Assembly: GCF_001883705.2 (NCBI RefSeq)
Contig: NZ_MDEQ02000009.1
Coordinates: 1 to 64,000, forward strand
Source of the DNA: Burkholderia catarinensis
GTDB lineage: Bacteria; Pseudomonadota; Gammaproteobacteria; Burkholderiales; Burkholderiaceae
DNA: 64,000 nt
Direction: 5' to 3'
In this document: one piece after another, positions 1-64,000 of the stretch
Position numbering within the stretch: position 1 is the first letter of the stretch
Layout: each line of letters starts with the position of its first letter
Position numbers and translations under genes: made by a program
The notes under the pieces: generated by a model
Told to the model about the DNA's origin: nothing
The model's input: only the letters and a program-made list of their open reading frames with translations
Database searches by the model: none

Positions 1-1053
1 CACCTTGTCGACGTCGGTGCTCTTCGCTTTCTCGACCGCTTGCTTCCACATATGGATGCCCACGTAGGTCGCTTCCATCGGGTCGTTGGTCACGCGCTTC
101 GCGCCGCCCGGCAGGTTGTTCGCCTTCACCCACGCGGCGAACTGGTCCTTGAATTTCGTGTTCGTCGGGTTCTTCACCGACATGAAGTAATTCCACGCGG
201 CGAGGTGGCCGACGAGCGGCTTCGTGTCGATCCCGCGCAGCTCTTCCTCACCGACCGAGAACGCGACGACCGGCACGTCGGTCGCCTTGATGCCCTGGTT
301 GCCGAGCTCCTTGTAGAACGGCACGTTCGAGTCGCCGTTGATCGTCGAGATCACGGTCGTCTTGCCGCCTTGCGAGAAGTTCTTGATGTTCGCGACGATG
401 GTCTGGTAATCGCTGTGGCCGAACGGCGTGTAGACCTCCTGAATGTCGGCGTCCTTCACGCCCTTCGATTTCAGGAACGCGCGCAGGATCTTGTTGGTCG
501 TGCGCGGATACACGTAGTCGGTGCCGAGCAGGAAGAAGCGCTTCGCGCCGCCGCCTTCCGCGCCCATCAGGTACTCGACGGCCGGAATCGCCTGCTGGTT
601 TGGCGCCGCGCCCGTGTAGAACACGTTGCGCGACATTTCCTCGCCTTCGTACTGCACCGGGTAGTAGAGCAGCCCGTTCAGCTCCTCGAACACCGGCAGC
701 ACGGACTTGCGCGACACCGACGTCCAGCAGCCGAACACGCACGCGACCTTGTCCTGCGTGAGCAACTGGCGCGCCTTCTCCGCGAACAGCGGCCAGTTCG
801 ACGCGGGATCGACCACCACGGGCTCGAGCTTGCGCCCCATCACGCCGCCGCTCTTGTTGATGTCGGCGATCGTCATCAGCGCCGTGTCCTTCAGCGACGT
901 CTCAGAGATCGCCATCGTGCCCGACAGCGAGTGCAGTACACCAACCTTGATCGGCCCCTTGTCTGTACTCTGGGCAAACGCTGACGGCACCTTGGTTGCC
1001 ATCCCCGCCATTCCGACTGCCGATGCGACCTTCAAGAACTCGCGCTTTTTCAT
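1..1053 (-). CDS. urtA: Urea ABC transporter substrate-binding protein UrtA (3' end outside window)
   Basis: Periplasmic receptor that delivers urea to an ABC importer. The 351 residues visible begin with a twin-arginine-like or lipid-free leader (MKKREFLK, then a hydrophobic stretch ending AFAQS). They continue into the Leu/Ile/Val-binding type 1 fold, with the UrtA hallmark stretch FGCWTSVSRKSVLPVFEE followed by LLYYPVQYEGEE at about residues 110-145. UrtA proteins run to about 420-430 residues, so roughly 75 residues lie beyond position 1. It follows the urea amidolyase genes and their GntR regulator on the same strand, which fits urea as substrate. The 198-bp gap upstream holds a CTTGNNTACAAG palindrome, also found before the allophanate hydrolase gene, so the two are probably controlled together. 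The other urt genes would lie to the left. Confidence 0.9.
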   Translation of the reverse strand, partial: MKKREFLKVASAVGMAGMATKVPSAFAQSTDKGPIKVGVLHSLSGTMAISETSLKDTALMTIADINKSGGVMGRKLEPVVVDPASNWPLFAEKARQLLTQDKVACVFGCWTSVSRKSVLPVFEELNGLLYYPVQYEGEEMSRNVFYTGAAPNQQAIPAVEYLMGAEGGGAKRFFLLGTDYVYPRTTNKILRAFLKSKGVKDADIQEVYTPFGHSDYQTIVANIKNFSQGGKTTVISTINGDSNVPFYKELGNQGIKATDVPVVAFSVGEEELRGIDTKPLVGHLAAWNYFMSVKNPTNTKFKDQFAAWVKANNLPGGAKRVTNDPMEATYVGIHMWKQAVEKAKSTDVDKV

Positions 1054-1087
1054 GGATCGTCCCTAGTGGTGGAAAGTTGTATCTAGT

Positions 1088-1099
1088 CTTGGATACAAG
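1088..1099. promoter_or_regulatory. Putative GntR operator upstream of urtA
   Basis: The 12-mer CTTGGATACAAG lies 35 bp before the urtA start. It shares CTTGNNTACAAG with the site at 7456-7467 before the allophanate hydrolase gene. FCD-type GntR regulators commonly bind short palindromes of the form TNGTNNNACNA, and such a regulator gene lies between the two sites. Assigning it to that regulator is inference. Confidence 0.5.
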
Positions 1100-1251
1100 A
1101 CGGGTTTCGACGAAGCATCTTTCGTGCCAACATAGAAACTTGGGACTGGGCGTGGAAACAAAAAATAACGGACCCGCTTGGGCCCGTTTAGACAATGGAA
1201 TCGGTGCGCGCTCGCTTCAAACTGGTGCGGCGCGCCCGTTTGCGGTGATCG

Positions 1252-1968
1252 TCATGCTTCTTCCTTGGTGCTGTATCGGTCGCGAGCTGTTTGCATCATG
1301 TAGAGCGTAATCCGTTTCACTTCCGCCTGGCTCTCGGCGATGTGCGAGCGAATCAATCCCTGCGCAGCCGAGCTGTCTCTCGACGCGATGGCATCGAGAA
1401 TCGCCGAGTGCTCTTGATAGGTCGCGCTGATCCGGGGTGCCTTGGTGAAATCGAGCCGGCGAATGATGCGAATGCGTTCGGTTACGTCCGCATGCATGCG
1501 CGCCAGTTCCAGGTTCCCGACCGCGGCAACGATCCCCGCATGGAAACCTTCGTCAAGTGCCGCGACTTTCGTACCATCCTGCTCTCGTTTGCGTGCCGAC
1601 ACACACCAGATCGCTCGCAAGGGATCGAGTTGCTGCGCCAGCTGACCGTCCACGATGCGAGCGATCGCGTTCGTTTCCATCATTACTCGGATTTCGTAAA
1701 GATCCTCGAAATACTTGAAATCGAACGCGCGCACTTGCCATCCACTCTTGAAGTGAACGTCGACATAACCCTCCCGCTGCAACCAGAACAGAGCCTGACG
1801 AACCGGGGTACGACTGACCTGCATGCGCGAGGCGATATCTCCTTCGCTGAACTTGTCTCCGGGCAATAGGCGGAAATCGAAGATATCGGCTTTCAACTGC
1901 GTATAGATCTGCGCAGCTAAATTGTTCGCATGCTTTGCCGGTCCTTCCGGCGCGCGGTTGTCCACCAT
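1252..1968 (-). CDS. GntR-family (FadR/FCD type) transcriptional regulator
   Basis: Probable local regulator of urea use. The 238-residue protein has an N-terminal winged helix at about residues 18-85, with the GntR signature (IYTQLKADI, SEGDIASRMQVSRTPVRQAL). An all-helical FCD ligand-binding domain follows at about 95-225, including the spaced Asp/His residues (DEGFHAGIV, HSAIL, RSHI) that usually bind a metal and ligand. The gene sits 33 bp after the urea carboxylase gene on the same strand, so it is probably the last gene of that operon. A palindrome of the expected type lies upstream of both the operon and urtA. The true ligand, whether urea, allophanate or something else, cannot be read from the sequence. 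Confidence 0.85.
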   Translation of the reverse strand: MVDNRAPEGPAKHANNLAAQIYTQLKADIFDFRLLPGDKFSEGDIASRMQVSRTPVRQALFWLQREGYVDVHFKSGWQVRAFDFKYFEDLYEIRVMMETNAIARIVDGQLAQQLDPLRAIWCVSARKREQDGTKVAALDEGFHAGIVAAVGNLELARMHADVTERIRIIRRLDFTKAPRISATYQEHSAILDAIASRDSSAAQGLIRSHIAESQAEVKRITLYMMQTARDRYSTKEEA

Positions 1969-2001
1969 GTCTGGTTCCAGGTGCGTTACAGATAAAAGAG
2001 T

Positions 2002-5000
2002 TTACTCGAGCGACACCAGGGGGTCGCCAGCGTGAACCATCATACCCGGCCGGCAGTGGAAATCCATGATTCTTCCGTCTCGCGGCGCGACGATCGGAAA
2101 TTCCATCTTCATCGCCTCCAGGATCATCAAGGTGTCGCCGGCCGATACCGTGTCGCCAGGCTGCGCCGTCAGTTTCCAGACGTTGCCGCTGATATCGGCC
2201 TGAATCGCGCCGACGTCCGCCACATGGATGCCATTGACACGCTCGACGCCGCCCGAAGCGTCGTGTTCTCCTTCGGCACTGCTGGCCCAGTGAGCGACTT
2301 CTGCTTTGAATGCCTGCTTTTGTGCTTCACGGAACGTCTGTAATTCCGGCTCGATGCGCTGCAGGAACGCGTTGTATTCGCCGAGATCGAAGACCTCCTC
2401 GTCAATGCGGACGATTTGCCGGCCTTCTCGGAAGTCGGCGCGCAGCGCGTCGAGTTCGCTCTCGGAGACCGGATAGAAGCGGACCTGGTCGAAGAACCGC
2501 AAGAGCCATGGCTTTCCGTCGACGAACATCCGATTCTTCAGAAATTTATTCCATATCGGCAGGGTACGTCCCACGAGTTGATATCCGCCCGGTGAATCCA
2601 TGCCATAGATGCACATGTAGATGCCACCAATGCCAACCGTGCCTTCTGGGGTGTAAGTGCGCGCCGGATTGTATTTCGACGTCAGCAAGCGGTCGCGAGG
2701 ATCAACCGGCACGGCACAAGGAGCGCCGAGATAGACATCGCCGAGGCCAAGGACCATATAGCTGGTGCGAAAGATGCTATCGCGCACCTCGTCGGCAGAG
2801 GCAAGGCCGTTGATGCGCCTGATGAACTCGGTGTTGCTCGGCAACCAAGGCGCCGTGTCGCGTACCGATTGCCGATATCGAGCTACGGCGTTAAGCGTGG
2901 CCGTATCCTCGTACGCCATCGGCAGATAGACGATACGAGTCGGCACTTTCATCGTGCTGATACCGCTGAGTGTAGCGTCGGCCTTGGCGAGTGCTTCCAC
3001 CAAGTCCCGTTGGGTGATCACACGACTATCGTAACGAACCTGTAGCGATCGCACCCCTGGCGAAAGTTCGTGAACGCCTGTCATGGCGTTTGCCTTCAAC
3101 GCCTCCATCAGGGCATGAATCCGGAACCGCAGGTTCAGGTCGAGGATATTCTCACCGTACTCGACCAGGATGTATTTGTCCCCAGCCTGACGGAACACGG
3201 TCTTGGGCCGATCCCCGTCGGGCGGCGCCTCGAACAGGATCGGCGCCCCGCGTTGGCTGACAAACCCGGGGGCTGCGATCGAAGCGGCGCTGCAGGTAAG
3301 AACGGCAGCGTCCTGGCTCGTCTCGAGTGCAAGCGCCTCATCAAACGAAATCTCACGAAAGCGAATGCGATCACCAGGTTTTACTTGTCCGACCTTCCAG
3401 AGCTCTGCCTTTGCGATGGTGACCGGGCAGACGAAGCCGCCAAGACTCGGGCCATCACGGGTCAGGATCACGGGCATGTCACCCGTGAAGTTGATGCTCC
3501 CAATTGCATACTCGCAATCGTGGATGTTCGAGGGATGCAGACCGGCCTCGCCGCCGTCCGATCTCATCCACTGAGGTTTCGGTCCGTTCAGCCGGATACC
3601 GAGACGGTTCGAGTTGTAGTGCACCTCCCATTCGCTGTCGAAGAAAGTCTCGATCGATTCGGGGGTGAAGAAATCAGGCGCACCATGCGGGCCATACAGC
3701 ACGCCGATCTCCCACGTGCTGCCGTAGCTGGGCACGGCCTCCACCGGGAGCACCTGAGGCGCATATTGCGGTGTGAGGTCCGAGTTCGCGGGGAGTGCCG
3801 GATCGGCGATGGGCAGCACGTCCGAAGGGCGAAGGGTGCGGCCGGCATGCCCTCCGAACTGCCCGAGTGAGAAGGTTGAACGGCTACCCAGATAGACCGG
3901 CATGTCGAAGCCGTTACGAACGGCCAGATAGGTGCGGCAGCCACTTGTTGCCTTGCCGATGCGCAGGACCTGGCTCGCACGCACCTGAAGCTGCGTCCAG
4001 AAAACGACAGGGACATCGTCGAGTGTGGCCGGTGTTGGTGCTCCTGTCAGCGCGATGATCGCGTCGCCATGGAATTTCAGAGTTGGCCCTAGTACCGTCG
4101 TTTCGATGCCGGCGGCGCATTCGGCGTTGCCGACGATGCGGTTGGCGAGACGGAACGCCCAGTCGTCCATCGGACCCGACGGTGGCACGCCGATATCCCA
4201 ATAGCCGATACGGCCCGGGTAGTCCTGGATCGTCGTGTAAGTGCCGGCTTCGATCACCTCGACGACGCTCGGGCGATAGTCGAAACAGTTGAGATAGTGC
4301 GTCGAAACCTCGCCGGACTGGAAGCCCCTGCTGGCGACGATCTTGCGCAGATAGTCGAGATTCGTGGTGATGCCCGACAAGCGCGTGGCGTCGAGTGCAC
4401 GCGACATGGCCGCGACTGCCGAGGCCCGGTCCTCGCCATGCACGATCAGCTTAGCAATCATTGGGTCGTAATGAGCCGAGACGTCGGTGCCGGTTTCGAC
4501 CCAGCCGTCGACGCGAACGCCTTCGGGGAACGAAACCTCAGTGAGCGTACCGGAACTAGGCGCGAAGTTTCGCAACGGATTTTCCGCGTAGATTCTCACC
4601 TCGATCGATGCGCCTTGCGGGGTGATAGCGCGATCTAGCGCGGGTGGTTCACCCGCCGCGGTCTGGATCATCCACTCCACGAGATCGATGCCTGTCACGC
4701 TCTCGGTGATTGCATGCTCGACCTGCAGGCGGGTGTTGACCTCGAGGAAATAGAACGCCTCCTTGGCGGCATCGTAGATGAACTCGACCGTGCCAGCGGA
4801 ACGATACGCTACCGAGCGGCCAAGGCTCTCGGCCGCGGCCAGCAGGTCCTCGCGGACCCGCTCCGGCAGGTTCGGCGCTGGCGTTTCCTCGACGACCTTC
4901 TGGTTGCGCCTCTGCAAGGAGCAATCGCGCTCCCCGAGCGCGACGACATGGCCGCTGCCGTCGCCGAAAATCTGTACCTCGACGTGCCGCGCGCGATCGA

Positions 5001-5604
5001 CGAAGCGCTCGACGAACACGCCGCCGTTGGCAAAAAAAGACTGCCCGAGGCGCTGCACGGACTCGAACGCGGCAAGCAGCTCCGTGTCGTCGTTGCAGCG
5101 GGTCAGGCCGATGCCGCCGCCACCCGCGATGCTCTTTAGCATGACCGGATAGCCGATGGCCGAGGCGGCCGCACATGCGCTTTGCGCATCGGCCAGCAGG
5201 CCGGAGCCTGGCGTGAGCGGTACACCTGCCTGCTCGGCCAGCTCGCGGGCCGCGTGCTTCAGGCCGAACTGCTCCATTTGTTGCGGAGTCGGGCCGACGA
5301 AGGTGATGCCCTCGGCCTCGCATCGGGCGGCAAATTCGGCATTCTCGGACAGGAATCCGTAGCCGGGAATGATGGCTTGCGCGCCTGTCTGCTTCGCCGC
5401 AGCGATGATCAGGTCGGTGCGTAGATAGCTTTCGGCGGCTGTATTTCCGCCCAACGGCACTGCTACATCGGCCGTGCTCACATGCAGGCTGCTGCGGTCA
5501 GCGTCGGAGTAGACCGCGACGGAGCGGATCTCCATACGTTTCAGGGTGCGTGCGATACGACAGGCGATTTCGCCGCGATTGGCGATCAGAACGGTGTCGA
5601 ACAT
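2002..5604 (-). CDS. uca: Urea carboxylase (biotin-dependent)
   Basis: Carries out the ATP- and bicarbonate-dependent carboxylation of urea to allophanate, the first step of the urea amidolyase route. The 1200 residues contain, in order: a biotin carboxylase (about 1-450; opening IANRGEIACRIARTL, ATP-grasp glycine loop SIAGGGGIG), a KipA/AHS2-type carboxyltransferase domain (about 460-790), a KipI/AHS1 domain (about 820-1040) and a C-terminal biotinyl domain with EAMKME, the biotin being expected on Lys1166. The length matches stand-alone bacterial urea carboxylases, unlike the fused yeast enzyme. The start lies 12 bp after the allophanate hydrolase stop, and a TGAGG ribosome site overlaps the end of that gene, so the two are probably co-translated. 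Confidence 0.93.
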   Translation of the reverse strand: MFDTVLIANRGEIACRIARTLKRMEIRSVAVYSDADRSSLHVSTADVAVPLGGNTAAESYLRTDLIIAAAKQTGAQAIIPGYGFLSENAEFAARCEAEGITFVGPTPQQMEQFGLKHAARELAEQAGVPLTPGSGLLADAQSACAAASAIGYPVMLKSIAGGGGIGLTRCNDDTELLAAFESVQRLGQSFFANGGVFVERFVDRARHVEVQIFGDGSGHVVALGERDCSLQRRNQKVVEETPAPNLPERVREDLLAAAESLGRSVAYRSAGTVEFIYDAAKEAFYFLEVNTRLQVEHAITESVTGIDLVEWMIQTAAGEPPALDRAITPQGASIEVRIYAENPLRNFAPSSGTLTEVSFPEGVRVDGWVETGTDVSAHYDPMIAKLIVHGEDRASAVAAMSRALDATRLSGITTNLDYLRKIVASRGFQSGEVSTHYLNCFDYRPSVVEVIEAGTYTTIQDYPGRIGYWDIGVPPSGPMDDWAFRLANRIVGNAECAAGIETTVLGPTLKFHGDAIIALTGAPTPATLDDVPVVFWTQLQVRASQVLRIGKATSGCRTYLAVRNGFDMPVYLGSRSTFSLGQFGGHAGRTLRPSDVLPIADPALPANSDLTPQYAPQVLPVEAVPSYGSTWEIGVLYGPHGAPDFFTPESIETFFDSEWEVHYNSNRLGIRLNGPKPQWMRSDGGEAGLHPSNIHDCEYAIGSINFTGDMPVILTRDGPSLGGFVCPVTIAKAELWKVGQVKPGDRIRFREISFDEALALETSQDAAVLTCSAASIAAPGFVSQRGAPILFEAPPDGDRPKTVFRQAGDKYILVEYGENILDLNLRFRIHALMEALKANAMTGVHELSPGVRSLQVRYDSRVITQRDLVEALAKADATLSGISTMKVPTRIVYLPMAYEDTATLNAVARYRQSVRDTAPWLPSNTEFIRRINGLASADEVRDSIFRTSYMVLGLGDVYLGAPCAVPVDPRDRLLTSKYNPARTYTPEGTVGIGGIYMCIYGMDSPGGYQLVGRTLPIWNKFLKNRMFVDGKPWLLRFFDQVRFYPVSESELDALRADFREGRQIVRIDEEVFDLGEYNAFLQRIEPELQTFREAQKQAFKAEVAHWASSAEGEHDASGGVERVNGIHVADVGAIQADISGNVWKLTAQPGDTVSAGDTLMILEAMKMEFPIVAPRDGRIMDFHCRPGMMVHAGDPLVSLE

Positions 5605-5616
5605 GGTGCGTTTGCC

Positions 5617-7443
5617 TCAGGAACGTGACGGTACTTGCGCGGCTGACTGGCTGGCGAGATAGCTCGCCCATCCGCCGAACTCGGTGATGTCTCGCGCGTC
5701 GGTGAGTGCGTGGGGTTCGCAGATAAAACCCTTGACCTGGAGGCCGTCCGCGAGCGTGAGCGTGCCGATGCCGAGCGGGGACGGGATGCCGGCGACAAAG
5801 GACCCGAACTCGGTGATCGGCAAGTCCCAGAGCTCTACCTTGATGGGCGCCCCCGATTGCGATAGGGCGAGACCGGGCTTGGGCGGTGTGGTGTTGGCGA
5901 GCGCGTACAGGCGGTAATCGCCCGAGGTGGAGGTCGCTTCGACAAAGTGCGCATGACGCGAGGTCAACTCGTGATTGAGCGGCATGCCGCGCAGATGGGC
6001 GCCGACGACTGCGACGCGAATCGTGCCGTGTGCCGGCTCCGCGACGCCAAATGATGCCGAGCCGGCAGGGAGCGGCAGATCAGTCGCTCCACGGGGCAGC
6101 CCCGTCGCCTGGTGCCAGTACCCGGCGAAACTGGCCAATGCCCGTTCGCACCAGGCATCGCCGATTAATGTGATGCCGAACGGCAGGCCGTCCTCGCGCA
6201 AATTGGCAGGGACAGCCACCGCGCTCCAGTCGAGCAGGTTGACGAAATTGGTGTATTTGCCCAGATTGCTGTTGAGCCGGATCGGATCGGCGAGCAGCTC
6301 GGCAATCTTGTAGTGAGTCGGGGCTGTGGGCACGACCAGGGCATCGAATTGAGAAAGGACGGCGTCGGCCTCTCGCTTCAGATAGGCGAGTTGGTAGATG
6401 CCATCGAATGCATCGGCAGCGGAAAATTCACGCGCCTTGAAAATGACATCGCGTACGACCGGATGGATCTTCGCCTCGTGATCCTGAGCGAAACCGCGAA
6501 TCGCGGCATAGCGTTCCGCGACCCAGGGCCCGTGGTACAACAAAGCCGTGACGCGGTCGAACACCGAAAAATCGATGGGTACACAGGTCGCGCCGCGTGC
6601 CTCCAGATCGGCGATGGCTGTCCGGAAGGCTTGCTCGGCCAGCGCGTCGCCGAAGAATTCGGGTTCGGAGGGGATGCCGAATCGGGGCGCATCGGGCAGC
6701 CGCCACGTCTGCGCGTTGCCGGGCATGGCGCGAGACAAGCCATCCTTCGGATCGAGCGCCGCGGCGACGTCGTACACGTGCACCGCGTCTTCCGTCGTGG
6801 TGGCGAACACCGACACGCAATCCAGGGTCCGACATGCAGGTACTACGCCGGTGTTGCTGAACGCACCGCGCGTCGGCTTGAGGCCGACGACATTGTTGAG
6901 GCCGGCCGGTACCCGTCCGGATCCGGCAGTATCCGTGCCCAGCGAAAACGGCACGATGCCGCGCGCGACCACCGACGCCGAGCCCGAGCTCGATCCCCCC
7001 GAGATGTATTCCGGATCGAACGCGTTGTGCGGGATGCCATAGGGCGATCGCACGCCTACCAGCCCGGTCGCGAACTGGTCGAGATTGGTCTTGCCGATTG
7101 GGATCGCACCGGCTGCCATCAGGCGTTCGACGACCACGGCATTGACATCGGGAGAGTAGGCGAACGCAGGGCAACCGGCGGTGGTGTCGAAGCCCCCGAC
7201 ATCAATGTTGTCCTTGGCGGCGAACGGCACGCCATACAGCGGCAAGCGCTCGATATCGCCTCCTGCTGCCTGCAACCGGCTCTCGAGCGCTTGCAGGTAT
7301 CGGTGGAGGATCGCCGGCGTGGCACGTGAGATCCAAGCCAAGTCATCGGCCTGCAGTGTTGCCAGCAAATCGCCGAGAAGATCGGCAGGCTTGGCGCCAT
7401 CGCGATAAGCGGCAAGCCAGTCTGAAATCGTCCAACCACGCAT
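5617..7443 (-). CDS. atzF: Allophanate hydrolase
   Basis: Hydrolyses allophanate to two ammonia and two carbon dioxide, completing urea breakdown after urea carboxylase. The 608 residues comprise an amidase-signature domain (about 20-450) with the Ser-cisSer-Lys triad visible as Lys77 (FAAKDN), the serine cluster SGGSSSGS near 148-155 and Ser175 (TAGSGR). A smaller C-terminal domain of about 130 residues, typical of AtzF/DUR1,2 proteins, follows. It is the first gene of the leftward operon. Upstream lie 232 bp ending at an IS3 element; this region holds a CTTGTGTACAAG palindrome 13 bp from the start codon. That position would suit repression by the GntR protein encoded two genes downstream. 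Confidence 0.92.
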   Translation of the reverse strand: MRGWTISDWLAAYRDGAKPADLLGDLLATLQADDLAWISRATPAILHRYLQALESRLQAAGGDIERLPLYGVPFAAKDNIDVGGFDTTAGCPAFAYSPDVNAVVVERLMAAGAIPIGKTNLDQFATGLVGVRSPYGIPHNAFDPEYISGGSSSGSASVVARGIVPFSLGTDTAGSGRVPAGLNNVVGLKPTRGAFSNTGVVPACRTLDCVSVFATTTEDAVHVYDVAAALDPKDGLSRAMPGNAQTWRLPDAPRFGIPSEPEFFGDALAEQAFRTAIADLEARGATCVPIDFSVFDRVTALLYHGPWVAERYAAIRGFAQDHEAKIHPVVRDVIFKAREFSAADAFDGIYQLAYLKREADAVLSQFDALVVPTAPTHYKIAELLADPIRLNSNLGKYTNFVNLLDWSAVAVPANLREDGLPFGITLIGDAWCERALASFAGYWHQATGLPRGATDLPLPAGSASFGVAEPAHGTIRVAVVGAHLRGMPLNHELTSRHAHFVEATSTSGDYRLYALANTTPPKPGLALSQSGAPIKVELWDLPITEFGSFVAGIPSPLGIGTLTLADGLQVKGFICEPHALTDARDITEFGGWASYLASQSAAQVPSRS

Positions 7444-7455
7444 CTCGTATTCTCT

Positions 7456-7467
7456 CTTGTGTACAAG
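7456..7467. promoter_or_regulatory. Putative GntR operator upstream of atzF
   Basis: CTTGTGTACAAG has perfect five-base arms (CTTGT/ACAAG). It shares CTTGNNTACAAG with the site before urtA at 1088-1099. It lies within the leader of the urea operon, so a bound regulator would block transcription or ribosome access. Confidence 0.5.
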
Positions 7468-7738
7468 TTATGCGTAGGGACTATCAAGTCTCGTGCCAAG
7501 TGTGCGATTTGCCGGCTGTCGCTTAACAGGCAACGCGTTGCACAGTGGCATGAGTCCCAAGCAGTGTTGCGATGCTCGTTTGTGGCGCGCTCTGGCGGCC
7601 GAGATTGGTGCAAGCGATCAGGCTTGGTGCGTGCCAAATTGGGAATTAGACGGGTGTGCGAATGTCCTGTAAGCATGGACCGGCCAGCCTTTCGTAGACA
7701 TCTTCGAGCCATAATTTATGGCAACCGAGGAGGTCGGT

Positions 7739-8011
7739 ATGAGCGGCAAACGGTACACGGATGAGTTCAAGATCGAAGCAGTCAAGCAAGTCACCGAGCG
7801 TGGTCATTCGGTCGCAGATGTGGCCCAGCGTTTGGGCATTACGGCGCACAGCCTGTATGCCTGGCGGGCGAAGTTCGATAAGCCGGATGTCGTGCGGCAG
7901 GCCGAACTGGACCAGAGCGCCGAGGTGCGGCGACTGAAGGCCGAACTCAAGCGGGTGACCGAGGAGCGCGACATTCTAAAAAAGGCTGCCGCGTACTTTG
8001 CAAAGGGATGA
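7739..8011 (+). CDS. IS3-family transposase OrfA (helix-turn-helix)
   Basis: DNA-binding half of the IS3 transposase, about 90 residues. It has the usual helix-turn-helix (FKIEAVKQVTERGHSVADVA, then LGITAHSLYAW) followed by a leucine-rich coiled segment ending EERDILKKAAAYFAKG. The ATG at 7739 is preferred over an upstream in-frame ATG at 7718 because GAGGAGG lies just before it. The stop overlaps the orfB start as ATGA. Confidence 0.85.
   Translation: MSGKRYTDEFKIEAVKQVTERGHSVADVAQRLGITAHSLYAWRAKFDKPDVVRQAELDQSAEVRRLKAELKRVTEERDILKKAAAYFAKG
7978..7984 (+). other. Programmed -1 frameshift site (A AAA AAG)
   Basis: The heptamer A AAA AAG lies in the orfA frame (CTA AAA AAG). A -1 slip leads directly into the orfB frame and would give the OrfAB fusion transposase that IS3 elements use. 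It is a canonical slippery sequence for this family. Confidence 0.7.
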
Positions 8012-8880
8012 CGGCAAGGTACGCATTCATGCGGGCCCATATAAACGAGCACTGCCTGCGTACGATGTGTCGGGTGCTCGGCGTTCATCGCAGCGGCTAT
8101 TACGTCTGGCAGCGTCAGTCGAGCAGTGCGCGCAAGCACCAGGACGACCGACTGCTGAGTCTGATCAAGCATCATTGGCTGGCCAGCGGCGGCATCTACG
8201 GTTACCGCAAAATCACGATCGATTTGCGTGAATCGGGCGAGACGTGCAGTTGTCACCGCGTGCTCAGGTTGATGCGGAGCGAAGGTTTGCGTGCCGAGGT
8301 TGGCTATGGCAGCAAGCAGCGATATCGCGGAGGTCCGGTCGGTGTGGTTGCCAACGTATTGAACTGGGACTTCGCACCTGACGCGCCAAACAAGGTCTGG
8401 GTAACGGACATCACGTACATCCGGACCTATGAGGGCTGGCTGTATCTGGCGGTAGTCATGGATCTGTACTCGCGGCAGATCGTCGGCTGGGCCACTCGCT
8501 CTACGATGACCCGTGACCTGGTGTTGCAGGCTCTGTTGGCAGCGGTATGGCAACGCAAACCCGAACCTGGCGTCATGATTCATTCGGATCAAGGCAGCCA
8601 GCTCACCAGCGATGACTGGCAATCATTTCTGAGGGCCCATCACATGGTGCCGAGTATGAGTCGTCGCGGTAACTGTCACGACAATGCCGTGGCGGAAAGC
8701 TTCTTCAGTGCGCTGAAAAAGGAACGAATCAAACGGCGAATCTATCCGACCAAGGCGACGGCAACCACAGATGTATTCGATTACATTGAGATGTTCTACA
8801 ACCCCATTCGCCGGCACGATTTCACGGGCGACTTATCACCTGTAGAGTTTGAGCGGCGCTACGCGCGAAACGGCTCGTGA
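8008..8880 (+). CDS. IS3-family transposase OrfB (DDE integrase core)
   Basis: Catalytic half of the transposase, 290 residues. It has an N-terminal HTH_21-like region (HRSGYYVWQRQ, GGIYGYRKI) and then an rve/DDE core: the first Asp in VWVTDITYIRT, the second in MIHSDQGSQLT and the Glu in NAVAESFFSALK. All three catalytic residues are present, so the element looks active. It is read from its own ATG or, more likely, as the OrfAB fusion through the slippery site upstream. Confidence 0.9.
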   Translation: MTARYAFMRAHINEHCLRTMCRVLGVHRSGYYVWQRQSSSARKHQDDRLLSLIKHHWLASGGIYGYRKITIDLRESGETCSCHRVLRLMRSEGLRAEVGYGSKQRYRGGPVGVVANVLNWDFAPDAPNKVWVTDITYIRTYEGWLYLAVVMDLYSRQIVGWATRSTMTRDLVLQALLAAVWQRKPEPGVMIHSDQGSQLTSDDWQSFLRAHHMVPSMSRRGNCHDNAVAESFFSALKKERIKRRIYPTKATATTDVFDYIEMFYNPIRRHDFTGDLSPVEFERRYARNGS

Positions 8881-9071
8881 GTGTCTATGGAACTCTGGCC
8901 GGTCAAGATATCTAATACGGATAACTACTATTTTGGCAGCACATGTAAGCTACGCCCTTCAACTTGACAAAACCATCCGAAGCCGACCGGCGAAGCGCCG
9001 GACGAAGACGCGGTACGCCCGCACATGATCCGCATGACGGACGTGACGGACAACGTCGAATGACGAATGCC

Positions 9072-9100
9072 GCCCCGGTGCGCGACCACGGCACCGGGGC
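9072..9100 (-). terminator. Hairpin downstream of the formate/nitrite channel gene
   Basis: GCCCCGGTGC and GCACCGGGGC form a perfect 10-bp stem with a 9-base loop, 28 bp past the channel gene's stop. There is no clear U-run, so it may be a processing or stability hairpin rather than a classical terminator. Confidence 0.5.
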
Positions 9101-9127
9101 GGACTGTCACGGCTTGCCGCAGCGCGA

Positions 9128-9970
9128 TCAGGCCTTGCGCGCGATGACACCCACCGGCGAAGCGGGCACGCGTTTCGGCGCGGTCTTGTAGTGCGTGCTG
9201 TACAGCGCCGCACCGACGAACACCAGCCCACCGACCAGGTTGCCGACTACCGTCGGGATCTCGTTCCACAGCAAATAGTCGACGATCGTGAAGTGGGCGC
9301 CGAGCATCAGGCCGGACGGGAACAGGAACATGTTCACGACCGAGTGCTCGAAGCCCATATAGAAGAACACGAGGATCGGCATCCACATCGCGATCACCTT
9401 GCCGGGGACGGACGTCGACATCATCGCGGCGACCACGCCGGTCGACACCATCCAGTTGCACATCACGCCGCGCACGAACAGCGTGAGCATGCCGGCGGCG
9501 CCGTGTGCGGCATAACCGAGCGTGCGGGCTTCGCCAATGCCGCCGATTTTCTGACCGATCGCGTTCGGCGCCTCCGAAAAGCCGAATGTGAAAATGATCG
9601 CCATGAACAGTGCGACCGTCAGCGCACCCGCGAAATTGCCGAAGAACACCAATGTCCAGTTGCGGAACACCCCACCCCAGGTCGCGCCGGGCCGGCGATC
9701 GATTACCGCGAGCGGCGCGAGCGTGAAGACGCCGGTGAGTAGGTCGAAGCCGAGCAGGTACAGCATGCAGAATCCGACCGGAAACAGCAGCGAACCGGCC
9801 AGTGCGTTGCCGGTGTTGATCGTGATGCTGACCGCGAAGGCGGCCGCGAGCGCGAGGATCGCGCCCGCCATGTACGCGCGAATCAGCGTATCGCGGGTCG
9901 ACATCGATAGCTTCGATTCACCGGCGTCGACCATCCTGGTGACGAATTCGTTGGGCGTGAGGTAGGCCAT
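9128..9970 (-). CDS. Formate/nitrite channel (FNT family), probably nitrite (NirC-like)
   Basis: Inner-membrane anion channel of 280 residues with six predicted membrane segments and the FNT pore features, including the conserved central His in GFEHSVVNM and the re-entrant loops near GNALAGSLLF and RGVMCNW. I chose the ATG at 9970 (MAYLTPNEF). The open frame continues upstream through the leader hairpins and is not coding there. The gene lies directly downstream of a NasR-like antiterminator gene and is preceded by a hairpin-terminator leader, so nitrite (or nitrate-induced) use is more likely than formate. No nitrite reductase is visible; an IS3 element lies on its downstream side. Confidence 0.85.
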   Translation of the reverse strand: MAYLTPNEFVTRMVDAGESKLSMSTRDTLIRAYMAGAILALAAAFAVSITINTGNALAGSLLFPVGFCMLYLLGFDLLTGVFTLAPLAVIDRRPGATWGGVFRNWTLVFFGNFAGALTVALFMAIIFTFGFSEAPNAIGQKIGGIGEARTLGYAAHGAAGMLTLFVRGVMCNWMVSTGVVAAMMSTSVPGKVIAMWMPILVFFYMGFEHSVVNMFLFPSGLMLGAHFTIVDYLLWNEIPTVVGNLVGGLVFVGAALYSTHYKTAPKRVPASPVGVIARKA

Positions 9971-9997
9971 GGTGTGCGCTCGTAAAGTTGGACGGGC

Positions 9998-10045
9998 AAA
10001 AAAAAACGCGCCAGGCACTCGCTCGACATGCGAGTGCCTGGCGCG
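9998..10045 (-). terminator. Intrinsic terminator (attenuator) in the channel gene leader
   Basis: On the minus strand a perfect 15-bp stem (CGCGCCAGGCACTCG and its complement) encloses a 9-base loop and is followed by nine U residues. It ends about 28 bp before the channel start codon and after the NasR-like gene. It could simply terminate that gene, but its place in the leader suits regulated read-through. Confidence 0.85.
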
Positions 10046-10069
10046 GACGCTGTTATCCACGTGATCGGC

Positions 10070-10117
10070 CGCCATGGTTCGACATGGCGCGACCGTCAGG
10101 CCGCCATTAGCCTGACG
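10070..10117 (-). promoter_or_regulatory. Predicted ANTAR-target RNA hairpins
   Basis: Two hairpins in tandem precede the terminator. The first (10094-10117) has a 9-bp stem (CGTCAGGCU, closed by a U-G pair) with the hexaloop AAUGGC, which matches the ANTAR rule of A at loop position 1 and G at position 4. The second (10070-10089) has a 7-bp stem CGCCAUG with the hexaloop UCGAAC, which does not match that rule. The linked gene upstream encodes an ANTAR protein. Confidence 0.6.
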
Positions 10118-10292
10118 AGAGTGATGTACGCAATTTCCATACCAGTGATGGGGATATCGCGATGCAGGCGGGCTGGACGCGAAATACCAGGTGCGCCGGC
10201 CGCAGCCGATCGCGGCGAAGCGCACTCGTGCGGTGCAATCGGCACTTCCCGCACGCGTCGCGCGCGCTGCCGAGGTGCGTGGCCCGTTCCTG

Positions 10293-11648
10293 TCAGGTCG
10301 CGCCGCCGTTGCCCGGCGCCTCCGGCGCGCTTCGTTGAGAAGGTCGCCGCACGGAAGGCTGCACGTGCTCGTCGACGAATCGCTCGGGGGACGTCAGCGC
10401 ATCTTCCGCGATATCGGCAAGCGCCCGATTGCCGTTCATCGACGCTTTCTGCAGCATCCGATACGCCTCGTCCTCCCGCAGGTTGAAGCGCGTCATCAGC
10501 ATGTTTTTCGCGCGCTGCACCAGCTTGCGTTCGTAGAGGGCGCGACGTGCCGCGTCGAGTTCGACCTCCGCGCCGGCCAGTCGCGCCGATTGCGACTCCA
10601 GCAGGGATTTCAGGCTGGCGAGCGTCCACGGGTCGGAGCCGGAGAGGCGTTCCGGCAGTTCATGCACCGCCGCGCGCACCGACAACGGATCGCCGGCGAA
10701 GAAATGGGCGAGCGCCTGGATATGCGGGGGCGGATTGCTCCGCAACTGCGCCATCAGGCGCTCGGAGTCGCGCAGCGTCCGATGCGCGTCGTCGATTCGT
10801 GCGTCGCACGTTTCCTGCACCTGCAGCGTCAGCGCAATCTGAAGGTGCCAGAGATCATCGATGCGGGCGCTTGCCGCATCAAACCATGCTTCGCTCAGGC
10901 CGGCATCGAGCGCATCGCCGGCGTGCGCCGTGCACAGTACGTGTCGCAGCTTCTCGAGCGTCGCCACGTGCGGCTCCGCCATGCGCGTTTCCCGCCATGC
11001 GTTTTGCGCCGTGCTCGCGAAGTTTGCGAAGACTTCGAGACTGCGCTCCTGCGCTGCGATCAGATACAGCAGGCGCTGCTGCTGGTCCGCCGAAAACGTG
11101 CCCGCCGCGAACATGTGCGCGCCGACGGCGCGCTCCTGTCCCGCTTCCTCCTTGCCCTCGACGACATGGACGAGTGCAATCAGCATGCGCGACACCGACG
11201 GATCCGCCGCGCTGTCGGCGAGCTGGAAAATCAGCTCCACCAGGCCGCCGATCACGGTGCTGAATGCCTGGACGGAATCCGGCGCGGACAGCGCAATGCG
11301 GTCGATCCGATCGCGCAGCCCATCCAGCGATTCCAGGTCGAGCAGCACCCAGGCGATCAGCGACAGCAGGCGCGACGTCGAGCCGCGCGCGGGCGTTAGC
11401 TCCAGATCGAGGCGTTCGCGCAACTGAGCGACGAGCGGCGCGGATTCGTCGCGCGATGCCGCGCGTTCCGCGGCAAAACGCCTGCCGCTCGACGCCAAAT
11501 AGATGCTGGAGGCGCCGCGCTCGCGCTGCAGCGCGTGGGTCAGGCGGCCGAGCAGGTCGACCAGTTCGATCTGCTCGGCCAGGTGGCGCAGGGACGCGAT
11601 TTCTTGCTGCTTGGCGAGCAGCGCGAATTGCAGGGCGGTGGCGGGCAT
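10293..11648 (-). CDS. NasR-like nitrate/nitrite-responsive antiterminator (NIT-ANTAR)
   Basis: Nitrate- or nitrite-sensing RNA-binding antiterminator of 451 residues. The N-terminal two thirds (about 30-300) resemble the NIT sensor domain (ALQRERGASSIYLASSG near the start, a long helical bundle). The C-terminus (about 370-435) is an ANTAR domain: QRAKNMLMTRFNLREDEAYR followed by MLQKASMNGNRALADIAEDA. The frame stays open upstream to 12101, but that part is antisense to transposon debris, so I chose the ATG at 11648 (MPATALQFALLAKQQEI). Its predicted RNA target lies immediately downstream in the channel gene leader. Its own promoter region now contains an IS256 remnant, so its expression may be altered. 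Confidence 0.85.
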   Translation of the reverse strand: MPATALQFALLAKQQEIASLRHLAEQIELVDLLGRLTHALQRERGASSIYLASSGRRFAAERAASRDESAPLVAQLRERLDLELTPARGSTSRLLSLIAWVLLDLESLDGLRDRIDRIALSAPDSVQAFSTVIGGLVELIFQLADSAADPSVSRMLIALVHVVEGKEEAGQERAVGAHMFAAGTFSADQQQRLLYLIAAQERSLEVFANFASTAQNAWRETRMAEPHVATLEKLRHVLCTAHAGDALDAGLSEAWFDAASARIDDLWHLQIALTLQVQETCDARIDDAHRTLRDSERLMAQLRSNPPPHIQALAHFFAGDPLSVRAAVHELPERLSGSDPWTLASLKSLLESQSARLAGAEVELDAARRALYERKLVQRAKNMLMTRFNLREDEAYRMLQKASMNGNRALADIAEDALTSPERFVDEHVQPSVRRPSQRSAPEAPGNGGAT

Positions 11649-11706
11649 GGTAAGCGCTGACGGTCGGCAGGGACTCGGTGCAGTGTAGTGCGGACAATAA
11701 TCGTGT

Positions 11707-11805
11707 TTTTGACGTCTTGTGCATCGAGATTCGTGACGAAGGCGTGGTCCGCAACAAGGCGATCTATCTGGTGCTGGGCGTGTGCCGCGATGGCAGAGCT
11801 GACAA
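11707..11805 (+). pseudogene. IS256-family transposase remnant
   Basis: About 30 codons translate to IRDEGVVRNKAIYLVLGV, nearly identical to an internal segment of the IS256-type transposase at 15.2-16.5 kb but in the opposite orientation. No ends or flanking transposase sequence remain. Confidence 0.75.
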
Positions 11806-11914
11806 ACGCGTGCAGTTCCGCAATGTTCGGATACTGACCCTGCCTTGTTTTCACGTACAGCATGTAATGCAGCGGCGCGTAGGGCTTGATCCGCTTGGGT
11901 TTTCCGGACCAGAT

Positions 11915-12721
11915 CTAGAGCGAGTTTTGCGGCGTTTTGGGTCCAGCCGGCCCCGGCGAAAGCACCAACTGACGGGCGAATTCGGCTGGCGCCAACTCTT
12001 TGAGAGCAGAGTGAGGACGGCTCTCGTTGTAATCCAGGCGCCACGACTCGACGATCGCTTTGGCTTCGCCCAACGTTTCGAACCAATGTAGGTTCAAGCA
12101 CTCGTCGCGGAATGATCCGTTAAACGTCTCGATGTGGCAATTGTCCGTCGGCTTACCGGGCCTGCTGAAGTCGATTTTTGCTCGGTAGTGGTACGCCCAC
12201 ATGTCGAGCAGGCGCCCGGAAAATTCGCTGCCGTTGTTGACAAACAGATGCCGCGGAGCGCCGCGCCGAGCTGCGATTCGATTCAGTGCAGACACCACAT
12301 GTTCGCCTTTCAAGCGTTGGCCGACTTCGATGGCCAACGCTTCCTTCGTGAAGACATCCATGATCGTCAAGGTGCGAAATTTCGAACCGTCAGCCAACTG
12401 GTCGGCCACAAAATCCATACTCCACGCGTCGTTTGGTTTGGCCGGCACGATCTTCGCCACCCGCGTCACCACCATCTTTCGTCGCTTCGGCAACTTCGAG
12501 CGCAGCTGCAACTGCTCTTCACAATACAGCCGGTACGCTTGGTTCTTGCCTACCTGCCAGCCTTCGCGGCGCAGCAGTACATGGACACGTCGATAGCCGT
12601 AGCGCACCCGCGTATAGGCGATCTCGCGCATACATGAGCGCAGTTCCGGACGGGGATCCTTGACGCTTCGGTAGTACTGAACACTGCATGGTTGCTTCAC
12701 GAGCCGACAGGCCCGCCTCAT
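11915..12721 (-). pseudogene. IS3-family (IS407-like) OrfB remnant with altered DDE motif
   Basis: About 268 residues match an IS3/IS407-group OrfB from RRACRLVKQPCSVQYYRS to its C-terminus ALKELAPAEFARQL. The N-terminal start and the orfA gene are missing. The second catalytic position, normally Asp in a DNGSEF motif, reads VNNGSEFSG, so Asp has become Asn. The first Asp (WSMDFVADQ) and the Glu (CHIETFNGSF) remain. The upstream edge is joined directly to a LuxR-type regulator fragment. Confidence 0.8.
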
Positions 12722-12790
12722 CGTCAATGGTGAAAACCTTCGTGGGCGGCGCTCGGGTGCGCCAGCAGGGGCAAGCGCCTGCCGCCGGCT

Positions 12791-13060
12791 GTAAGATGCC
12801 GTCCTGGTCGTCGAACAGCCTGTGCTGCATCGCATAGTGCACGAGCGCCGCATCGTGCCGCATCTGCATCTTGTCGAGGATTCGTGCCTTGTAGGTGCTC
12901 ACGGTCTTCGTGCTGACGCATATGGCCTGAGCGATCTCGGTAATCGTCTCGCCGGCCGCGATCCGCCGGAACGCGTCGAACTTGCGGCCGGACAGCCTTT
13001 CGCCGTCGGCGCCGAACCTGCAGCAGGTTCTGAGCGATCGCGAGATTCGGGGCATGCTGT
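12791..13060 (-). pseudogene. LuxR/NarL-type response regulator remnant
   Basis: The open frame carries a clean LuxR-type helix-turn-helix (LSGRKFDAFRRIAAGETITE, then IAQAICVSTKTVSTYKARIL). The end of the receiver domain (about NLAIAQNLLQV) survives only in a different frame just upstream, which shows a frameshift. The C-terminal side runs into the IS3/IS407 remnant. It is probably a broken NarL-family regulator gene. Confidence 0.7.
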
Positions 13061-13520
13061 TGGCCGAGATCGCAGGTCGCCGATTGTCTACCGTAACTCA
13101 GATTCGACCTGACCACCGAGATGAAGGTGCATCTGCACGAGTGTGAGAATACATCCACCCGCCCCTGTTTCTTTCGATTATCGGAATGTCTGCCAGAAAG
13201 GTGAAGGAGGGGGAGTTGAGCAACTCGTACCTCGATTTCGGCGCTTCTCGTGTTAGCTCATCTTACTGACGTATCGACGAGCATCCGACTAGGTAGGGCT
13301 GTTGGGGCCGGACTGGCAATTGTTTCGGAACGCGGCTCATGGGAGCGTTCACTAAGTGGGTTGGAGCGAGTTCTTGATTCGAGCGGCAGCAGCTATTTTG
13401 CACTGACAGCGACGGATTCGCTTGTTGTGAATTCTTCATCTGTGAGCCGGCGAAGTCGAATGCCTGAGATCATTGGGTGGTCGGCGTGACAAAGATTAGC
13501 TTGTCACGTCAAGCAGTACT
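13061..13520. other. Non-coding stretch
   Basis: About 460 bp between the regulator remnant and the XRE gene. A 79-codon open frame at 13250-13489 has no ribosome site and no recognisable motif. I see no repeats or terminators here. Confidence 0.4.
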
Positions 13521-13766
13521 TCAAAGACCAGAGGTTTTCAGGAGCGTAGACGGCGAAATGTTCAGCGCGTCTGCGATTCGGATGAGATTCAGGATAGTCA
13601 AATTTCGCTCGCCTCTTTCGATGCGGCCCATATGACTTCGGTCAATGCCGGTTATAAGGGCAAGCGCTTCCTGCGAGACGCCAAACTCCAGCCGACGAGC
13701 GCGAACCGTCGCGCCAATCGCGGCCAGATGTCTTGCCCCGTCCAGTTTGCCAGATACCCTTTGCAT
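13521..13766 (-). CDS. XRE-family helix-turn-helix regulator
   Basis: Small DNA-binding protein of about 81 residues consisting almost wholly of a Cro/C1-type helix-turn-helix (GATVRARRLEFGVSQEALAL, ITGIDRSHMGRIERGERNLT, LIRIADALNISPSTLL). The ATG at 13766 is used. A GTG at 13802 in the same frame would add 12 residues, and neither start has a convincing ribosome site. It is divergent from the hypothetical gene at 13857 and may regulate it. Small regulators of this type are frequent on mobile or defence-related DNA. Confidence 0.75.
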   Translation of the reverse strand: MQRVSGKLDGARHLAAIGATVRARRLEFGVSQEALALITGIDRSHMGRIERGERNLTILNLIRIADALNISPSTLLKTSGL

Positions 13767-13856
13767 CGGATGATGGTCGCGGTATGATGCTCCTTTGGCC
13801 ACGGCATTTACGACCCATTTTCGGGGTTGCTGCCAGTTTCTCTAGCTGCAAGGCAT

Positions 13857-14327
13857 ATGTTTTTGATTCAGGATGGGAACCGTCTACCGCTTCATTCGGC
13901 GATGGCCGGTGCAGCTGTATGGGCGGTGATGGAACAGTGGACGCCTGGAGACTTGCTGGTTCTACGGGTGTCAGAAAAGCGAGCGCGTGGGATTCCCTGT
14001 GTGATCTGGACGGATCTCACGTCGGGTGCGGCATCGCTGAGGCAATTTCTCGGCGGTAGTAACGTGCTGCGTGGGGCTGCAGTGGTGAGTACGCGTCGTG
14101 CACGTCAGGTAGATGACTGGTATCTGGATCCACTGAGCGAGATCCGGGTTGGGGCGACCGAACTCAGCGAGGACGATCGCACGCTGCTGACGGTGACGCA
14201 GTTCACAACGGTGACGGGGCGAAAGTTTTCCGTACCGAGTGGTTTCGCGACGCGCCATGCTCGCGGAAGGCGGGTCTGGCAAGCGCGTCGGTCGCGCTCG
14301 GAGTCGGGGTCGGGGCCGCAGCAATGA
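13857..14327 (+). CDS. Hypothetical protein
   Basis: 156 residues, not recognised. The first 120 residues look like a compact globular alpha/beta protein. The last 25 are rich in Arg and Ser and low in complexity. There are no membrane segments or metal motifs. An in-frame ATG at 13827 is possible, but MFLIQDGNRLPL at 13857 is the more natural start. It is divergent from an XRE regulator and 107 bp upstream of a DEDDh nuclease gene on the same strand, so the two could form a small operon. Confidence 0.55.
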   Translation: MFLIQDGNRLPLHSAMAGAAVWAVMEQWTPGDLLVLRVSEKRARGIPCVIWTDLTSGAASLRQFLGGSNVLRGAAVVSTRRARQVDDWYLDPLSEIRVGATELSEDDRTLLTVTQFTTVTGRKFSVPSGFATRHARGRRVWQARRSRSESGSGPQQ

Positions 14328-14433
14328 CCGAGAGGGATTGCGTTGTCAGATCGACAGCATGGTCCGGGCTCTTGTAGTGAGGTTTGGGGGGAGTTCAGGT
14401 GTTCCGTGCTGAATGCGCGTGGAATAGGCGGCT

Positions 14434-14952
14434 ATGACGGAGGCGAGATTTCAAGACGGGCTGAACTGGTCGGTACCTTCCAAGGGCCGTAGCAGTTGGG
14501 GAAACCGATTCTTCATCGACACCGAGTTCACGGATTTTGAGGCGCCCCAACTCATTAGCCTCGCAATCGTCGGGGAGAACGGATCGGAGTTCTACGGCGA
14601 ATGCACTGACTTCGACGCGGCGCGATGTAGCGATTTTGTTCGGGCCTTGGTGCTGCCGCAACTCGGTCGATTTAGAGAGCAAGCAATGCCGTTTGATCAA
14701 CTACGAGGGGCGTTGCGAGCTTGGATTACGGGCATTCCGGCGCAATCCAAGCCGGTGCTCTGCTACGACCACGAGACGGACTCGAATTTGTTGCGGCTCC
14801 TGCTTGACGAACCGCTGCCTGATGGCTGGGCGCTTGAGGATATCCGCGGTCTGCTCGATTCTCGGCGCCGCGCTGCATACTTCGCGCGGCATAGCGGTGA
14901 GCATCACGCGTTGCATGACGCTCGGGCAAATGCATACGCTTGTATTCCCTGA
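14434..14952 (+). CDS. DEDDh-type 3'-5' exonuclease-like protein
   Basis: 172 residues with the RNase H-like exonuclease signature: FIDTEFTDF (motif I, Asp and Glu), CYDHETDSNLL (motif II Asp) and HHALHDARANA (motif III, His-x4-Asp). The four acidic residues and the His of a DEDDh nuclease are therefore all present. It is shorter than DNA polymerase epsilon-type proofreaders and resembles stand-alone nucleases of mobile regions. It may degrade RNA or single-stranded DNA. A broken helicase gene lies downstream on the other strand. Confidence 0.7.
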   Translation: MTEARFQDGLNWSVPSKGRSSWGNRFFIDTEFTDFEAPQLISLAIVGENGSEFYGECTDFDAARCSDFVRALVLPQLGRFREQAMPFDQLRGALRAWITGIPAQSKPVLCYDHETDSNLLRLLLDEPLPDGWALEDIRGLLDSRRRAAYFARHSGEHHALHDARANAYACIP

Positions 14953-15181
14953 GCGTGACCCGGTCGAGGCCGAGGCACGATCTCCTTGCGCTAAGTCGAT
15001 GAGTTGAAGTTTTTTTGCTCGCGTCTATCTCGCTGACAAGTATCTTCCTGATCCAATGATGGTGAGAGACTTTGCTCCACGAGTCATTGAGACATAAAGA
15101 TCCTTGGCATCGAGGGCGTCGGCGTCGAGGATAACCGCGTGGTCGTATCCAACCCCTTGACCAGCAGCGTAGTTCCGATGA

Positions 15182-15189
15182 GCTTTCGA
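15182..15189. repeat. Target-site duplication, left copy (GCTTTCGA)
   Basis: The 8-mer GCTTTCGA is repeated exactly at 16544-16551 and directly abuts both ends of the IS256-type element. Eight bases is the usual duplication length for this family. Confidence 0.85.
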
Positions 15190-16543
15190 GGAGGTATCCG
15201 GAATTTCGTGTGTGAGGCGGATTGAGATTCAGACTCCAATGTTGAATCGTTCCGGGTAGAGCAGCGCGAACTGGGTCATGGCGCTCTTCCAATCGTGCCG
15301 GGAACCGGTCCACTTGGCTACGACGTTGCGCAGCGCCAGCCAGATCAGTTTGAGCGCGGCCTCGTCCGACGGGAAGTGGCCGCGCGCCTTGATGATCTTT
15401 CGAAGCTGCATGTGCAGCGACTCGATGGCGTTGGTCGTATATACAATTTTCCGGATGTCAGGCGCGAAGGCGTAGAACGGAATCACCTGATCCCAGGCTC
15501 GTCGCCAGAGGGCGGCAATCGGTGGATATTTCGTACCCCACGGGCTCGTATCGAACGCATCCAGCGCCACGGCGGCCGCTTCGGCCGACGGGGCCCGATA
15601 GACCTCCTTGAGCGCCGCCGCGACCGATTTCCGGTCTTTCCAGCTGGCGAAGTCCAGCGAGTTCCGGATCAGATGCACGATGCAGGTCTGGACCGTCGTT
15701 TCCGGGAACACCGTGTTGATCGCTTCCGGGAAGCCCTTTAGGCCGTCAACCACGGCAATCAGGATGTCCTGCACGCCACGCAGCTTCAGGTCGTTCACCA
15801 CCCGCAGCCAGAACTGGCCCCCTCGGTCTGCTCGATCCAGAGGCCCAGCACGTCACGTGTGCCGTCGCGGCGAACGCCCAGCGCCAGGTAGATCGCCTTG
15901 TTGCGGACCACGCCTTCGTCGCGGATCTTGACGCGCAAGGCGTCGAAGAACACCACCGGGTACATCGGCTCGAGCGGCCGCTGTTGCCACTCGCGCACTT
16001 CGTCGATCACCGCGTCAGTGACGGTACTGATGAAGTCCGGCGACACCTCGATGCCGTACATCTCCAGCAGGAAACCCTGAATCTCCCGCACGCTCATGCC
16101 GCGTGCGTACATCGCGATGATCTTGTCGTCGAAGCCGGTGAAGCGTCGCTCGCCCTTGGCAATCAGCACCGGATCGAAGGTGCCTTCGCGGTCGCGCGGA
16201 ATCTCGACGTCGAGCAGGTCATCGTCGGTCGTGATGCGCTTGCGGCTGGTGCCGTTGCGGTGGTTCGAGCTACTCGCCGGCTTGGCTTCACCCTTCTCGT
16301 AACCGAGATGATGGGTCAGTTCGCCGCCCAGCGCACGCTCGAAGATCGCCTTCTTGAGCGCGGCCAGTTGCTCGTTGATCGTTGCCCGATCCAGCGTCCC
16401 GGGCACCAGTTGCTTGATCAGTTCCGGGTCCAGGTTCAAGCCCTTGCCCGGTTCAATCGTCACTTCTTCCTTGCGTTTGCGTGGCATAAAGTGGCTCCTT
16501 GGCCATCAGTTTATGCCTCACACACAAAGGTTCGGATAGGCTC
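15190..16543 (-). mobile_element. IS256-family insertion sequence
   Basis: The 1354-bp element has terminal inverted repeats of about 29 bp: GGAGGTATCCGGAATTTCG at the left and GAGCCTATCCGAACCTTTG read inward from the right, both followed by TGTGTGAGGC. It is flanked by a perfect 8-bp duplication, so it is a clean insertion into the helicase gene. Its transposase reading frame is broken. Confidence 0.9.
15229..16487 (-). pseudogene. IS256-family transposase with a one-base deletion
   Basis: Mutator-type transposase in two frames. The first (15795-16487, 230 residues) ends IEQTEGASSGCGW. The second (to 15229) resumes VVNDLKLRGVQDILIAVVDG. Restoring one A after GGGGCC near 15818 gives IEQTEGAKFWLRVVNDLKLR and a continuous protein of about 418 residues. 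The DDE-type core is otherwise intact (VVFFDALRVKIRDEG, AVVDGLKGFPEAI, YTTNAIESLHMQL). The deletion is either a real inactivating event or a sequencing error. Confidence 0.85.
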
Positions 16544-16551
16544 GCTTTCGA
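16544..16551. repeat. Target-site duplication, right copy (GCTTTCGA)
   Basis: Matches 15182-15189 exactly at the right edge of the IS256-type element. Confidence 0.85.
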
Positions 16552-16783
16552 TGGTTAATAGGCCGCCCTGAGTGCCTCATCTTGCGCTGGTACAGGTTTG
16601 CAGCCTCTGAGAGAGTTGACCCTTCTCCGTCGATGTGCATCTTCAGCACGTTGAGGAAGCGGTACAGCAGGTCACGACAATATGTCGACGTCTCCGGATT
16701 GGCCGTTAACGCCAGGAAGAATGACTTGAGATGGCTGCTCGTTGGCGTGTTCAGGTATCCGCACGAAATGTGCAGTTTCCTTA

Positions 16784-17697
16784 GAGACGGTTTCATAAAG
16801 GCTGCTCGGTCCGCCGGAGAGTATTCCAGCAGATCAGGCAGCAACCGAGTTTGAGGAACGCGCCGTGAATGTCAGCACGGCGCTCGAAACGAATACGGAG
16901 GCGACGGAAGTGATGCAGCCAGGCATGCGTGCGTTCAACGACCCAGCGATATTTGCCAAGGCCGCTGCCGTGTTCGGTACGACGCTTGGCGATCACCGGC
17001 TCGATACCGCGATTGCGCAACGCTCGTCGATGTCGCTCGGAGTCGTAACCGCGATCGGCGTAGACCACGCGAGGCCGTTGAATCGGGTGGCCGCGCAGGC
17101 CACGAATTGGCGGAATCGCATCGATCAGCGGCAGCAATTGCGTGACGTCGTTGACGTTCGCGCCGGTCAGGATCGCGGCAAGCGGGGTGCCGTTGGCGTC
17201 GGTGACGATGTGGTGCTTGGAACCAGGTCGCGCGCGATCGGTAGGGTTTGGCCCAGTTTTTGGCCCGCCCCAACTGCGCGAATCGATGATGAATCGACAG
17301 CAGCTCGCGAGAAGTCGATCTGGTCTGCTGCTCGCAGCTTCGCGAGCAGCAGTTCGTGCAAGCGGTCCCACACGCCGGCGGCCTGCCAGTCGCGTAGTCG
17401 TCGCCAACACGTTACGCCCGAGCCGCAGCCCATCTCGGCAGGCAGGTCGCGCCAGCGCAGTCCGGTCTTGAGAACGAACAAGATACCGGTCAGCGTGGCG
17501 CGATTCGAAACAGGCAAGCGGCCCGGGTTCTTCTCGCGCCGCGGCTTGGGTGGCGGCAGTAGCGGCTCGATCAGTGCCCACAATTCGTCGTCGATGATCG
17601 GCTTGCCCATCTCCTCGGTCTCGCTTGTTCCGATGCATGAGGTTAACAGCTCGCCGCGAAAGTTAACAGCCCCTCGGGGCCTTTTTGAAACCGTCTC
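16784..17697 (-). mobile_element. IS5-family (IS427-group-like) insertion sequence
   Basis: The 914-bp element has ends GAGACGGTTTCATAAAGGC (left) and GAGACGGTTTCAAAAAGGC (read inward from the right). It is flanked on both sides by TTA, the short A/T-rich duplication expected for this group. It lies just upstream of the helicase fragment and probably removed or split its 5' part. Confidence 0.85.
16793..17610 (-). CDS. IS5-family transposase, read through a -1 frameshift
   Basis: Two overlapping frames. The first starts at 17610 (MGKPIIDDELWALIEPLLPP) and carries the N-terminal half through DFSRAAVDSSSIRAVGAGQK. The second continues TGPNPTDRARPGSKHHIVTD to the stop at 16793, including YADRGYDSERHR and a C-terminal Glu-containing helix (YRWVVERTHAWL). 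The switch falls at a run of five A on the coding strand (17257-17261, CCAAAAAC) and is a -1 slip. Programmed frameshifting at such a site is known in this group, so the transposase may be functional. Confidence 0.8.
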
Positions 17698-17700
17698 TTA

Positions 17701-18170
17701 GCCACGCAGCTAAGTGCTGCGTACGTAGTGAGCGCAGGAAATCGGAAAACTGTTTCGGAGGGCCATGGAGGCACAACGACCGGATATCCGATGCCTTAGG
17801 CGGACCCACGCGCGGCGGGGGGATTCGTGTTCCCTTCGCTAGTCCGCGTCCGCATGTTGCTACGCGTGGCGGATCGTCTGTTGGTATGGCTGGCTCCACT
17901 CGTGGAAACCGATGGTCGGCTTGATGCGGCGATACAATTGTTATTGTAGCGTCATGGATAGTGTTCGTTAGCAGCACCATGCCGAAATTTGCATCGGCGA
18001 GTCGTATGGACAGGAACTTCCGGGGTCAGGCTGTTCTCACCATGATTGCCATGGACATGCCTTGCGCTTGAGTCGCCTTGACCAACGGAGCTTTCGCGCA
18101 TGTCTATGAGGGGGCAATTCGCGGTTGGCAGGATCGATGAGCCCCGTCCGGGTTTGCATGTTTTGTGCGG
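17701..18170. other. Stretch without a clear gene
   Basis: About 470 bp. On the minus strand the first 80 bp (LRSLRTQHLAAWL frame) could continue the interrupted helicase gene, since the frame joins that of the segment left of the IS5-type element. The rest shows no recognisable coding sequence. Confidence 0.35.
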
Positions 18171-19952
18171 TCACCTGGCCGCACGGTGCGCGTCTCGACG
18201 ATGCGATCGGCGGGGCTGACGCTGGAAGACCCCGCTAATCTGACGCGCACGCTTGGCCTCTTCGTCGTGCAGATACGTCGACGTGGTTGCCACTGACGCG
18301 TGCCGCAAGTTGTCTCGCACGACCACCAGTTCCACGCCGGCGTCCAGTGCGTGGGTGGCGTGTGTATGGCGCAGCCAGTGGGGGCTGGCGTGCCGTAGCT
18401 TCTCGGCGAGCGTTGGATTCCGGGGGTTCACGCGCTTGGCCGTCTCCCGAAAAAACTCACCTAACACTTGCCGCAACCGCGCCGCGCTGATACCGGCGTG
18501 GCGTTCCGCGCGATGTTCCGCAGTGAGAGCAGCCACCAACGGGGTGGTCGGATGCCAGCGAGCGCGCATGACGGGCAGGCCCCGTGCCTTCAGCGCGCGC
18601 CGCAGCGCGTCCCGCGCGAGGGGCGGTAGGGCCACGCGCCCCGACTTCGCCCCTTTTCCTGTTACCTGCAGCCATAACGCGCCGCGGGTGTCCGCCGTGA
18701 TGTCGCCGAGCGTTGCGGCCACCAGTTCCTGCGCCCGCAACCCGGTCGCGTAGCCGAAATCCAGCACGAAACGCAGCCGCTGCGCGGCCGGCGCCGTCCA
18801 GCCGGTCCGCTCGAGCTGGTCGGCCGCAGCCCTCACGATCTTCCACTCCCGGCCAGTCAACGCCCGTCCGCTATCGAACGGCGCGCGGGTTGTGCCACCG
18901 CGTACCGTCACCCCCGCAAACGGATTGAGCACGACATAGTGCTGGCTTATGAGCCACCCGAAGAGGGCGCGCAGGACGGCCAGCGCATAGGCCGTTGACC
19001 GCGCCGTCAAAGGTCCTGCGAACGGACGCCAGGCGGGCGTCGTGCGCGGGTGCGGCGGCCCGGTCCAGCGGACGGCGGGCGTCGGATGCCGCAGGAAGGC
19101 GCGATAGGCGATCGCATCGTCGGTGGTCAGTGACGAGAGGGGCTGACGGCGCGCCACGATCGCCCACAGCAGCAGTCGTTCGGCCTCGCGCCGATAGGCG
19201 CGGACGGTGTGGGTGCCTTCGTGCAGCGCCAACCATGCCTCGATCGCCTGGTAGTCGTTGGCGGCGGCGAGGCCGCAGCTGTCGCGCGGGGCCCGGAAGC
19301 GGCCCCGCGAACCGTCGAGGTCGGCGGGCAGCGCATCCAGGGACCCCCGTGGGACCAACTGAGCGGTCACCACGTCGTAAGGAACCAGCGCGGCGGCGCG
19401 CCGGGTCAGGTCCGGGTGCGCCGCGACGAAGGCGGCGACATGGTGCGCCCCCAGGCGCCCCAGCCCCGGGATCGGCCGCCACCAGCCCCGGCGGTGGGCG
19501 ATCCGCACCAGCAGGTCGGCACACGAGTCGACGCCGGCGGCGGCCAGCGCGCGCACGATGCGCGGCGGCAGCCAGTGGGCCACCGGATCGGTCGGCTGCG
19601 GCGCGGGGATCGGGGTGGTGCGCAGCGCGTCGAGCGCGGTGACGACCTGCGCCGCATGACGGATGCGGTCTGCCGCCGGATGGGTGAACAGCGGGATCAG
19701 GTCATCGCGCTGGCGGGCGATCGCGCATGCGACGAGCTGGCGGCGGATGTGGCCCAGCAGGCCGCGTGAGGACTGTCCGTCGTCGCGCGCGTGGTCGAGG
19801 TAGCGTGTGACGGCGGCGCGCGCGGTGAGCCCGGCGTGCCACGCGCGCAGCGCGGCGAGCGAGGCCAGGGTGGGGAGGTCGGGCGGGGTGGCGGGCGTTC
19901 CGCGGGACCGCCTGTTCCGCTGCCCGGTGGCCGGGACAGAGGTGGTGTTCAT
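18171..19952 (-). CDS. Tyrosine recombinase/integrase (large form)
   Basis: Site-specific recombinase of 593 residues, about 200 longer than a typical phage integrase. The extra N-terminal region contains a helix-hairpin-helix-like stretch (GWWRPIPGLGRLGAHHVAAF) seen in a family of large integrases of Burkholderia and relatives. A core-binding domain (about 235-360) and a catalytic domain follow, with Arg in YATGLRAQELV, His-x-x-Arg in HWLRHTHATH, His in NLRHASVAT and the nucleophile Tyr560 (TSTYLHDEE). All catalytic residues are present. It marks the left part of the accessory island. A short repeat just upstream (19987) may be a crossover or binding site. Confidence 0.9.
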   Translation of the reverse strand: MNTTSVPATGQRNRRSRGTPATPPDLPTLASLAALRAWHAGLTARAAVTRYLDHARDDGQSSRGLLGHIRRQLVACAIARQRDDLIPLFTHPAADRIRHAAQVVTALDALRTTPIPAPQPTDPVAHWLPPRIVRALAAAGVDSCADLLVRIAHRRGWWRPIPGLGRLGAHHVAAFVAAHPDLTRRAAALVPYDVVTAQLVPRGSLDALPADLDGSRGRFRAPRDSCGLAAANDYQAIEAWLALHEGTHTVRAYRREAERLLLWAIVARRQPLSSLTTDDAIAYRAFLRHPTPAVRWTGPPHPRTTPAWRPFAGPLTARSTAYALAVLRALFGWLISQHYVVLNPFAGVTVRGGTTRAPFDSGRALTGREWKIVRAAADQLERTGWTAPAAQRLRFVLDFGYATGLRAQELVAATLGDITADTRGALWLQVTGKGAKSGRVALPPLARDALRRALKARGLPVMRARWHPTTPLVAALTAEHRAERHAGISAARLRQVLGEFFRETAKRVNPRNPTLAEKLRHASPHWLRHTHATHALDAGVELVVVRDNLRHASVATTSTYLHDEEAKRARQISGVFQRQPRRSHRRDAHRAAR

Positions 19953-20542
19953 GGGAACAGTTTAGGTCGCTGGGAGAGCACTCACGATAAGACTATTTAT
20001 CGCAAACCTCCTGAAGGAACATCCACCCAATGTCACGTTTCGCGTGCTCGGCAGCACGCCGAGTCCTATGATGCGATGGCTCTCACATGAGGGAACGTCT
20101 TGCGTCGTGGAAAACATTAAGATTCTGACCGAGCCGGAGCGCCGCTCGGAGCGTATGGGCCGAAAAAACCGTGGAAGCACCGGTTCTCGCCGCCTCAGCC
20201 GCGGCCTACCGCAGTGGAACGAACACAGCTCGTGGTGTGACCTGATGCCGTGTCCAACTAACGTAGACGTACGGTTGGTATACGTCGATGGCTTTGACCT
20301 GTCAGAGAGAGCTGAAAGTGCGTATTTACGGGATGGCCGAGGCGCAGACAGTAGCAGTCGTATGGATTAGTGACCTCCGGTCGTTCATCCATTTGCCGCA
20401 AGCGCTGTTTGATGTGATGCGAGAGAAATTGGCGCATAACGGCAAGGGGCGTTTGATGCTGGATACAGGTGGTGCGATTGGATGTTGGAGCAGGGGGGGG
20501 GCGATGACGGGAATTGGGATTGTGGACGAAACAGGAGTGGCG
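19953..20542. other. Intergenic stretch between integrase and MBL gene
   Basis: About 590 bp. It holds the 10-mer ATAAGACTAT (19987), a GC-rich inverted repeat near 20128-20148 (GAGCCGGAGCGCCGCTCGG) and a G9 run near 20490. The open frame before 20543 lacks a ribosome site and was left out. Confidence 0.4.
19987..19996 (+). repeat. Direct repeat ATAAGACTAT, copy 1
   Basis: Ten bases repeated exactly at 22793-22802. This copy is 35 bp upstream of the integrase start; the other is 34 bp after the MBL gene. It is possibly a recombinase site, but the length is marginal. Confidence 0.35.
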
Positions 20543-22759
20543 ATGAAAATGGACGACGAACTGCAGATTCATGTCTATGGGGTCGGCCATGGTGACTGCC
20601 TACTCGTTGAGCTCAAGCAAGGTGGCTTGCCGCGCTTTCGTATGCTTTACGACGGCGGAAAGAGCGCGGGAAATCATATTGATAAGCTTGCCGCGTACTT
20701 GACTCGTAATCGGCGAATTGAGGGGCCAGATATTGATGTCGTTGTGCTCTCGCACGTCGACCACGACCATCAGGGTGGGCTGCATACGCTTGCTAATCAA
20801 GCGGGTCTACACATTGGTGAGTACTGGGGGCCATGCTTGCCTGCCTTTCGGCGGCTCACGTGGCTTTTTTCGCAGCGTGTCCAGAATGCCGTTGCCCGTG
20901 CCGACGAATTGGAACGCTTGATGTCTGAGCGCGGTGCCAGGGTGATCTATCCGATGGAAGGGTACGCTGGTACTTGGATGGCCGGAAAGGTGAGCGCGGC
21001 AGTTATCTCTCCGCCTGTACGTCTGCTGAAGCGACTGCTCCGTAGTCGTCGAGAAGACCTCCGATTTCTGGCGAACCCTGCAGGCCCGACGCCGTTGGAA
21101 TGGCTGATCGCGTCACCCGAGACGGACGCCGAGCTTGATGAGGGGCCCGGTGGCGAACTGGAGCGACGCACTTTCAGTGTACCGTCTGATTTCGCTGATG
21201 AGCTGATAGCGTTACCGGTTGAGCCAAATCCGGCCACCGGGTTTTACAGGGACGAAGCAGCGGAACCCAATTTCTTCGGAAACCGGCTTCTCAATAACAC
21301 ATCACTCGTTATCGCGCTGGATGTCTGGCTGGATGGAAAGCGGCGCAGGCGCATCCTGTTAACCGGGGACCAGGAAAACTGGTCGTATATCGCCTCGCGG
21401 TATCCGGCGGGACTCGGCGTCGATGTCCTAAAGGTGCCGCATCATGGCGGTATGGTGTATCTGGCCGACAGGAAGGATGGCGATCAGGACGATCGTGATG
21501 CCGGGGTCGTCGAACAGGCCTATCTATGGCTGAAACCGCGTATTGCCATCGTGAGTGCGCAAGGGACGTACGACCTGCCACACAGTCGTATGCGCGACGC
21601 CTTGCGTGCCACCGACACGGCGATCTTGTGCACAAACATCCGAGGTGCCGAACGCATTGTGCCGCCTTCCAGCGATCTCACGTTGGAGCGCAGCTGCTAC
21701 GATGCCTTTGATTGTGGTACGAGCGGACAGCCACAAGTAACCGTGCTGACGCTAACGTCTGATACTGAGAAGATGGACCGAGCTGCCTGTGTTTCGAGGT
21801 CCGAAGGCAGAGGCGTGGCACCGATTGTGGTGATGACCCAGCGCGTGGTTGATCCCGACGAGGCCTTCGTTCGTTGGACTCGAACCGAACTTGAGCGTCA
21901 CGCCATATGGGTGAAAGAATTGCTCGGCGAGGCGCGGGCAGTCTTCGTGGAAGCGGTGGCTGGCAAGGGTCCTCTGGCCGCAATGGAATGCGTTCCCGTT
22001 GGATGGCGCCACATCGAGACACACGCGAGGGCAAGCGGACGTCATCATTTTCTTGCTTCGCCGTACGAGGCGTTGCATTACGCGAGGGCGCGTGGATTCA
22101 TCTGGGTGTCTGCGGGAAATTTGCGTTACCCGGACGACGTCGGATTCTACGTCTTGCCCGCCCGTAAGGAACTGGACGCGATATGGAGTTGGGTGGCGAG
22201 TATGCCGAATATTCTGCTGCGCGCAACTCTTTCCAAAGCCGCCATCGTGGGCAATGACAAGCTGTCAATACTGAACTCAGCCGATACGGACATTCTCTGT
22301 CGATTGATTGCCGCAAAGATATGTTTTCCTGTGGATGTCGTGAAAACGGAGATCATGCCTCAGATATTTCTTCGCATGACGGAGCGCTTTTCCTTCCGCA
22401 TCTGCAATAAGGCATATCCGTATCGCGCATTCGGGAAAGACTGTTGGGGGAACGAGCTGCTTTGGCTCCAAAAGGACGGAGGCGCGAACGTGTCAGTGCC
22501 GGACCTGTTCGATGACGATTGGCAAAAACATCTATTTTCAGGATATATTGCCGATAGGGAAAATCTAGAATTCTTTCTATCTGAAGCTCAACGCAGCGCA
22601 TTTGTCGGACCAGTCCTATGCGCGAACGGAGAGAAATTGTTGATTCAGTCGGGTGCGTTCGGATCGTTTGAGCGTGAGTATGAGTACGGGGCAAATAAGC
22701 GGATAGCGGGAGTATTCCACGACCGTTTCGAAAGGGCCGGCTGGTTGACGTTGCCTTAA
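20543..22759 (+). CDS. MBL-fold hydrolase with unknown C-terminal domain
   Basis: 738 residues. The N-terminal half is a ComEC/Rec2-like metallo-beta-lactamase fold: VYGVGHGDCLLVEL at the start, the metal motif SHVDHDHQGG at residues 70-79 (HxDxDH form), LLTGDQE and VPHHGGM further on. No membrane segments are present, so it is a soluble relative. Residues after about 410 form a domain I do not recognise, ending DRFERAGWLTLP. The ATG at 20543 is chosen because AGGAGTGG precedes it; the frame opens earlier at 20288 without a ribosome site. It stands alone next to an integrase. MBL-fold proteins of this type occur in anti-phage and nucleic-acid-processing loci, which is only a suggestion here. 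Confidence 0.75.
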   Translation: MKMDDELQIHVYGVGHGDCLLVELKQGGLPRFRMLYDGGKSAGNHIDKLAAYLTRNRRIEGPDIDVVVLSHVDHDHQGGLHTLANQAGLHIGEYWGPCLPAFRRLTWLFSQRVQNAVARADELERLMSERGARVIYPMEGYAGTWMAGKVSAAVISPPVRLLKRLLRSRREDLRFLANPAGPTPLEWLIASPETDAELDEGPGGELERRTFSVPSDFADELIALPVEPNPATGFYRDEAAEPNFFGNRLLNNTSLVIALDVWLDGKRRRRILLTGDQENWSYIASRYPAGLGVDVLKVPHHGGMVYLADRKDGDQDDRDAGVVEQAYLWLKPRIAIVSAQGTYDLPHSRMRDALRATDTAILCTNIRGAERIVPPSSDLTLERSCYDAFDCGTSGQPQVTVLTLTSDTEKMDRAACVSRSEGRGVAPIVVMTQRVVDPDEAFVRWTRTELERHAIWVKELLGEARAVFVEAVAGKGPLAAMECVPVGWRHIETHARASGRHHFLASPYEALHYARARGFIWVSAGNLRYPDDVGFYVLPARKELDAIWSWVASMPNILLRATLSKAAIVGNDKLSILNSADTDILCRLIAAKICFPVDVVKTEIMPQIFLRMTERFSFRICNKAYPYRAFGKDCWGNELLWLQKDGGANVSVPDLFDDDWQKHLFSGYIADRENLEFFLSEAQRSAFVGPVLCANGEKLLIQSGAFGSFEREYEYGANKRIAGVFHDRFERAGWLTLP

Positions 22760-23234
22760 CTTAAGGAGGAGCGTTAGATGAGTGTGGGCCCCATAAGACT
22801 ATAATCAGTTGCGTGGGTGTCGTTCCTCGACGAGCCGCTGGCTCCATCACCGGTTTCCTATTTCTAGAGCGGCGACCAGCCTGACGGGCCCGAAGTCGCA
22901 AGTGAGCACCATGCATGCTCGGTGGGATGATTCTACGCGGCGCGCAGGGCAGATTGTTGATCATTGATGGAAACTATCCCGTCAACCTGCCGTTGATGCA
23001 AGGCGTCTCGCGGTACTGACGATCTGACTCGTCATGGTGTCAAGCCAAGCGGTGGTCACGGTATTGTCGTTTGCAGCTGGTGGTCAAACGAGTTACGAAT
23101 CGGCGGGAATAGCCTAATCAATATTGGAACTAGGCCACCGGCCGTTGTTGGCCCGTCCACCGATTCTGGTGCAGGGGCGACTAAAAGCGGCCGATTTTTG
23201 CTTTCGGTCTTGGTTGGAAAAATCCGACTCAACA
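22760..23234. other. Non-coding stretch
   Basis: About 475 bp after the MBL gene. It contains the second ATAAGACTAT repeat (22793-22802) and no credible gene. Confidence 0.4.
22793..22802 (+). repeat. Direct repeat ATAAGACTAT, copy 2
   Basis: Same 10-mer as at 19987-19996, followed in both places by one or two A/T bases and ATC. Confidence 0.35.
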
Positions 23235-23275
23235 AAAATCGGTACTTTTTACTCGTGGCAAAAAGTACCGATTTT
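23235..23275. terminator. Perfect 16-bp hairpin after the H-NS-like gene
   Basis: AAAATCGGTACTTTTT and its exact complement flank a 9-base loop (ACTCGTGGC). It lies 14 bp beyond the stop of the minus-strand H-NS-like gene. The stem is A/T rich at both ends, so U-runs exist in either direction. A terminator is the simplest reading; a protein-binding palindrome is the alternative. Confidence 0.5.
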
Positions 23276-23289
23276 CGCAAAGAACAAAC

Positions 23290-23592
23290 TCATTCTTGGA
23301 TCAAGAATCGATTCCGGTTCTTTGCGTCCTTGATCCAAGCTGGTGCGCGACCGCGGCCTGACCATGTCGCGCCAGTCTTCGGGTCACGATACTTTGCTTC
23401 CACCGTCGCCGTCGCTTTTTTTGCGCCAGCTCGACCTCGCCGCCCACCGAAGATGTCCTTCTCGGTGAGGCCGTACTCCGCGACCTTGGTGCGGATGTCA
23501 TCGACGACTGCTTGTAGCTCGGCTATGCGTGCAGCTTCAGTTTGTTCTGCCAAAGTGTCCATTTTTGCTTTCAATTCTTTGTATGTTGCCAT
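23290..23592 (-). CDS. H-NS-family nucleoid-associated protein
   Basis: Histone-like DNA-binding protein of 100 residues. The N-terminal coiled oligomerisation region (ATYKELKAKMDTLAEQTEAA) is followed by the C-terminal DNA-binding domain with the conserved core KYRDPKTGATWSGRGRAPAW, typical of the short H-NS homologues abundant in Burkholderia. The start at 23592 has GGAGGAG just upstream and is preferred over one 12 bp earlier. Such proteins silence A/T-rich foreign DNA and are often carried on islands. Here it sits at the edge of the lower-GC region, which it may help to keep quiet. Confidence 0.88.
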   Translation of the reverse strand: MATYKELKAKMDTLAEQTEAARIAELQAVVDDIRTKVAEYGLTEKDIFGGRRGRAGAKKATATVEAKYRDPKTGATWSGRGRAPAWIKDAKNRNRFLIQE

Positions 23593-23816
23593 ATGCTCCT
23601 CCAATGGTTAAAGGGTGCATAATAACCTCAATAGCTCGAAAGCGTAAGAATCGGGCTAGTACCTACGTCCTGTTTTCCCGTCTTGGTATCCCATTCCCCC
23701 TGATCTGCATGCCGCTCGTGCGGTATCCTGCCGTAGGCGTGCGCGAACGCGATCCGAGCGTTTGGGCTAATTGCTTGACCGGGGCCGTTCCAGTCGAAAA
23801 ATGGTGAATATGGAAC

Positions 23817-24401
23817 ATGGTGAAAATCGCAGATCCTAGGGTTGCTGTTGCTATCAGCATTGCCGCATTAGTGGGGACGGCATGGCAGGCGTACGAAGGG
23901 GGTGTTGCCAACAAATTCAATCAGGAAGCGTTGAATATCGAGGTTGCTCCAAATGCTATTCCGCTGAAGCGAGTAGATAAAGTCCTCTGCTTCAGCGGAC
24001 CCGCTGTGGTGTACCTATCGTGGCAAGTTACTATCTTCAACGCGTCTACACAGCCAGTGACTATTAAGGATATATTTTCGATGAGTCAGTCACCTGGCGG
24101 TACAACTGCTGGTTTAGCGCCTCTCAGCCTGAAAGACGGGCCAGTAGGCCAGCAGTTTCCTGCGGTGATAGATGCGAAAAGCTTTAAAAAATTTACCGTA
24201 TCAGTCCCAGAGGTAACATCCCCGGCGTTTGATTCGTGGTTCCGCATGCACGGGGGTTGTAACGGCCAGGTTGATTGGGCTGGGGCGCTAGATCGCCACG
24301 GATTTTTCGATACAGGATGGCCTTCGCCGAGGGCCGTCAGTGCGTACTTCAGGGTTACGACAGGCGAAGGGAATATTTTCAATGCAATATCGACGTGGTA
24401 G
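23817..24401 (+). CDS. Hypothetical protein with N-terminal membrane anchor
   Basis: 194 residues. A hydrophobic segment at about 8-24 (VAVAISIAALVGTAWQA) probably anchors the protein. The remainder is beta-rich, with a region like a small immunoglobulin-type sheet (VVYLSWQVTIFNASTQPVTI). No catalytic motif is visible. It stands alone with IS110 debris downstream. Function unknown. Confidence 0.6.
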   Translation: MVKIADPRVAVAISIAALVGTAWQAYEGGVANKFNQEALNIEVAPNAIPLKRVDKVLCFSGPAVVYLSWQVTIFNASTQPVTIKDIFSMSQSPGGTTAGLAPLSLKDGPVGQQFPAVIDAKSFKKFTVSVPEVTSPAFDSWFRMHGGCNGQVDWAGALDRHGFFDTGWPSPRAVSAYFRVTTGEGNIFNAISTW

Positions 24402-24431
24402 CTCTCGATGTCTCGGGTGTGTTCAGTATAT

Positions 24432-24587
24432 CTAACTCAACAGCAGGTCAAAGTCAGGAGCGCTGCTGGTCATCCGGAAGCACTGACGCTTCCCGTCCAA
24501 CAACGCGATCAACACGGCGTTCGAATAACGGGCGATGTCGATCGCAACCAGGTTCAGGGGCAGCGTACCTTCCAGCAAGTCAGCCAT
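24432..24587 (-). pseudogene. IS110-family transposase N-terminal remnant
   Basis: About 50 codons read LNLVAIDIARYSNAVLIALL followed by DGKRQCFRMTSSAPDFD, matching the start of the RuvC-like DEDD domain of IS110 transposases. The rest of the gene is missing after a stop. Confidence 0.75.
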
Positions 24588-24720
24588 TTCAGTGTCCTCT
24601 GGCGGGCGGTGAACGGGCAATACAAAGGATGCCCGTTACCCCTGATGGCTGACATTCTGCATGTACTACGGTCTGGAGTTCGCTGGTACCTGAGCCAAGC
24701 TCAGTCGAATTCCATCGTCA

Positions 24721-24834
24721 TTCAAAGGGCTGTCCCTGAAAGACGAGTTTGGCGACGGCAAGATCCGACGGGCGAAACTAGCAGCGGTTCGCGAGGGTAA
24801 CTTACGCGGTCCGAAAGCGGACATCTTTATCTAA
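24721..24834 (+). pseudogene. Unidentified gene fragment
   Basis: A 37-codon stretch ending in TAA reads GLSLKDEFGDGKIRRAKLAA and then VREGNLRGPKADIFI. It looks like a real protein C-terminus, with a charged helix and good codon bias, but has no start and no intact upstream frame. I do not recognise the parent gene. Confidence 0.3.
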
Positions 24835-25008
24835 TTACTACATTCGAAGTCATATCCGGATTCAGATATCGTAGCGCCAGCTACATCCCAATGTCGCATG
24901 TTTCATTGGGCGTGCCGTCGTGCAGCGTTGAAGGAATAAGCCCAAAACAGCAGGGTGCATACACTCGCCCGCGGGGGGCTTGGCGGCAGACCCGCTCACA
25001 TGCGTCCT

Positions 25009-25413
25009 TCATCCGAGGAATCCTGCCTCGACCATCTGCGGATACTTGATCGCCGCGTCCGCGCGCCCCTCAGATGCAAGAGTCAGCGCCGTTTTGTAAT
25101 CAAACTCGCGAAGCGGTTCGTTCTTGAGCCAGAAAATCGCACGCTCGACGTCGCCTGAGACGTCAGTGGCTGCGCGGAGCACACGGAGCGTTTCGCGCAA
25201 AAAGCGCTGGACCGTCTCGGAATCCGGCGCATGGCTGATCGTGTTCCGATCGACATGAGCTTGTGTAGCGAGATCCTGCAGTTCGAGACGAAGCACGCTG
25301 ATGTAGCGACGCGGTGAAATCGACACCTGGCTGGCATCGGCGTCATGCAGGTAGTTCATCAAGGCGCCGAAATCAGCCTTGAACGTCGGAATGACTTCAG
25401 CTTGAGCGGACAT
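25009..25413 (-). CDS. MbcA/ParS/Xre-type antitoxin-like protein (DUF2384)
   Basis: About 134 residues. The C-terminal 45 residues (AIFWLKNEPLREFDYKTALT, then GRADAAIKYPQMVEAGFLG) match the toxin-binding domain of Xre/MbcA/ParS antitoxins, whose partners are RES-domain NAD-targeting toxins. The N-terminal part has a weak helix-turn-helix (DLATQAHVDRNTIS). The start at 25413 follows GGAG. A RES toxin gene would be expected immediately downstream, but only about 400 bp of debris lies there, so this looks like an orphan antitoxin. A fragment resembling another RES-type protein occurs at 35.6 kb. Confidence 0.7.
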   Translation of the reverse strand: MSAQAEVIPTFKADFGALMNYLHDADASQVSISPRRYISVLRLELQDLATQAHVDRNTISHAPDSETVQRFLRETLRVLRAATDVSGDVERAIFWLKNEPLREFDYKTALTLASEGRADAAIKYPQMVEAGFLG

Positions 25414-25751
25414 TTTGCGACTCCAATACGACACATAAGCTATGGAATAGTAGCGCGAAGGCTATTGCTTGGCCCAAGAGGCGAAAGAATTATCGGGGCC
25501 GATCGGGAAGGCTTGCAAAGCGACGTGAAAGACATCGATGAACTAGGGCACGTCCACGTTCGTGCGTTGATCGCGACCATTCGAAACCTTCCGCCCGGCG
25601 ATCGTGGGCGATGCCGGGCGGACGTGCTCCATGCGGTCGCCGGCGGCTCGTGGGAGTGGCAAATCGGCTGGATTTGCCGTCCGGAAATGGTACCCCGCGT
25701 CTGAGCCGTGTGGTGAGCGGGGCGCTCGCCTTGCGAACGGCCTCGTCAATG
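25414..25751. other. Non-coding stretch
   Basis: About 340 bp between the antitoxin-like gene and the DUF6471 terminator. An 80-codon plus-strand frame ending at 25704 has no start signal. Nothing recognisable. Confidence 0.35.
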
Positions 25752-25793
25752 AAAAACCCCCGAGGGTTGGAATGGTGTCCAACTCTTGGGGGG
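25752..25793 (-). terminator. Intrinsic terminator after the DUF6471 gene
   Basis: On the minus strand a stem of about 15 bp with two G-U pairs (CCCCCAAGAGTTGGA against TCCAACCCTCGGGGG) is followed by five U residues, 21 bp past the gene's stop. Confidence 0.7.
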
Positions 25794-25813
25794 CAATTCA
25801 CAATGTAGGCCGT

Positions 25814-26116
25814 TTATATATGTATCGAACTCGACGAATCCGGAATGGGGACGTCGATCGACACCTGTGCGATGTCGACAGCTCTCATGCAGAGAATGAA
25901 GAAGGCAAATTGAAAGGTTCCTCTTCGAACCTTCTGGGCGATCGACGCTTCAGTTTCGGCATGCCCCAGTGCAGACAGTTTTTCCGCAAGCTGTGCGTAC
26001 GTGATACCGCGTGCTGACAGCACTGTCTTCAGCGAACGCCGCGCGAACTCGGTGTAGTCGAGGTCGTTTGCAGATGCGGTGCCAGAGATACCTTGCACTT
26101 TACGGCGACTTTGCAT
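25814..26116 (-). CDS. DUF6471-type small protein
   Basis: 100 residues. The central part (YTEFARRSLKTVLSARGITY, AQLAEKLSALGHAETEASIA, QKVRRGTFQFAFFILCMRAV) has the helix-turn-helix-like layout of the DUF6471 family. These are small proteins of unknown function common in proteobacterial accessory DNA and are probably DNA binding. A good terminator follows. It is read away from the Tn7-like genes, and its upstream region is shared with them. Confidence 0.65.
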   Translation of the reverse strand: MQSRRKVQGISGTASANDLDYTEFARRSLKTVLSARGITYAQLAEKLSALGHAETEASIAQKVRRGTFQFAFFILCMRAVDIAQVSIDVPIPDSSSSIHI

Positions 26117-26582
26117 AGTATCTCCCTGGGCATGCGTGTCTTGTCATAGTTTCTCAAAATTAGATGATTTTTCTCCACATCTGGAGTAAATAGATCATTT
26201 ATGATAGCGTCTATCGAGATGTGGCAAACCCCTGCTGCCCATCGTGGGCGGCTAAACGCGCAGTTTAACAAGTCCCGTGCAGCGTGCCGATGGTTCACGC
26301 ATGTGCTGGGTGGCCGCTTGACCCGGTGCGGTGCGCTTCCTCGGGGCGCGCCGATGTCTTCGTCCCGCGGGCACTGGGCGTCGAGTTCACGCATCTAGGT
26401 CTTTGCTCGAACAAACTTACCGAACATCGCTCAGCGCTCAACCACCGACCCGAACGAGCCAGTAGGCGGGGTAGAACCGAGTTGCGCGACAGTGAGCTAC
26501 GCAGTCTCTGTCGTCTGTATCAATAAATTAAGGACTCCTAGGCTATTGCTCATTTCGAACGCTGTCACTTTGGGGAGCGCAC
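26117..26582. other. Region upstream of tnsA; probable transposon end
   Basis: About 465 bp. In Tn7 the tnsA gene lies next to one transposon end, so an end is expected here. I could not fix its border. The 10-mer GTTCACGCAT occurs twice (26293 and 26385) and could be a TnsB-binding repeat. Part of the region (26220-26500) is GC-rich like the host, while the last 80 bp are A/T-rich. Confidence 0.35.
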
Positions 26583-27416
26583 GTGAATCCGGATGCCTAC
26601 AGCAAATCTGATCTTAGGCGAGAGCGAATGCGTCAAGAACGCCGTGGCGTGGGAGACGGAGGCGAATATGTTCCTGGCTTGACTCAACGGGAGATGGGCA
26701 GCATTGGCCGCGCGCATCGATTTGTCTGTACTCGCTGCGGTGGCCGCCAAATTGCTCTGCCATCGGACATGGCATTAGCAGTCTTCGTCGAGGAGCATTG
26801 GGATCAACGCACATGCGACCTGAAGGAATATTTCCCGCATATTGATGTTGAATCTACGGTCAAAATTGCACAGGGATTGGGGGTTCGACATCCAGTGTTT
26901 TCGGACGGAAGCCCAGCCATTCTGACGACAGATCTTCTTGTTTGTAGGCGGAAAGAGGATCGTTATCAATGGAGCGCGATTGAAATTATGTCTGCTCGCG
27001 CAGAGATTTCGGATCCTACTGTTAAATTTCTGATCAAGCAGGAATACTGGCGAAAATTGGGCGTATCGATGCGAATCGTACGATCAGATGGATTGAATAG
27101 CAACCGAGCAAAGCACCTCTGGTATTTGTTCAATGTCGCCGAGGAATTTCTTCTTCGGGGTCTAACCGAAGACATGAGGATCACTCAGAATACCCTTCTC
27201 AGAGAACTCACTTCGGCGCGTGACGCGACCCTTCTCCAGTTCTGTCATCGGGTTGCTGATATTCATGGTTTCGCTCGCCGTGATGGTGTCGCTGCTATTC
27301 GTCGACTCATCGCGCTGCGCCTGGTTGAGTGTTCTCTTGATGTGCCGAATCTACTGGCACAAAGTCTCCGTGGTATCAAAGTATGTCGGAATAAATTCGA
27401 GGCAGAGATAAGATGA
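26583..27416 (+). CDS. tnsA: TnsA-like protein of a Tn7-like transposon, catalytic residues altered
   Basis: In Tn7, TnsA cuts the 5' ends of the element while TnsB cuts the 3' ends. The 277 residues align along their length with Tn7 TnsA (273): GGEYVPGLTQ, SDMALAVF, VRHPVFSDG, TTDLLV and EYWRKLGVSMRI all have counterparts. Of the four active-site positions, Tn7 Asp114 is kept (Asp117 here). Glu63 is Ala64, Gln130 is Glu134 and Lys132 is Met136. Loss of the Glu and the Lys should abolish cleavage. The C-terminal domain that contacts TnsC appears intact. The start is GTG with GGGGAG upstream. It is followed at 86 bp by tnsB and is the first gene of the operon. Confidence 0.85.
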   Translation: MNPDAYSKSDLRRERMRQERRGVGDGGEYVPGLTQREMGSIGRAHRFVCTRCGGRQIALPSDMALAVFVEEHWDQRTCDLKEYFPHIDVESTVKIAQGLGVRHPVFSDGSPAILTTDLLVCRRKEDRYQWSAIEIMSARAEISDPTVKFLIKQEYWRKLGVSMRIVRSDGLNSNRAKHLWYLFNVAEEFLLRGLTEDMRITQNTLLRELTSARDATLLQFCHRVADIHGFARRDGVAAIRRLIALRLVECSLDVPNLLAQSLRGIKVCRNKFEAEIR

Positions 27417-27502
27417 CTCCACTGGCGGGCATTATTTTTAATGATGTATGAGACGTATTTCTGACAACGTCAATTAACGAGCGATGAAATTTACTAAATT
27501 GA

Positions 27503-29962
27503 TTGCCGGATGTTCAGATATGGAGATGCAAAGGCGTGGAGAAACATTTTGGAGGAGTTCCGGCTCTTAGGGAGCTATACCGTGAAGCGTCGACCGGTAA
27601 GCTGTATCGTGTGGTTCATGTTCATGGGCGTAAGGCAGAGGTAATTCTATGTTTTATGTTTGGGTCTAAGCTAATCCTTAAGTATGTGCCAATGCATGAG
27701 TTTCGCGAGCGTAGTGCAGTAGAGTACGAAGGAGAGGGTAAACTACTTAAGGTAAAGCAGGGTGACGATCCATATGGATTTTTAGATAGAATTAAAAGAA
27801 CGACGCTTGGAAACAAAATACTGAGTGACCTCAACTGGAAGCGAATCGAGCCACTCGTGAACAATCCAGATCATTTCTATCGTACGCTCTTCCGAGGGGC
27901 GGATAGAACGCGCATCTTGCAAGATCTCGCGGACGAGTGTGGCCTAGCAATCCAGGGTATTCGAAAGTTGCACCGTGAATACCTCCAAAGAGGTATGACC
28001 GCTGTGTCGGTCATTGGTGACTTGTGGCGTTGCGGGCGACGCATACAGCCGCCTCGATATCAGGATGGCGAAGAGGCGGAGTCAATTGAAATTGTGCGGA
28101 AGTATGAGAAGCGACCGGGGCGTGCACCGTCCAGGCGAGGTGAGCACGCCATACCCACCGAAGCGCTACATCGTTTGTTTGAGCAATGTATCGACATCTA
28201 TGTCACCAATAAAATGGGCCCGTGGAGGCTCGACCTCAGTGAGGAAATGAGGAGAGAAATAGAGAGATTCAATGGCAGGGTGCTCTTCGGCGCGATGAGG
28301 CGAAAGCGGAGGTCATCAGCGCGGGTCAAAGCGGGGCGTCGCAAACGGATTTCCAGCCCGTCCGGCCGCCGCTCCGGCAAACGAACCAGAACAACCTGGC
28401 AAGACCTTGCGGACTTTCTAAACTACGTGTGCCGCTGTACAAGAGTGGTTCGGGATCTCAGTGGTCAAGTGATCGAACTCGAATTGGCGCCAGTCGGGAT
28501 AGTTACCGTTCGGCAATTAACACATTACTATCGTTCACGAGTCGATCTCGATATCCAAAAGAAGCGAGCAATGGGGCCGAGGGAATATGCCCTCGTGGGT
28601 CGTCCTAAGCGAGGTCATGCGCTCCAGCATTCAGTAGGGCCCGGCGCAGAGTATATGATCGACGCAACGATCGCGGACGAGTATCTGGTGCTTTCCTACG
28701 ATAGAACGATTGTAGTCAAGCGCCCGACCGTCTATTTGGTCATGGACGTAAGTAGTCGGATGGTCGTTGGACTTCATGTCACGTTTGATCCGCCTTCGTT
28801 CGAAGGCGTTGCGCTAGTCTTGGAAAATATCGCTACACCCAAAGATGAATTCTGTGCTCGATTCGGAATCGACATCGAATGGAGCCTCTGGCCGTGTGAG
28901 TATTTTCCATTGACCGGATTCATCACCGACCGTGGCAGCGATTTCATGCACTATGCTGCCTGGCAGTCGATCAACAAATGTCTTGCGACATCCATCAGTA
29001 ACACACGAGCTTGGGACCCCACGATGCGCGGGTTGATGGAGAGGAGGTTCGGCATCATACCGGCTCATTATCAACGCGCGAGTTTCGGTGTAGTCGAAGC
29101 GGATGCCGCGACCCGAGGAGCACCGCATTATGCTTGGGAGGCTACCTTGACGATAACAGAGTTCGTAAAAAAACTGATTCGAGCAATTCTGCGATACAAC
29201 CAGACGCCAATCGGCCGCGAAGGGGCCATTCCTGAGATGGTGACCGCAGGGTTGGCCGACACGCCGCTGAATCGCTGGAACTGGGGGTTGGATAATTTGA
29301 CTGGAAGTTTGCGTAAATATTCCATCGATGAGGTTCGGCGTGCGACTTGGCCGTCTGAACTGGCAAAGCCAACGGATCGAGGCTTGCGCTGGCACGGTAT
29401 TTATTATACATCGCCGTTGATCGAGTCAAAACTTATTCACTGTTGGGGAAAGCGTGTGGGAGAAGGGGTCGAGATACGCTTCAATCCAGACGATCTGTCG
29501 AAAATAATCGTCTTGGGTGATGACCATTGGGAATACGCACGCCTTGCCGGTACAAATAGAGTTTCCCCTGAAAGTATGACTCTAATGGAGTGGGAGATAT
29601 ATAAGTATCTCGATAAACGTAACGCCCGAGAACAGCATGATGCGCTTGAGGCTCAACGTGCAATGGACCTATTGAATAATTCTTATGAAAATAGGGCGGC
29701 GAGACGCGAGCAAAAAACGGCGCTTAAGCAGGCTGGCATGGAGCATCCCGTGCCGCAGCGTCGAAATCATGCTGATAATAATGTTGACGCCATGAAATCA
29801 CCAGCGTCGAGGTTCGGGAGATTCAAAGTAAAAAACCAGGATGTTGTTAAAGATAATGATTTTCCTGATTCGTTGAAAAAATCGCCAAAAAGCGAGTCGG
29901 AGGATGTCAATATTCTGAAAAAGATTGCGGAGGACACGAGAAAGATGCTTGATAATTTGTGA
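27503..29962 (+). CDS. tnsB: TnsB-like DDE transposase
   Basis: Transposase of the retroviral-integrase superfamily that cuts and joins the 3' ends. With 819 residues it is longer than Tn7 TnsB (702). The N-terminal region (KLYRVVHVHGRKAEVILCFM) and helix-turn-helix region match TnsB, and the catalytic core has Asp387 (YMIDATIAD), Asp476 (FITDRGSDF) and Glu513 (LMERRFG), spaced 89 and 37 as in Tn7. An Arg/Lys-rich linker sits at about 265-300 and a charged C-terminal tail at 720-819, where TnsB binds TnsC. The start is a TTG immediately after an in-frame stop; no strong ribosome site is visible. The catalytic triad is intact, unlike that of TnsA. Confidence 0.88.
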   Translation: MPDVQIWRCKGVEKHFGGVPALRELYREASTGKLYRVVHVHGRKAEVILCFMFGSKLILKYVPMHEFRERSAVEYEGEGKLLKVKQGDDPYGFLDRIKRTTLGNKILSDLNWKRIEPLVNNPDHFYRTLFRGADRTRILQDLADECGLAIQGIRKLHREYLQRGMTAVSVIGDLWRCGRRIQPPRYQDGEEAESIEIVRKYEKRPGRAPSRRGEHAIPTEALHRLFEQCIDIYVTNKMGPWRLDLSEEMRREIERFNGRVLFGAMRRKRRSSARVKAGRRKRISSPSGRRSGKRTRTTWQDLADFLNYVCRCTRVVRDLSGQVIELELAPVGIVTVRQLTHYYRSRVDLDIQKKRAMGPREYALVGRPKRGHALQHSVGPGAEYMIDATIADEYLVLSYDRTIVVKRPTVYLVMDVSSRMVVGLHVTFDPPSFEGVALVLENIATPKDEFCARFGIDIEWSLWPCEYFPLTGFITDRGSDFMHYAAWQSINKCLATSISNTRAWDPTMRGLMERRFGIIPAHYQRASFGVVEADAATRGAPHYAWEATLTITEFVKKLIRAILRYNQTPIGREGAIPEMVTAGLADTPLNRWNWGLDNLTGSLRKYSIDEVRRATWPSELAKPTDRGLRWHGIYYTSPLIESKLIHCWGKRVGEGVEIRFNPDDLSKIIVLGDDHWEYARLAGTNRVSPESMTLMEWEIYKYLDKRNAREQHDALEAQRAMDLLNNSYENRAARREQKTALKQAGMEHPVPQRRNHADNNVDAMKSPASRFGRFKVKNQDVVKDNDFPDSLKKSPKSESEDVNILKKIAEDTRKMLDNL

Positions 29963-30002
29963 TTTATGTTCCTGGTTTGTAATCGTGTCATGCGAGGAAA
30001 TA

Positions 30003-31625
30003 ATGAGGCGATCGGTTAAGAGCGCTCGGAAGTCTACCGTAACGACAGTTGAAAATTCGGATGTCGATGCATACAAGGAAGTCCCGTTGAATGTGGGCAG
30101 CGACCCGATTTTTAGCCGAATCTGTCCATCCGTTTCGGCTTGCTATCACGATTACAATTTAGAGCTGCCTGAAAACTGGGCAAGCCCGCTAATTTTAGCG
30201 TTGCCTCCGTTTGAGGAGCGCGAACAATTGGCCGCAGCAATGACGGTTGGTTTTGCCGTGCCACACTCGGAAGACGCAAGAAAACTGCATCTACAACTAC
30301 GACTGCTCGCAATCGAGCGAATTTCTCGAGTCCTCGTACTAACAGAAGCCCACTTTAAACTTATCGACTGGATTCATATCTCTTTACGGCATCGGTACCG
30401 AGGACTTGTGCCAACGCGCTCATTGCGCAAGCTTACGCAAGAACATTACGAGGCGACACAGCAGGGTCACACGCAGATGATCTATGCACCGGAAACGTCG
30501 CACGCCGACTGCATTTTCATAGCGGGCTTATCAGGGGCCGGTAAAACAACGACGGTGAAGATGGTTCTAAGTATGTTTCCAATGATTATAGAGCATACTT
30601 CTTTTCGTCAAATTGAAGCGAGGTTTACTCAGGTCGTCTGGATTTTTGTGTCATGCCCGCCAAATGGATCGGTATTGACCTTGATGAAAGGGATTTTGCA
30701 CTGGTTCGACACTCATCTCGGAACGTACTATGTCGAGGAGGTGAGGAGTCGGGCAAACACGGGCGATTATATAAAAGTAGTGGTGAGCAAATTAAAGAAT
30801 CATCATGTTGGAATGTTGATCATTGATGAAATTCAATTTGCAATAAAATCGGCAGAGAAGACGGATTTGCTCGGTTTCGTGACGAGTTTGCTCAATGACG
30901 GAGAGTGTCTGTTTGTTCTTGTTGGGACGCCAGACGCAGGAGAGGTAATAAAAGAGACGGTGCGAAATCTCAGAAGGGTTGTCAGCAGGACATATATTTC
31001 CTTGGAATTGTTCCCAACAACGGATAATGTGATGCCACTAGCTCGAGAAATCACCGCTATAGACTTCATGCCAGAAGCACCGACCGATCCTAAGGAAATT
31101 GCAGCAACCTTGATTGAGGTCGGCGCAGGTTCGCCCGCATTTATGAAACTCGCATGGGAACATGTCCAATACGCAGGGTTACGTGGCCGAATAAAATGTA
31201 TCACGCCTGCGCTAATTTCCAGCGCAGTAGTAGAAGCATTTTCTCTTGTGGAGGGATTGCTGGACGCTCTACGTAAAAGAGATCTTCTGGCGCTCGACAG
31301 GTATCGGGATACTGCTATTGCACAATTGACTGAGCTTCGGGAGCGGATGTTGATTGAAAAGGAAAGGCGGCGCTTAAAATTGAATGGTAACGCAAGTGAG
31401 GCATCGGAAAAATTTTCGAAGTGTGTCAGCGTACTAATTAATATGAATTGGTCCGATATAGATGCAGAGGCTTTCTCGAGAGATATCTTAATGAAGGATC
31501 CGGCGGCATCGGTTGAAGACGTCCTTCGGCTTGCGCTGAGACATGATGATGTGGTGCGAGAGAAGGAGTTGAAGCCGCACGGGGTGTCGCGAAAAATAGC
31601 GTCGCGGAGATCGAGGATGGGCTGA
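30003..31625 (+). CDS. tnsC: TnsC-like AAA+ regulator
   Basis: ATPase that links target selection (TnsD/TniQ) to the transposase. 541 residues, close to Tn7 TnsC (555). Walker A is GLSGAGKTTT at about 175-184 (Lys181) and Walker B is GMLIIDEIQ with Asp275-Glu276. Sensor-type motifs follow (FVLVGTPDAGEV, an NLRRVVSRTY arginine region). The C-terminal part (about 440-541) is helical and charged, as expected for contact with TnsA/TnsB. The ATG at 30003 follows GAGGA; an upstream in-frame start at 29925 would overlap tnsB. It lies 40 bp after tnsB in the same operon. Confidence 0.88.
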   Translation: MRRSVKSARKSTVTTVENSDVDAYKEVPLNVGSDPIFSRICPSVSACYHDYNLELPENWASPLILALPPFEEREQLAAAMTVGFAVPHSEDARKLHLQLRLLAIERISRVLVLTEAHFKLIDWIHISLRHRYRGLVPTRSLRKLTQEHYEATQQGHTQMIYAPETSHADCIFIAGLSGAGKTTTVKMVLSMFPMIIEHTSFRQIEARFTQVVWIFVSCPPNGSVLTLMKGILHWFDTHLGTYYVEEVRSRANTGDYIKVVVSKLKNHHVGMLIIDEIQFAIKSAEKTDLLGFVTSLLNDGECLFVLVGTPDAGEVIKETVRNLRRVVSRTYISLELFPTTDNVMPLAREITAIDFMPEAPTDPKEIAATLIEVGAGSPAFMKLAWEHVQYAGLRGRIKCITPALISSAVVEAFSLVEGLLDALRKRDLLALDRYRDTAIAQLTELRERMLIEKERRRLKLNGNASEASEKFSKCVSVLINMNWSDIDAEAFSRDILMKDPAASVEDVLRLALRHDDVVREKELKPHGVSRKIASRRSRMG

Positions 31626-31693
31626 TTTGTTTTCGATGAATGGCTGAATTAATGTGACTTTAAATCATTATCAATATCTTAAATGTGGTGATG

Positions 31694-33058
31694 ATGACGA
31701 TTTATCTAGATCAACCTCTTCCAGATGAGATTCTGTTTAGTGTCGTTGCGAGATATATCGAACGGGAGCGTATAATATATACGAGTTCATTTCTGAAGAG
31801 ATTAATGGGGGGCGAGTCACGGTTTGATACATCGGCCGAGTTTGGTCATTTAGCAGCAGAGACAGAGCGAACGTGGGGCATGAGTGCGGATCAGATCACG
31901 GAGCGGCTCACGTTGCTACCGTTCTACTCTTCGCTCTTTCCCGGTGCTTCTCGCATAGGAGTCGTGCGACAGGTGCTGCAAGGTACGCGATGGTTGGGCT
32001 ACCTCGCACCGGGTCGGCCGAGGATCAGATACTGCGAGGCTTGCTGGCGTGACGACGATCAAAGCGGAGATCCCCGCTATTGGAGGCGCGCTCATCAGCT
32101 TCCGGGCGTGGCTGTATGTCCCTGGCACGGCGACGTGCTATACAGCGCAAGTCAATCTCCTACCCACCGTCTGATGGTTTCTGCAGCCAGAAGCGTAGGT
32201 GGCCGTCCCATCGCCGCGCCCTCCACGCGTGAAAGGGAGGCATGGCAACAGGTTGCACGGCTCGCATATCGACAGCTGTGCGGTGAGAATCTCTGGGAAA
32301 ATTTGGAATCGAGTAATAGACGTATGGAGATGGCGCGTCGATGCGCGTACCTTGCTGTCGGAGGTATCGATAGTAGACGGATGAGAGAGGACCTGGTTGT
32401 CCGTCTGGGCGAAGAGTATTTCGATTTATTTACTTCAAAAAGCGGTATTACGATTCCACTAGAACGCGCTGTGCTGACTGATCAAGAAATGGGTTCGCCT
32501 TGTTGTGCATTATGGGTAGACTATTTGCTTACAGACATTAGCACACGGACGATACGTGATATCAACCCTGACTGTCCGGGAAGTCGTTCTCATCGGGATT
32601 TTAATCATTGCGTGGTGCCGTGGTCGAGCCGTGAAGGCCGTCCGCACTATCTTTGCATCTGCGGTTTTTCTTTTTTCCTGACGCAGGGTGAGCGGGGCGT
32701 GTCAATCTCTCCGACGCAGGATGGACGTGATGTAGCGTTGGCGATCGTGATGCTGACCGCTAAATCGTATGCCACCTCGACGCTTGTAGCGATGCTCGGT
32801 GTACCACCTTTCATGGTCGATTCAGCGAGAAATCGACAAATTATCATCCGTGATTGGGACCGTACAACTGAACGCGCGAGGCGGTTAGTACGGTGGATTG
32901 ATCTTGTTAACCACTATGGCGATCCAGATATCGCGTATAAAAAGCGCGCGCATAAATATCATGATCTTGGACGGCTCGCCAATATCCTACCGCAAGCGGT
33001 GACGCCGAAGAATGGGATGATCATTGATGAACATCGGAGAGGTAGAGGAGAGCGCTAG
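31694..33058 (+). CDS. TnsD/TniQ-family target selector 1
   Basis: 455 residues. The N-terminus (MTIYLDQPLPDEILFSVVARY) and the CCCH zinc finger (RYCEACW with Cys114/Cys117, then AHQLPGVAVCPWH) match TnsD/TniQ proteins, which recognise an attachment site or link to another targeting factor and recruit TnsC. Tn7 TnsD has 508 residues, so this is slightly short. A second Cys-rich segment near 295-325 (DCPGSRSHR, LCICGF) resembles the repeat modules of the neighbouring TniQ protein. The start at 31694 is chosen by alignment with that neighbour; no good ribosome site is visible. It lies about 70 bp after tnsC. Confidence 0.82.
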   Translation: MTIYLDQPLPDEILFSVVARYIERERIIYTSSFLKRLMGGESRFDTSAEFGHLAAETERTWGMSADQITERLTLLPFYSSLFPGASRIGVVRQVLQGTRWLGYLAPGRPRIRYCEACWRDDDQSGDPRYWRRAHQLPGVAVCPWHGDVLYSASQSPTHRLMVSAARSVGGRPIAAPSTREREAWQQVARLAYRQLCGENLWENLESSNRRMEMARRCAYLAVGGIDSRRMREDLVVRLGEEYFDLFTSKSGITIPLERAVLTDQEMGSPCCALWVDYLLTDISTRTIRDINPDCPGSRSHRDFNHCVVPWSSREGRPHYLCICGFSFFLTQGERGVSISPTQDGRDVALAIVMLTAKSYATSTLVAMLGVPPFMVDSARNRQIIIRDWDRTTERARRLVRWIDLVNHYGDPDIAYKKRAHKYHDLGRLANILPQAVTPKNGMIIDEHRRGRGER

Positions 33059-33134
33059 ACAAGCATCAAAGTGAGACATCAACGACATCAGAGTCGCACT
33101 TTTACATGGCAGTCTGAAATCGTGGAGGACATGT

Positions 33135-34730
33135 ATGGCGACATATTTGGATGAGCCGCTAGATGATGAGCCGCTGTTTAGTATTGTGGCGAGATATATT
33201 CAAAGTTCCATTGTATCCAGAAAGAAAGATCTCCTGAAGCGGCTCTTCGGGGTGGAACGCATTGTTGCAAATACCGCACTGATTGCACAGGAAACATACG
33301 CATCCTGGGGATTGTCTGCGCAAGAAGTGGCAAAGCGCATGACGATGTATCCGTATTTTGCGGCGTTCTTGTCGCCAGCTCAAGCGCACAAATGGCTTGA
33401 GCGTATTGCGAGTACAAACCATATACCACAAGGAAAAGACAGAAGAGGAGTTAAACTCGATGGGGAGTGTGACCGACATCGCTACTGTCGTTCCTGCTTT
33501 CGAGAAAACATCCAATCGGGAGACCCATTACATTGGAGGCGAACTCACCAGTTGCCAGGTGTGATCTTCTGCGTTCGACATCAGGAGTTGCTCTATGAAT
33601 GGGAATATACACACTTCCTCCATAAAGTTGTTGCGGCAGGTCAAGTCGAAGGGGAACGTATTTCAATCGAAGCGACGGAGCGACAAAGATCTGCGCTGTT
33701 GGCGATAGCGAAAATATCGGATGATGTCCTGAATGAGAGGGTTTCATTCGAATCAGAGAATTTTGTTCGCAGATTTAGAAAGTATCTTTTCTCGAAGTCC
33801 CGATATTTTTTTGGGGAGCGGTACGATCAATGCGTTGCTCGACTCGTCGAGCGCACGTTCGGAGCAATGTATGTCAGAAAATATAATGTTGATCTTAGGC
33901 AAGCACATTTCAGGAAAATCAGAGGTGTGAGCGCTATGACTGCGCTTCGTGTTATCACTGCGGCTGCCTTGGTCACGCAGATTGAAGAGGATGAGACGTT
34001 AGTTGATGATACGCATTTTTCCGACCTCTTTGATAATGTTCCATCCGATTTGATTCGAAAAAAGGGGGTGCGGCTTGGGCCCATTGGTCCGCATCCATCG
34101 TCAACTTGCCCCAGCAAATTGGCCAGCCACGGGACCGGACATGCTATTAAGCATTGGCATCGCAGGACAGGCACTTATCGCGGTCAATGCAATTGCGGTA
34201 TGGCAATAACATACACACTGGGCGTTGACGGCGAACCCATGATCAGGATCATAGATTGGGGCGAGCCATACAAGAGGGAGGTGATAAGGCTTGCGCGAAA
34301 AGGGGAAAATATAAAATCGATTTCAATTAAACTTGGAATTTCTCGGTCGACGGTAAAGAAAATTATAGTGAAAGCTGGGATTGAATGGCGAACGAGGGCG
34401 TCGGTTGCCCCAAGCATGAGGAATCCAAATGTAAGATTAAGCATCGAATGCCCGAGCGTTGTCGCATCGCACGGTCGTGGCCACGAAATAGACCATGTGC
34501 GGTGGAAGAAAGGGCGATACCACGGTCGGTGTGAATGTGGGTTGAAGGTCGTTTGCAAAGGTTTGCCCAATGGGGAGTATGTTTTTAGAGTTTCTTTGTG
34601 GGGTGATTTGTATGATCGAGAGGTGTGGAGATTGATTGGTCTTGGTTTTTCCAGAAATGAAATCGCTACTAAAATGAATGTACCAATTCATATTGTTGAT
34701 AGCTGCAAGAGGAAATATAAGCATCTATGA
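33135..34730 (+). CDS. TnsD/TniQ-family target selector 2, with tandem Zn-finger/HTH repeats
   Basis: 531 residues, related to the protein before it: the same N-terminus (MATYLDEPLDDEPLFSIVAR) and zinc finger (RYCRSCF, then THQLPGVIFCVRH). It differs at the C-terminus, which consists of two copies of a module of about 100 residues. Each has a CPS...HWHRR/RWKKG...CNCG/CECG putative zinc site followed by a helix-turn-helix beginning WGxxYxREVxRL. The copies start near residues 322 and 438. Such repeats suggest sequence-specific DNA reading, perhaps of an attachment site. The gene has its own ribosome site (GGAGGAC) 77 bp after the first TniQ gene. Confidence 0.8.
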   Translation: MATYLDEPLDDEPLFSIVARYIQSSIVSRKKDLLKRLFGVERIVANTALIAQETYASWGLSAQEVAKRMTMYPYFAAFLSPAQAHKWLERIASTNHIPQGKDRRGVKLDGECDRHRYCRSCFRENIQSGDPLHWRRTHQLPGVIFCVRHQELLYEWEYTHFLHKVVAAGQVEGERISIEATERQRSALLAIAKISDDVLNERVSFESENFVRRFRKYLFSKSRYFFGERYDQCVARLVERTFGAMYVRKYNVDLRQAHFRKIRGVSAMTALRVITAAALVTQIEEDETLVDDTHFSDLFDNVPSDLIRKKGVRLGPIGPHPSSTCPSKLASHGTGHAIKHWHRRTGTYRGQCNCGMAITYTLGVDGEPMIRIIDWGEPYKREVIRLARKGENIKSISIKLGISRSTVKKIIVKAGIEWRTRASVAPSMRNPNVRLSIECPSVVASHGRGHEIDHVRWKKGRYHGRCECGLKVVCKGLPNGEYVFRVSLWGDLYDREVWRLIGLGFSRNEIATKMNVPIHIVDSCKRKYKHL

Positions 34731-35570
34731 GGTATTGTAAGGTCGATGGCTGGTTGTAGTAATGTAGATTAATGAAATATTTAGATGTGTGCGATGTGGG
34801 TTGTTTGGTGTGCCTGGGTGTGTAAATTTTATTATCTTATATGTGGAATTTTGCTGACAAATAAAAATGCTCTCGAAGCAAAGGGTGGGGGAGGTTATTT
34901 GTGTTATCTATTTTAAAGTTGGCATTCTATATTTTCGATATTTAAATGAGAATGTTTTGTCGTGGTTAGTAGGCGCTGAGGTCGCGTCGATTGCCCCTCA
35001 CCTTGTATGCGTTTGTGTACCAAAGGATTCCAAGTTCAGCAGATTGCACATCGCAAGCGGTGCGTAATTTATCTTCTCAGTTTTAAACCGGATCTCAGTC
35101 GTTCGGATCAAGCTTCGGAGGGAGCCCGCTCAGTTAGTCACGATCAGCGGTTCGGGACTCCGTGTCAGCCGTGAAATGAGTGGGCAACGTATATCTGAAT
35201 GGCCGGTCGAGCACATCTGCATTTTTAATGCGTCCCTTTTTTTATACCGCTTGAGGGTCCATGCTGGGCGTGCCAAGTGCGGACTTTGAGCCATCATGTC
35301 GCGCGTAGAATTGGGCGCCCCGACAAAAGTGCGCGCTTTCCCTGGCCAGCGGAAGCGCGGTGCTCGGTCGGAAGAGTGAGGATTTACGGGAATATTAAGT
35401 GCGTTCCTTTTTGTCCGTTGAGATCATGACGTCGACATACAAAAAAGATCGCACTTGGGAGAAGGGGGCGGAAATGTGCAAAAAAATCCGTTTGTCTATG
35501 ACCCGCGCCTGCTGACGATCGGCCAGTCAAGGTAGGGTCGGCGGAACGCTCGCGAGAAGAGAAAACTACA
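34731..35570. other. A/T-rich non-coding stretch after the transposition genes
   Basis: About 840 bp. The first 350 bp are strongly A/T-rich with runs of T; the rest becomes GC-richer. A 66-codon frame at 34867-35067 has no ribosome site and biased composition. In Tn7 the cargo starts here, but I see no cargo gene until 35571 and no transposon end. Confidence 0.4.
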
Positions 35571-35801
35571 ATGACCAATACTTCTCAATGCGACCCCGAC
35601 GACATGCCGATTTGCGCCAACTGCATCGGCGACGACTTTCTGCGCGACGAGATTCGGACAAGCGGCTGCACCGCTTCGTGTTCCGTGTGCGGCGCCGAGG
35701 CGATCAGTTGGGGTAGCCGGCAGTATGCCCAGCGAATTTTTTTCAATTTTCGAATCTCGCTTTGCACCTGCAAGCATCAGATTTTTTTTGGCAATTTCTG
35801 A
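35571..35801 (+). pseudogene. Fragment resembling the N-terminus of a HEPN/RES-type protein
   Basis: 76 codons begin with a zinc-ribbon-like sequence, ICANCIGDDFLRDEIRTSG followed by CSVCGAEAISW. This resembles the N-terminal region of RES-domain proteins that carry a HEPN-associated segment. After about 50 residues the sequence becomes low in complexity and stops, so the toxin-like domain is absent. RES proteins are NAD-degrading toxins, but nothing catalytic is left here. Confidence 0.5.
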
Positions 35802-35851
35802 AGATTTAAATTATATTGAAGACTCGCCTTACTACCTAATGGAGTGAGATA

Positions 35852-36082
35852 ATGATTAAGATATCTTTTGCAGGTTATGGCGTAAATACTGACACATACG
35901 ACGTGACAAGCCAGGTAACGAAAATGTATGCGGACGGCATAAGGCAGTTTCCTGCAGACAACAAAAAATGGGGGGACCCATCTCCCGGTCACGACAAGTG
36001 CCTTTTTATTGTTTGGCAGAATGGTTCAGGAGCATCTGGTTCTGCAGTTGTCACGGAAGGGAGAACCATAACGCTTCCGTGA
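35852..36082 (+). CDS. Small hypothetical protein, DUF3395-like
   Basis: 76 residues starting after GGAGTGAGAT. The sequence (FAGYGVNTDTYDVTSQVT, then WGDPSPGHDKCLFIVW and VTEGRTITLP) follows the pattern of the DUF3395 domain found at the C-terminus of eukaryotic DNAJC11 and in small lectin-like or secreted proteins: DVT, GDPxPGxxK and a C-terminal EGxxxxLP. No signal peptide is present. Function unknown. Confidence 0.6.
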   Translation: MIKISFAGYGVNTDTYDVTSQVTKMYADGIRQFPADNKKWGDPSPGHDKCLFIVWQNGSGASGSAVVTEGRTITLP

Positions 36083-36205
36083 AGTGTTTTTTTTGAGACT
36101 GAATGCGGCGTCCAAGGATTTGGCCACAACGAAATCGTGCCCATTCGCGAAACGACGCCGCATTCCGTTGCGTGACGCGCCCCGCCAGCGACGAGGGAGG
36201 ATTCT

Positions 36206-36391
36206 ATGGCTATGAACGCATCGAGCAAGTTGCGCCCGAAGGTGGTCGAGCTGCAGAAGTTCGGCCTCGCGGTGGTACTTGAACACACGGAAGTCGCCGT
36301 GGAGAAAGGATCGCTGCCGGCGCGCCCACTTCGACCGCGGTACCGGGCGAAGCTGCGCGTTCGGCGTTCGGTCGAAGCCGGAAAAGACTAA
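36206..36391 (+). CDS. Small basic hypothetical protein
   Basis: 61 residues, rich in Arg and Lys (LPARPLRPRYRAKLRVRRS). GAGGGAGG lies just upstream and a good terminator 20 bp downstream, which supports expression. No family recognised. Confidence 0.45.
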   Translation: MAMNASSKLRPKVVELQKFGLAVVLEHTEVAVEKGSLPARPLRPRYRAKLRVRRSVEAGKD

Positions 36392-36410
36392 GAATTTCGG
36401 AAAGCGACAA

Positions 36411-36434
36411 GCGCCACCTTCGGGTGGCGTTTTC
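36411..36434 (+). terminator. Intrinsic terminator
   Basis: CGCCACC and GGTGGCG form a 7-bp stem closed by a UUCG tetraloop and followed by four U residues. Confidence 0.75.
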
Positions 36435-36530
36435 GTTTGGATGAGCGGGAAGATATCCTGGGTCCTTGAACCGTTACACGGTGCCCGATATCAAAGTCGA
36501 GGTCCAATTCGGATAGAGGAAAAGCAAACG

Positions 36531-36812
36531 ATGGGACAGCTTGTCGAATTGGCGATTGCTGCGAGTTCGGGCGACGAGTTCGATAAATTATGTGATCGCG
36601 CCGAAGCCTTGGCAGGGGTCATTGCCATGAAAGTAAACAATAAGGCAAACAAAATCGAAACGCTGCAAGCCCGGCTCGTTACGTCATATCGACGCGACTT
36701 GGCGACCTTAACCGTGACCCTTGAACTGGACGCCGACGCGATCCGATCTTTCGAGCTTTCGCTGGATGGTCGGACGACCTTGGATGCTATCGAGAGGTTG
36801 ACGCTGCATTAA
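36531..36812 (+). CDS. Hypothetical protein
   Basis: 93 residues starting at MGQLVELAIAASSG with AGAGGA upstream. It appears mostly alpha-helical (FDKLCDRAEALAGVIAMKVN, then IETLQARLVTSYRRDLATL) with a short C-terminal beta segment. No motif recognised. It stands alone on the plus strand. Confidence 0.5.
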   Translation: MGQLVELAIAASSGDEFDKLCDRAEALAGVIAMKVNNKANKIETLQARLVTSYRRDLATLTVTLELDADAIRSFELSLDGRTTLDAIERLTLH

Positions 36813-37023
36813 TTTGAGAAGGGGTTGGTGTGCGTGCAGGCGAGGTTGGCATTCTGGGAAAATGCGAAATTCGGCGAGCGCTGTAACCCTCTTCGCTCAC
36901 TAAAACTATCGAGGCAATGACAAGCATGAAAGCTACCAATTTGGCGTTCCTTCGGATTTGACGCTGCCCCGATTCCACGTACAGCAAGAAGTTTGATAAC
37001 TTTTTGTATGTACGGAGAGAAGC

Positions 37024-37164
37024 ATGTCAGAGAAACGGGTACCGAGAAGGCAGTACACGCAGGAATTCAAGATGGAGGCGGTCCGGTTGGCCGAGAGCGT
37101 CGGTCAGCATGAGGCTGCTCGCAGGCTGGGCGTGCCGGTCCACACTGGGGAACTGGTGCCGTGA
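37024..37164 (+). pseudogene. IS3-family OrfA remnant
   Basis: Starts MSEKRVPRRQYTQEFKMEAV and continues RLAESVGQHEAARRLGVPV, the helix-turn-helix start of an IS3-type OrfA. A frameshift or deletion follows at once (GVPVHTGELV before a stop). No OrfB or terminal repeat remains. Confidence 0.7.
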
Positions 37165-37885
37165 TCAGCGCAGCGGCAACACGGACACGGCAACCGGGGC
37201 AACTGAAGTCGACGTTTCTGCACCACGCTGGAAGAGGGAATGGCTGGACCCGGAAACAGAATACTGCGGAACGCACCATAGATTGCTGGAGTTGATTCCG
37301 GCATCCATATTTCGAAAGGCTGCAAATTTCGATGCAGCTCTCCGAGCAATATCGCGCTATCGAACTCCCCACTTCTCGCGGCTCAGAACCCTACGCTAGC
37401 AGGGTTGCTGAACATATTAGCGCGCCTGTGAACACTGCTAGCGCTAATTGTGAACGCCTACAGAAGTAGCTTTTGAAGCTGCGGTACCGGCCTGATCGAA
37501 CTTGGACTCGATGTCTACGGTCCGGGCGATTGCGAGCATCCTTACCGATCCGGTCCGAGGTCATGTACCACATCTACATCGGCCATAAGAACATTGGAGG
37601 AAACCCTGATTCGTCGCGACGAACCGGGATTGAGATATCAACCTCCTGTCAGGATTGCCAGCTTGCTCACATACCGTCGCTAGGCATGTAATTTGACCGC
37701 AGCGGCTGGCTAAGCGAGATACGGACGACGACGCATCGCCAAGCATGAAATTGGCGTAATCAATTCCGCTTTTCAAAGCCTCTCTGAAGTTCGACTTAGC
37801 GACTCGGCCATTGCTGCATCAATCGGGACCGTGATCTCGCGGATCGCTGAAATTGATTTGCTTCCGGATGCCCTGGAGCCCCAAC
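37165..37885. other. Degraded stretch before the oxidase cluster
   Basis: About 720 bp without a credible gene. It holds paired motifs near 37392-37452 (two GCTAGC and two TGTGAAC copies), which could be a remnant of a transposon or IS end. Confidence 0.35.
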
Positions 37886-39082
37886 ATGCACGACACAACG
37901 CATCGCTATGACGTCATCGTTGTCGGTGGAGGGCCCATGGGCCTGTCGACCGCCTACCATCTCGGCAAGCGCAAGGCCAGGACGCTGGTGCTCGAGCAGT
38001 TCACCTTCGTGAACCAGCTTGGCAGCTCGGCTGGCGTGTCGCGCCAGTTCCGCATTCCCTATCCCGACGCCTACATGGTCAAGCTGGTCAAGCAGTCGAT
38101 CCCCTATTGGGACGAGTTGCAAGGCTTGACGCCGCAGCCGCTCATGGACACGGTCGGCACCTTGTGGTTCGGCGATCCGTCAGTCAAGTCGACAGAGGGC
38201 AATATCCCCGCCGCCGAGCAAGCGCTGAAGGCCGAAGGGGTTGCCTATGAAACGCTGGATGCGCGTGAATTGGAGAGGCGTTTTCACTTTCGCAATCTGC
38301 CGTCGACGTATACGGGACTCTTTCAGGCCCAGGGCGCCAGCATCGATCTCGCGGCCACGCAGCAGACGCTGCTCGACTGGAATCAGCGCTCTCCCTTCGT
38401 GCAGCTGTTGCAGGAGGCGCCGGTCATCGGCATCGAGCGTCGGCAGGGCCTCTTCGAAGTGAAGACTCCGCTTGGGACCTTCACTGCCGAAAAGCTGGTG
38501 CTGACGCCGGGCCCCTATGCCGACGACGTGTTCAAGCTGCTGGGGTTCCGTATCGCGGCGACCTACTGGAATATGGCCTCGGCCTACTACCGCAAGACTC
38601 GGCCGGATATCCAGTACCCCACCTGGTTCGTGTTCCAGAACCCGGTGGGCGACAACGGCAATCAGTTCTACGGCTTCCCGGAGGTAGCCTGGAATTACCC
38701 AGGCTATATCCGTGTCGCCTCCGATTTCGTCCTCGCGCCGCTGACGTCCCCCGATCAGCGCACGCCCGTTCCGAATCCTCAGGAGCTCGCGTTCACGGCC
38801 GAGTGGGTCGGCGAGCATATGGATGGTCTCGAGCCGGTTCCGCGCTTCACGTCGACCTGCCTCGTTGCACTCAGCAAGATTGCGAACAAGGAATTGCTGA
38901 TCGACTTCGCGCCCGACTATGTGCCGAGCCACCGCGACATCGTCGTCTATGCGACCGGCTGGGCCGGAAAGTTCGTTCCGCTGCTAGGCGAAATTCTTTG
39001 CCAGTTGACCCTGGACGGTCATACCCCATTCGATATCTCACACTTCTCCACCGGTAGTCGCTATTTCAACAAGCTGGCCTGA
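37886..39082 (+). CDS. Sarcosine oxidase/N-methyltryptophan oxidase-like FAD protein (DAO family)
   Basis: 398 residues. An FAD-binding Rossmann motif opens the protein (YDVIVVGGGPMGLSTAYHLG), and the MSOX-type loop GSSAGVSRQFR follows. Cys in RFTSTCLVALS lies where monomeric sarcosine oxidase attaches FAD covalently, and the C-terminal ATGWAGKFVPLLGEIL corresponds to the second FAD-contact segment. It therefore probably oxidises a secondary amine or N-methyl amino acid, releasing hydrogen peroxide. The ATG at 37886 follows TGGAG. It is the first gene of a plus-strand cluster and lies 33 bp before the L-amino-acid-oxidase-like gene. Confidence 0.8.
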   Translation: MHDTTHRYDVIVVGGGPMGLSTAYHLGKRKARTLVLEQFTFVNQLGSSAGVSRQFRIPYPDAYMVKLVKQSIPYWDELQGLTPQPLMDTVGTLWFGDPSVKSTEGNIPAAEQALKAEGVAYETLDARELERRFHFRNLPSTYTGLFQAQGASIDLAATQQTLLDWNQRSPFVQLLQEAPVIGIERRQGLFEVKTPLGTFTAEKLVLTPGPYADDVFKLLGFRIAATYWNMASAYYRKTRPDIQYPTWFVFQNPVGDNGNQFYGFPEVAWNYPGYIRVASDFVLAPLTSPDQRTPVPNPQELAFTAEWVGEHMDGLEPVPRFTSTCLVALSKIANKELLIDFAPDYVPSHRDIVVYATGWAGKFVPLLGEILCQLTLDGHTPFDISHFSTGSRYFNKLA

Positions 39083-39115
39083 GCACAGGCCGCGCATCTA
39101 CGGGAGCAGGACACC

Positions 39116-41107
39116 ATGGCAAGCAAGACCTATTCGATCTTCGGGTGTGGTGCCGCCGGTCTGTACACGGCCTGGCGACTGTTGAATGGCCGGACGCGAG
39201 CGGGGGGCGATCCGCATCGGCAGTTGGAGCAGGGCGATGTCCTGGAACTCTTCGACTGGGGCAAGTACGATTTTTCGAAGGAATTTCGGGGCACCCGTGC
39301 ACCCGGTGCCCGGGTCTGCACCTGGCACTACCAGGACAATCCCAACCATTCGTACCTCGAGTTGGGCGGCATGCGCTATTCGCAATGGAACGGCAAAAAC
39401 GACGGTAAAGCGCAGGGCCACCGGCTGGTCACGACGGTGATCGCCCAGCTCGGGCTCGACCGCTATGCCGTACCTTTCAACGAATCGAGCAATCCCCTCT
39501 ACTACCTGCGTGCCAGGAATCTCTATCAAAGCGATATTTCTTCGCGCACGCCGGCGCCGTACGCGGCCAACAACTTTGGTGCCGCGACCACGCCCGACCA
39601 GGGCTTCGCCGTCGTCGAAGCGTTGTCGGTCACGAGCACCAGTGGTCCGAGCACACGCAAGCAGTGGGACGCGTTTTATCAGCATGGCCGCATCACGGCC
39701 GAACTGCCGTCGAGCTCCATCTTCCAGAAAGGCGATTTGCTCAAGGACATCGGCTATTGGAACCTGATGTATGACCAGCTCGGCTCGGAAGGCTATCAGT
39801 ACGCCGCAGACGGCAACGGATACTCGTCCAACGTGATCAACTGGAATGCCGCGGTCGCCTTCGAGGCGAACAACGAATTCACGCCGGGCAATCAGTACAT
39901 GACGCTGACGACCGGCTACTCGGGCATGTTTCACGCATTGTTTGCGGCCATCGAGCAGTTGGCGAGGCAGCGAGGCGTCACGCTTCAGTATTACCCGAAC
40001 CGGCGGCTGCGCTCTATCCATGTCGAGAACGGCGTCGTCCATTACACGATCGCGACGCGGGAAGATCCCTACCGGGAGGCTGCCCGTCAGGTCACGGCGG
40101 CTGCCTGGCTGGCCATGCCGCGCGCGGCGCTCGAACAGGTTGCCCAGGGCTCCCGCTATGACGATCGGGGCGGACTGGACGTCCTGAACGACCAGAAGGT
40201 CAAGCTCTATCTCGAGTCGGCCATCATGCAGCCGTCTTACAAGGTCGGCATGTTCTTCGAGAAGGAATGGTGGCTGGACCCGGCTACGCCTTATCCGCCA
40301 AAGATCAACGGCTATGAAGTCACGGACGCCGTGATCGCGTCGCTCGAGGAGCAGGACTTTCCGCCAGTGTTCGTGCAGGCGATGTCCGGTTCGGACACGA
40401 TCCTGAATGTCCAGTTCGCGAGCGCCGACGAGCTGGTCAAGGCCGTGGAAGAAGCGGCCGGCGAGCGGATGACCGTCAAACAGGAAACGTTGCTGCTCGC
40501 CGTCGCAACGCGCAACACCATGGGACCGAGCGTGACCGACACGCCGATCCGCATGGTGGTCTACTTCGGCAACAACGCGGCCGACAAGGATGCAAAGCCG
40601 GTCTACGGCCTGCTGGCTTCCTACGACGACGAAACCTTCACGACGTTTTGGCGCGAGTTGGAGCTCGGGCCGGAGGAAGAGCGGCATGTGCCGATCGCCG
40701 ATGATATCCAACCCCTGATCGGGCCGCGCAAGGTGCCCGACCGAATGGTCAAGATGCTGCGAAAGCAGTTGGCGGAATTGCACTTTGGGCCGAACTCGGA
40801 CTTTGCGGACGTGCCCGAGCCGCTCGATGCGGCCTATGTCGACTGGTCGCTGCCGCCGTTCCGTGCGGGCTACCATGCGTGGGCCGCGCACTACGATGTT
40901 GCTGACGTCCAGCAAAAAATACGCAAGCCGTCGCAGCTGATCGACGGCAAGGATGCGCCCATCTTTATCGTAGGGGAGTGCTACTCAAACGATCAGGCTT
41001 GGGTGGAAGGCGCCTATTGCACGGCGGAATCGGTGCTCAACGATTTCTTCGACATCGAGCCGTTGATTGATGATTCCGAATACCCGTTCATCTGCCAGCC
41101 AACCTGA
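39116..41107 (+). CDS. L-amino-acid-oxidase-like flavoprotein
   Basis: 663 residues with an N-terminal FAD motif (YSIFGCGAAGLYTAWRLL) and the layout of a flavin amine oxidase: LGGMRYSQWNG is the GG-doublet substrate region, and SQLIDGKDAPIFIVGECYS with WVEGAYCTAES is the C-terminal FAD segment. The length matches large L-amino acid oxidases such as L-lysine alpha-oxidase. Such enzymes make the imino or keto acid plus peroxide. Ribosome site GGGAGCAGG lies before 39116. In violacein and rebeccamycin pathways an enzyme of this class (VioA, RebO) supplies an imine to a VioB/RebD partner; a ferritin-like VioB-type gene follows here. Confidence 0.78.
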   Translation: MASKTYSIFGCGAAGLYTAWRLLNGRTRAGGDPHRQLEQGDVLELFDWGKYDFSKEFRGTRAPGARVCTWHYQDNPNHSYLELGGMRYSQWNGKNDGKAQGHRLVTTVIAQLGLDRYAVPFNESSNPLYYLRARNLYQSDISSRTPAPYAANNFGAATTPDQGFAVVEALSVTSTSGPSTRKQWDAFYQHGRITAELPSSSIFQKGDLLKDIGYWNLMYDQLGSEGYQYAADGNGYSSNVINWNAAVAFEANNEFTPGNQYMTLTTGYSGMFHALFAAIEQLARQRGVTLQYYPNRRLRSIHVENGVVHYTIATREDPYREAARQVTAAAWLAMPRAALEQVAQGSRYDDRGGLDVLNDQKVKLYLESAIMQPSYKVGMFFEKEWWLDPATPYPPKINGYEVTDAVIASLEEQDFPPVFVQAMSGSDTILNVQFASADELVKAVEEAAGERMTVKQETLLLAVATRNTMGPSVTDTPIRMVVYFGNNAADKDAKPVYGLLASYDDETFTTFWRELELGPEEERHVPIADDIQPLIGPRKVPDRMVKMLRKQLAELHFGPNSDFADVPEPLDAAYVDWSLPPFRAGYHAWAAHYDVADVQQKIRKPSQLIDGKDAPIFIVGECYSNDQAWVEGAYCTAESVLNDFFDIEPLIDDSEYPFICQPT

Positions 41108-41175
41108 TTGTTCGGCGCATGCGGTCGCAGTTGAACGTGCCGCGGATCGCTACGGAGAGCTGGAGCCGGGAAAGA

Positions 41176-41207
41176 CGAGCGGGCGGGTTCGGTGACGCGC
41201 CCGCTCG
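41176..41207 (+). terminator. GC-rich hairpin between the oxidase genes and the ferritin-like gene
   Basis: CGAGCGGGCG and CGCCCGCTCG form a perfect 10-bp stem with a 12-base loop in the 214-bp gap after the amino-acid-oxidase-like gene. There is no U-run. It may partly separate the first two genes from the following five. Confidence 0.4.
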
Positions 41208-41321
41208 AACGACCGCGCGGCTAGTCGAGAGACGTTTGGCGCGCATCAATACCGAATTACCAGCCATTCCCTGTAGTGCTGCACGACCCTCTTTTTCTGA
41301 CGCAGGTAATAAGGAGCGGCA

Positions 41322-42851
41322 ATGCAATCTCTCAGACTGTGGCGGCATCTCGCGCCCGGCGGTTCATCCCTGGAGCGGCTTGCGCTTGGCGAGCCGGACG
41401 CCGGAGACGCTTCCATCAAGCATGTGCTCAACCATGAGCTATCGACGCGCGACTACGTCACCTATCTGCTGTCCATCGACGCGGAAATCGAGCATTGCCT
41501 GATGGTGCAGTATCTGTACGCCGGCTATTCGCTGGGCGGGCCGCAGGTGCCGGAGGCGTTTCGCGACACGGTCCGCAATTGGCAGGAAACCATTCTCGGC
41601 ATCGCCAAGGAGGAGATGGGCCACCTGATCACGGTGCAGAACGTGCTGCGCCTGATCGGCTCGCCCTTGCATTTCGAGCGTGACGATTACCCGTGGGATA
41701 CGCCGTTCTATCCGTTCCCTTTCATGCTCGAACCGCTGACGCTGGATTCGCTCGCGAAATACGTCTATACGGAGGCGCCGCTCGATTGGGACGGCGGCGA
41801 GCTGGGCAAGGATATCCGCCGGCGCGTCGGCGAGCAGGCCTCCGAGCCTCATAAGGTCGCCGAGCTGTTTCATACGCTGATTCCGCTCGTCAGGGACCAC
41901 CTGCCCGATGATGTGTTCCAGGCCGACACCTACCGATGCCAGGCGGATTTCGCCGAATGGGGACGCGGGTACAAGGGCGGCCACAGGGGCAGCGGCGGCG
42001 GTCGCTCGCTAGGCGGAACGCCGGACGTGCTCGTGATGCCCGCCACCTCGCGCGACGACGCGGTGAACGCGCTGGATAAAATCTCCAAGCAAGGGGAGGC
42101 GCCCCACGGCAAGGATCCCTCGCATTTCGTGCGCTTCTTGCGGATCTATGTCGAGATGCTTGCGGTCCTCGAAGGCGAGCTGTGCGGCCTCGACATCTGG
42201 CTTGCCGCACGCCCCGACGATTTTCTCGAAGAAGCCTGGACGGAAGCCTATCCGGCAGCGGCGGCCGAGCTGCACGCGGCGAAGGTAGACGACACCTGGC
42301 GGCCTTCGCGGCCCGTCGCGGTCAATCCCTACGTGGCGCTCGACCCCGAGCTCGAGCCGGAGCAGGGCGGCGCACCCGTGACGCCCATCACCGAGCCGGT
42401 GACCCAGCTGTGGGCGTCGCTGTTCAACCTGCGCTACCGCATGCTGCTGCAGTACCTGATCCACAGCTTCACGCTCTACGGCGGGCTCAATGCGGCCGGG
42501 CAGTTCACGCCGCGCGGCACGATCGTCAATGCGGCGTTCGGCGAGATGTACAACCTGCGCGCGCTCTCGGAGATCCTGATGCAGTCGCGCGTGTCGATTG
42601 AGCCGGACGCGTCGCTCGCGGGGCCGCCGTTCCAGATGCCCTATACGCTCAACAGCCCGTTCGGTGAGGCAAACCGCTGGCGCGGGCACCTCGATCTGCT
42701 CGCGGCCTCGGAGAACCTCGTGGTGGCCTTGCTGGCCGAGACCGATGCCGCACGCCATCCGTATTTGCTCAGTCTGCGCGAAGCCGACAGGAACCTGGCC
42801 GCCGTCGCCAGGCGCATCCTGTCCGGCGACGTCGACCTGGCGCTACTCTAG
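41322..42851 (+). CDS. VioB-type ferritin-like protein (iminophenyl-pyruvate dimer synthase family domain)
   Basis: 509 residues. The N-terminal half is a ferritin-like four-helix bundle of the kind found at the C-terminus of VioB/RebD: IDAEIEHCLMVQYLYAGYSL, then AKEEMGHLITVQNVL and SPLHFERDDYPW. The Glu and ExxH residues suit a di-metal site. The C-terminal half (LRYRMLLQYLIHSFTLYGGL, FGEMYNLRALSEILM) forms another helical region also seen in these proteins. The VioB N-terminal half is missing, so this is not a full dimer synthase. The ribosome site AAGGAG precedes the ATG. It is 9 bp from the next gene and probably in one operon with it. Confidence 0.75.
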   Translation: MQSLRLWRHLAPGGSSLERLALGEPDAGDASIKHVLNHELSTRDYVTYLLSIDAEIEHCLMVQYLYAGYSLGGPQVPEAFRDTVRNWQETILGIAKEEMGHLITVQNVLRLIGSPLHFERDDYPWDTPFYPFPFMLEPLTLDSLAKYVYTEAPLDWDGGELGKDIRRRVGEQASEPHKVAELFHTLIPLVRDHLPDDVFQADTYRCQADFAEWGRGYKGGHRGSGGGRSLGGTPDVLVMPATSRDDAVNALDKISKQGEAPHGKDPSHFVRFLRIYVEMLAVLEGELCGLDIWLAARPDDFLEEAWTEAYPAAAAELHAAKVDDTWRPSRPVAVNPYVALDPELEPEQGGAPVTPITEPVTQLWASLFNLRYRMLLQYLIHSFTLYGGLNAAGQFTPRGTIVNAAFGEMYNLRALSEILMQSRVSIEPDASLAGPPFQMPYTLNSPFGEANRWRGHLDLLAASENLVVALLAETDAARHPYLLSLREADRNLAAVARRILSGDVDLALL

Positions 42852-42860
42852 GAGCCGTAC

Positions 42861-44300
42861 ATGCCGATACTGGAACTCCGGATTTTGCCGCCCATCGCGG
42901 TCGGCAGGCTGGGCGCCGCGGCGACGCCGCTGGAAGCGTTCGACCTCGTCGTTGATCCCGACAACCCGCTCGACTTTCGACGCATCGTGCCGCGCACCAC
43001 GCTGGAGGTGGATCCCGAAAGCGGCGAGATCGTGAAGGCCTATGTGCCCGACACGATTCGCTTCAAGGACGAGAACAAGAAGGTGCGGCCTGTCGCGCCT
43101 TTTCTCGAAGTGTTTGCGCGCACGAGCGAGGCGCCCGATACGCTGCAGCCGCTCACGCTGCAATTGCTCGCGGCGGAACAACTCGATCTCGACGCGCTGC
43201 ATTGGGATATCCATCTGGGCAACATCAAGATATATCGCCGCACCAACGACACGAACGACAAGATCCATGCGAACCTGACCGGCCTCAAGGATCACAAGCG
43301 GCACGCGATGCACGGCCATTGCGAGCACTTTCGCCCGGGGCGGCCTCTTCCGCTCGGCCACGTCCAGTTCATCAAGCCGACGGCGCAGTTCCCCGAGATC
43401 CGCCTGCGCTACACCCCTGCCGCCGGTCTCGTGTACGGGACGCGGCTGGTGCGCCGCACCTCGGACGACGAACGCGAAGACGAGTTGAAGCTCGATCCCG
43501 TCATCGATCGCGACCATCTCCTGCTCTACGCCGAGACGCCGGGCAAGTGGCTCGGCTTCAGGGAGGCGGGCGGCCCCACGAAGGCGCATCCTGCGCCGAC
43601 CAACCCCGCGCAGATTTTTGCCGGATACACCGACAAGGATGGCAATCAAGTCAGTTGGGGCTATCTCGACGACGAATGCGATGGCCATGTGCAAGTCGTG
43701 CTGACGAGGAAGGACGGCTCCACGCTGCGCGCGCACGGCTATATCGGCGCCGGGCCGCCGGCCTATGCGCCCGATACCATGCCGGTGCGCGTGGTGTCCG
43801 ACGAGATGGAGCAGATTCTCCACGGCATCGACGTCCCGGAAGAAGAGCGCGTATCGATCGACGAAGCCACGGAGATCGTCCTGCGTGCGCTTGAAACGAT
43901 CCGCCTCATGAACACCGCCGTCATGAACGGCAACCCGATCAACGGAAGGCTCAACGTCGCGAGCACGATGGTGCGGCAGAACACGGCCGACTTCGAGCGC
44001 TATTACGAGCCGATCGCCGCCGAATCGATCGTCGACAATCTCGCGCTGCGTGCGCTGCACGAGCGCGTGTTCAGCACGCTGGCGGCGGGTGGCGCGCCGT
44101 GGTTCGCCAAGCTGCTGCGCCAGCCCGAGGACATCGGCGACCTGACCGCCGAGGGCTTGCGCAAGATGCCGGCCCTGATGCGCGGGGCGGATGGCCGTAG
44201 CCTGACGCTCACGCGCCGCCACATCAACCTTGTGATCAAGGCGGCGCGAGACGCGATGTTCGGGCAACCTGATCCGAAGGGAGACAAGCATGTCGGCTAA
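42861..44300 (+). CDS. LodA-like oxidase, N-terminal part (split gene)
   Basis: 479 residues corresponding to the N-terminal two thirds of LodA, the L-lysine epsilon-oxidase of Marinomonas with the cysteine tryptophylquinone cofactor. Matching segments include LRILPPIAVGRLG at the start and WGYLDDECDGHVQVVLTRKD followed by GAGPPAYAPDTMPV, which align with the YDDISDG and GSPDFAPE regions of LodA. The cofactor residues are not here but in the next gene. The stop falls just past the next gene's start (11-bp overlap, different frame). GGAG precedes its ATG. LodA-type enzymes oxidise primary amines of amino acids and release peroxide; the substrate here is unknown. Confidence 0.78.
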   Translation: MPILELRILPPIAVGRLGAAATPLEAFDLVVDPDNPLDFRRIVPRTTLEVDPESGEIVKAYVPDTIRFKDENKKVRPVAPFLEVFARTSEAPDTLQPLTLQLLAAEQLDLDALHWDIHLGNIKIYRRTNDTNDKIHANLTGLKDHKRHAMHGHCEHFRPGRPLPLGHVQFIKPTAQFPEIRLRYTPAAGLVYGTRLVRRTSDDEREDELKLDPVIDRDHLLLYAETPGKWLGFREAGGPTKAHPAPTNPAQIFAGYTDKDGNQVSWGYLDDECDGHVQVVLTRKDGSTLRAHGYIGAGPPAYAPDTMPVRVVSDEMEQILHGIDVPEEERVSIDEATEIVLRALETIRLMNTAVMNGNPINGRLNVASTMVRQNTADFERYYEPIAAESIVDNLALRALHERVFSTLAAGGAPWFAKLLRQPEDIGDLTAEGLRKMPALMRGADGRSLTLTRRHINLVIKAARDAMFGQPDPKGDKHVG

Positions 44301-45153
44301 CGATCCGAACGTTCCGAAAGACCTCGAGCAGCCCGGCAACGGGGAGATCCGCGCGTCCAACCTGACCGCGCAGATTCACCATCGCGGCGTGGGCAACCCG
44401 GCCTCGGCGCTGCCGCGCACCGCGATTTCGAATTGCTTCCCGGGCCTGGAGTTCGATTTCCGCAATCTCTGGCGGCGCGCATTCGTAGGCATCACGCTGG
44501 TCGAGAACAACAACTACGTCGTCGATGCGGAGCCGGGCTACGAGCATCTCAAGTCGCGCCGCCTGCTGAGCTTCGACGGCCACAAGGTCGGCACGATGGT
44601 CCTCACGAAAGGGCCGGTGCTGCCTGGCGGGGATCCTGTCACGCTGGTGAGCAAGCCCAATCCCCATGCGGTGTCGTTCATGGAGTGGTCGAACTCCATC
44701 GCTCGCATCGTGCATTTGCAGGGCCAGTCGGTCGAATGCGAATTCACGGCTCACGAGAACGCCCTGGAAGAGGTGTATTACCACCAAGGCAAAACCGAGA
44801 CCCTGAAGGCGACGCTCACGCTGAGGCGCTTTTTCGAGGGCGACACCGCCAGCTTCAACCTCGAGATGCTGAAGCCGGGCGAGCTGACGCAAGGCCTCTG
44901 CGCGCCCTGGCAGAACGACTATCGCGAATGCGCGTGCTACTACTGGGCCGCGTCGCGACCTGACTTCGTCAATGTCGAGCCGGGCGACGACGGGCTGGCG
45001 CGCGGCGACATGTGGCTCTCCAAGCGCCGCACGGGCACGTACGTGCCGGACAATCGCGTCGACACGCGGTTGTGGTCCTACGACGATCTGTTCCGGTCCT
45101 GGCAGGAGGATCTGCAGTTCGTGATCCGCGGCAAGGATGCCGATGAAACCTGA
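44290..45153 (+). CDS. LodA-like oxidase, C-terminal part with CTQ residues (split gene)
   Basis: 287 residues corresponding to the LodA C-terminal region. ISNCFPGLEFDFR aligns with the LodA IGNC...PGIEMTW segment, and PGELTQGLCAPWQNDYREC with PGDLTKRMACPWQADFFNC. By this alignment Cys214 and Trp219 (CYYWAASRPDFV) are the pair that forms the cysteine tryptophylquinone. In LodA the two are 65 residues apart (Cys516, Trp581); here they are five apart because an intervening loop is absent. The gene has its own GGGAG ribosome site inside the preceding gene, which argues for a true two-subunit enzyme rather than a simple frameshift. Confidence 0.78.
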   Translation: MSANDPNVPKDLEQPGNGEIRASNLTAQIHHRGVGNPASALPRTAISNCFPGLEFDFRNLWRRAFVGITLVENNNYVVDAEPGYEHLKSRRLLSFDGHKVGTMVLTKGPVLPGGDPVTLVSKPNPHAVSFMEWSNSIARIVHLQGQSVECEFTAHENALEEVYYHQGKTETLKATLTLRRFFEGDTASFNLEMLKPGELTQGLCAPWQNDYRECACYYWAASRPDFVNVEPGDDGLARGDMWLSKRRTGTYVPDNRVDTRLWSYDDLFRSWQEDLQFVIRGKDADET

Positions 45154-46570
45154 CCCCACCGTCGAGCCGCGCGCGGCGGCGCGGCTCGCGCCGCTGGCGT
45201 CGGCGATGGCGGCGCGCATCGTCGAGGCGTCGCGCCCGCGGCATCCCGGGATCCACGTGGTCGAGGATCCGGAGGGCGCGCAACTGTTGCTCGTGAACGG
45301 AAGCCGCCTGTTTCATGTGCCGCACGACCTGCGTGACGCGTTTCAGGCGGCGCTCGAGGACGGGGATGCGCAGGCCGTCGCCTCGCTGGTCGCGAGCCGC
45401 GGGCTCGACATGCGCCCGGCGATCGACGACGAGCCTTTGACCGAGATGCCGGTGCACGCGTTGTCGCTTGCCGTCGCGCAGAAATGCAATCTCGGCTGCA
45501 CCTATTGCTACGCCCAGCAAGGGGAATTTGGCGGCAAGGCGAAGAACATGCCGCTCGAAACCGCGCTTGCGGCAGTCGACCTGCTGATCGAGCAGGCGAG
45601 CGAGGGCGGCAAGATCAATCTTGCATTCATGGGCGGTGAGCCGCTCGCCAATCGCGCGGTGCTGCGCGCGGCGACTGTCCACGCGCGGGAGCGCGCCGAC
45701 GCCCGCGGAATCCGATGCCAATTTTCCGTGACGACGAACGGCAGTCTGCTGCAGGAAGACGACGGGGCGTTCTTCGAAGAGCACGGCTTCGCTGTCACCG
45801 TCAGCCTCGACGGCCCCGCGCCCGTGCATGACCGCTTGCGTCCGTTCAAGGGCGGCATGGGCTCGTTCGATCACATCGTCGAGCGCGTGACGCCGTTGCT
45901 TGCGCGCCAGCGGCGCATGCAGGTCTCGGCGCGCGTGACCGTCACGCCGTTCAATCTCGACTTGCCGAGCACGCTCGATACTTTCGTCGACATGGGGTTC
46001 CACAGCGTCGGCTTCTCGCCACTGCTGCGCGCTTCGAACGGCCGCGCGGAAATGGGCCCGGACGATATGGCAGACATGCTGCAAGGGATGATCGCCTGCG
46101 GGCTCGCGTTCGAGCAAAAGGTCATGCGCGGCGATCGCTACCCGTTCTCGAACATGCAGAACGCGCTGCGCGAAATCCAGCGCGGCACGCATCGGCCGTA
46201 TCCGTGCGGCGCAGGGGCGGGGTATTTCGGCGTCTCCGCCGATGGCGAGCTCGCGGCGTGTCACCGCTTCGTCGGCGACGAGGCCGGCGTCATGGGGCAT
46301 CTCTCCACGGGCGTCGATCAGGCGCGCCAGACGATCTGGCTCGCCGAGCGTCACGTGCACAAGCAACAGCCCTGCAATGCATGCTGGGCGCGCTATCTTT
46401 GCGGCGGCGGATGCCATCACGAGGTCCTCGAGCGCGGACGCAGCGCCTGCGATTACATCCGCGGCTGGCTGCACTATGCGATCGGCGCGCACGGCAGGCT
46501 CGCGCGCTATGCGCCGGCCTGGTTTGCCGGTTCGCCTGGCGCGTCGTCCAGTGGTGCGGGAACGGCGTGA
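45143..46570 (+). CDS. Radical SAM/SPASM protein, probable peptide or cofactor maturase
   Basis: 475 residues. A PqqD-like N-terminal region (about 25-95; VVEDPEGAQLLLVNGSRLFH) precedes the radical SAM core with Cys115, Cys119 and Cys122 (CNLGCTYC) and FMGGEPL. The SPASM domain supplies two auxiliary iron-sulphur clusters (YPCGAGAGYFG, LAACHRF, CNACWARYLCGGGCHHEV, ACDYIRGW). Such enzymes form thioether or other crosslinks in peptides, for example QhpD in quinohemoprotein amine dehydrogenase. It overlaps the LodA-like C-terminal gene by 11 bp; an ATG six bases upstream is also possible. Known LodA operons need only LodB, so this enzyme is an unexpected partner. Confidence 0.82.
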   Translation: MKPDPTVEPRAAARLAPLASAMAARIVEASRPRHPGIHVVEDPEGAQLLLVNGSRLFHVPHDLRDAFQAALEDGDAQAVASLVASRGLDMRPAIDDEPLTEMPVHALSLAVAQKCNLGCTYCYAQQGEFGGKAKNMPLETALAAVDLLIEQASEGGKINLAFMGGEPLANRAVLRAATVHARERADARGIRCQFSVTTNGSLLQEDDGAFFEEHGFAVTVSLDGPAPVHDRLRPFKGGMGSFDHIVERVTPLLARQRRMQVSARVTVTPFNLDLPSTLDTFVDMGFHSVGFSPLLRASNGRAEMGPDDMADMLQGMIACGLAFEQKVMRGDRYPFSNMQNALREIQRGTHRPYPCGAGAGYFGVSADGELAACHRFVGDEAGVMGHLSTGVDQARQTIWLAERHVHKQQPCNACWARYLCGGGCHHEVLERGRSACDYIRGWLHYAIGAHGRLARYAPAWFAGSPGASSSGAGTA

Positions 46571-48081
46571 ATCGCACGTTCGACATGCTCGTGACCGGCG
46601 CCGGTCCCGCTGGCCTGTGCGTGGCGCTTCGCTTGAATCATCTCGGGCATCGCGTGCTGCTCGTCGAGCGAAGTCCGCTATGGCCTCGTCCGCAGATCGG
46701 GGAAGCGCTGACGCCGGGTGTCAGAAACATCATCGACTACCTCGACGCGGACGAGGTGCTCGAATCCGTTCCCATCCTCGCAGGCAAGCCCACGAGCGTA
46801 CGTTGGACGAGCGAATCGATCGAGACGGTGGCGCACGACGGCGCCGTCGTGGAGCGTGCCGCATTCGATGCGGCGCTGCTGCGCTTGGCCGTGGCGCGCG
46901 GCGTGGAAGTGCTGCGGCCGGCGAGCCTCGCGCAAGTCGACGGAGCGCCCGGTGCCTGGCGCGTGCAAATCGCTACGCCCGATGGGCTGCGGAACGTCGA
47001 GGCGCACGTGCTGCTCGATGCCCAGGGCCGGCAGAGCCGGCGCGAGCCGCAGCGCTTGCACGCGCCTCGGTTGTCCACGGTATGGGCCGAAGCCGCGATG
47101 GAAACACCGGCTGCGCATGCCGATGCCGCCACGCGCGTGGAAGCGCTCGATGACGGATGGATGTGGGGCGCTGCGCTGCCGGGCGGCCGTTACCGCGTGA
47201 TGTTCACGTTCGATCCCTCCGCGCGGGACGACGCGCTCAAACGCGAGCCGGAGTCTGTCTTGCGCAACGCCTGCACGCGAAGCGCCTTGTTCAAGGACAT
47301 GGCAGGTTTGCCTTGGTGCGAATCGCCGCGCATGTGCGTATCGACGCCCTACGTCGACGCGCTCTCCTGGCAGGACGGACGCATCAAGCTCGGCGACGCG
47401 GCCTTCGCGCTCGACCCGATCTCGTCCTCGGGCGTCGAGAAGGCGATGCGCTTCTCGCTCCAGGCCGCTATCGCGATCAACACGTGGTGCCGGGCAAGCG
47501 ATGCCTCGGAGCGCGAACTGGCGCAGCGCTTTTACGAATCGCGCCTGATCGAAAGCGCGGCGCGTCACCTCGCATGGACCGCCGGGTACTACCGTCAGGC
47601 ATGGTGCGCCGATTCGCCTTTCTGGCGCCTGCGCTCGACGCCCGCATTGACGTCCGATACGGTTGCGACGTCCTCGCTCGGCGACGAAACCGCGGCGCGC
47701 GTAGACCTCATGACGCACGCGCTGCAAGACGAATTGGCGCACGTGCCGTCGAACCAGCCCCAGCCCAGCGAGCCCGCGCCTCCGTTGCCCTTGCACAGTC
47801 CGATCCGCTTCGCCCGCAATATCGGCATTGTCGTGGTGCCTTGCGCGACCGGCGACCGCGTCACCGCGCATCCCGCCTTGCAGCATCCGAGTCTTGATCG
47901 ACCCGTCGCGTTCTGGAATGGCGTGGCGCTGTTTCCGCTCCTCGACATGCTGACGCGGGCAACGCATCCGCTCGAGCTGATTGCGTTTCTCGGCAGATCG
48001 ATGGAAGCGGCCAGGGCGCAACAGCTGCTCGAATGGCTGTGGAGCAAGCAAATGGTCGAGCCCGCTGTCTTCGGCGCGTGA
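46567..48081 (+). CDS. LodB/QhpG-like FAD-dependent maturation enzyme
   Basis: 504 residues starting at GTG, which overlaps the radical SAM stop as GTGA. It belongs to the tryptophan-halogenase/flavin monooxygenase fold: GAGPAGLCVALRLNHLGHRV at the N-terminus, PQIGEALTPG, and the second FAD motif DGRIKLGDAAFALDPISSSG. LodB and GoxB, proteins of this class, are needed for CTQ formation in LodA and GoxA, and QhpG hydroxylates the Trp precursor in quinohemoprotein amine dehydrogenase. A role in tryptophylquinone formation on Trp219 of the LodA-like subunit is therefore likely. The last 100 residues (about 400-504) are an extra region not typical of the fold. Confidence 0.8.
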   Translation: MNRTFDMLVTGAGPAGLCVALRLNHLGHRVLLVERSPLWPRPQIGEALTPGVRNIIDYLDADEVLESVPILAGKPTSVRWTSESIETVAHDGAVVERAAFDAALLRLAVARGVEVLRPASLAQVDGAPGAWRVQIATPDGLRNVEAHVLLDAQGRQSRREPQRLHAPRLSTVWAEAAMETPAAHADAATRVEALDDGWMWGAALPGGRYRVMFTFDPSARDDALKREPESVLRNACTRSALFKDMAGLPWCESPRMCVSTPYVDALSWQDGRIKLGDAAFALDPISSSGVEKAMRFSLQAAIAINTWCRASDASERELAQRFYESRLIESAARHLAWTAGYYRQAWCADSPFWRLRSTPALTSDTVATSSLGDETAARVDLMTHALQDELAHVPSNQPQPSEPAPPLPLHSPIRFARNIGIVVVPCATGDRVTAHPALQHPSLDRPVAFWNGVALFPLLDMLTRATHPLELIAFLGRSMEAARAQQLLEWLWSKQMVEPAVFGA

Positions 48082-48473
48082 ATACCTATTATTGGGCGGC
48101 GCGAGCACACTCGCTTCGTGACCGCTTGTCCCCTCGTGCAGCGATACTTCCCGGACCATCGCTCGTCTGCTGCGGAAACGCGACGTAATTTGCCAAAGAC
48201 TGACGATGTGATCCGGCGTGGGCTTTGGCGAGGTCAGCTGTTGATAACTGTTGTTAGCGATAGGGTTTCAGAAATTCATCGCTGACTGACGGGTACATCG
48301 ACTCGCACATCGATAAATGGCTGGTCGTTTCCGTCCAATACTTCCGGAAGCAGCGTGGTCCGTAACAATTAGCGGGTACCTCGGGCGCCTCTCGATCGAA
48401 TACAAGCGCCAGCTCGGCGAAACGCCATCGGCAGCACTCGGGACGCAGTGAGTGAATGAAAACGCATAAAAGC
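48082..48473. other. Intergenic stretch between convergent genes
   Basis: About 390 bp between the LodB-like gene and the nitrile hydratase activator gene. No open frame with a start signal and no strong repeat were seen, apart from the terminator at its right edge. Confidence 0.4.
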
Positions 48474-48498
48474 CGCCGGGGCCTGACCGGCAGGCCGG
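48474..48498 (-). terminator. Terminator after the nitrile hydratase operon
   Basis: On the minus strand GGCCTG and CAGGCC pair across a 5-base loop inside a GC-rich stem, followed by CTTTTATGCGTTTTC, just past the activator gene's stop. Confidence 0.55.
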
Positions 48499-48503
48499 AA
48501 GCG

Positions 48504-49748
48504 TCACGGATGTTCGATGGCCACGAGCGCGTCGAACGCGTCGGCTTTCGGAAACTCCGCCCACGATTCCGGTCCCGCCTCGATTTCTTCCACCGTCAGC
48601 AGGCACGCATCGAGTTCGCGCCGCAACCGTCCGTGATCGATTGACTGCCCGATGAACACGATTTCCTGCCGGCAATCGCCGACCGGCTCCACCCATTTTT
48701 CCAGCACGCCGGCGCGGCGATAGTCGTCGCGTGGCCAGTCCGACTGCGGCACGAATCGCCACCAGCGGCCGACGTAGCCCCACTGGAACCGGCCCCCCGT
48801 CTGCACGAGCATGCCGATCTCCTGATGGCGGTGCGCAGCCCACGCATAGCCTTTGCAGCGAAGTAGCCGGCCGTTGGTCCACGGCCGCCGCAGCCATGCG
48901 AGCAGGCGCGCCGGATGAAACGGCGCACGTTCGCGATAGACCCACGATCCGATTCCGTATGTGTCGGATTCTGACGGTCGTTTGTCGACCTGCATGTGCC
49001 GCATCCATCCCGGGGATTCGACGAGCGCCGACAAATCAAAGCGCCGGGTATCGAGCACGTCCGACGGATCGATTTCACCATCATGCATCGGCAGAATCCG
49101 CGCGGATGGATTCAACGACGCGAGCACCGCGCGCAGCCTGTCGAAACCCACATCGCCGATCCGATCGAATCGGCTGACGAGGACGACGTTCGCATACTCG
49201 ACCTGTTCGATCAGCAGGTCCGACAGCTTGCGTGGCTGCCCGGTTTCACTTCCGTTCGAGGTCAGTTCTTTCGACGTGATCATGCCCTCGAACGTCTCGC
49301 CGTTGACTACCGTGACGAGCGTATCGAGCCGCGCGAGTTCGCTGAGGCTGAAGCCGTCGCGATCGAGGAACGCGAACGTTTCCGCGACCGGCATAGGCTC
49401 CGAGATTCCAGTCGACTCGATCAACAGGTAATCGAAGCGCTGCTGTCGCGCGAGCGTGCTTACCTGATCGAGAAGATCGGCGCGCAGCGTGCAACAGATG
49501 CAGCCGTTGCTCATCTCGACCAGCTCGTCCACGCCGCGATGCAGCTCGACGTTGCGTCGCACATCGTCGGCGTCGACGTTCACTTCGCTCATGTCGTTGA
49601 CGATCACGGCAACCTTCCGGCCGGCGCGATTGCGCAGGATGTAATTCAGCAGCGTCGTCTTCCCGGCGCCGAGGAACCCGGACAGTACCGTCACCGGAAT
49701 CCGCGCCGGTGGGTCGGCCAGCGCGGGTTGATTCGCCACCGCATTCAT
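48504..49748 (-). CDS. Nitrile hydratase activator, COG0523/CobW-type GTPase
   Basis: G3E-family GTPase of 414 residues that delivers metal (iron) to the nitrile hydratase. It has Walker [15 protein letters not shown], the COG0523 metal motif [11 protein letters not shown] (CxCC) and the guanine-specificity region VSRFDRIG, followed by a CobW C-terminal domain with [14 protein letters not shown]. Its size of about 45 kDa matches the activators linked to Fe-type nitrile hydratases. Its ATG overlaps the beta-subunit stop (ATGA), so the two are translationally coupled. It is last in the leftward operon. Confidence 0.87.
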
Positions 49749-50398
49749 GCGCGCGTCTCCGGCGCGCGATCCAGGTAGCCTTCGAACAGGTCGGCCACGA
49801 CGTAACCGTCGTCGGCGGCGTCACCCCAGAGATCCCTCACGCGGAATTCGACGTGATAGGTCGGCTGATGCGCGGCGCCGGTGTCGCCGTGGCCGATCGC
49901 GTCCGGGAACGGCCACGATTCGGTCGTCCGGTGCAGCACGACGCCTGCCTTTCCTCGCACGTAGCCCGGTGCTCGGATGTGTCCGCTCACGTATTCGTCG
50001 CGCACGACGACGCGATCGCCGACCTCGAACCGCATCGGGCCGACAGGCGCCGCTCGGCCGACGGAATGCGACTGGTTCGCGAGCCGGAAGTGCGAACCGA
50101 GCGCGCGGTCGAGTTCGTCCTGCGTCAGCACGCCGGTTTCGACGAGCAGCGTCGCGGTCGCGATCACGTAGCGCTCGTAGTAGCGCGTGCCGACATGCTG
50201 GCGCACGTCGATCCGTTCGACCGCGTGACGCACTTCGTCGACGCTGAACTTTTTCAATTGATCGACACCGACGAACATCAAGCTGTATGCGAGATGTTCC
50301 CAGTCTTCCTTGAAGACCGGCTTGTAGCCGAGGCTGTTGATCGTGTGCGGCACCCGGCCGAAGCCCTGGAATCCGCCGAGGTCGTGAAAGCCGTCCAT
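49745..50398 (-). CDS. nthB: Nitrile hydratase beta subunit
   Basis: 217 residues beginning [20 protein letters not shown], the classic nitrile hydratase beta start. The helical N-terminal region and C-terminal SH3-like barrel ([20 protein letters not shown], then [13 protein letters not shown] and [12 protein letters not shown]) are complete. It pairs with the alpha subunit, whose gene ends 44 bp upstream. The open frame continues far upstream through the alpha gene in another frame; that part is not coding. Together the two subunits hydrate nitriles to amides. Confidence 0.92.
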
Positions 50399-50442
50399 CT
50401 GTGATCTCCGAAATGAAGGTCGATAAGGGAATGCGGCGCGGA

Positions 50443-51042
50443 TCAGCTCGCGCGCGGTAGCGCGACGCCGATCAGCACGTCCTTCGTGACAAGCGTTCGC
50501 AGTTGTTCCTCGGTCATGTGCTCGGTGCCGACCGGACGCACTGGCAGCACCAGGTAGCGGCTTTCGGCCGTCGTGTCCCAGACCTTCACGACGACGTCGT
50601 TGGGCAAGTCGGTACCGAGTTCGCGCAGCACCGTGCGCCCCTCGCGGACGAGCCGCGCGCGGTATTCGAAACCCTTGTACCACTCGGGCGGCAGCCCAAG
50701 CACCGGCCAGTTCGTGCACGAGCACAGGCTGCAGACGATCACGTTCTTCAGCGTCGGCGTATCTTCGAGCGCGACGATGTATTCGCCCTGCGGGCCGGTG
50801 TAGCCGAACTGCGCACACGCGGCGGTACCGTCCTTCAACAGCAGCTCGCGAAACCCCGGATCGGCCCATGCGCGCGCGACGATCCGCGCGCCGTTGGCCG
50901 GGTCCCAGGTCGTCGACATCAGTTCCGTCAGGCCTTCGATATAGCCGTCCGGGATCAGGTTTTTCTCTTTCATCACGCGAAACAGCGCCCAGGCGCGTTC
51001 GCCGGGCGTCGATGCTGTTTCTGCAGAGTGGTTCGCGCTCAT
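50443..51042 (-). CDS. nthA: Nitrile hydratase alpha subunit, Fe type
   Basis: 199 residues carrying the metal-binding claw VCSLCSCT: Cys104, Cys107, Ser108, Cys109. Thr at the last position marks the iron type; cobalt enzymes have CTLCSCY. The surrounding NWPVLGLPPEWYKGFEYRAR and the C-terminal region are typical. The two outer claw cysteines (Cys107 and Cys109 equivalents) are normally oxidised to sulfinic and sulfenic acid. The ATG at 51042 follows ACGAGGAG; the longer frame to 51126 adds an Arg/Thr-rich extension with no support. It is the first gene of the leftward operon and divergent from the transporter gene. Confidence 0.92.
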   Translation of the reverse strand: MSANHSAETASTPGERAWALFRVMKEKNLIPDGYIEGLTELMSTTWDPANGARIVARAWADPGFRELLLKDGTAACAQFGYTGPQGEYIVALEDTPTLKNVIVCSLCSCTNWPVLGLPPEWYKGFEYRARLVREGRTVLRELGTDLPNDVVVKVWDTTAESRYLVLPVRPVGTEHMTEEQLRTLVTKDVLIGVALPRAS

Positions 51043-51465
51043 CGTGGGGCTCCTCGTGGTGGTTCGGGTTGACCGCCGCCACGCCGCTGCTTCCCTGGCG
51101 GCGCGCGGACACGTCGTATCGGTCACGCTCGACGACTAGGGTAAGAAGAGAAAAAGCGCGGTTCTTTGCCGGCACGGATCGGAAACTGTGCTGAGACGGA
51201 TCCGACACCTGCCTTGTTGCGACTGTATGGCATCGGCAGCAGAGGCCCGCCCCAGCCAATTTCTTGTTCCGCCGGAAAACAGAATCGCGGATTTTGCCTC
51301 CCTATTCTCACCCTCAAGCGACGGCGGTTCGGTGTCGCGAATCGTCGGCGCACCAGATGCGCCGATGGATAACAGCGTGCAGCACACCACGACTCCGGCG
51401 TCCGGCAACGGCGCGCGTTCGTCGCACATCGGACGCGATGGTATCTGCGCATCCAGGCAAGGGGC
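51043..51465. promoter_or_regulatory. Divergent promoter region of the nitrile/aldoxime cluster
   Basis: 423 bp between two divergent operons. The AraC-family regulator encoded at 55.2-56.3 kb would be expected to act here. I could not pick out a convincing operator or promoter by eye. Confidence 0.4.
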
Positions 51466-52362
51466 ATGATGGACAACGTCAACAGAATGAAACTGAAGCA
51501 AATCGCGCACTGGATCGGCGCATCGTTGCTGGTAGTCGCGTCGCATTACGCGGGCGCGGTCGAGGTCGATCCGGGCGACTACGAGCAGTACCCGGCCGGC
51601 GCGACGATCGGCGTGCTGTATTACAACTATTCGGCGACGAACGCGTACTACGCGAACGGCAGCAAGACGTCGGATTTCGACCTGCAGTCGAACATCGGCA
51701 TCGCGCGCCTGCTGCACGTATTCCAGCTTACCGACCGGCTGACGATCGATCCGCAGGTGCTGCTGCCGTTCGGCCACGTGAGCGGCTTCGGCAATGCGAG
51801 CGCGCTCGGCAGCACGACCGGTGTCGGCGACGTGATTCTGACCGCGCCGCTGAAATTCCGCCTGAACGAAGCGAAGGACGTGATCGCCGCGACCGTCTAC
51901 CTGTATGCGCCGACCGGAAGCTACGACCAGAACCGCGGCCTGAATCTCGGCGCGAACCGCTGGTCGCTCGACTTCCAGGCCGCGTACGTGAAGCATTTCT
52001 CGGCGCAGTGGGCGCTCGACCTCGTCGGCGACGCGATCTGGTACGGCAACAACACGTCGTACGGCGCAAGCGGTGCGACGCTGCATCAGCGGATGAGCTA
52101 CAGCGCGCAGGCGATGGTTCGCTACATGCCTGATCCAGGCACATCGCTCGGCGTCGGGATCACGCAATTTTGGGGCGGCGAAACGAGCGTCGACGGTGTC
52201 GACGGCCATGACGCGCTACGCACGACGCGGATGCGGCTGACGGCATCGAAGTTCGTGACGAAGGCCGACCAGGTACAGGTCCAGCTCGGCACCGACCTGA
52301 GCGTGCGCAACGGGCCGAAGAACAGCCTGCTCGTCGGCCTGCGTTACGCACACATCTTCTGA
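51466..52362 (+). CDS. Outer-membrane MetA-pathway-of-phenol-type transporter
   Basis: 298 residues. A signal peptide (KQIAHWIGASLLVVASHYAGA, cleaved near AVEV) is followed by alternating beta strands with aromatic girdles, ending in YAHIF with a terminal Phe as in outer-membrane barrels. It matches the family annotated as the MetA pathway of phenol degradation, thought to import small hydrophobic compounds. Starts at 51469 or 51487 are also possible. It leads the rightward operon with aldoxime dehydratase, so it may admit nitriles or aldoximes. Confidence 0.8.
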   Translation: MMDNVNRMKLKQIAHWIGASLLVVASHYAGAVEVDPGDYEQYPAGATIGVLYYNYSATNAYYANGSKTSDFDLQSNIGIARLLHVFQLTDRLTIDPQVLLPFGHVSGFGNASALGSTTGVGDVILTAPLKFRLNEAKDVIAATVYLYAPTGSYDQNRGLNLGANRWSLDFQAAYVKHFSAQWALDLVGDAIWYGNNTSYGASGATLHQRMSYSAQAMVRYMPDPGTSLGVGITQFWGGETSVDGVDGHDALRTTRMRLTASKFVTKADQVQVQLGTDLSVRNGPKNSLLVGLRYAHIF

Positions 52363-52460
52363 CGATGAGCCGGCGCCGGCTTCTGCTTCCGGCGCATATC
52401 GATTCATTTTACCGACGGTTGATTCGTCGACACCCGAATCCCTTTCCAATGAGGCCATGC

Positions 52461-53513
52461 ATGGAATCTGCAATCGATAAACACCTGGTCTGCCCGCGCA
52501 CGCTGTCACGCCGTGTCGCCGACGATTACCAGCCGCCGTTCCCGATGTACGTCGCCCGTGCGTCCGAAGACCTGAGCCAAGTCGTGATGGGCTATTTCGG
52601 CGTGCAGTATCGCGGCGCCGACAAGCGCTCCGTCGCACTGGCCGCGCTGCGCCGGATCGTCGCCGATTTCGATGCACCGGACGGTCCGGGCAATCATGAT
52701 CTGACGCAGCACACCGACAACCAGGGCTACGACAATCTGATCGCCGTCGGCTATTGGCGCGACCCTGACGCATACGCGCGCTGGATCGTCTCGCCGGCGG
52801 TCGCTGAATGGTGGGCATCCGACGCGCGACTGGCGGACGGCATCGGCTACTTCCGCGAGATCGTCGCGCCGCGCGCGGAGCAGTTCGAGACGCTGTACGC
52901 GTTCACGGACGATTTTCCCGGTGTCGGTGCGATCATGGACGGCGTCAGTGGCGAGATCGAGGAACATGGTTACTGGGGATCGATGCGCGACCGGTTCCCG
53001 ATCTCGCAAACCGACTGGATGAATGCGGACGGCGAATTACGGATCCTCGCGGGTGATCCGGCACGCGGCGGCCGCGTGGTCGTGCGAGCGCACGACAACA
53101 TCGCGCTGATTCGTTCCGGGCAGGACTGGCGTGCGGCCGAAGACGACGAACGCCGACTGTATCTCGACGAGATCGAGCCGACGCTTCGCAGCGGGATGGA
53201 GTTCCTGCGCGACAACGGTGTCGACGTCGGCTGCTATAGCAACCGCTACGTGCGGTCGATCGATCTCGCCGGCAATCTGCTCGACGAGAGCTACAACATC
53301 GGCCACTGGCGCTCGCTCGACCGCCTCGAGCGATGGGCAGAGTCGCATCCGACTCATCTTCGGATCTTCGTCACGTTCTTTCGCGTCGTCACCGGGCTTT
53401 CGAAGCTGCGGCTGTATCACGAGGTGTCCGTATTCGACGCGAAACATCAGGTCTACGAATACGTGAACTGCCATCCGAAAACCGGGATGATGCGCGACGC
53501 CGTCGCCCGCTGA
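52461..53513 (+). CDS. oxd: Aldoxime dehydratase (heme enzyme)
   Basis: Dehydrates aldoximes to nitriles with a ferrous heme. The 350 residues match phenylacetaldoxime dehydratases: VVMGYFGVQYRG near the N-terminus, GYDNLIAVGYWRDPDAYARW, an HGYWGSMRDRFP segment, and LRLYHEVSVFDAKHQVYEYV near the C-terminus, the last containing the region of the catalytic distal His. The proximal heme-ligand His lies in the segment ESHPTHLRIF. The ATG at 52461 (MESAIDKHLVCPRTLSRRVA) follows GAGG; the frame opens earlier at 52365. It supplies the substrate of the nitrile hydratase encoded divergently. Confidence 0.88.
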   Translation: MESAIDKHLVCPRTLSRRVADDYQPPFPMYVARASEDLSQVVMGYFGVQYRGADKRSVALAALRRIVADFDAPDGPGNHDLTQHTDNQGYDNLIAVGYWRDPDAYARWIVSPAVAEWWASDARLADGIGYFREIVAPRAEQFETLYAFTDDFPGVGAIMDGVSGEIEEHGYWGSMRDRFPISQTDWMNADGELRILAGDPARGGRVVVRAHDNIALIRSGQDWRAAEDDERRLYLDEIEPTLRSGMEFLRDNGVDVGCYSNRYVRSIDLAGNLLDESYNIGHWRSLDRLERWAESHPTHLRIFVTFFRVVTGLSKLRLYHEVSVFDAKHQVYEYVNCHPKTGMMRDAVAR

Positions 53514-53570
53514 ATCGTGCTGGCGCCGCGCAGTTCGGGCGGCGCCGCCTTACCGAACTGGAGAACGTCG

Positions 53571-55100
53571 ATGGCCATCAAACGCCCGACCCGCGAACAA
53601 CTTTCCGACATCGCAGCCGGCTTCGGCTTTCATGTCGATGCCCGGCAGCTCGCCGATTACGACGAGGCGCTGCAGGCGAATTTCGACGCGTACGACGCGA
53701 TCGACGCGCTGCCCGACTATCTGCCGGCCATAGCGTATCCGCGCACGCCAGGCTACCGCCCGGAAGGCGACGAGAACCGTTATGGCGCGTGGGCGCGCTA
53801 GAGCACGATCCACGGCGCCGCCGACGGCAAGCTGCGCGGCAAGACTGTGGCCGTGAAAGACAACATCTGCGTCGGCGGCGTGCCGATGCGCAACGGCGCG
53901 AGCACGTTCGAGGGTTACGTGCCCGATATCGACGCGACTGTCGTCACGCGGATGCTCGACGCCGGCGCGACGATCGCCGGCAAGTCGACCTGCGAGTACT
54001 ACTGCTTTTCCGGCGGCTCGCATACGAGCGCGTCCGGGCCAGTGCTTAATCCGCGCAAGGCCGGACATTCGGCCGGCGGTTCGTCGTCCGGCAGCGGTGC
54101 GCTGATCGCGAGCGGCGAAGTCGACATGGCGCTCGGCAGCGACCAGGGCGGCTCGGTGCGGATTCCGTCCGCGTATTGTGGTGTCTACGGAATGAAGCCG
54201 ACGCACGGCTTGGTCCCGTATACCGGCGCAATGCCAATCGAGGCGACCGTCGACCACCTCGGGCCGATGACGAGCAACGTGCTCGACAACGCGCTGTTGC
54301 TCGACGTGATCGCTGGTGACGACGGGCTTGATCCGCGCCAGCGGGCGCTGCCGCCGCGCGCCGACTATCTCGGTTCGATCCGAGACGGCATAGCCGGCCT
54401 GCGGATCGGAATCCTGCGCGAAGGGTTTGGACTCGCGAATTCGGAGGCGGTCGTCGACGAGGCCGTGCTCGTCGCCGCGTACCAGTTGCGCCAGCTTGGC
54501 GCGAAAGTCGACGAGGTATCGGTGCCGTTGCATGCGGCCGGAACGTCGATCTGGCTGCCGATCGCGGCCGAAGGCGCGACTCAGCAGATGATGAAGGGCA
54601 ACAGCCACGGCTTCAACTGGGGTGGTCTGTACGTGACTGGCATGATCGATCATCACGCGGGCTGGCGCGAGCGTGCCAACGAGCTGCCGGATACCGTCAA
54701 GGTGACGATGCTGCTCGGAGAGTATTTCACGAGCCGGTATCGCGGCCGCTATTACGCGAAGTGCCAGAACCTCGCACGGCGGCTGCGTGCAGATTACGAC
54801 ACGGCCCTGCAATCGTACGATCTGTTGCTGATGCCGACTGTGCCGATCCGCGCGTCGAAACTGCCGGAGCCCGGTTGTGCGATGGCCGAATCACTGACGC
54901 GCGCGTTCGAGATGCTCGCGAATACGGCACCGTTCGACGTATCCGGACATCCGGCAATATCGCTTCCATGCGGGATCGCGGAAGATCTACCGATCGGACT
55001 GCAACTGGTCGGGCGTCGCTTCGACGAGGCGACGATCTACCGGTGCGCCTATGCGTATGAACAGTCGTCCGACTGGCGCCAGACGACGTTCGCACAATGA
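53571..55100 (+). pseudogene. Amidase (amidase-signature family), interrupted by an amber codon
   Basis: Expected to hydrolyse the amide made by nitrile hydratase. The full frame would encode about 508 residues: MAIKRPTREQLSDIAAGFGF, GKTVAVKDNICVGG with the catalytic Lys, the signature GHSAGGSSSGSGALIASGEV, and Ser in SDQGGSVRIP. Codon 77 (53799-53801) is TAG, in a position where the same frame continues with STIHGAADGKLRGK without a gap. A single change from a codon such as AAG would explain it. A restart at GTG 53847 would begin only three residues before the catalytic Lys and lack the N-terminal helices, so activity is unlikely. Confidence 0.88.
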
Positions 55101-55231
55101 GCCTGGCACGTCGGCGCACCCCGTGTCGCGTCGGCGGGCAACGCGGCGCAAGCTTTCGAATGGGTTGGACAACGCGTTTTTGAATGGGCACGCTACTCGC
55201 TGCCGTTTGCTCATCCATGTGGGGCACGATC

Positions 55232-56275
55232 ATGACAACACATTCGCTCCCTCCCGTCCCCGGTAGCGAGGCCTTTGGCCTCGCGCCAGGCGGTGCGCCG
55301 TTCGAATGGACGCGTTCGTCAATCGAGGTCGCGACCGACGGCTCTGTCAGCCAGCGCATCGAATTCTGGCGCGAGATGATCCTGCGCCTGTTTGCGGATG
55401 TTCAGATCGCGGCGGTCCAGAAAGACGATTTCTTTGGCCGGGTGCGGCAGCGCAAGTGCGACAAGCTGCGGATCTCGGAGATCCACGCGAGCGAGCAGGC
55501 GGTGACCCGGCGCTTTCGTCAGGCGCGTAGCGAGTACGAGGACAAGTATTTCGCGGTACTGATGCTCGAGGGTAGCCAGTCGGTCGAGCAGGACGGCAAG
55601 ATCGTCACACTGCGTCCGGGTGATTTCGCGGTGTACGACGCGACAAGGCCGCATCACCTGCAGTTCGGCCAGTCATGGCGCGAAATCGTCGTCAGCATTC
55701 CGCGCACGACGCTAAACCAGCTCGTCGTCGGGATGGAGCACCGTACCGCTTGCCCGATGCCGACCGGGCAAGGAGTCGGCTGCGTGATGCGCGGGTTTCT
55801 CGAACAGATGTCGTCGCAGATCCGCCACGTGTCCGAGGACGAGATGCTGCAGTTGTCGGATACCGCAATCTCGCTGATCGCGATGACACTCGGGAGCCTG
55901 CAGCGCAACGACGTCGCGCAATCGCGGATGAAGGCGCTGACGCTCATGCGCGTGAAACGGCATCTGCTCGAACATCTGCGCGACCCGGAATTGAACCCCA
56001 CGATGGTCGAGCAGGCGACCGGGATATCGTCGCGGTACATCAACAAGCTGTTCGAGGCAGAAAACACATCGCTGATGCGCTACATATGGAACCTGCGGCT
56101 CGAACGGTGCGCGGAAGATCTCGCGAATCCGCAATGCGGGGTGCTGCGTGTGTCCGACATCGCGTTGCGCTGGGGATTCAACGACATGTCGCATTTCAGC
56201 CGAGCGTTCCGCGAACGGTTCGCGATGGCGCCGCGGGCGTGGCGCGGGCAAGGTGGTGCGGGGGCGGCGAGTTGA
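55232..56275 (+). CDS. AraC-family regulator, NitR/OxdR-like
   Basis: About 347 residues. The N-terminal AraC-binding-like domain (about 90-200; EDKYFAVLMLEGSQSVEQDG, RPGDFAVYDATRPHHL) is followed by two helix-turn-helix motifs at the C-terminus (MVEQATGISSRYINKLFEAE and VSDIALRWGFNDMSHFSRAF). This is the architecture of AraC activators next to nitrilase and aldoxime dehydratase genes. The start at 55232 (MTTHSLPPVPG) is preferred; upstream in-frame starts exist at 55184 and 55217. It is last in the rightward group and is followed by a terminator. It probably activates both divergent operons. Confidence 0.82.
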   Translation: MTTHSLPPVPGSEAFGLAPGGAPFEWTRSSIEVATDGSVSQRIEFWREMILRLFADVQIAAVQKDDFFGRVRQRKCDKLRISEIHASEQAVTRRFRQARSEYEDKYFAVLMLEGSQSVEQDGKIVTLRPGDFAVYDATRPHHLQFGQSWREIVVSIPRTTLNQLVVGMEHRTACPMPTGQGVGCVMRGFLEQMSSQIRHVSEDEMLQLSDTAISLIAMTLGSLQRNDVAQSRMKALTLMRVKRHLLEHLRDPELNPTMVEQATGISSRYINKLFEAENTSLMRYIWNLRLERCAEDLANPQCGVLRVSDIALRWGFNDMSHFSRAFRERFAMAPRAWRGQGGAGAAS

Positions 56276-56340
56276 CGGTGTGGCGGTTCCCCGCCGATCC
56301 AATTGTCGGTATTCGCTATGGAGAGCGCTCCGCGCCTGAG

Positions 56341-56368
56341 ACGCCTCTCATTGATGCCGAGGCGTTTT
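56341..56368 (+). terminator. Intrinsic terminator after the AraC-family gene
   Basis: ACGCCTC and GAGGCGT pair across an 11-base loop and are followed by TTTT, 65 bp past the stop. Confidence 0.7.
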
Positions 56369-56649
56369 AATGATCCCAGCCATAGGTGTCTCCGAACCGA
56401 CCGCCCCGGCAGACCATCCGGCAGATCTTCAACATCGCATCTTTCAGTCGATCTGATTGAAAATGGCGCATTAAAATCAATGACGTATATAGGGACACTG
56501 TTCAAAACGACGTCAGCAACAGCCTGCTGACGACGTGCGGGCAACGTGACGAAATCGATGAGAAGCGACGCTCGAATCCGATGTCATCGGCGGCATGAAT
56601 ATTTGGTTCCGCTCCCATCTCGGCCCGGTCGGGCCGGATGCTGATGCGA

Positions 56650-56960
56650 TCACGCCGCGGCGTGACGCACTATCCGTCGACGCATCATCCACCGATTGCT
56701 CAACGCGAGCAGCGTATGCAGTTGCTGCGTGTTCTTCATCAACCCGCGATAGCGCACCTTGACGTGACCGAACTGGAGTTTGATGACCCGAAACGGGTGC
56801 TCCACCTTTGCGCGAATGCGCGCTTTGAGCCGTTCGTACTCGTCGAGCAATTGACCCAGCGTGGTGTCCTTGTCCAGAGCGCGACGCTTGCCCGGACGCA
56901 TCGCAATGTGCCATTCGGCCTGGACGTCCTGCGTTTCCTCGCGCTTGCCCCTGGGCTATC
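56650..56960 (-). pseudogene. IS5-family transposase C-terminal remnant
   Basis: About 100 codons read KREETQDVQAEWHIAMRPGK, then RRALDKDTTLGQLLDEYERL and RAKVEHPFRVIKLQFGHVKV, matching the C-terminal third of an IS5-type transposase with its final Glu (KVEHPFR). A stop lies just upstream in frame and no other part of the element is present. Confidence 0.8.
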
Positions 56961-57212
56961 TGCTGCCGCTCGATGCGCAAAACGATTTTGAGGCAGAAGC
57001 CGCGACCATTTTGCCGCTGCTCATTCATCGACGAGACGAAATACGTCGCAAATTCTATGGTTTTCGATTATTTCCATCTCACGTGCGGGAAAGTGATATT
57101 TTTTGCGTCGCACGTGGGCGTTATGATTTCTTCAACCCAATCTCTGTCGGTAGAACCCTTGGGGCGCGCCAGCATGGCTGCGAGGCGGCTCCACAAGCAT
57201 TGAGAGAGTTGT

Positions 57213-57893
57213 ATGTCAGCCACGCCATTCGTCGTCATTGAACGCGCCCGCAGGCGAACCGCACAGGTTCGGTCCGGAGACGCGCTCGTTGCGTTGCAGG
57301 CCGGGCCCAAGTGGGTGTGTCACATCGTGCCGGATCATGAGGCGCGGGCCGGAACCGGATTCATATCATCGGCGTGCTCGGCCAGGGTGCTTGGCCGAAT
57401 GAAGCCTGCGAACATCGTGCTGACGGATCCTGTCCCGCACGTCGGCGGCTGGCTGGCGCGTTCGTCAACCGATCGAGCGGGCCGATGTCGAGCGTACGCT
57501 CATCTCGGTGAGGACAGTGTCCTTGAGATGGTCGGCATGCCAAGCGCCGGCCCGTGGCTCGACGAACGCGATACCTGGTGGCCGGGCGCGTACGAGCTAC
57601 CGCTGCTTGAGCTGTTGTCCGCGGCCGCGCCGTCTCTGCCCGATCCGCTCGGCGCGGCTGCATCTGCGCATATTCTGATGAGCCTGACCGAAATCGACGG
57701 AACTGCGCTTGTAACCGAATCGGATGACGGCATCGAGCGACCGTTCCGTATTCCCGCAGGCGTGGATACGGTTCATTTCACGCCGGTATGCATCGACGGA
57801 GCGGCTGAGCACTGGCGCGACATGCTCGTTGCCGCGTTCGACCGCGTCCGGCGTCTCGTCGGGATCAGGTCGTCCCGCCCTTTCTACCTTTGA
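57213..57893 (+). CDS. Hypothetical protein
   Basis: 226 residues, not recognised. The start MSATPFVVIERARRR follows GAGAG. The protein seems globular and beta-rich (ALVALQAGPKWVCHIVPDHE, GTALVTESDDGIERPFRIPA) with a Pro-rich middle. There are no membrane segments, signal peptide or cofactor motif. It lies between an IS5 remnant and an Lrp-type regulator gene on the same strand and may be host or acquired. Antisense frames exist but carry no motif. Confidence 0.5.
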   Translation: MSATPFVVIERARRRTAQVRSGDALVALQAGPKWVCHIVPDHEARAGTGFISSACSARVLGRMKPANIVLTDPVPHVGGWLARSSTDRAGRCRAYAHLGEDSVLEMVGMPSAGPWLDERDTWWPGAYELPLLELLSAAAPSLPDPLGAAASAHILMSLTEIDGTALVTESDDGIERPFRIPAGVDTVHFTPVCIDGAAEHWRDMLVAAFDRVRRLVGIRSSRPFYL

Positions 57894-57924
57894 CCCGAAC
57901 ACCTCTTGCCCCGCGAGCCGCGCC

Positions 57925-58422
57925 ATGACCGACTCACTCGACGCCTTTGACCGCAAGATCTTGAATATCGTCCAGCGCGACTGCACCACCACCGCGGATG
58001 CCATCGCCGAGCGGATCGGCCTGTCTACGTCCGCGGTGCAGAAGCGGCTGAAGCGGATGCGCACCGAAAAGATCATTTCTGCGGAAATCGCGGTGGTCGA
58101 TCGTGCCGCGGTCGGCCGCCCGATGACCTTCATCGCCGCGATCGAAATCGAACGCGAAAACTACGAGACGATCGCGAAGTTCCGCGAGTGGTCGAAGTCG
58201 CGCGACGAGATTCAGCAGATCTATTACGTGACGGGCTCCGTCGACCTGATCGCGATCATCACCGCGTCAGACGTCGAAGCGTACGACCGATTGTCCGCAC
58301 GGATCATGCAGAGCAATCCGATGATTCGCCGCATCAATACGAACGTCGTGCTGAATCCACTCAAGATCGGGCTGTTCGTGCCGGTCGAGAAGGACGGCGA
58401 CGACGAGCCGCCCGCCGGCTGA
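57925..58422 (+). CDS. Lrp/AsnC-family regulator
   Basis: 165 residues. The N-terminal winged helix-turn-helix (LDAFDRKILNIVQRDCTTTA, AIAERIGLSTSAVQKRLKRM) is followed by the RAM ligand-binding domain (YYVTGSVDLIAIITASDVEA). This is the architecture of feast/famine regulators that sense amino acids. It stands directly upstream of a dehydrogenase and amino acid ABC transporter operon on the same strand, 150 bp away, and is its likely regulator. No clear ribosome site is visible; the ATG at 57925 begins the conserved domain. Confidence 0.87.
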   Translation: MTDSLDAFDRKILNIVQRDCTTTADAIAERIGLSTSAVQKRLKRMRTEKIISAEIAVVDRAAVGRPMTFIAAIEIERENYETIAKFREWSKSRDEIQQIYYVTGSVDLIAIITASDVEAYDRLSARIMQSNPMIRRINTNVVLNPLKIGLFVPVEKDGDDEPPAG

Positions 58423-58572
58423 CACGAACGCACGGCACGAGGACGGCCGATCCGGCCGTCCTGCATGACCAACCGCAATACACGCATGCGATAACGGCCG
58501 AAACGCATAATTTGGCGATCGATTCGCACCACTAATCTGTTTCCTGAATTCACTGAACAGGAGATGATCGAA

Positions 58573-59652
58573 ATGGAACTCAAGTTGGCACTGGTCGGCT
58601 TTGGCGGCGTCAATCAAGGACTGGTCGAGCTGCTCAAGAAGAAGCGCGCGATGCTGCAGGCCATGGGGCTCGACGTGTCGGTCACGATGGTCGCGGATCT
58701 GCGGCTCGGGATCGCGACGAATCCCGGCGGCATCGATCCGGACGTGCTCGACGAAACGGCGCGGCGCGGTGTCGACGCCGGCGTGCTGCACCGCGACGCC
58801 GGCACGCAGGTGTCGCCGGACGTCAGTCTCGACGCGGTGCTGAAAGCGATCGCGTCGGAGCACGTCGATGTCGTCGTCGAAGCAACCTTCACCGATCCGA
58901 ACACCGGCGAACCGGCGCTGTCGCACTGCCGCACCGCGCTCGAATGCGGCAAGCACGTGATCACCACCAACAAGGGGCCGATCGCGTTTGCGCAGCAAGC
59001 GCTGATGCGGATCGCCGCGCAGTCGGGTGCGTGCCTCAAGTACGAAGGCACGGTGATGAGCGGCACCCCGGTGCTGCGCCAGCTCGCGACGACGCTGCGC
59101 GGCTGCGATGTGAACGGCTTCGCGGGCATTCTCAACGGCACGTCGAACTTCGTGCTCGGTCAGGTCGAGGGCGGCGCGAGCTTCGACGCGGCGATCCGAG
59201 ATGCACAGCAGCGCGGCTATGCGGAAGCGAACCCGGCGGCTGACGTCAATGGCTCGGACGTGCAGCTGAAGGTCGTCATTCTCGCGAACACGCTGTGGAA
59301 CGCGGGCCTCACGCGCGGCGATGTAGCGTGCCGCGGCGTCGTCGAGCTGACCGAGGACGACGTGCGCGCCGCGGTAGCCGACGGGATGTCGTGGCGGCTG
59401 ATCGGGTCGGCGGTCCGTTATCCGGACGGCACGGTGACCGCAAGCGTCGAGCCTCGCAAGCTGGCGGCCGGCCATCCGCTGCGTGCCGCGAGCGGGGTGA
59501 CGAATGCGATCACGTTCGACACCGATGTGCTCGGCGGCGTGACGATCAGCGGGCCCGGCGCGGGCCGCGAGGAGACCGCGTTCGCGATCCTGTCGGACCT
59601 GATCGAGCTCGGCGAGCGCATCGGCGCCGCGGCGCAGGAGGTGCTCGCATGA
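58573..59652 (+). CDS. Homoserine dehydrogenase-like NAD(P) enzyme
   Basis: 359 residues. The N-terminal Rossmann fold ([20 protein letters not shown]), the central [15 protein letters not shown] and [12 protein letters not shown], and the catalytic region [20 protein letters not shown] with [20 protein letters not shown] match homoserine dehydrogenases. The C-terminal ACT domain of biosynthetic forms is absent. GGAG is nine bases before 58573; the ATG at 58564 is too close to it. Its stop overlaps the aldehyde dehydrogenase start. With an aldehyde dehydrogenase and importer downstream, a catabolic role (homoserine or a related amino alcohol to the semialdehyde) is more likely than biosynthesis. 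Confidence 0.82.
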
Positions 59653-61079
59653 CCGCGCGCGATGCAGTGATCGGCGGCTTCGCGTCGGCCGCCACGGCCG
59701 ACATTCGGTCGCCCTATGACGGTAGCGTCGTCGGCACGGTCCGCCTGTCGCCGGTCGACGTGGCGCCGGCACTCGTCGAGTGCGCGCTGGCTGGCGCGCG
59801 CGCGGCTGCCGCGCTGCCGCGCAGCCGGCGCGCCGACATCCTGTGCCGCGCGGCGGCGTTCGTCGAGGCGCGCGCGGAGACGCTCGCGCGCACGATCGCG
59901 CTCGAAGCAGGCAAGCCGCTGCGGCAGGCGCGCAAGGAGGTCGCGCGCTGCGTGAACACGCTGCGCCTGTCCGGCGAAGAGGCGAAGCGCCTCGTCGGCG
60001 AGACGCTCCCGTTCGATGCGTATCCCGGTTCGGAGGATCGCAGCGGCTATTACACGCTGGAGCCGCTCGGTGTGATTCTCGCGATCACGCCGTTCAACGA
60101 TCCGTTGAACCTTGTCGCGCACAAGCTCGGGCCGGCGATCGCGACCGGCAACGCGGCGATCCTGAAGCCGTCGCTGCTCGCGCCGCTGTCCGCACAGGCA
60201 CTCGTCGAGATCCTGTGGGAGGCCGGAGCGCCACGCGACGCGTTGCAGATCGCGCACGGCGGCGCGGAGATCGCGTCGGCGCTGGTGCGCGACCGGCGGA
60301 TCCGGATGGTGACGTTCACCGGCGGCCCGGCGACCGGCGAGTCGATCACGCGCGACGCGGGGCTCAAGAAGATCGCGATGGATCTCGGTGGCAACGCGCC
60401 CGTGATCGTGATGGCCGACTGCGACCTGAGGGACGCAGCCGAGTCGTGCGTATCGGGCGCGTTCTGGGCCGCGGGCCAGAATTGCATCGGCACGCAGCGG
60501 ATCTTCGTGGCCGAGGCTGCGTATGAGCCGTTCGTCCGCCACTTCGTCGAGCTGACCCGCAAGATGGTCGTCGGCGATCCGCTCGACGACGCGACGGACA
60601 TGGGGCCGATGATCTGCGAGGAGCAGGCGAGCAGGATCGAACGCTGGGTCGACGACGCGGTCGCGGGCGGTGCGACGGTGCTGACCGGCCATCGCCGGCG
60701 CGGCGCGGTGTATGAGCCGACCGTGCTCGTCGACGTGCCGTGCGACGCGCGCGTGTGGACCGACGAAGTGTTCGCGCCGGTCGTGACGATTACGAAATTC
60801 ACCGACCTGCAGCAGGCGCTCGACGCTGCGAATGCATCCGAAAGCAGTCTGCACGCGGGCGTCTTCACGAGCCGTCTCGAAGTCGCGCTCGGCGCGGCGG
60901 AGCAGCTTCAGGCGGGCGGCGTGATGATCAACGACTCGTCCGACTATCGCTTCGACGGCATGCCGTTCGGCGGATTCAAACATGGGTCGCTGGGCCGCGA
61001 AGGCGTGCGGTTCGCGATGACGGAAATGACGCAGCCGAAGGTGGTGTGCTTCAAGCGCAACCGGGTGCTGTCGAGCTGA
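59649..61079 (+). CDS. NAD(P)-dependent aldehyde dehydrogenase
   Basis: 476 residues of the ALDH superfamily: [20 protein letters not shown] with the Asn-containing cofactor segment, [31 protein letters not shown] with the general-base region, and the catalytic Cys in [12 protein letters not shown]. The C-terminal [19 protein letters not shown] is also typical. It starts at ATGA, coupled to the homoserine dehydrogenase-like gene, which suggests that it oxidises the aldehyde made by that enzyme, possibly aspartate semialdehyde to aspartate. That substrate is inference. Confidence 0.87.
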
Positions 61080-61156
61080 TGCGCTGCGCCGGCGCGTGGG
61101 GCGCCGGCGCAGCGCGGACCGGGGCGATGTGCAACGTATCGAAGAGGGAGTCGGGG

Positions 61157-61954
61157 ATGCCAGCAGCAATTCCTGCATGCAAGCCAGCGGCCGACGTGCT
61201 GGTGGTCGAGGATATTCACAAATCGTTCGGCGGCGTCGAGGTGCTGAAAGGCATCTCGCTGACCGCGAGGAATCACGAGGTCGTGTCGATCCTCGGCAGT
61301 AGCGGGTCGGGCAAGAGCACGTTCCTCAGGTGCATCAACCTGCTGGAAACGCCCGACCGCGGCCGGATCCGCGTCAACAACGAGACGCTCGCGCTGAAGC
61401 CGGCCGGCCGAGACGGCGCGCTTGTCGTCGCCGATCCGAAGCAGGTGATGCGCGTGCGCCGCAAGCTCGCGATGGTGTTCCAGCAGTTCAACCTGTGGGC
61501 GCACATGACGGTGCTGCAGAACGTGATGTTCGTGCCGGTGCGCGTGCTCGGCATGCCGAAGCGTGATGCGCGCGACAAGGCGATCGCGATGCTCGAGCGC
61601 GTCGGGCTCGCGGGCAAGTGCGAGCACTACCCGAACCAGCTGTCGGGCGGCCAGCAGCAGCGGGTCGCGATCGCGCGTGCACTCGCGACCGATCCCGAAG
61701 TGATGCTGTTCGACGAACCGACGTCTGCGCTCGATCCGGAGCTCGTCGGCGAAGTGTTGAAAGTGATGCGCTCGCTCGCGGACGAGGGTCGAACGATGCT
61801 GGTCGTCACCCACGAGATGGGTTTTGCGCGCGAAGTGGCGAACCGCGTCGTGTTCGTCCATCAGGGGCGGATCGAGGAGGACGGCAGTCCGGACGAAGTA
61901 TTCGTGAGCCAGAAATCGCCGCGTTTCCAGAAGTTTCTGTCCAGCATCATCTGA
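61157..61954 (+). CDS. Amino acid ABC transporter ATPase (HisP/GlnQ type)
   Basis: 265 residues with Walker [10 protein letters not shown], the Q-loop [14 protein letters not shown], signature [16 protein letters not shown], Walker [14 protein letters not shown] and the H-loop [15 protein letters not shown]. It is the polar amino acid uptake class. The ATG at 61157 follows AGAGGGAG and is preferred over one at 61127. It is the first of four transporter genes on this strand; the periplasmic receptor and both permeases follow. Confidence 0.92.
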
Positions 61955-61985
61955 TGCGGATCCAATGCCAACCGGAGGGGAAATC

Positions 61986-62765
61986 ATGAAAAAACTATTT
62001 CAGTCGCTGTGCGTGGGTGCAGCCTTGCTCGGATCCGTCGCGCATGCCGAACAGGTCGTGCGGGTCGGCACGCTCGCCGATTACGCACCGTTCGAATACA
62101 AGGACGCGTCCGGCACGCTGCAGGGCATGGAGATCGACGTCGGCAAGAAGATGTGCGACGCGATGAAGGTCAGGTGCCAGTGGGTGACGATGGACTTCGA
62201 CGCGTTGATTCCGGCACTGAAGGCGAAGCAGATCGATGCGGTGCTCGCGCAGATGTCGAAGACGCCGGAGCGCGAGCAGTCGGTCGATTTCACACGCATC
62301 TTCACGACGGCGCCGGTGCAGTTCGTCGCGAAGCGGGGTTCGGGCGTCACCGACAACCCGGCAGCGCTGCGCGGCAAGACGATCGGCGTGCAGACTGCGT
62401 CGACGCACGAGTCCTATTTGCGCCGCCGCTTGCCGGCGAGCAAGTCGGGCGTCAACGTGAAGGTCTACCAGACCCTCGACGAAGCGTGGCTCGATCTCGA
62501 GGCCGGCCGCATCGACGGGGTGCTCGCGGACAGCACGGTGGCCTACGACTGGCTGGCGAAGTCCGGCAAGAAGGACGGCTTCGACTTCGTCGGCAAGCCG
62601 ATCGCCGACGCGGAGACCTTCGGCGACGGCACTGCGATCGCCGTGCGCAAGGGCGACGCGGCGCTCAAGACGCTGTTCGACAAGGGCATCGCCCAGGTGC
62701 AGGCCGATGGAACGTTCTCGGCCGCCAACAAGCGCTACTTCCCGTTCAGCATCGCGCCACAATAA
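61986..62765 (+). CDS. Amino acid ABC transporter periplasmic receptor
   Basis: 259 residues. Signal peptide KKLFQSLCVGAALLGSVAHA, then the family 3 solute-binding fold: VRVGTLADYAPFEYKDASGT, MEIDVGKKMCDAM, MDFDALIPALKAKQIDAVLA, and TIGVQTASTHESYLRR. This matches lysine/arginine/ornithine- or histidine-type receptors. The start has GGAGGGG upstream. The ligand cannot be assigned, but the neighbouring dehydrogenases point to homoserine or a similar amino acid. Confidence 0.88.
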   Translation: MKKLFQSLCVGAALLGSVAHAEQVVRVGTLADYAPFEYKDASGTLQGMEIDVGKKMCDAMKVRCQWVTMDFDALIPALKAKQIDAVLAQMSKTPEREQSVDFTRIFTTAPVQFVAKRGSGVTDNPAALRGKTIGVQTASTHESYLRRRLPASKSGVNVKVYQTLDEAWLDLEAGRIDGVLADSTVAYDWLAKSGKKDGFDFVGKPIADAETFGDGTAIAVRKGDAALKTLFDKGIAQVQADGTFSAANKRYFPFSIAPQ

Positions 62766-62839
62766 CCGCGCATCGGGTACGCGCGGCCGCCGGGCGGCGG
62801 CGCGCGGCCGGTCTGCGCCTCGGAAGGAGCGATACCACG

Positions 62840-63517
62840 ATGAACATGTTGGTGAACTACGGCGCCCAGATCGCGGCGGGCGCGCTTGTCACGCTGGAAC
62901 TCGCGCTCGCCGCGCTGTGTCTGGGCATGCTGTTCGGCATCGGCGGTGCGTCGGCGAAGCTGTCGAACGCCCGCTGGCTAAGCGGCGCGACCTACGCGGT
63001 GACCAATTTCCTGCGCGGCATTCCCGAATTCCTGATCCTGCTGATCTGTTACTTCGGGCTGTCGCGTCTGCTCAATACGCAGTTCGACGGCGCGATCACG
63101 GTCAGCCCGTTCTCGGCCGGCGTGATCGCGCTCGCGCTGGTGTTCGGCGCGTACTCGTCGGAGATGTTCCGCGGCGCGTTCCTCGCGGTGCCGGCCGGCC
63201 AGATCGAGGCGGCGCGTGCGTACGGGATGACGCGCCTGCAGACGCTGTGGTTCGTCCGCTTGCCTCAGGCCTGGCGGATTTGCCTGCCCAGCCTGAACAA
63301 CATGTGGCAGAACTTGCTGAAGGACACGTCGCTCGTATCGATCGTCGGGCTCGAGGACATGCTGCGCAAGGCCAACATCGCCGCACAGTTCACCAAGCAG
63401 CCGTTCGTCTTCTACATTGCGGTCGGCCTCGTCTACTTCGGTTTTCTTGCTGTCTCCAACCCGGCGTTCGCGTGGCTCGAACGCGTCGCGAGCCGCGGCT
63501 ACGCGACACGCACCTGA
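62840..63517 (+). CDS. Amino acid ABC transporter permease (HisQ type)
   Basis: 225 residues with five predicted membrane segments (AAGALVTLELALAALCLGML and others) and the cytoplasmic EAA loop EAARAYGMTRLQTLWFVRLP that docks onto the ATPase. RBS GGAAGGAG precedes the ATG. It pairs with the second permease gene 12 bp downstream to form the heterodimeric channel. Confidence 0.9.
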   Translation: MNMLVNYGAQIAAGALVTLELALAALCLGMLFGIGGASAKLSNARWLSGATYAVTNFLRGIPEFLILLICYFGLSRLLNTQFDGAITVSPFSAGVIALALVFGAYSSEMFRGAFLAVPAGQIEAARAYGMTRLQTLWFVRLPQAWRICLPSLNNMWQNLLKDTSLVSIVGLEDMLRKANIAAQFTKQPFVFYIAVGLVYFGFLAVSNPAFAWLERVASRGYATRT

Positions 63518-63529
63518 ACAGGCCCCGCC

Positions 63530-64000
63530 ATGAACGACTTTCTTGCCCTGATCGCCCAGTCCGGCCCGGACATCGCGCGCGGCGTGTGGATCACGCTGGA
63601 ACTGCTGGTGCTGTCGTGCACGCTCGCATTCGCGCTTGCGGTGCCGCTCGCCGTCGCGCGTGTGTCGGAGAGCCGCTGGTTGTCCACGCCGAGCCGCCTC
63701 TTCATGTCGGTGTTTCGCGGTACGCCGCTGCTCGTGCAGATCTTCGTGCTGTATTACGGCCTCGCGCAGTTCCCGGCCGTGCGCGCGTCGCCGCTGTGGC
63801 TGCTGATCGGCGGCTCGTTCTCGTGCGCGCTATGTGCGCTGACGCTCAACCTCGCCGCCTATATGGCGGAGGATCTCCGCGGCGGGATCGCCGCCGTGCC
63901 CGCCGGTGAAAAGGAGGCCGCGCTCGCGTTCGGGATGAGCCGCTTCATGCTGACCTGGTGCGTGGTCGTGCCGCGCGCAATCGGCATCGTCGCGCCGACA
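63530..64000 (+). CDS. Amino acid ABC transporter permease (HisM type), 3' end outside window
   Basis: 157 residues visible. Membrane segments (GVWITLELLVLSCTLAFALA, LLVQIFVLYYGLAQF) and the start of the EAA loop (KEAALAFGMSRFMLTW) match the second permease of polar amino acid importers. The gene continues past the right edge; about 70 residues are missing. Confidence 0.88.
   Translation, partial: MNDFLALIAQSGPDIARGVWITLELLVLSCTLAFALAVPLAVARVSESRWLSTPSRLFMSVFRGTPLLVQIFVLYYGLAQFPAVRASPLWLLIGGSFSCALCALTLNLAAYMAEDLRGGIAAVPAGEKEAALAFGMSRFMLTWCVVVPRAIGIVAPT

Follow-up and report, generated by a model that had tools for sequence, protein, structure and literature searches.

A LodA-type oxidase operon with QHNDH-type maturation genes in Burkholderia catarinensis suggests a type between two known families

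Gene layout and surroundings

The window analyzed here is a 64,000-nucleotide stretch of Burkholderia catarinensis DNA (contig G000:C79 of an 8.2 Mb genome). An earlier sequence-only reading had called seven plus-strand genes in it as an oxidase cluster, and all seven are open at the coordinates that follow. Genes A (37886-39082), for a NikD-like flavin oxidase, and B (39116-41107), for an FAD L-amino-acid-oxidase-like protein, lie 33 bp apart and form a first block of local additions. After a gap of 214 bp comes a second block, the five-gene core C-D-E-F-G, which opens with a ferritin-like protein of family PF12902 (C, 41322-42851, 509 aa). The N-terminal part of a LodA-like oxidase (D, 42861-44300, 479 aa) and its C-terminal, cofactor-bearing part (E, 44290-45153, 287 aa) follow as separate genes, succeeded by a QhpD-like radical SAM/SPASM protein (F, 45137-46570, 477 aa) and a QhpG-type flavoprotein (G, 46567-48081, 504 aa, with a GTG start that we chose). 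From C to G, neighbors overlap or are 9 bp apart, confirming that the last five genes overlap or lie within 10 bp of one another. The wider description of all seven as almost end to end suits most of the genes but not the looser junction between B and C.

Upstream of the cluster, Tn7-like transposition genes occupy positions 27503-34730 and encode a Mu-transposase C-domain protein (27503-29962), a TniB-type ATPase (29925-31625), and two TniQ-family proteins (31685-33058 and 33135-34730), the second of which is also TnsD-like. By eye, a short ORF beginning near 37025 resembles the start of a transposase, and the oxidase cluster may lie within or beside a mobile island. Further upstream of the Tn7-like genes is an 823 aa protein with a metallo-β-lactamase-fold domain (20288-22759; PF00753, 27.9 bits). 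Directly downstream of the cluster, on the minus strand, are genes for the alpha and beta chains of a nitrile hydratase and a CobW-type GTPase (48504-51126).

Conservation of a five-gene core

We scanned one genome per species for relatives of protein E, using six peptide patterns, one of which lies inside the cofactor motif and so biases the search toward motif retention. This identified 125 relatives, the best 80 of which were analyzed. The order C-D-E-F-G, on one strand and with short gaps, is kept in 76 of these 80 loci, which span seven phyla (Bacteroidota, 37; Pseudomonadota, 30; Myxococcota, 5; Verrucomicrobiota, 3; Planctomycetota, 2; Actinomycetota, 2; and Acidobacteriota, 1). Four loci depart from it: L032, L070 (contig end), L059, and L072 (broken genes). 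All 80 contain D-like and E-like sequence, F and a G-like gene stand behind the LodA-like gene in 78, and F is immediately 3′ of E in 79, across seven phyla. Gene C, present in 78 of 80, is almost as constant as F and G. In L059, an Acidobacteriaceae contig, the radical SAM gene (187-1617) is located not behind E but some 5.5 kb upstream of the C-D-E genes, and the stretch yielded no G.

The closest relatives of protein E are from Burkholderia, at 95-98% in four loci. Of 398 evenly sampled genomes of the host phylum, three give matches to E, that of the host included; the other two are weak (E-values of 7.4e-5 and 9.8e-4), and one of them falls inside an ordinary LodA protein. The division of the LodA-like oxidase into two genes, as originally called, is real: D and E are split in 34 of the 80 loci and fused in 46, so the split is a lineage trait and no one-off sequencing error. 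One of the split cases, L072, carries other broken genes.

The sequence-only reading would have been refuted had the genes failed to co-occur in other genomes; the five-gene core does co-occur. Among the best 80 loci, A occurs in 5 and B in 8, and the full set of seven recurs in four further loci of Burkholderia and in one of Massilia sp. Root335 (L019). The conserved unit is thus five genes, not seven, and A and B are local additions. No extra neighbor of the core recurs widely, the most frequent neighbor family reaching at most 16 of 80 loci. In L042, a MacB/FtsX-type permease gene (L042:13923-16274) lies directly 3′ of the core; it is probably of the same family as a gene in seven other Chitinophagia loci.

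The oxidase, its cofactor segment, and the maturases

To place the structural protein, we compared D and E with LodA family models. Protein E passes the LodA_C cut-off (25.4 bits against 25), whereas D falls short of the LodA_N cut-off (15.5 against 26.3). Among 16 fused relatives, all match LodA_C at E-values up to 1 (the L022 protein, at 23.0, is barely under the cut-off of 25) and five match LodA_N at that threshold, the best at 4.1e-6. The protein passed a fold comparison as LodA/GoxA-like overall, with a structure model that is unreliable at residues 665-749, motif included (pLDDT <50). Because LodA_N scores below its cut-off, we file D/E as what appears to be a divergent branch, neither LodA nor GoxA proper. 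Many residues outside the cofactor motif are invariant in the family.

The cofactor segment of E (44899-44964, plus strand) reads L-C204-x-P-W-Q-N-D210-Y-R-E-C214-x-C216-Y-Y-W219-A-x-x-R-P-D225. Its motif, C-x5-D-x3-C-x-C-x2-W-x5-D, occurs in 80 of 80 loci, and all 81 of 81 sequences share the six named residues. The aligned stretch of LodA is M-A-C-P-W-Q-A-D-F-F-N-C, in which one cysteine stands one place after the C204 position and the last is C516, described as joined to Trp581 in the cysteine tryptophylquinone (CTQ) of LodA (PMC4417212). The corresponding stretch of the gamma subunit of quinohemoprotein amine dehydrogenase (QHNDH), for which four more copies were compared, is L-C27-Q-P-M-E-A-D33-L-Y-G-C37-S-D-P-C41-W-W43-P-A-Q-V-P-D49. 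According to the account in PMC7876137, the gamma subunit forms its CTQ from C37 and W43, and QhpD installs three Cys-to-Asp/Glu thioethers in it. Unprompted, HMMER pairs all six residues of E with C27, D33, C37, C41, W43, and D49, in a weak-scoring alignment with two spacings off by one: the CTQ Cys-Trp spacing is 5 in E and 6 in QHNDH gamma, and that of the second Cys-Asp pair is 9 and 8. We take two of the gamma-subunit thioethers to be C27-D33 and C41-D49, and the third to be C7-E16, which is without a clear counterpart in E.

As a motif score, the likeness is not significant. A search among 1521 ORFs gave E-values of 0.37-0.38 for three QhpC proteins and 3.8 for a fourth, ranking three above the first unrelated ORF and the fourth beneath several; the reverse search was non-discriminating, in that 27 of 52 matches belonged to the E family and the top matches did not. 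We base the comparison of E with QhpC on the register, the family-wide invariance, and the accompanying maturases instead. By this correspondence, C214 and W219 are the predicted CTQ residues, and C204-D210 and C216-D225 are predicted thioethers. E would thus be the cofactor part of a LodA-like body with QHNDH gamma cysteines, in an operon with QHNDH-like maturases, and such cysteines would be the simplest reason for the presence of F and a QhpG-type G.

Protein F carries the CxxxCxxC motif of radical SAM cluster ligands at residues 117-124 (45485-45508, plus strand). C117, C121, and C124 are conserved in 81 of 81 sequences, and eight further cysteines in 80 or 81 of 81. Against the QhpD model TIGR03906, F scores 323.5 bits, below the cut-off of 453 and above its PapB score of 259.4. 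Seven relatives of F score 298-350 bits, compared with 777-780 for true QhpD. QhpD is nonetheless the best family match in all eight F proteins examined, and the F clade lies near QhpD; F also scores against PapB, nif11, and SCIFF maturases. We propose on these family matches that F is a thioether-forming maturase that works like QhpD without being QhpD.

Gene G had been read as LodB/QhpG-like, and the second half of that label is the one to keep. G passes the QhpG model NF049967 (295.8 bits, cut-off 240, covering model positions 1-423) and fails the LodB and GoxB models (about 107 bits, cut-off 400). All six relatives of G examined also pass NF049967, at 285-327 bits and with the model covered to 411-423. 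By comparison, three of three LodB-type neighbors of ordinary LodA proteins fail it, stopping at 337-339; these three miss the cut-off of 400 too, yet their best match is LodB or GoxB. G is of QhpG type, not LodB type, and we propose it as the tryptophan hydroxylase of CTQ formation. QhpG is described as promoting the QhpD reaction and as inactive without QhpD (PMC7876137), a dependence that a tight coupling of F and G would fit. The same source gives a leader peptide on the substrate as a requirement of QhpD; where D and E are fused, the N terminus lies far from the motif.

The ferritin-like domain assigned to C stands (PF12902, 88.7 bits, cut-off 22.3), and its description as VioB-type does not: the VioB model TIGR04492 gave 18.9 bits over 66 residues, with a cut-off of 1250. 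C is probably a di-metal protein of ferritin fold. Its near constancy beside F and G leads us to lean toward a di-metal helper in maturation, a role in the use or removal of the product being equally possible.

For comparison, we used the ordinary LodA relatives of the host phylum. LodA_C occurs in 12 of the 398 sampled genomes, and all 12 ordinary relatives were taken with their flanks (13-16 kb each). At the C204 position they have Ala, Gly, or Ser in every case, none has Cys at the C216 position, and Asp at the D225 position is confined to L106 and L109. A G-like flavoprotein is present in all 12 stretches, a ferritin-like C was found in none of them, and F is in none of the 12 operons. One stretch, L098, has a weak radical SAM match (72.9 bits) 2.4 kb from the LodB-like gene on the other strand. 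The host genome itself holds one ordinary copy besides E (L105, G000:C2:394000-409000), with its own LodB-type flavoprotein. Another ordinary relative, L109:7482-9854, has a short Cys-Trp loop (SCNVAWWPVQRPD) as in E and keeps the final R-P-D, with neither extra cysteine and with no radical SAM gene in the 15 kb examined; L109 is a possible uncaged sister of the E family. On the QHNDH side, true QhpD scores above the cut-off in 4 of 299 genomes, each with an adjacent QhpC. QhpC (PF08992) is absent from the host genome by a search that was positive in four of four controls.

The core thus differs from LodA/LodB and GoxA/GoxB, the CTQ oxidases L-lysine ε-oxidase and glycine oxidase, in the extra C204 and C216, the short Cys-Trp loop, the addition of QhpD-like F and ferritin-like C to the operon, a maturase of QhpG rather than LodB type, and, in 34 of 80 loci, a body encoded by two genes. 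It resembles QHNDH (QhpABC, QhpD, and QhpG) in having QhpD-like and QhpG-type maturases in the core, and its Cys, Asp, and Trp pattern can be lined up, at a non-significant score, with that around the CTQ of the gamma subunit. It is unlike QHNDH in that a LodA-like protein carries the pattern, and by family matches the core contains no QhpA, QhpB, QhpC, QhpE, or QhpF. The view that known LodA/GoxA systems consist of the oxidase and one flavoprotein needs amending, given that PF12902 ferritin-like genes are already reported near five fungal lodA-like genes together with lodB-like genes (PMC4417212). In those fungal group V loci, as that paper describes them, LodA-like, LodB-like, and PF12902 genes lie near one another; the word "radical" does not appear in the paper's main text. 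In the open-licence literature we found no description of a LodA-type oxidase with QHNDH-type maturation, although subscription papers may hold one.

A proposed caged CTQ oxidase and competing readings

We consider it probable, at roughly 0.7, that the core C-G produces and matures a LodA/GoxA-type CTQ oxidase whose CTQ is caged by two Cys-Asp thioethers. From the gene order, conservation, family assignments, and motif correspondence described above, we infer the following chemistry. F would first install the C204-D210 and C216-D225 thioethers in E, G would then hydroxylate W219, and the hydroxylated W219 would join C214 to give CTQ, with D210 placed at the conserved active-site Asp of LodA and QHNDH. 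The mature D/E protein would oxidize a primary amine or amino acid and pass the electrons to O2. Reoxidation of the quinol by O2, giving H2O2, is probable because no core gene encodes a heme subunit. C would help in maturation or in the use of the product. Counting against this scheme are the non-significant QhpC score, the two shifted spacings, the missing counterpart of C7-E16, the LodA cysteine beside the C204 position, the scores of F below the QhpD cut-off and of D below that of LodA_N, and the leader peptide required by QhpD. A more complex cofactor, one of two options raised by the sequence-only reading, agrees with the anatomy of the locus, in which F and a G-like gene accompany the oxidase in 78 of 80 loci and the extra Cys and Asp residues align with QhpD cross-link places of QHNDH.

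The strongest competitor, although an unlikely one, also has F and G modify E, with F making some other bond (to a different acceptor carbon, between two carbons, or to other residues, for example those near C49) and the cofactor or its cage consequently differing from that of QHNDH. F's score below the QhpD cut-off, its matches to other maturases, the second-pair spacing that is off by one, and the conservation of C49 in 78 of 81 sequences would all be at home in such a scheme. Against it, QhpD is the best match of every F protein examined, and both Cys-Asp pairs are invariant and aligned with QHNDH gamma.

The other option raised earlier, a pathway of three successive oxidases (A, B, and D/E) sharing one substrate derived from an amino acid, strikes us as improbable, and for the core it is unsupported, since most loci have the same core without A or B. 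B could, for example, convert lysine to piperideine-2-carboxylate and A could convert this to picolinate. A does match NikD (269 bits) over sarcosine oxidase (83 bits), which corrects its earlier sarcosine-oxidase-like label; in nikkomycin synthesis, a sarcosine-oxidase-type enzyme is described as converting piperideine-2-carboxylate to picolinate (PMC4021061); and A and B, neighbors here, occur together in 5 of the 80 loci. B is closest to PDB 7x7i, an "FAD dependent enzyme" (559 bits), with 163-166 bits against ancestral L-Lys oxidase. At the position of E383 of that oxidase, which is reported to bind the lysine side chain (PMC8405998), the alignment gives B a Gln, if the Glu aligned with it is indeed E383; the arginine oxidase PT-AROD likewise has Gln there. 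This Gln speaks against plain lysine as the substrate. By their sequence families, A resembles NikD and B the FAD L-amino acid oxidases, and in a Massilia and some Burkholderia their product may be picolinate or a related compound; unlike those systems, they would here be additions to a CTQ-type core.

We give still less credence to a reading in which G alone matures an ordinary LodA-type oxidase, in the manner of LodA/LodB, and F is a chance neighbor acting on another protein. The absence of F from the operons of all 12 ordinary relatives and the ordinary copy in the host genome are compatible with such independence, but F directly behind E in 79 of 80 loci and seven phyla, and a G of QhpG type in seven of seven examined, are hard to reconcile with it. 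Very improbable, finally, is a non-enzymatic D/E precursor whose modified C terminus is excised and exported as a peptide: RiPP maturases are among the relatives of F and the Chitinophagia downstream family (eight loci, typed in L042 only) is probably a permease, but the LodA-like body is kept whole, with a LodA_C match in all 16 fused proteins and many invariant residues outside the motif, and no neighbor family exceeds 16 of 80 loci.

Beyond the caged oxidase itself, we put at a little under even odds the broader proposition that the core defines a third CTQ enzyme class, in which a LodA-type oxidase has a radical-SAM-made thioether cage and a new, dedicated maturation partner of di-metal ferritin fold, and that the clade is the missing intermediate linking LodA/GoxA and QHNDH gamma as one homologous cofactor module, with the L109 relative as its uncaged counterpart.

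Pairing a LodA-type oxidase with QHNDH-type maturation points to a new type that stands between the two established families. If the reading holds, it would unite two enzyme families so far regarded as separate routes to one protein-derived cofactor, and a QhpD-like enzyme would act within a large catalytic protein, not a small leader-bearing peptide. Bacteroidota such as Dyadobacter and Chitinophaga, which are not known to be pathogens, would become targets for new oxidase activity. Because predicted caged and uncaged versions share one fold, and in B. catarinensis even one genome, the family would also offer a natural experiment on the purpose of the thioether cage around CTQ.
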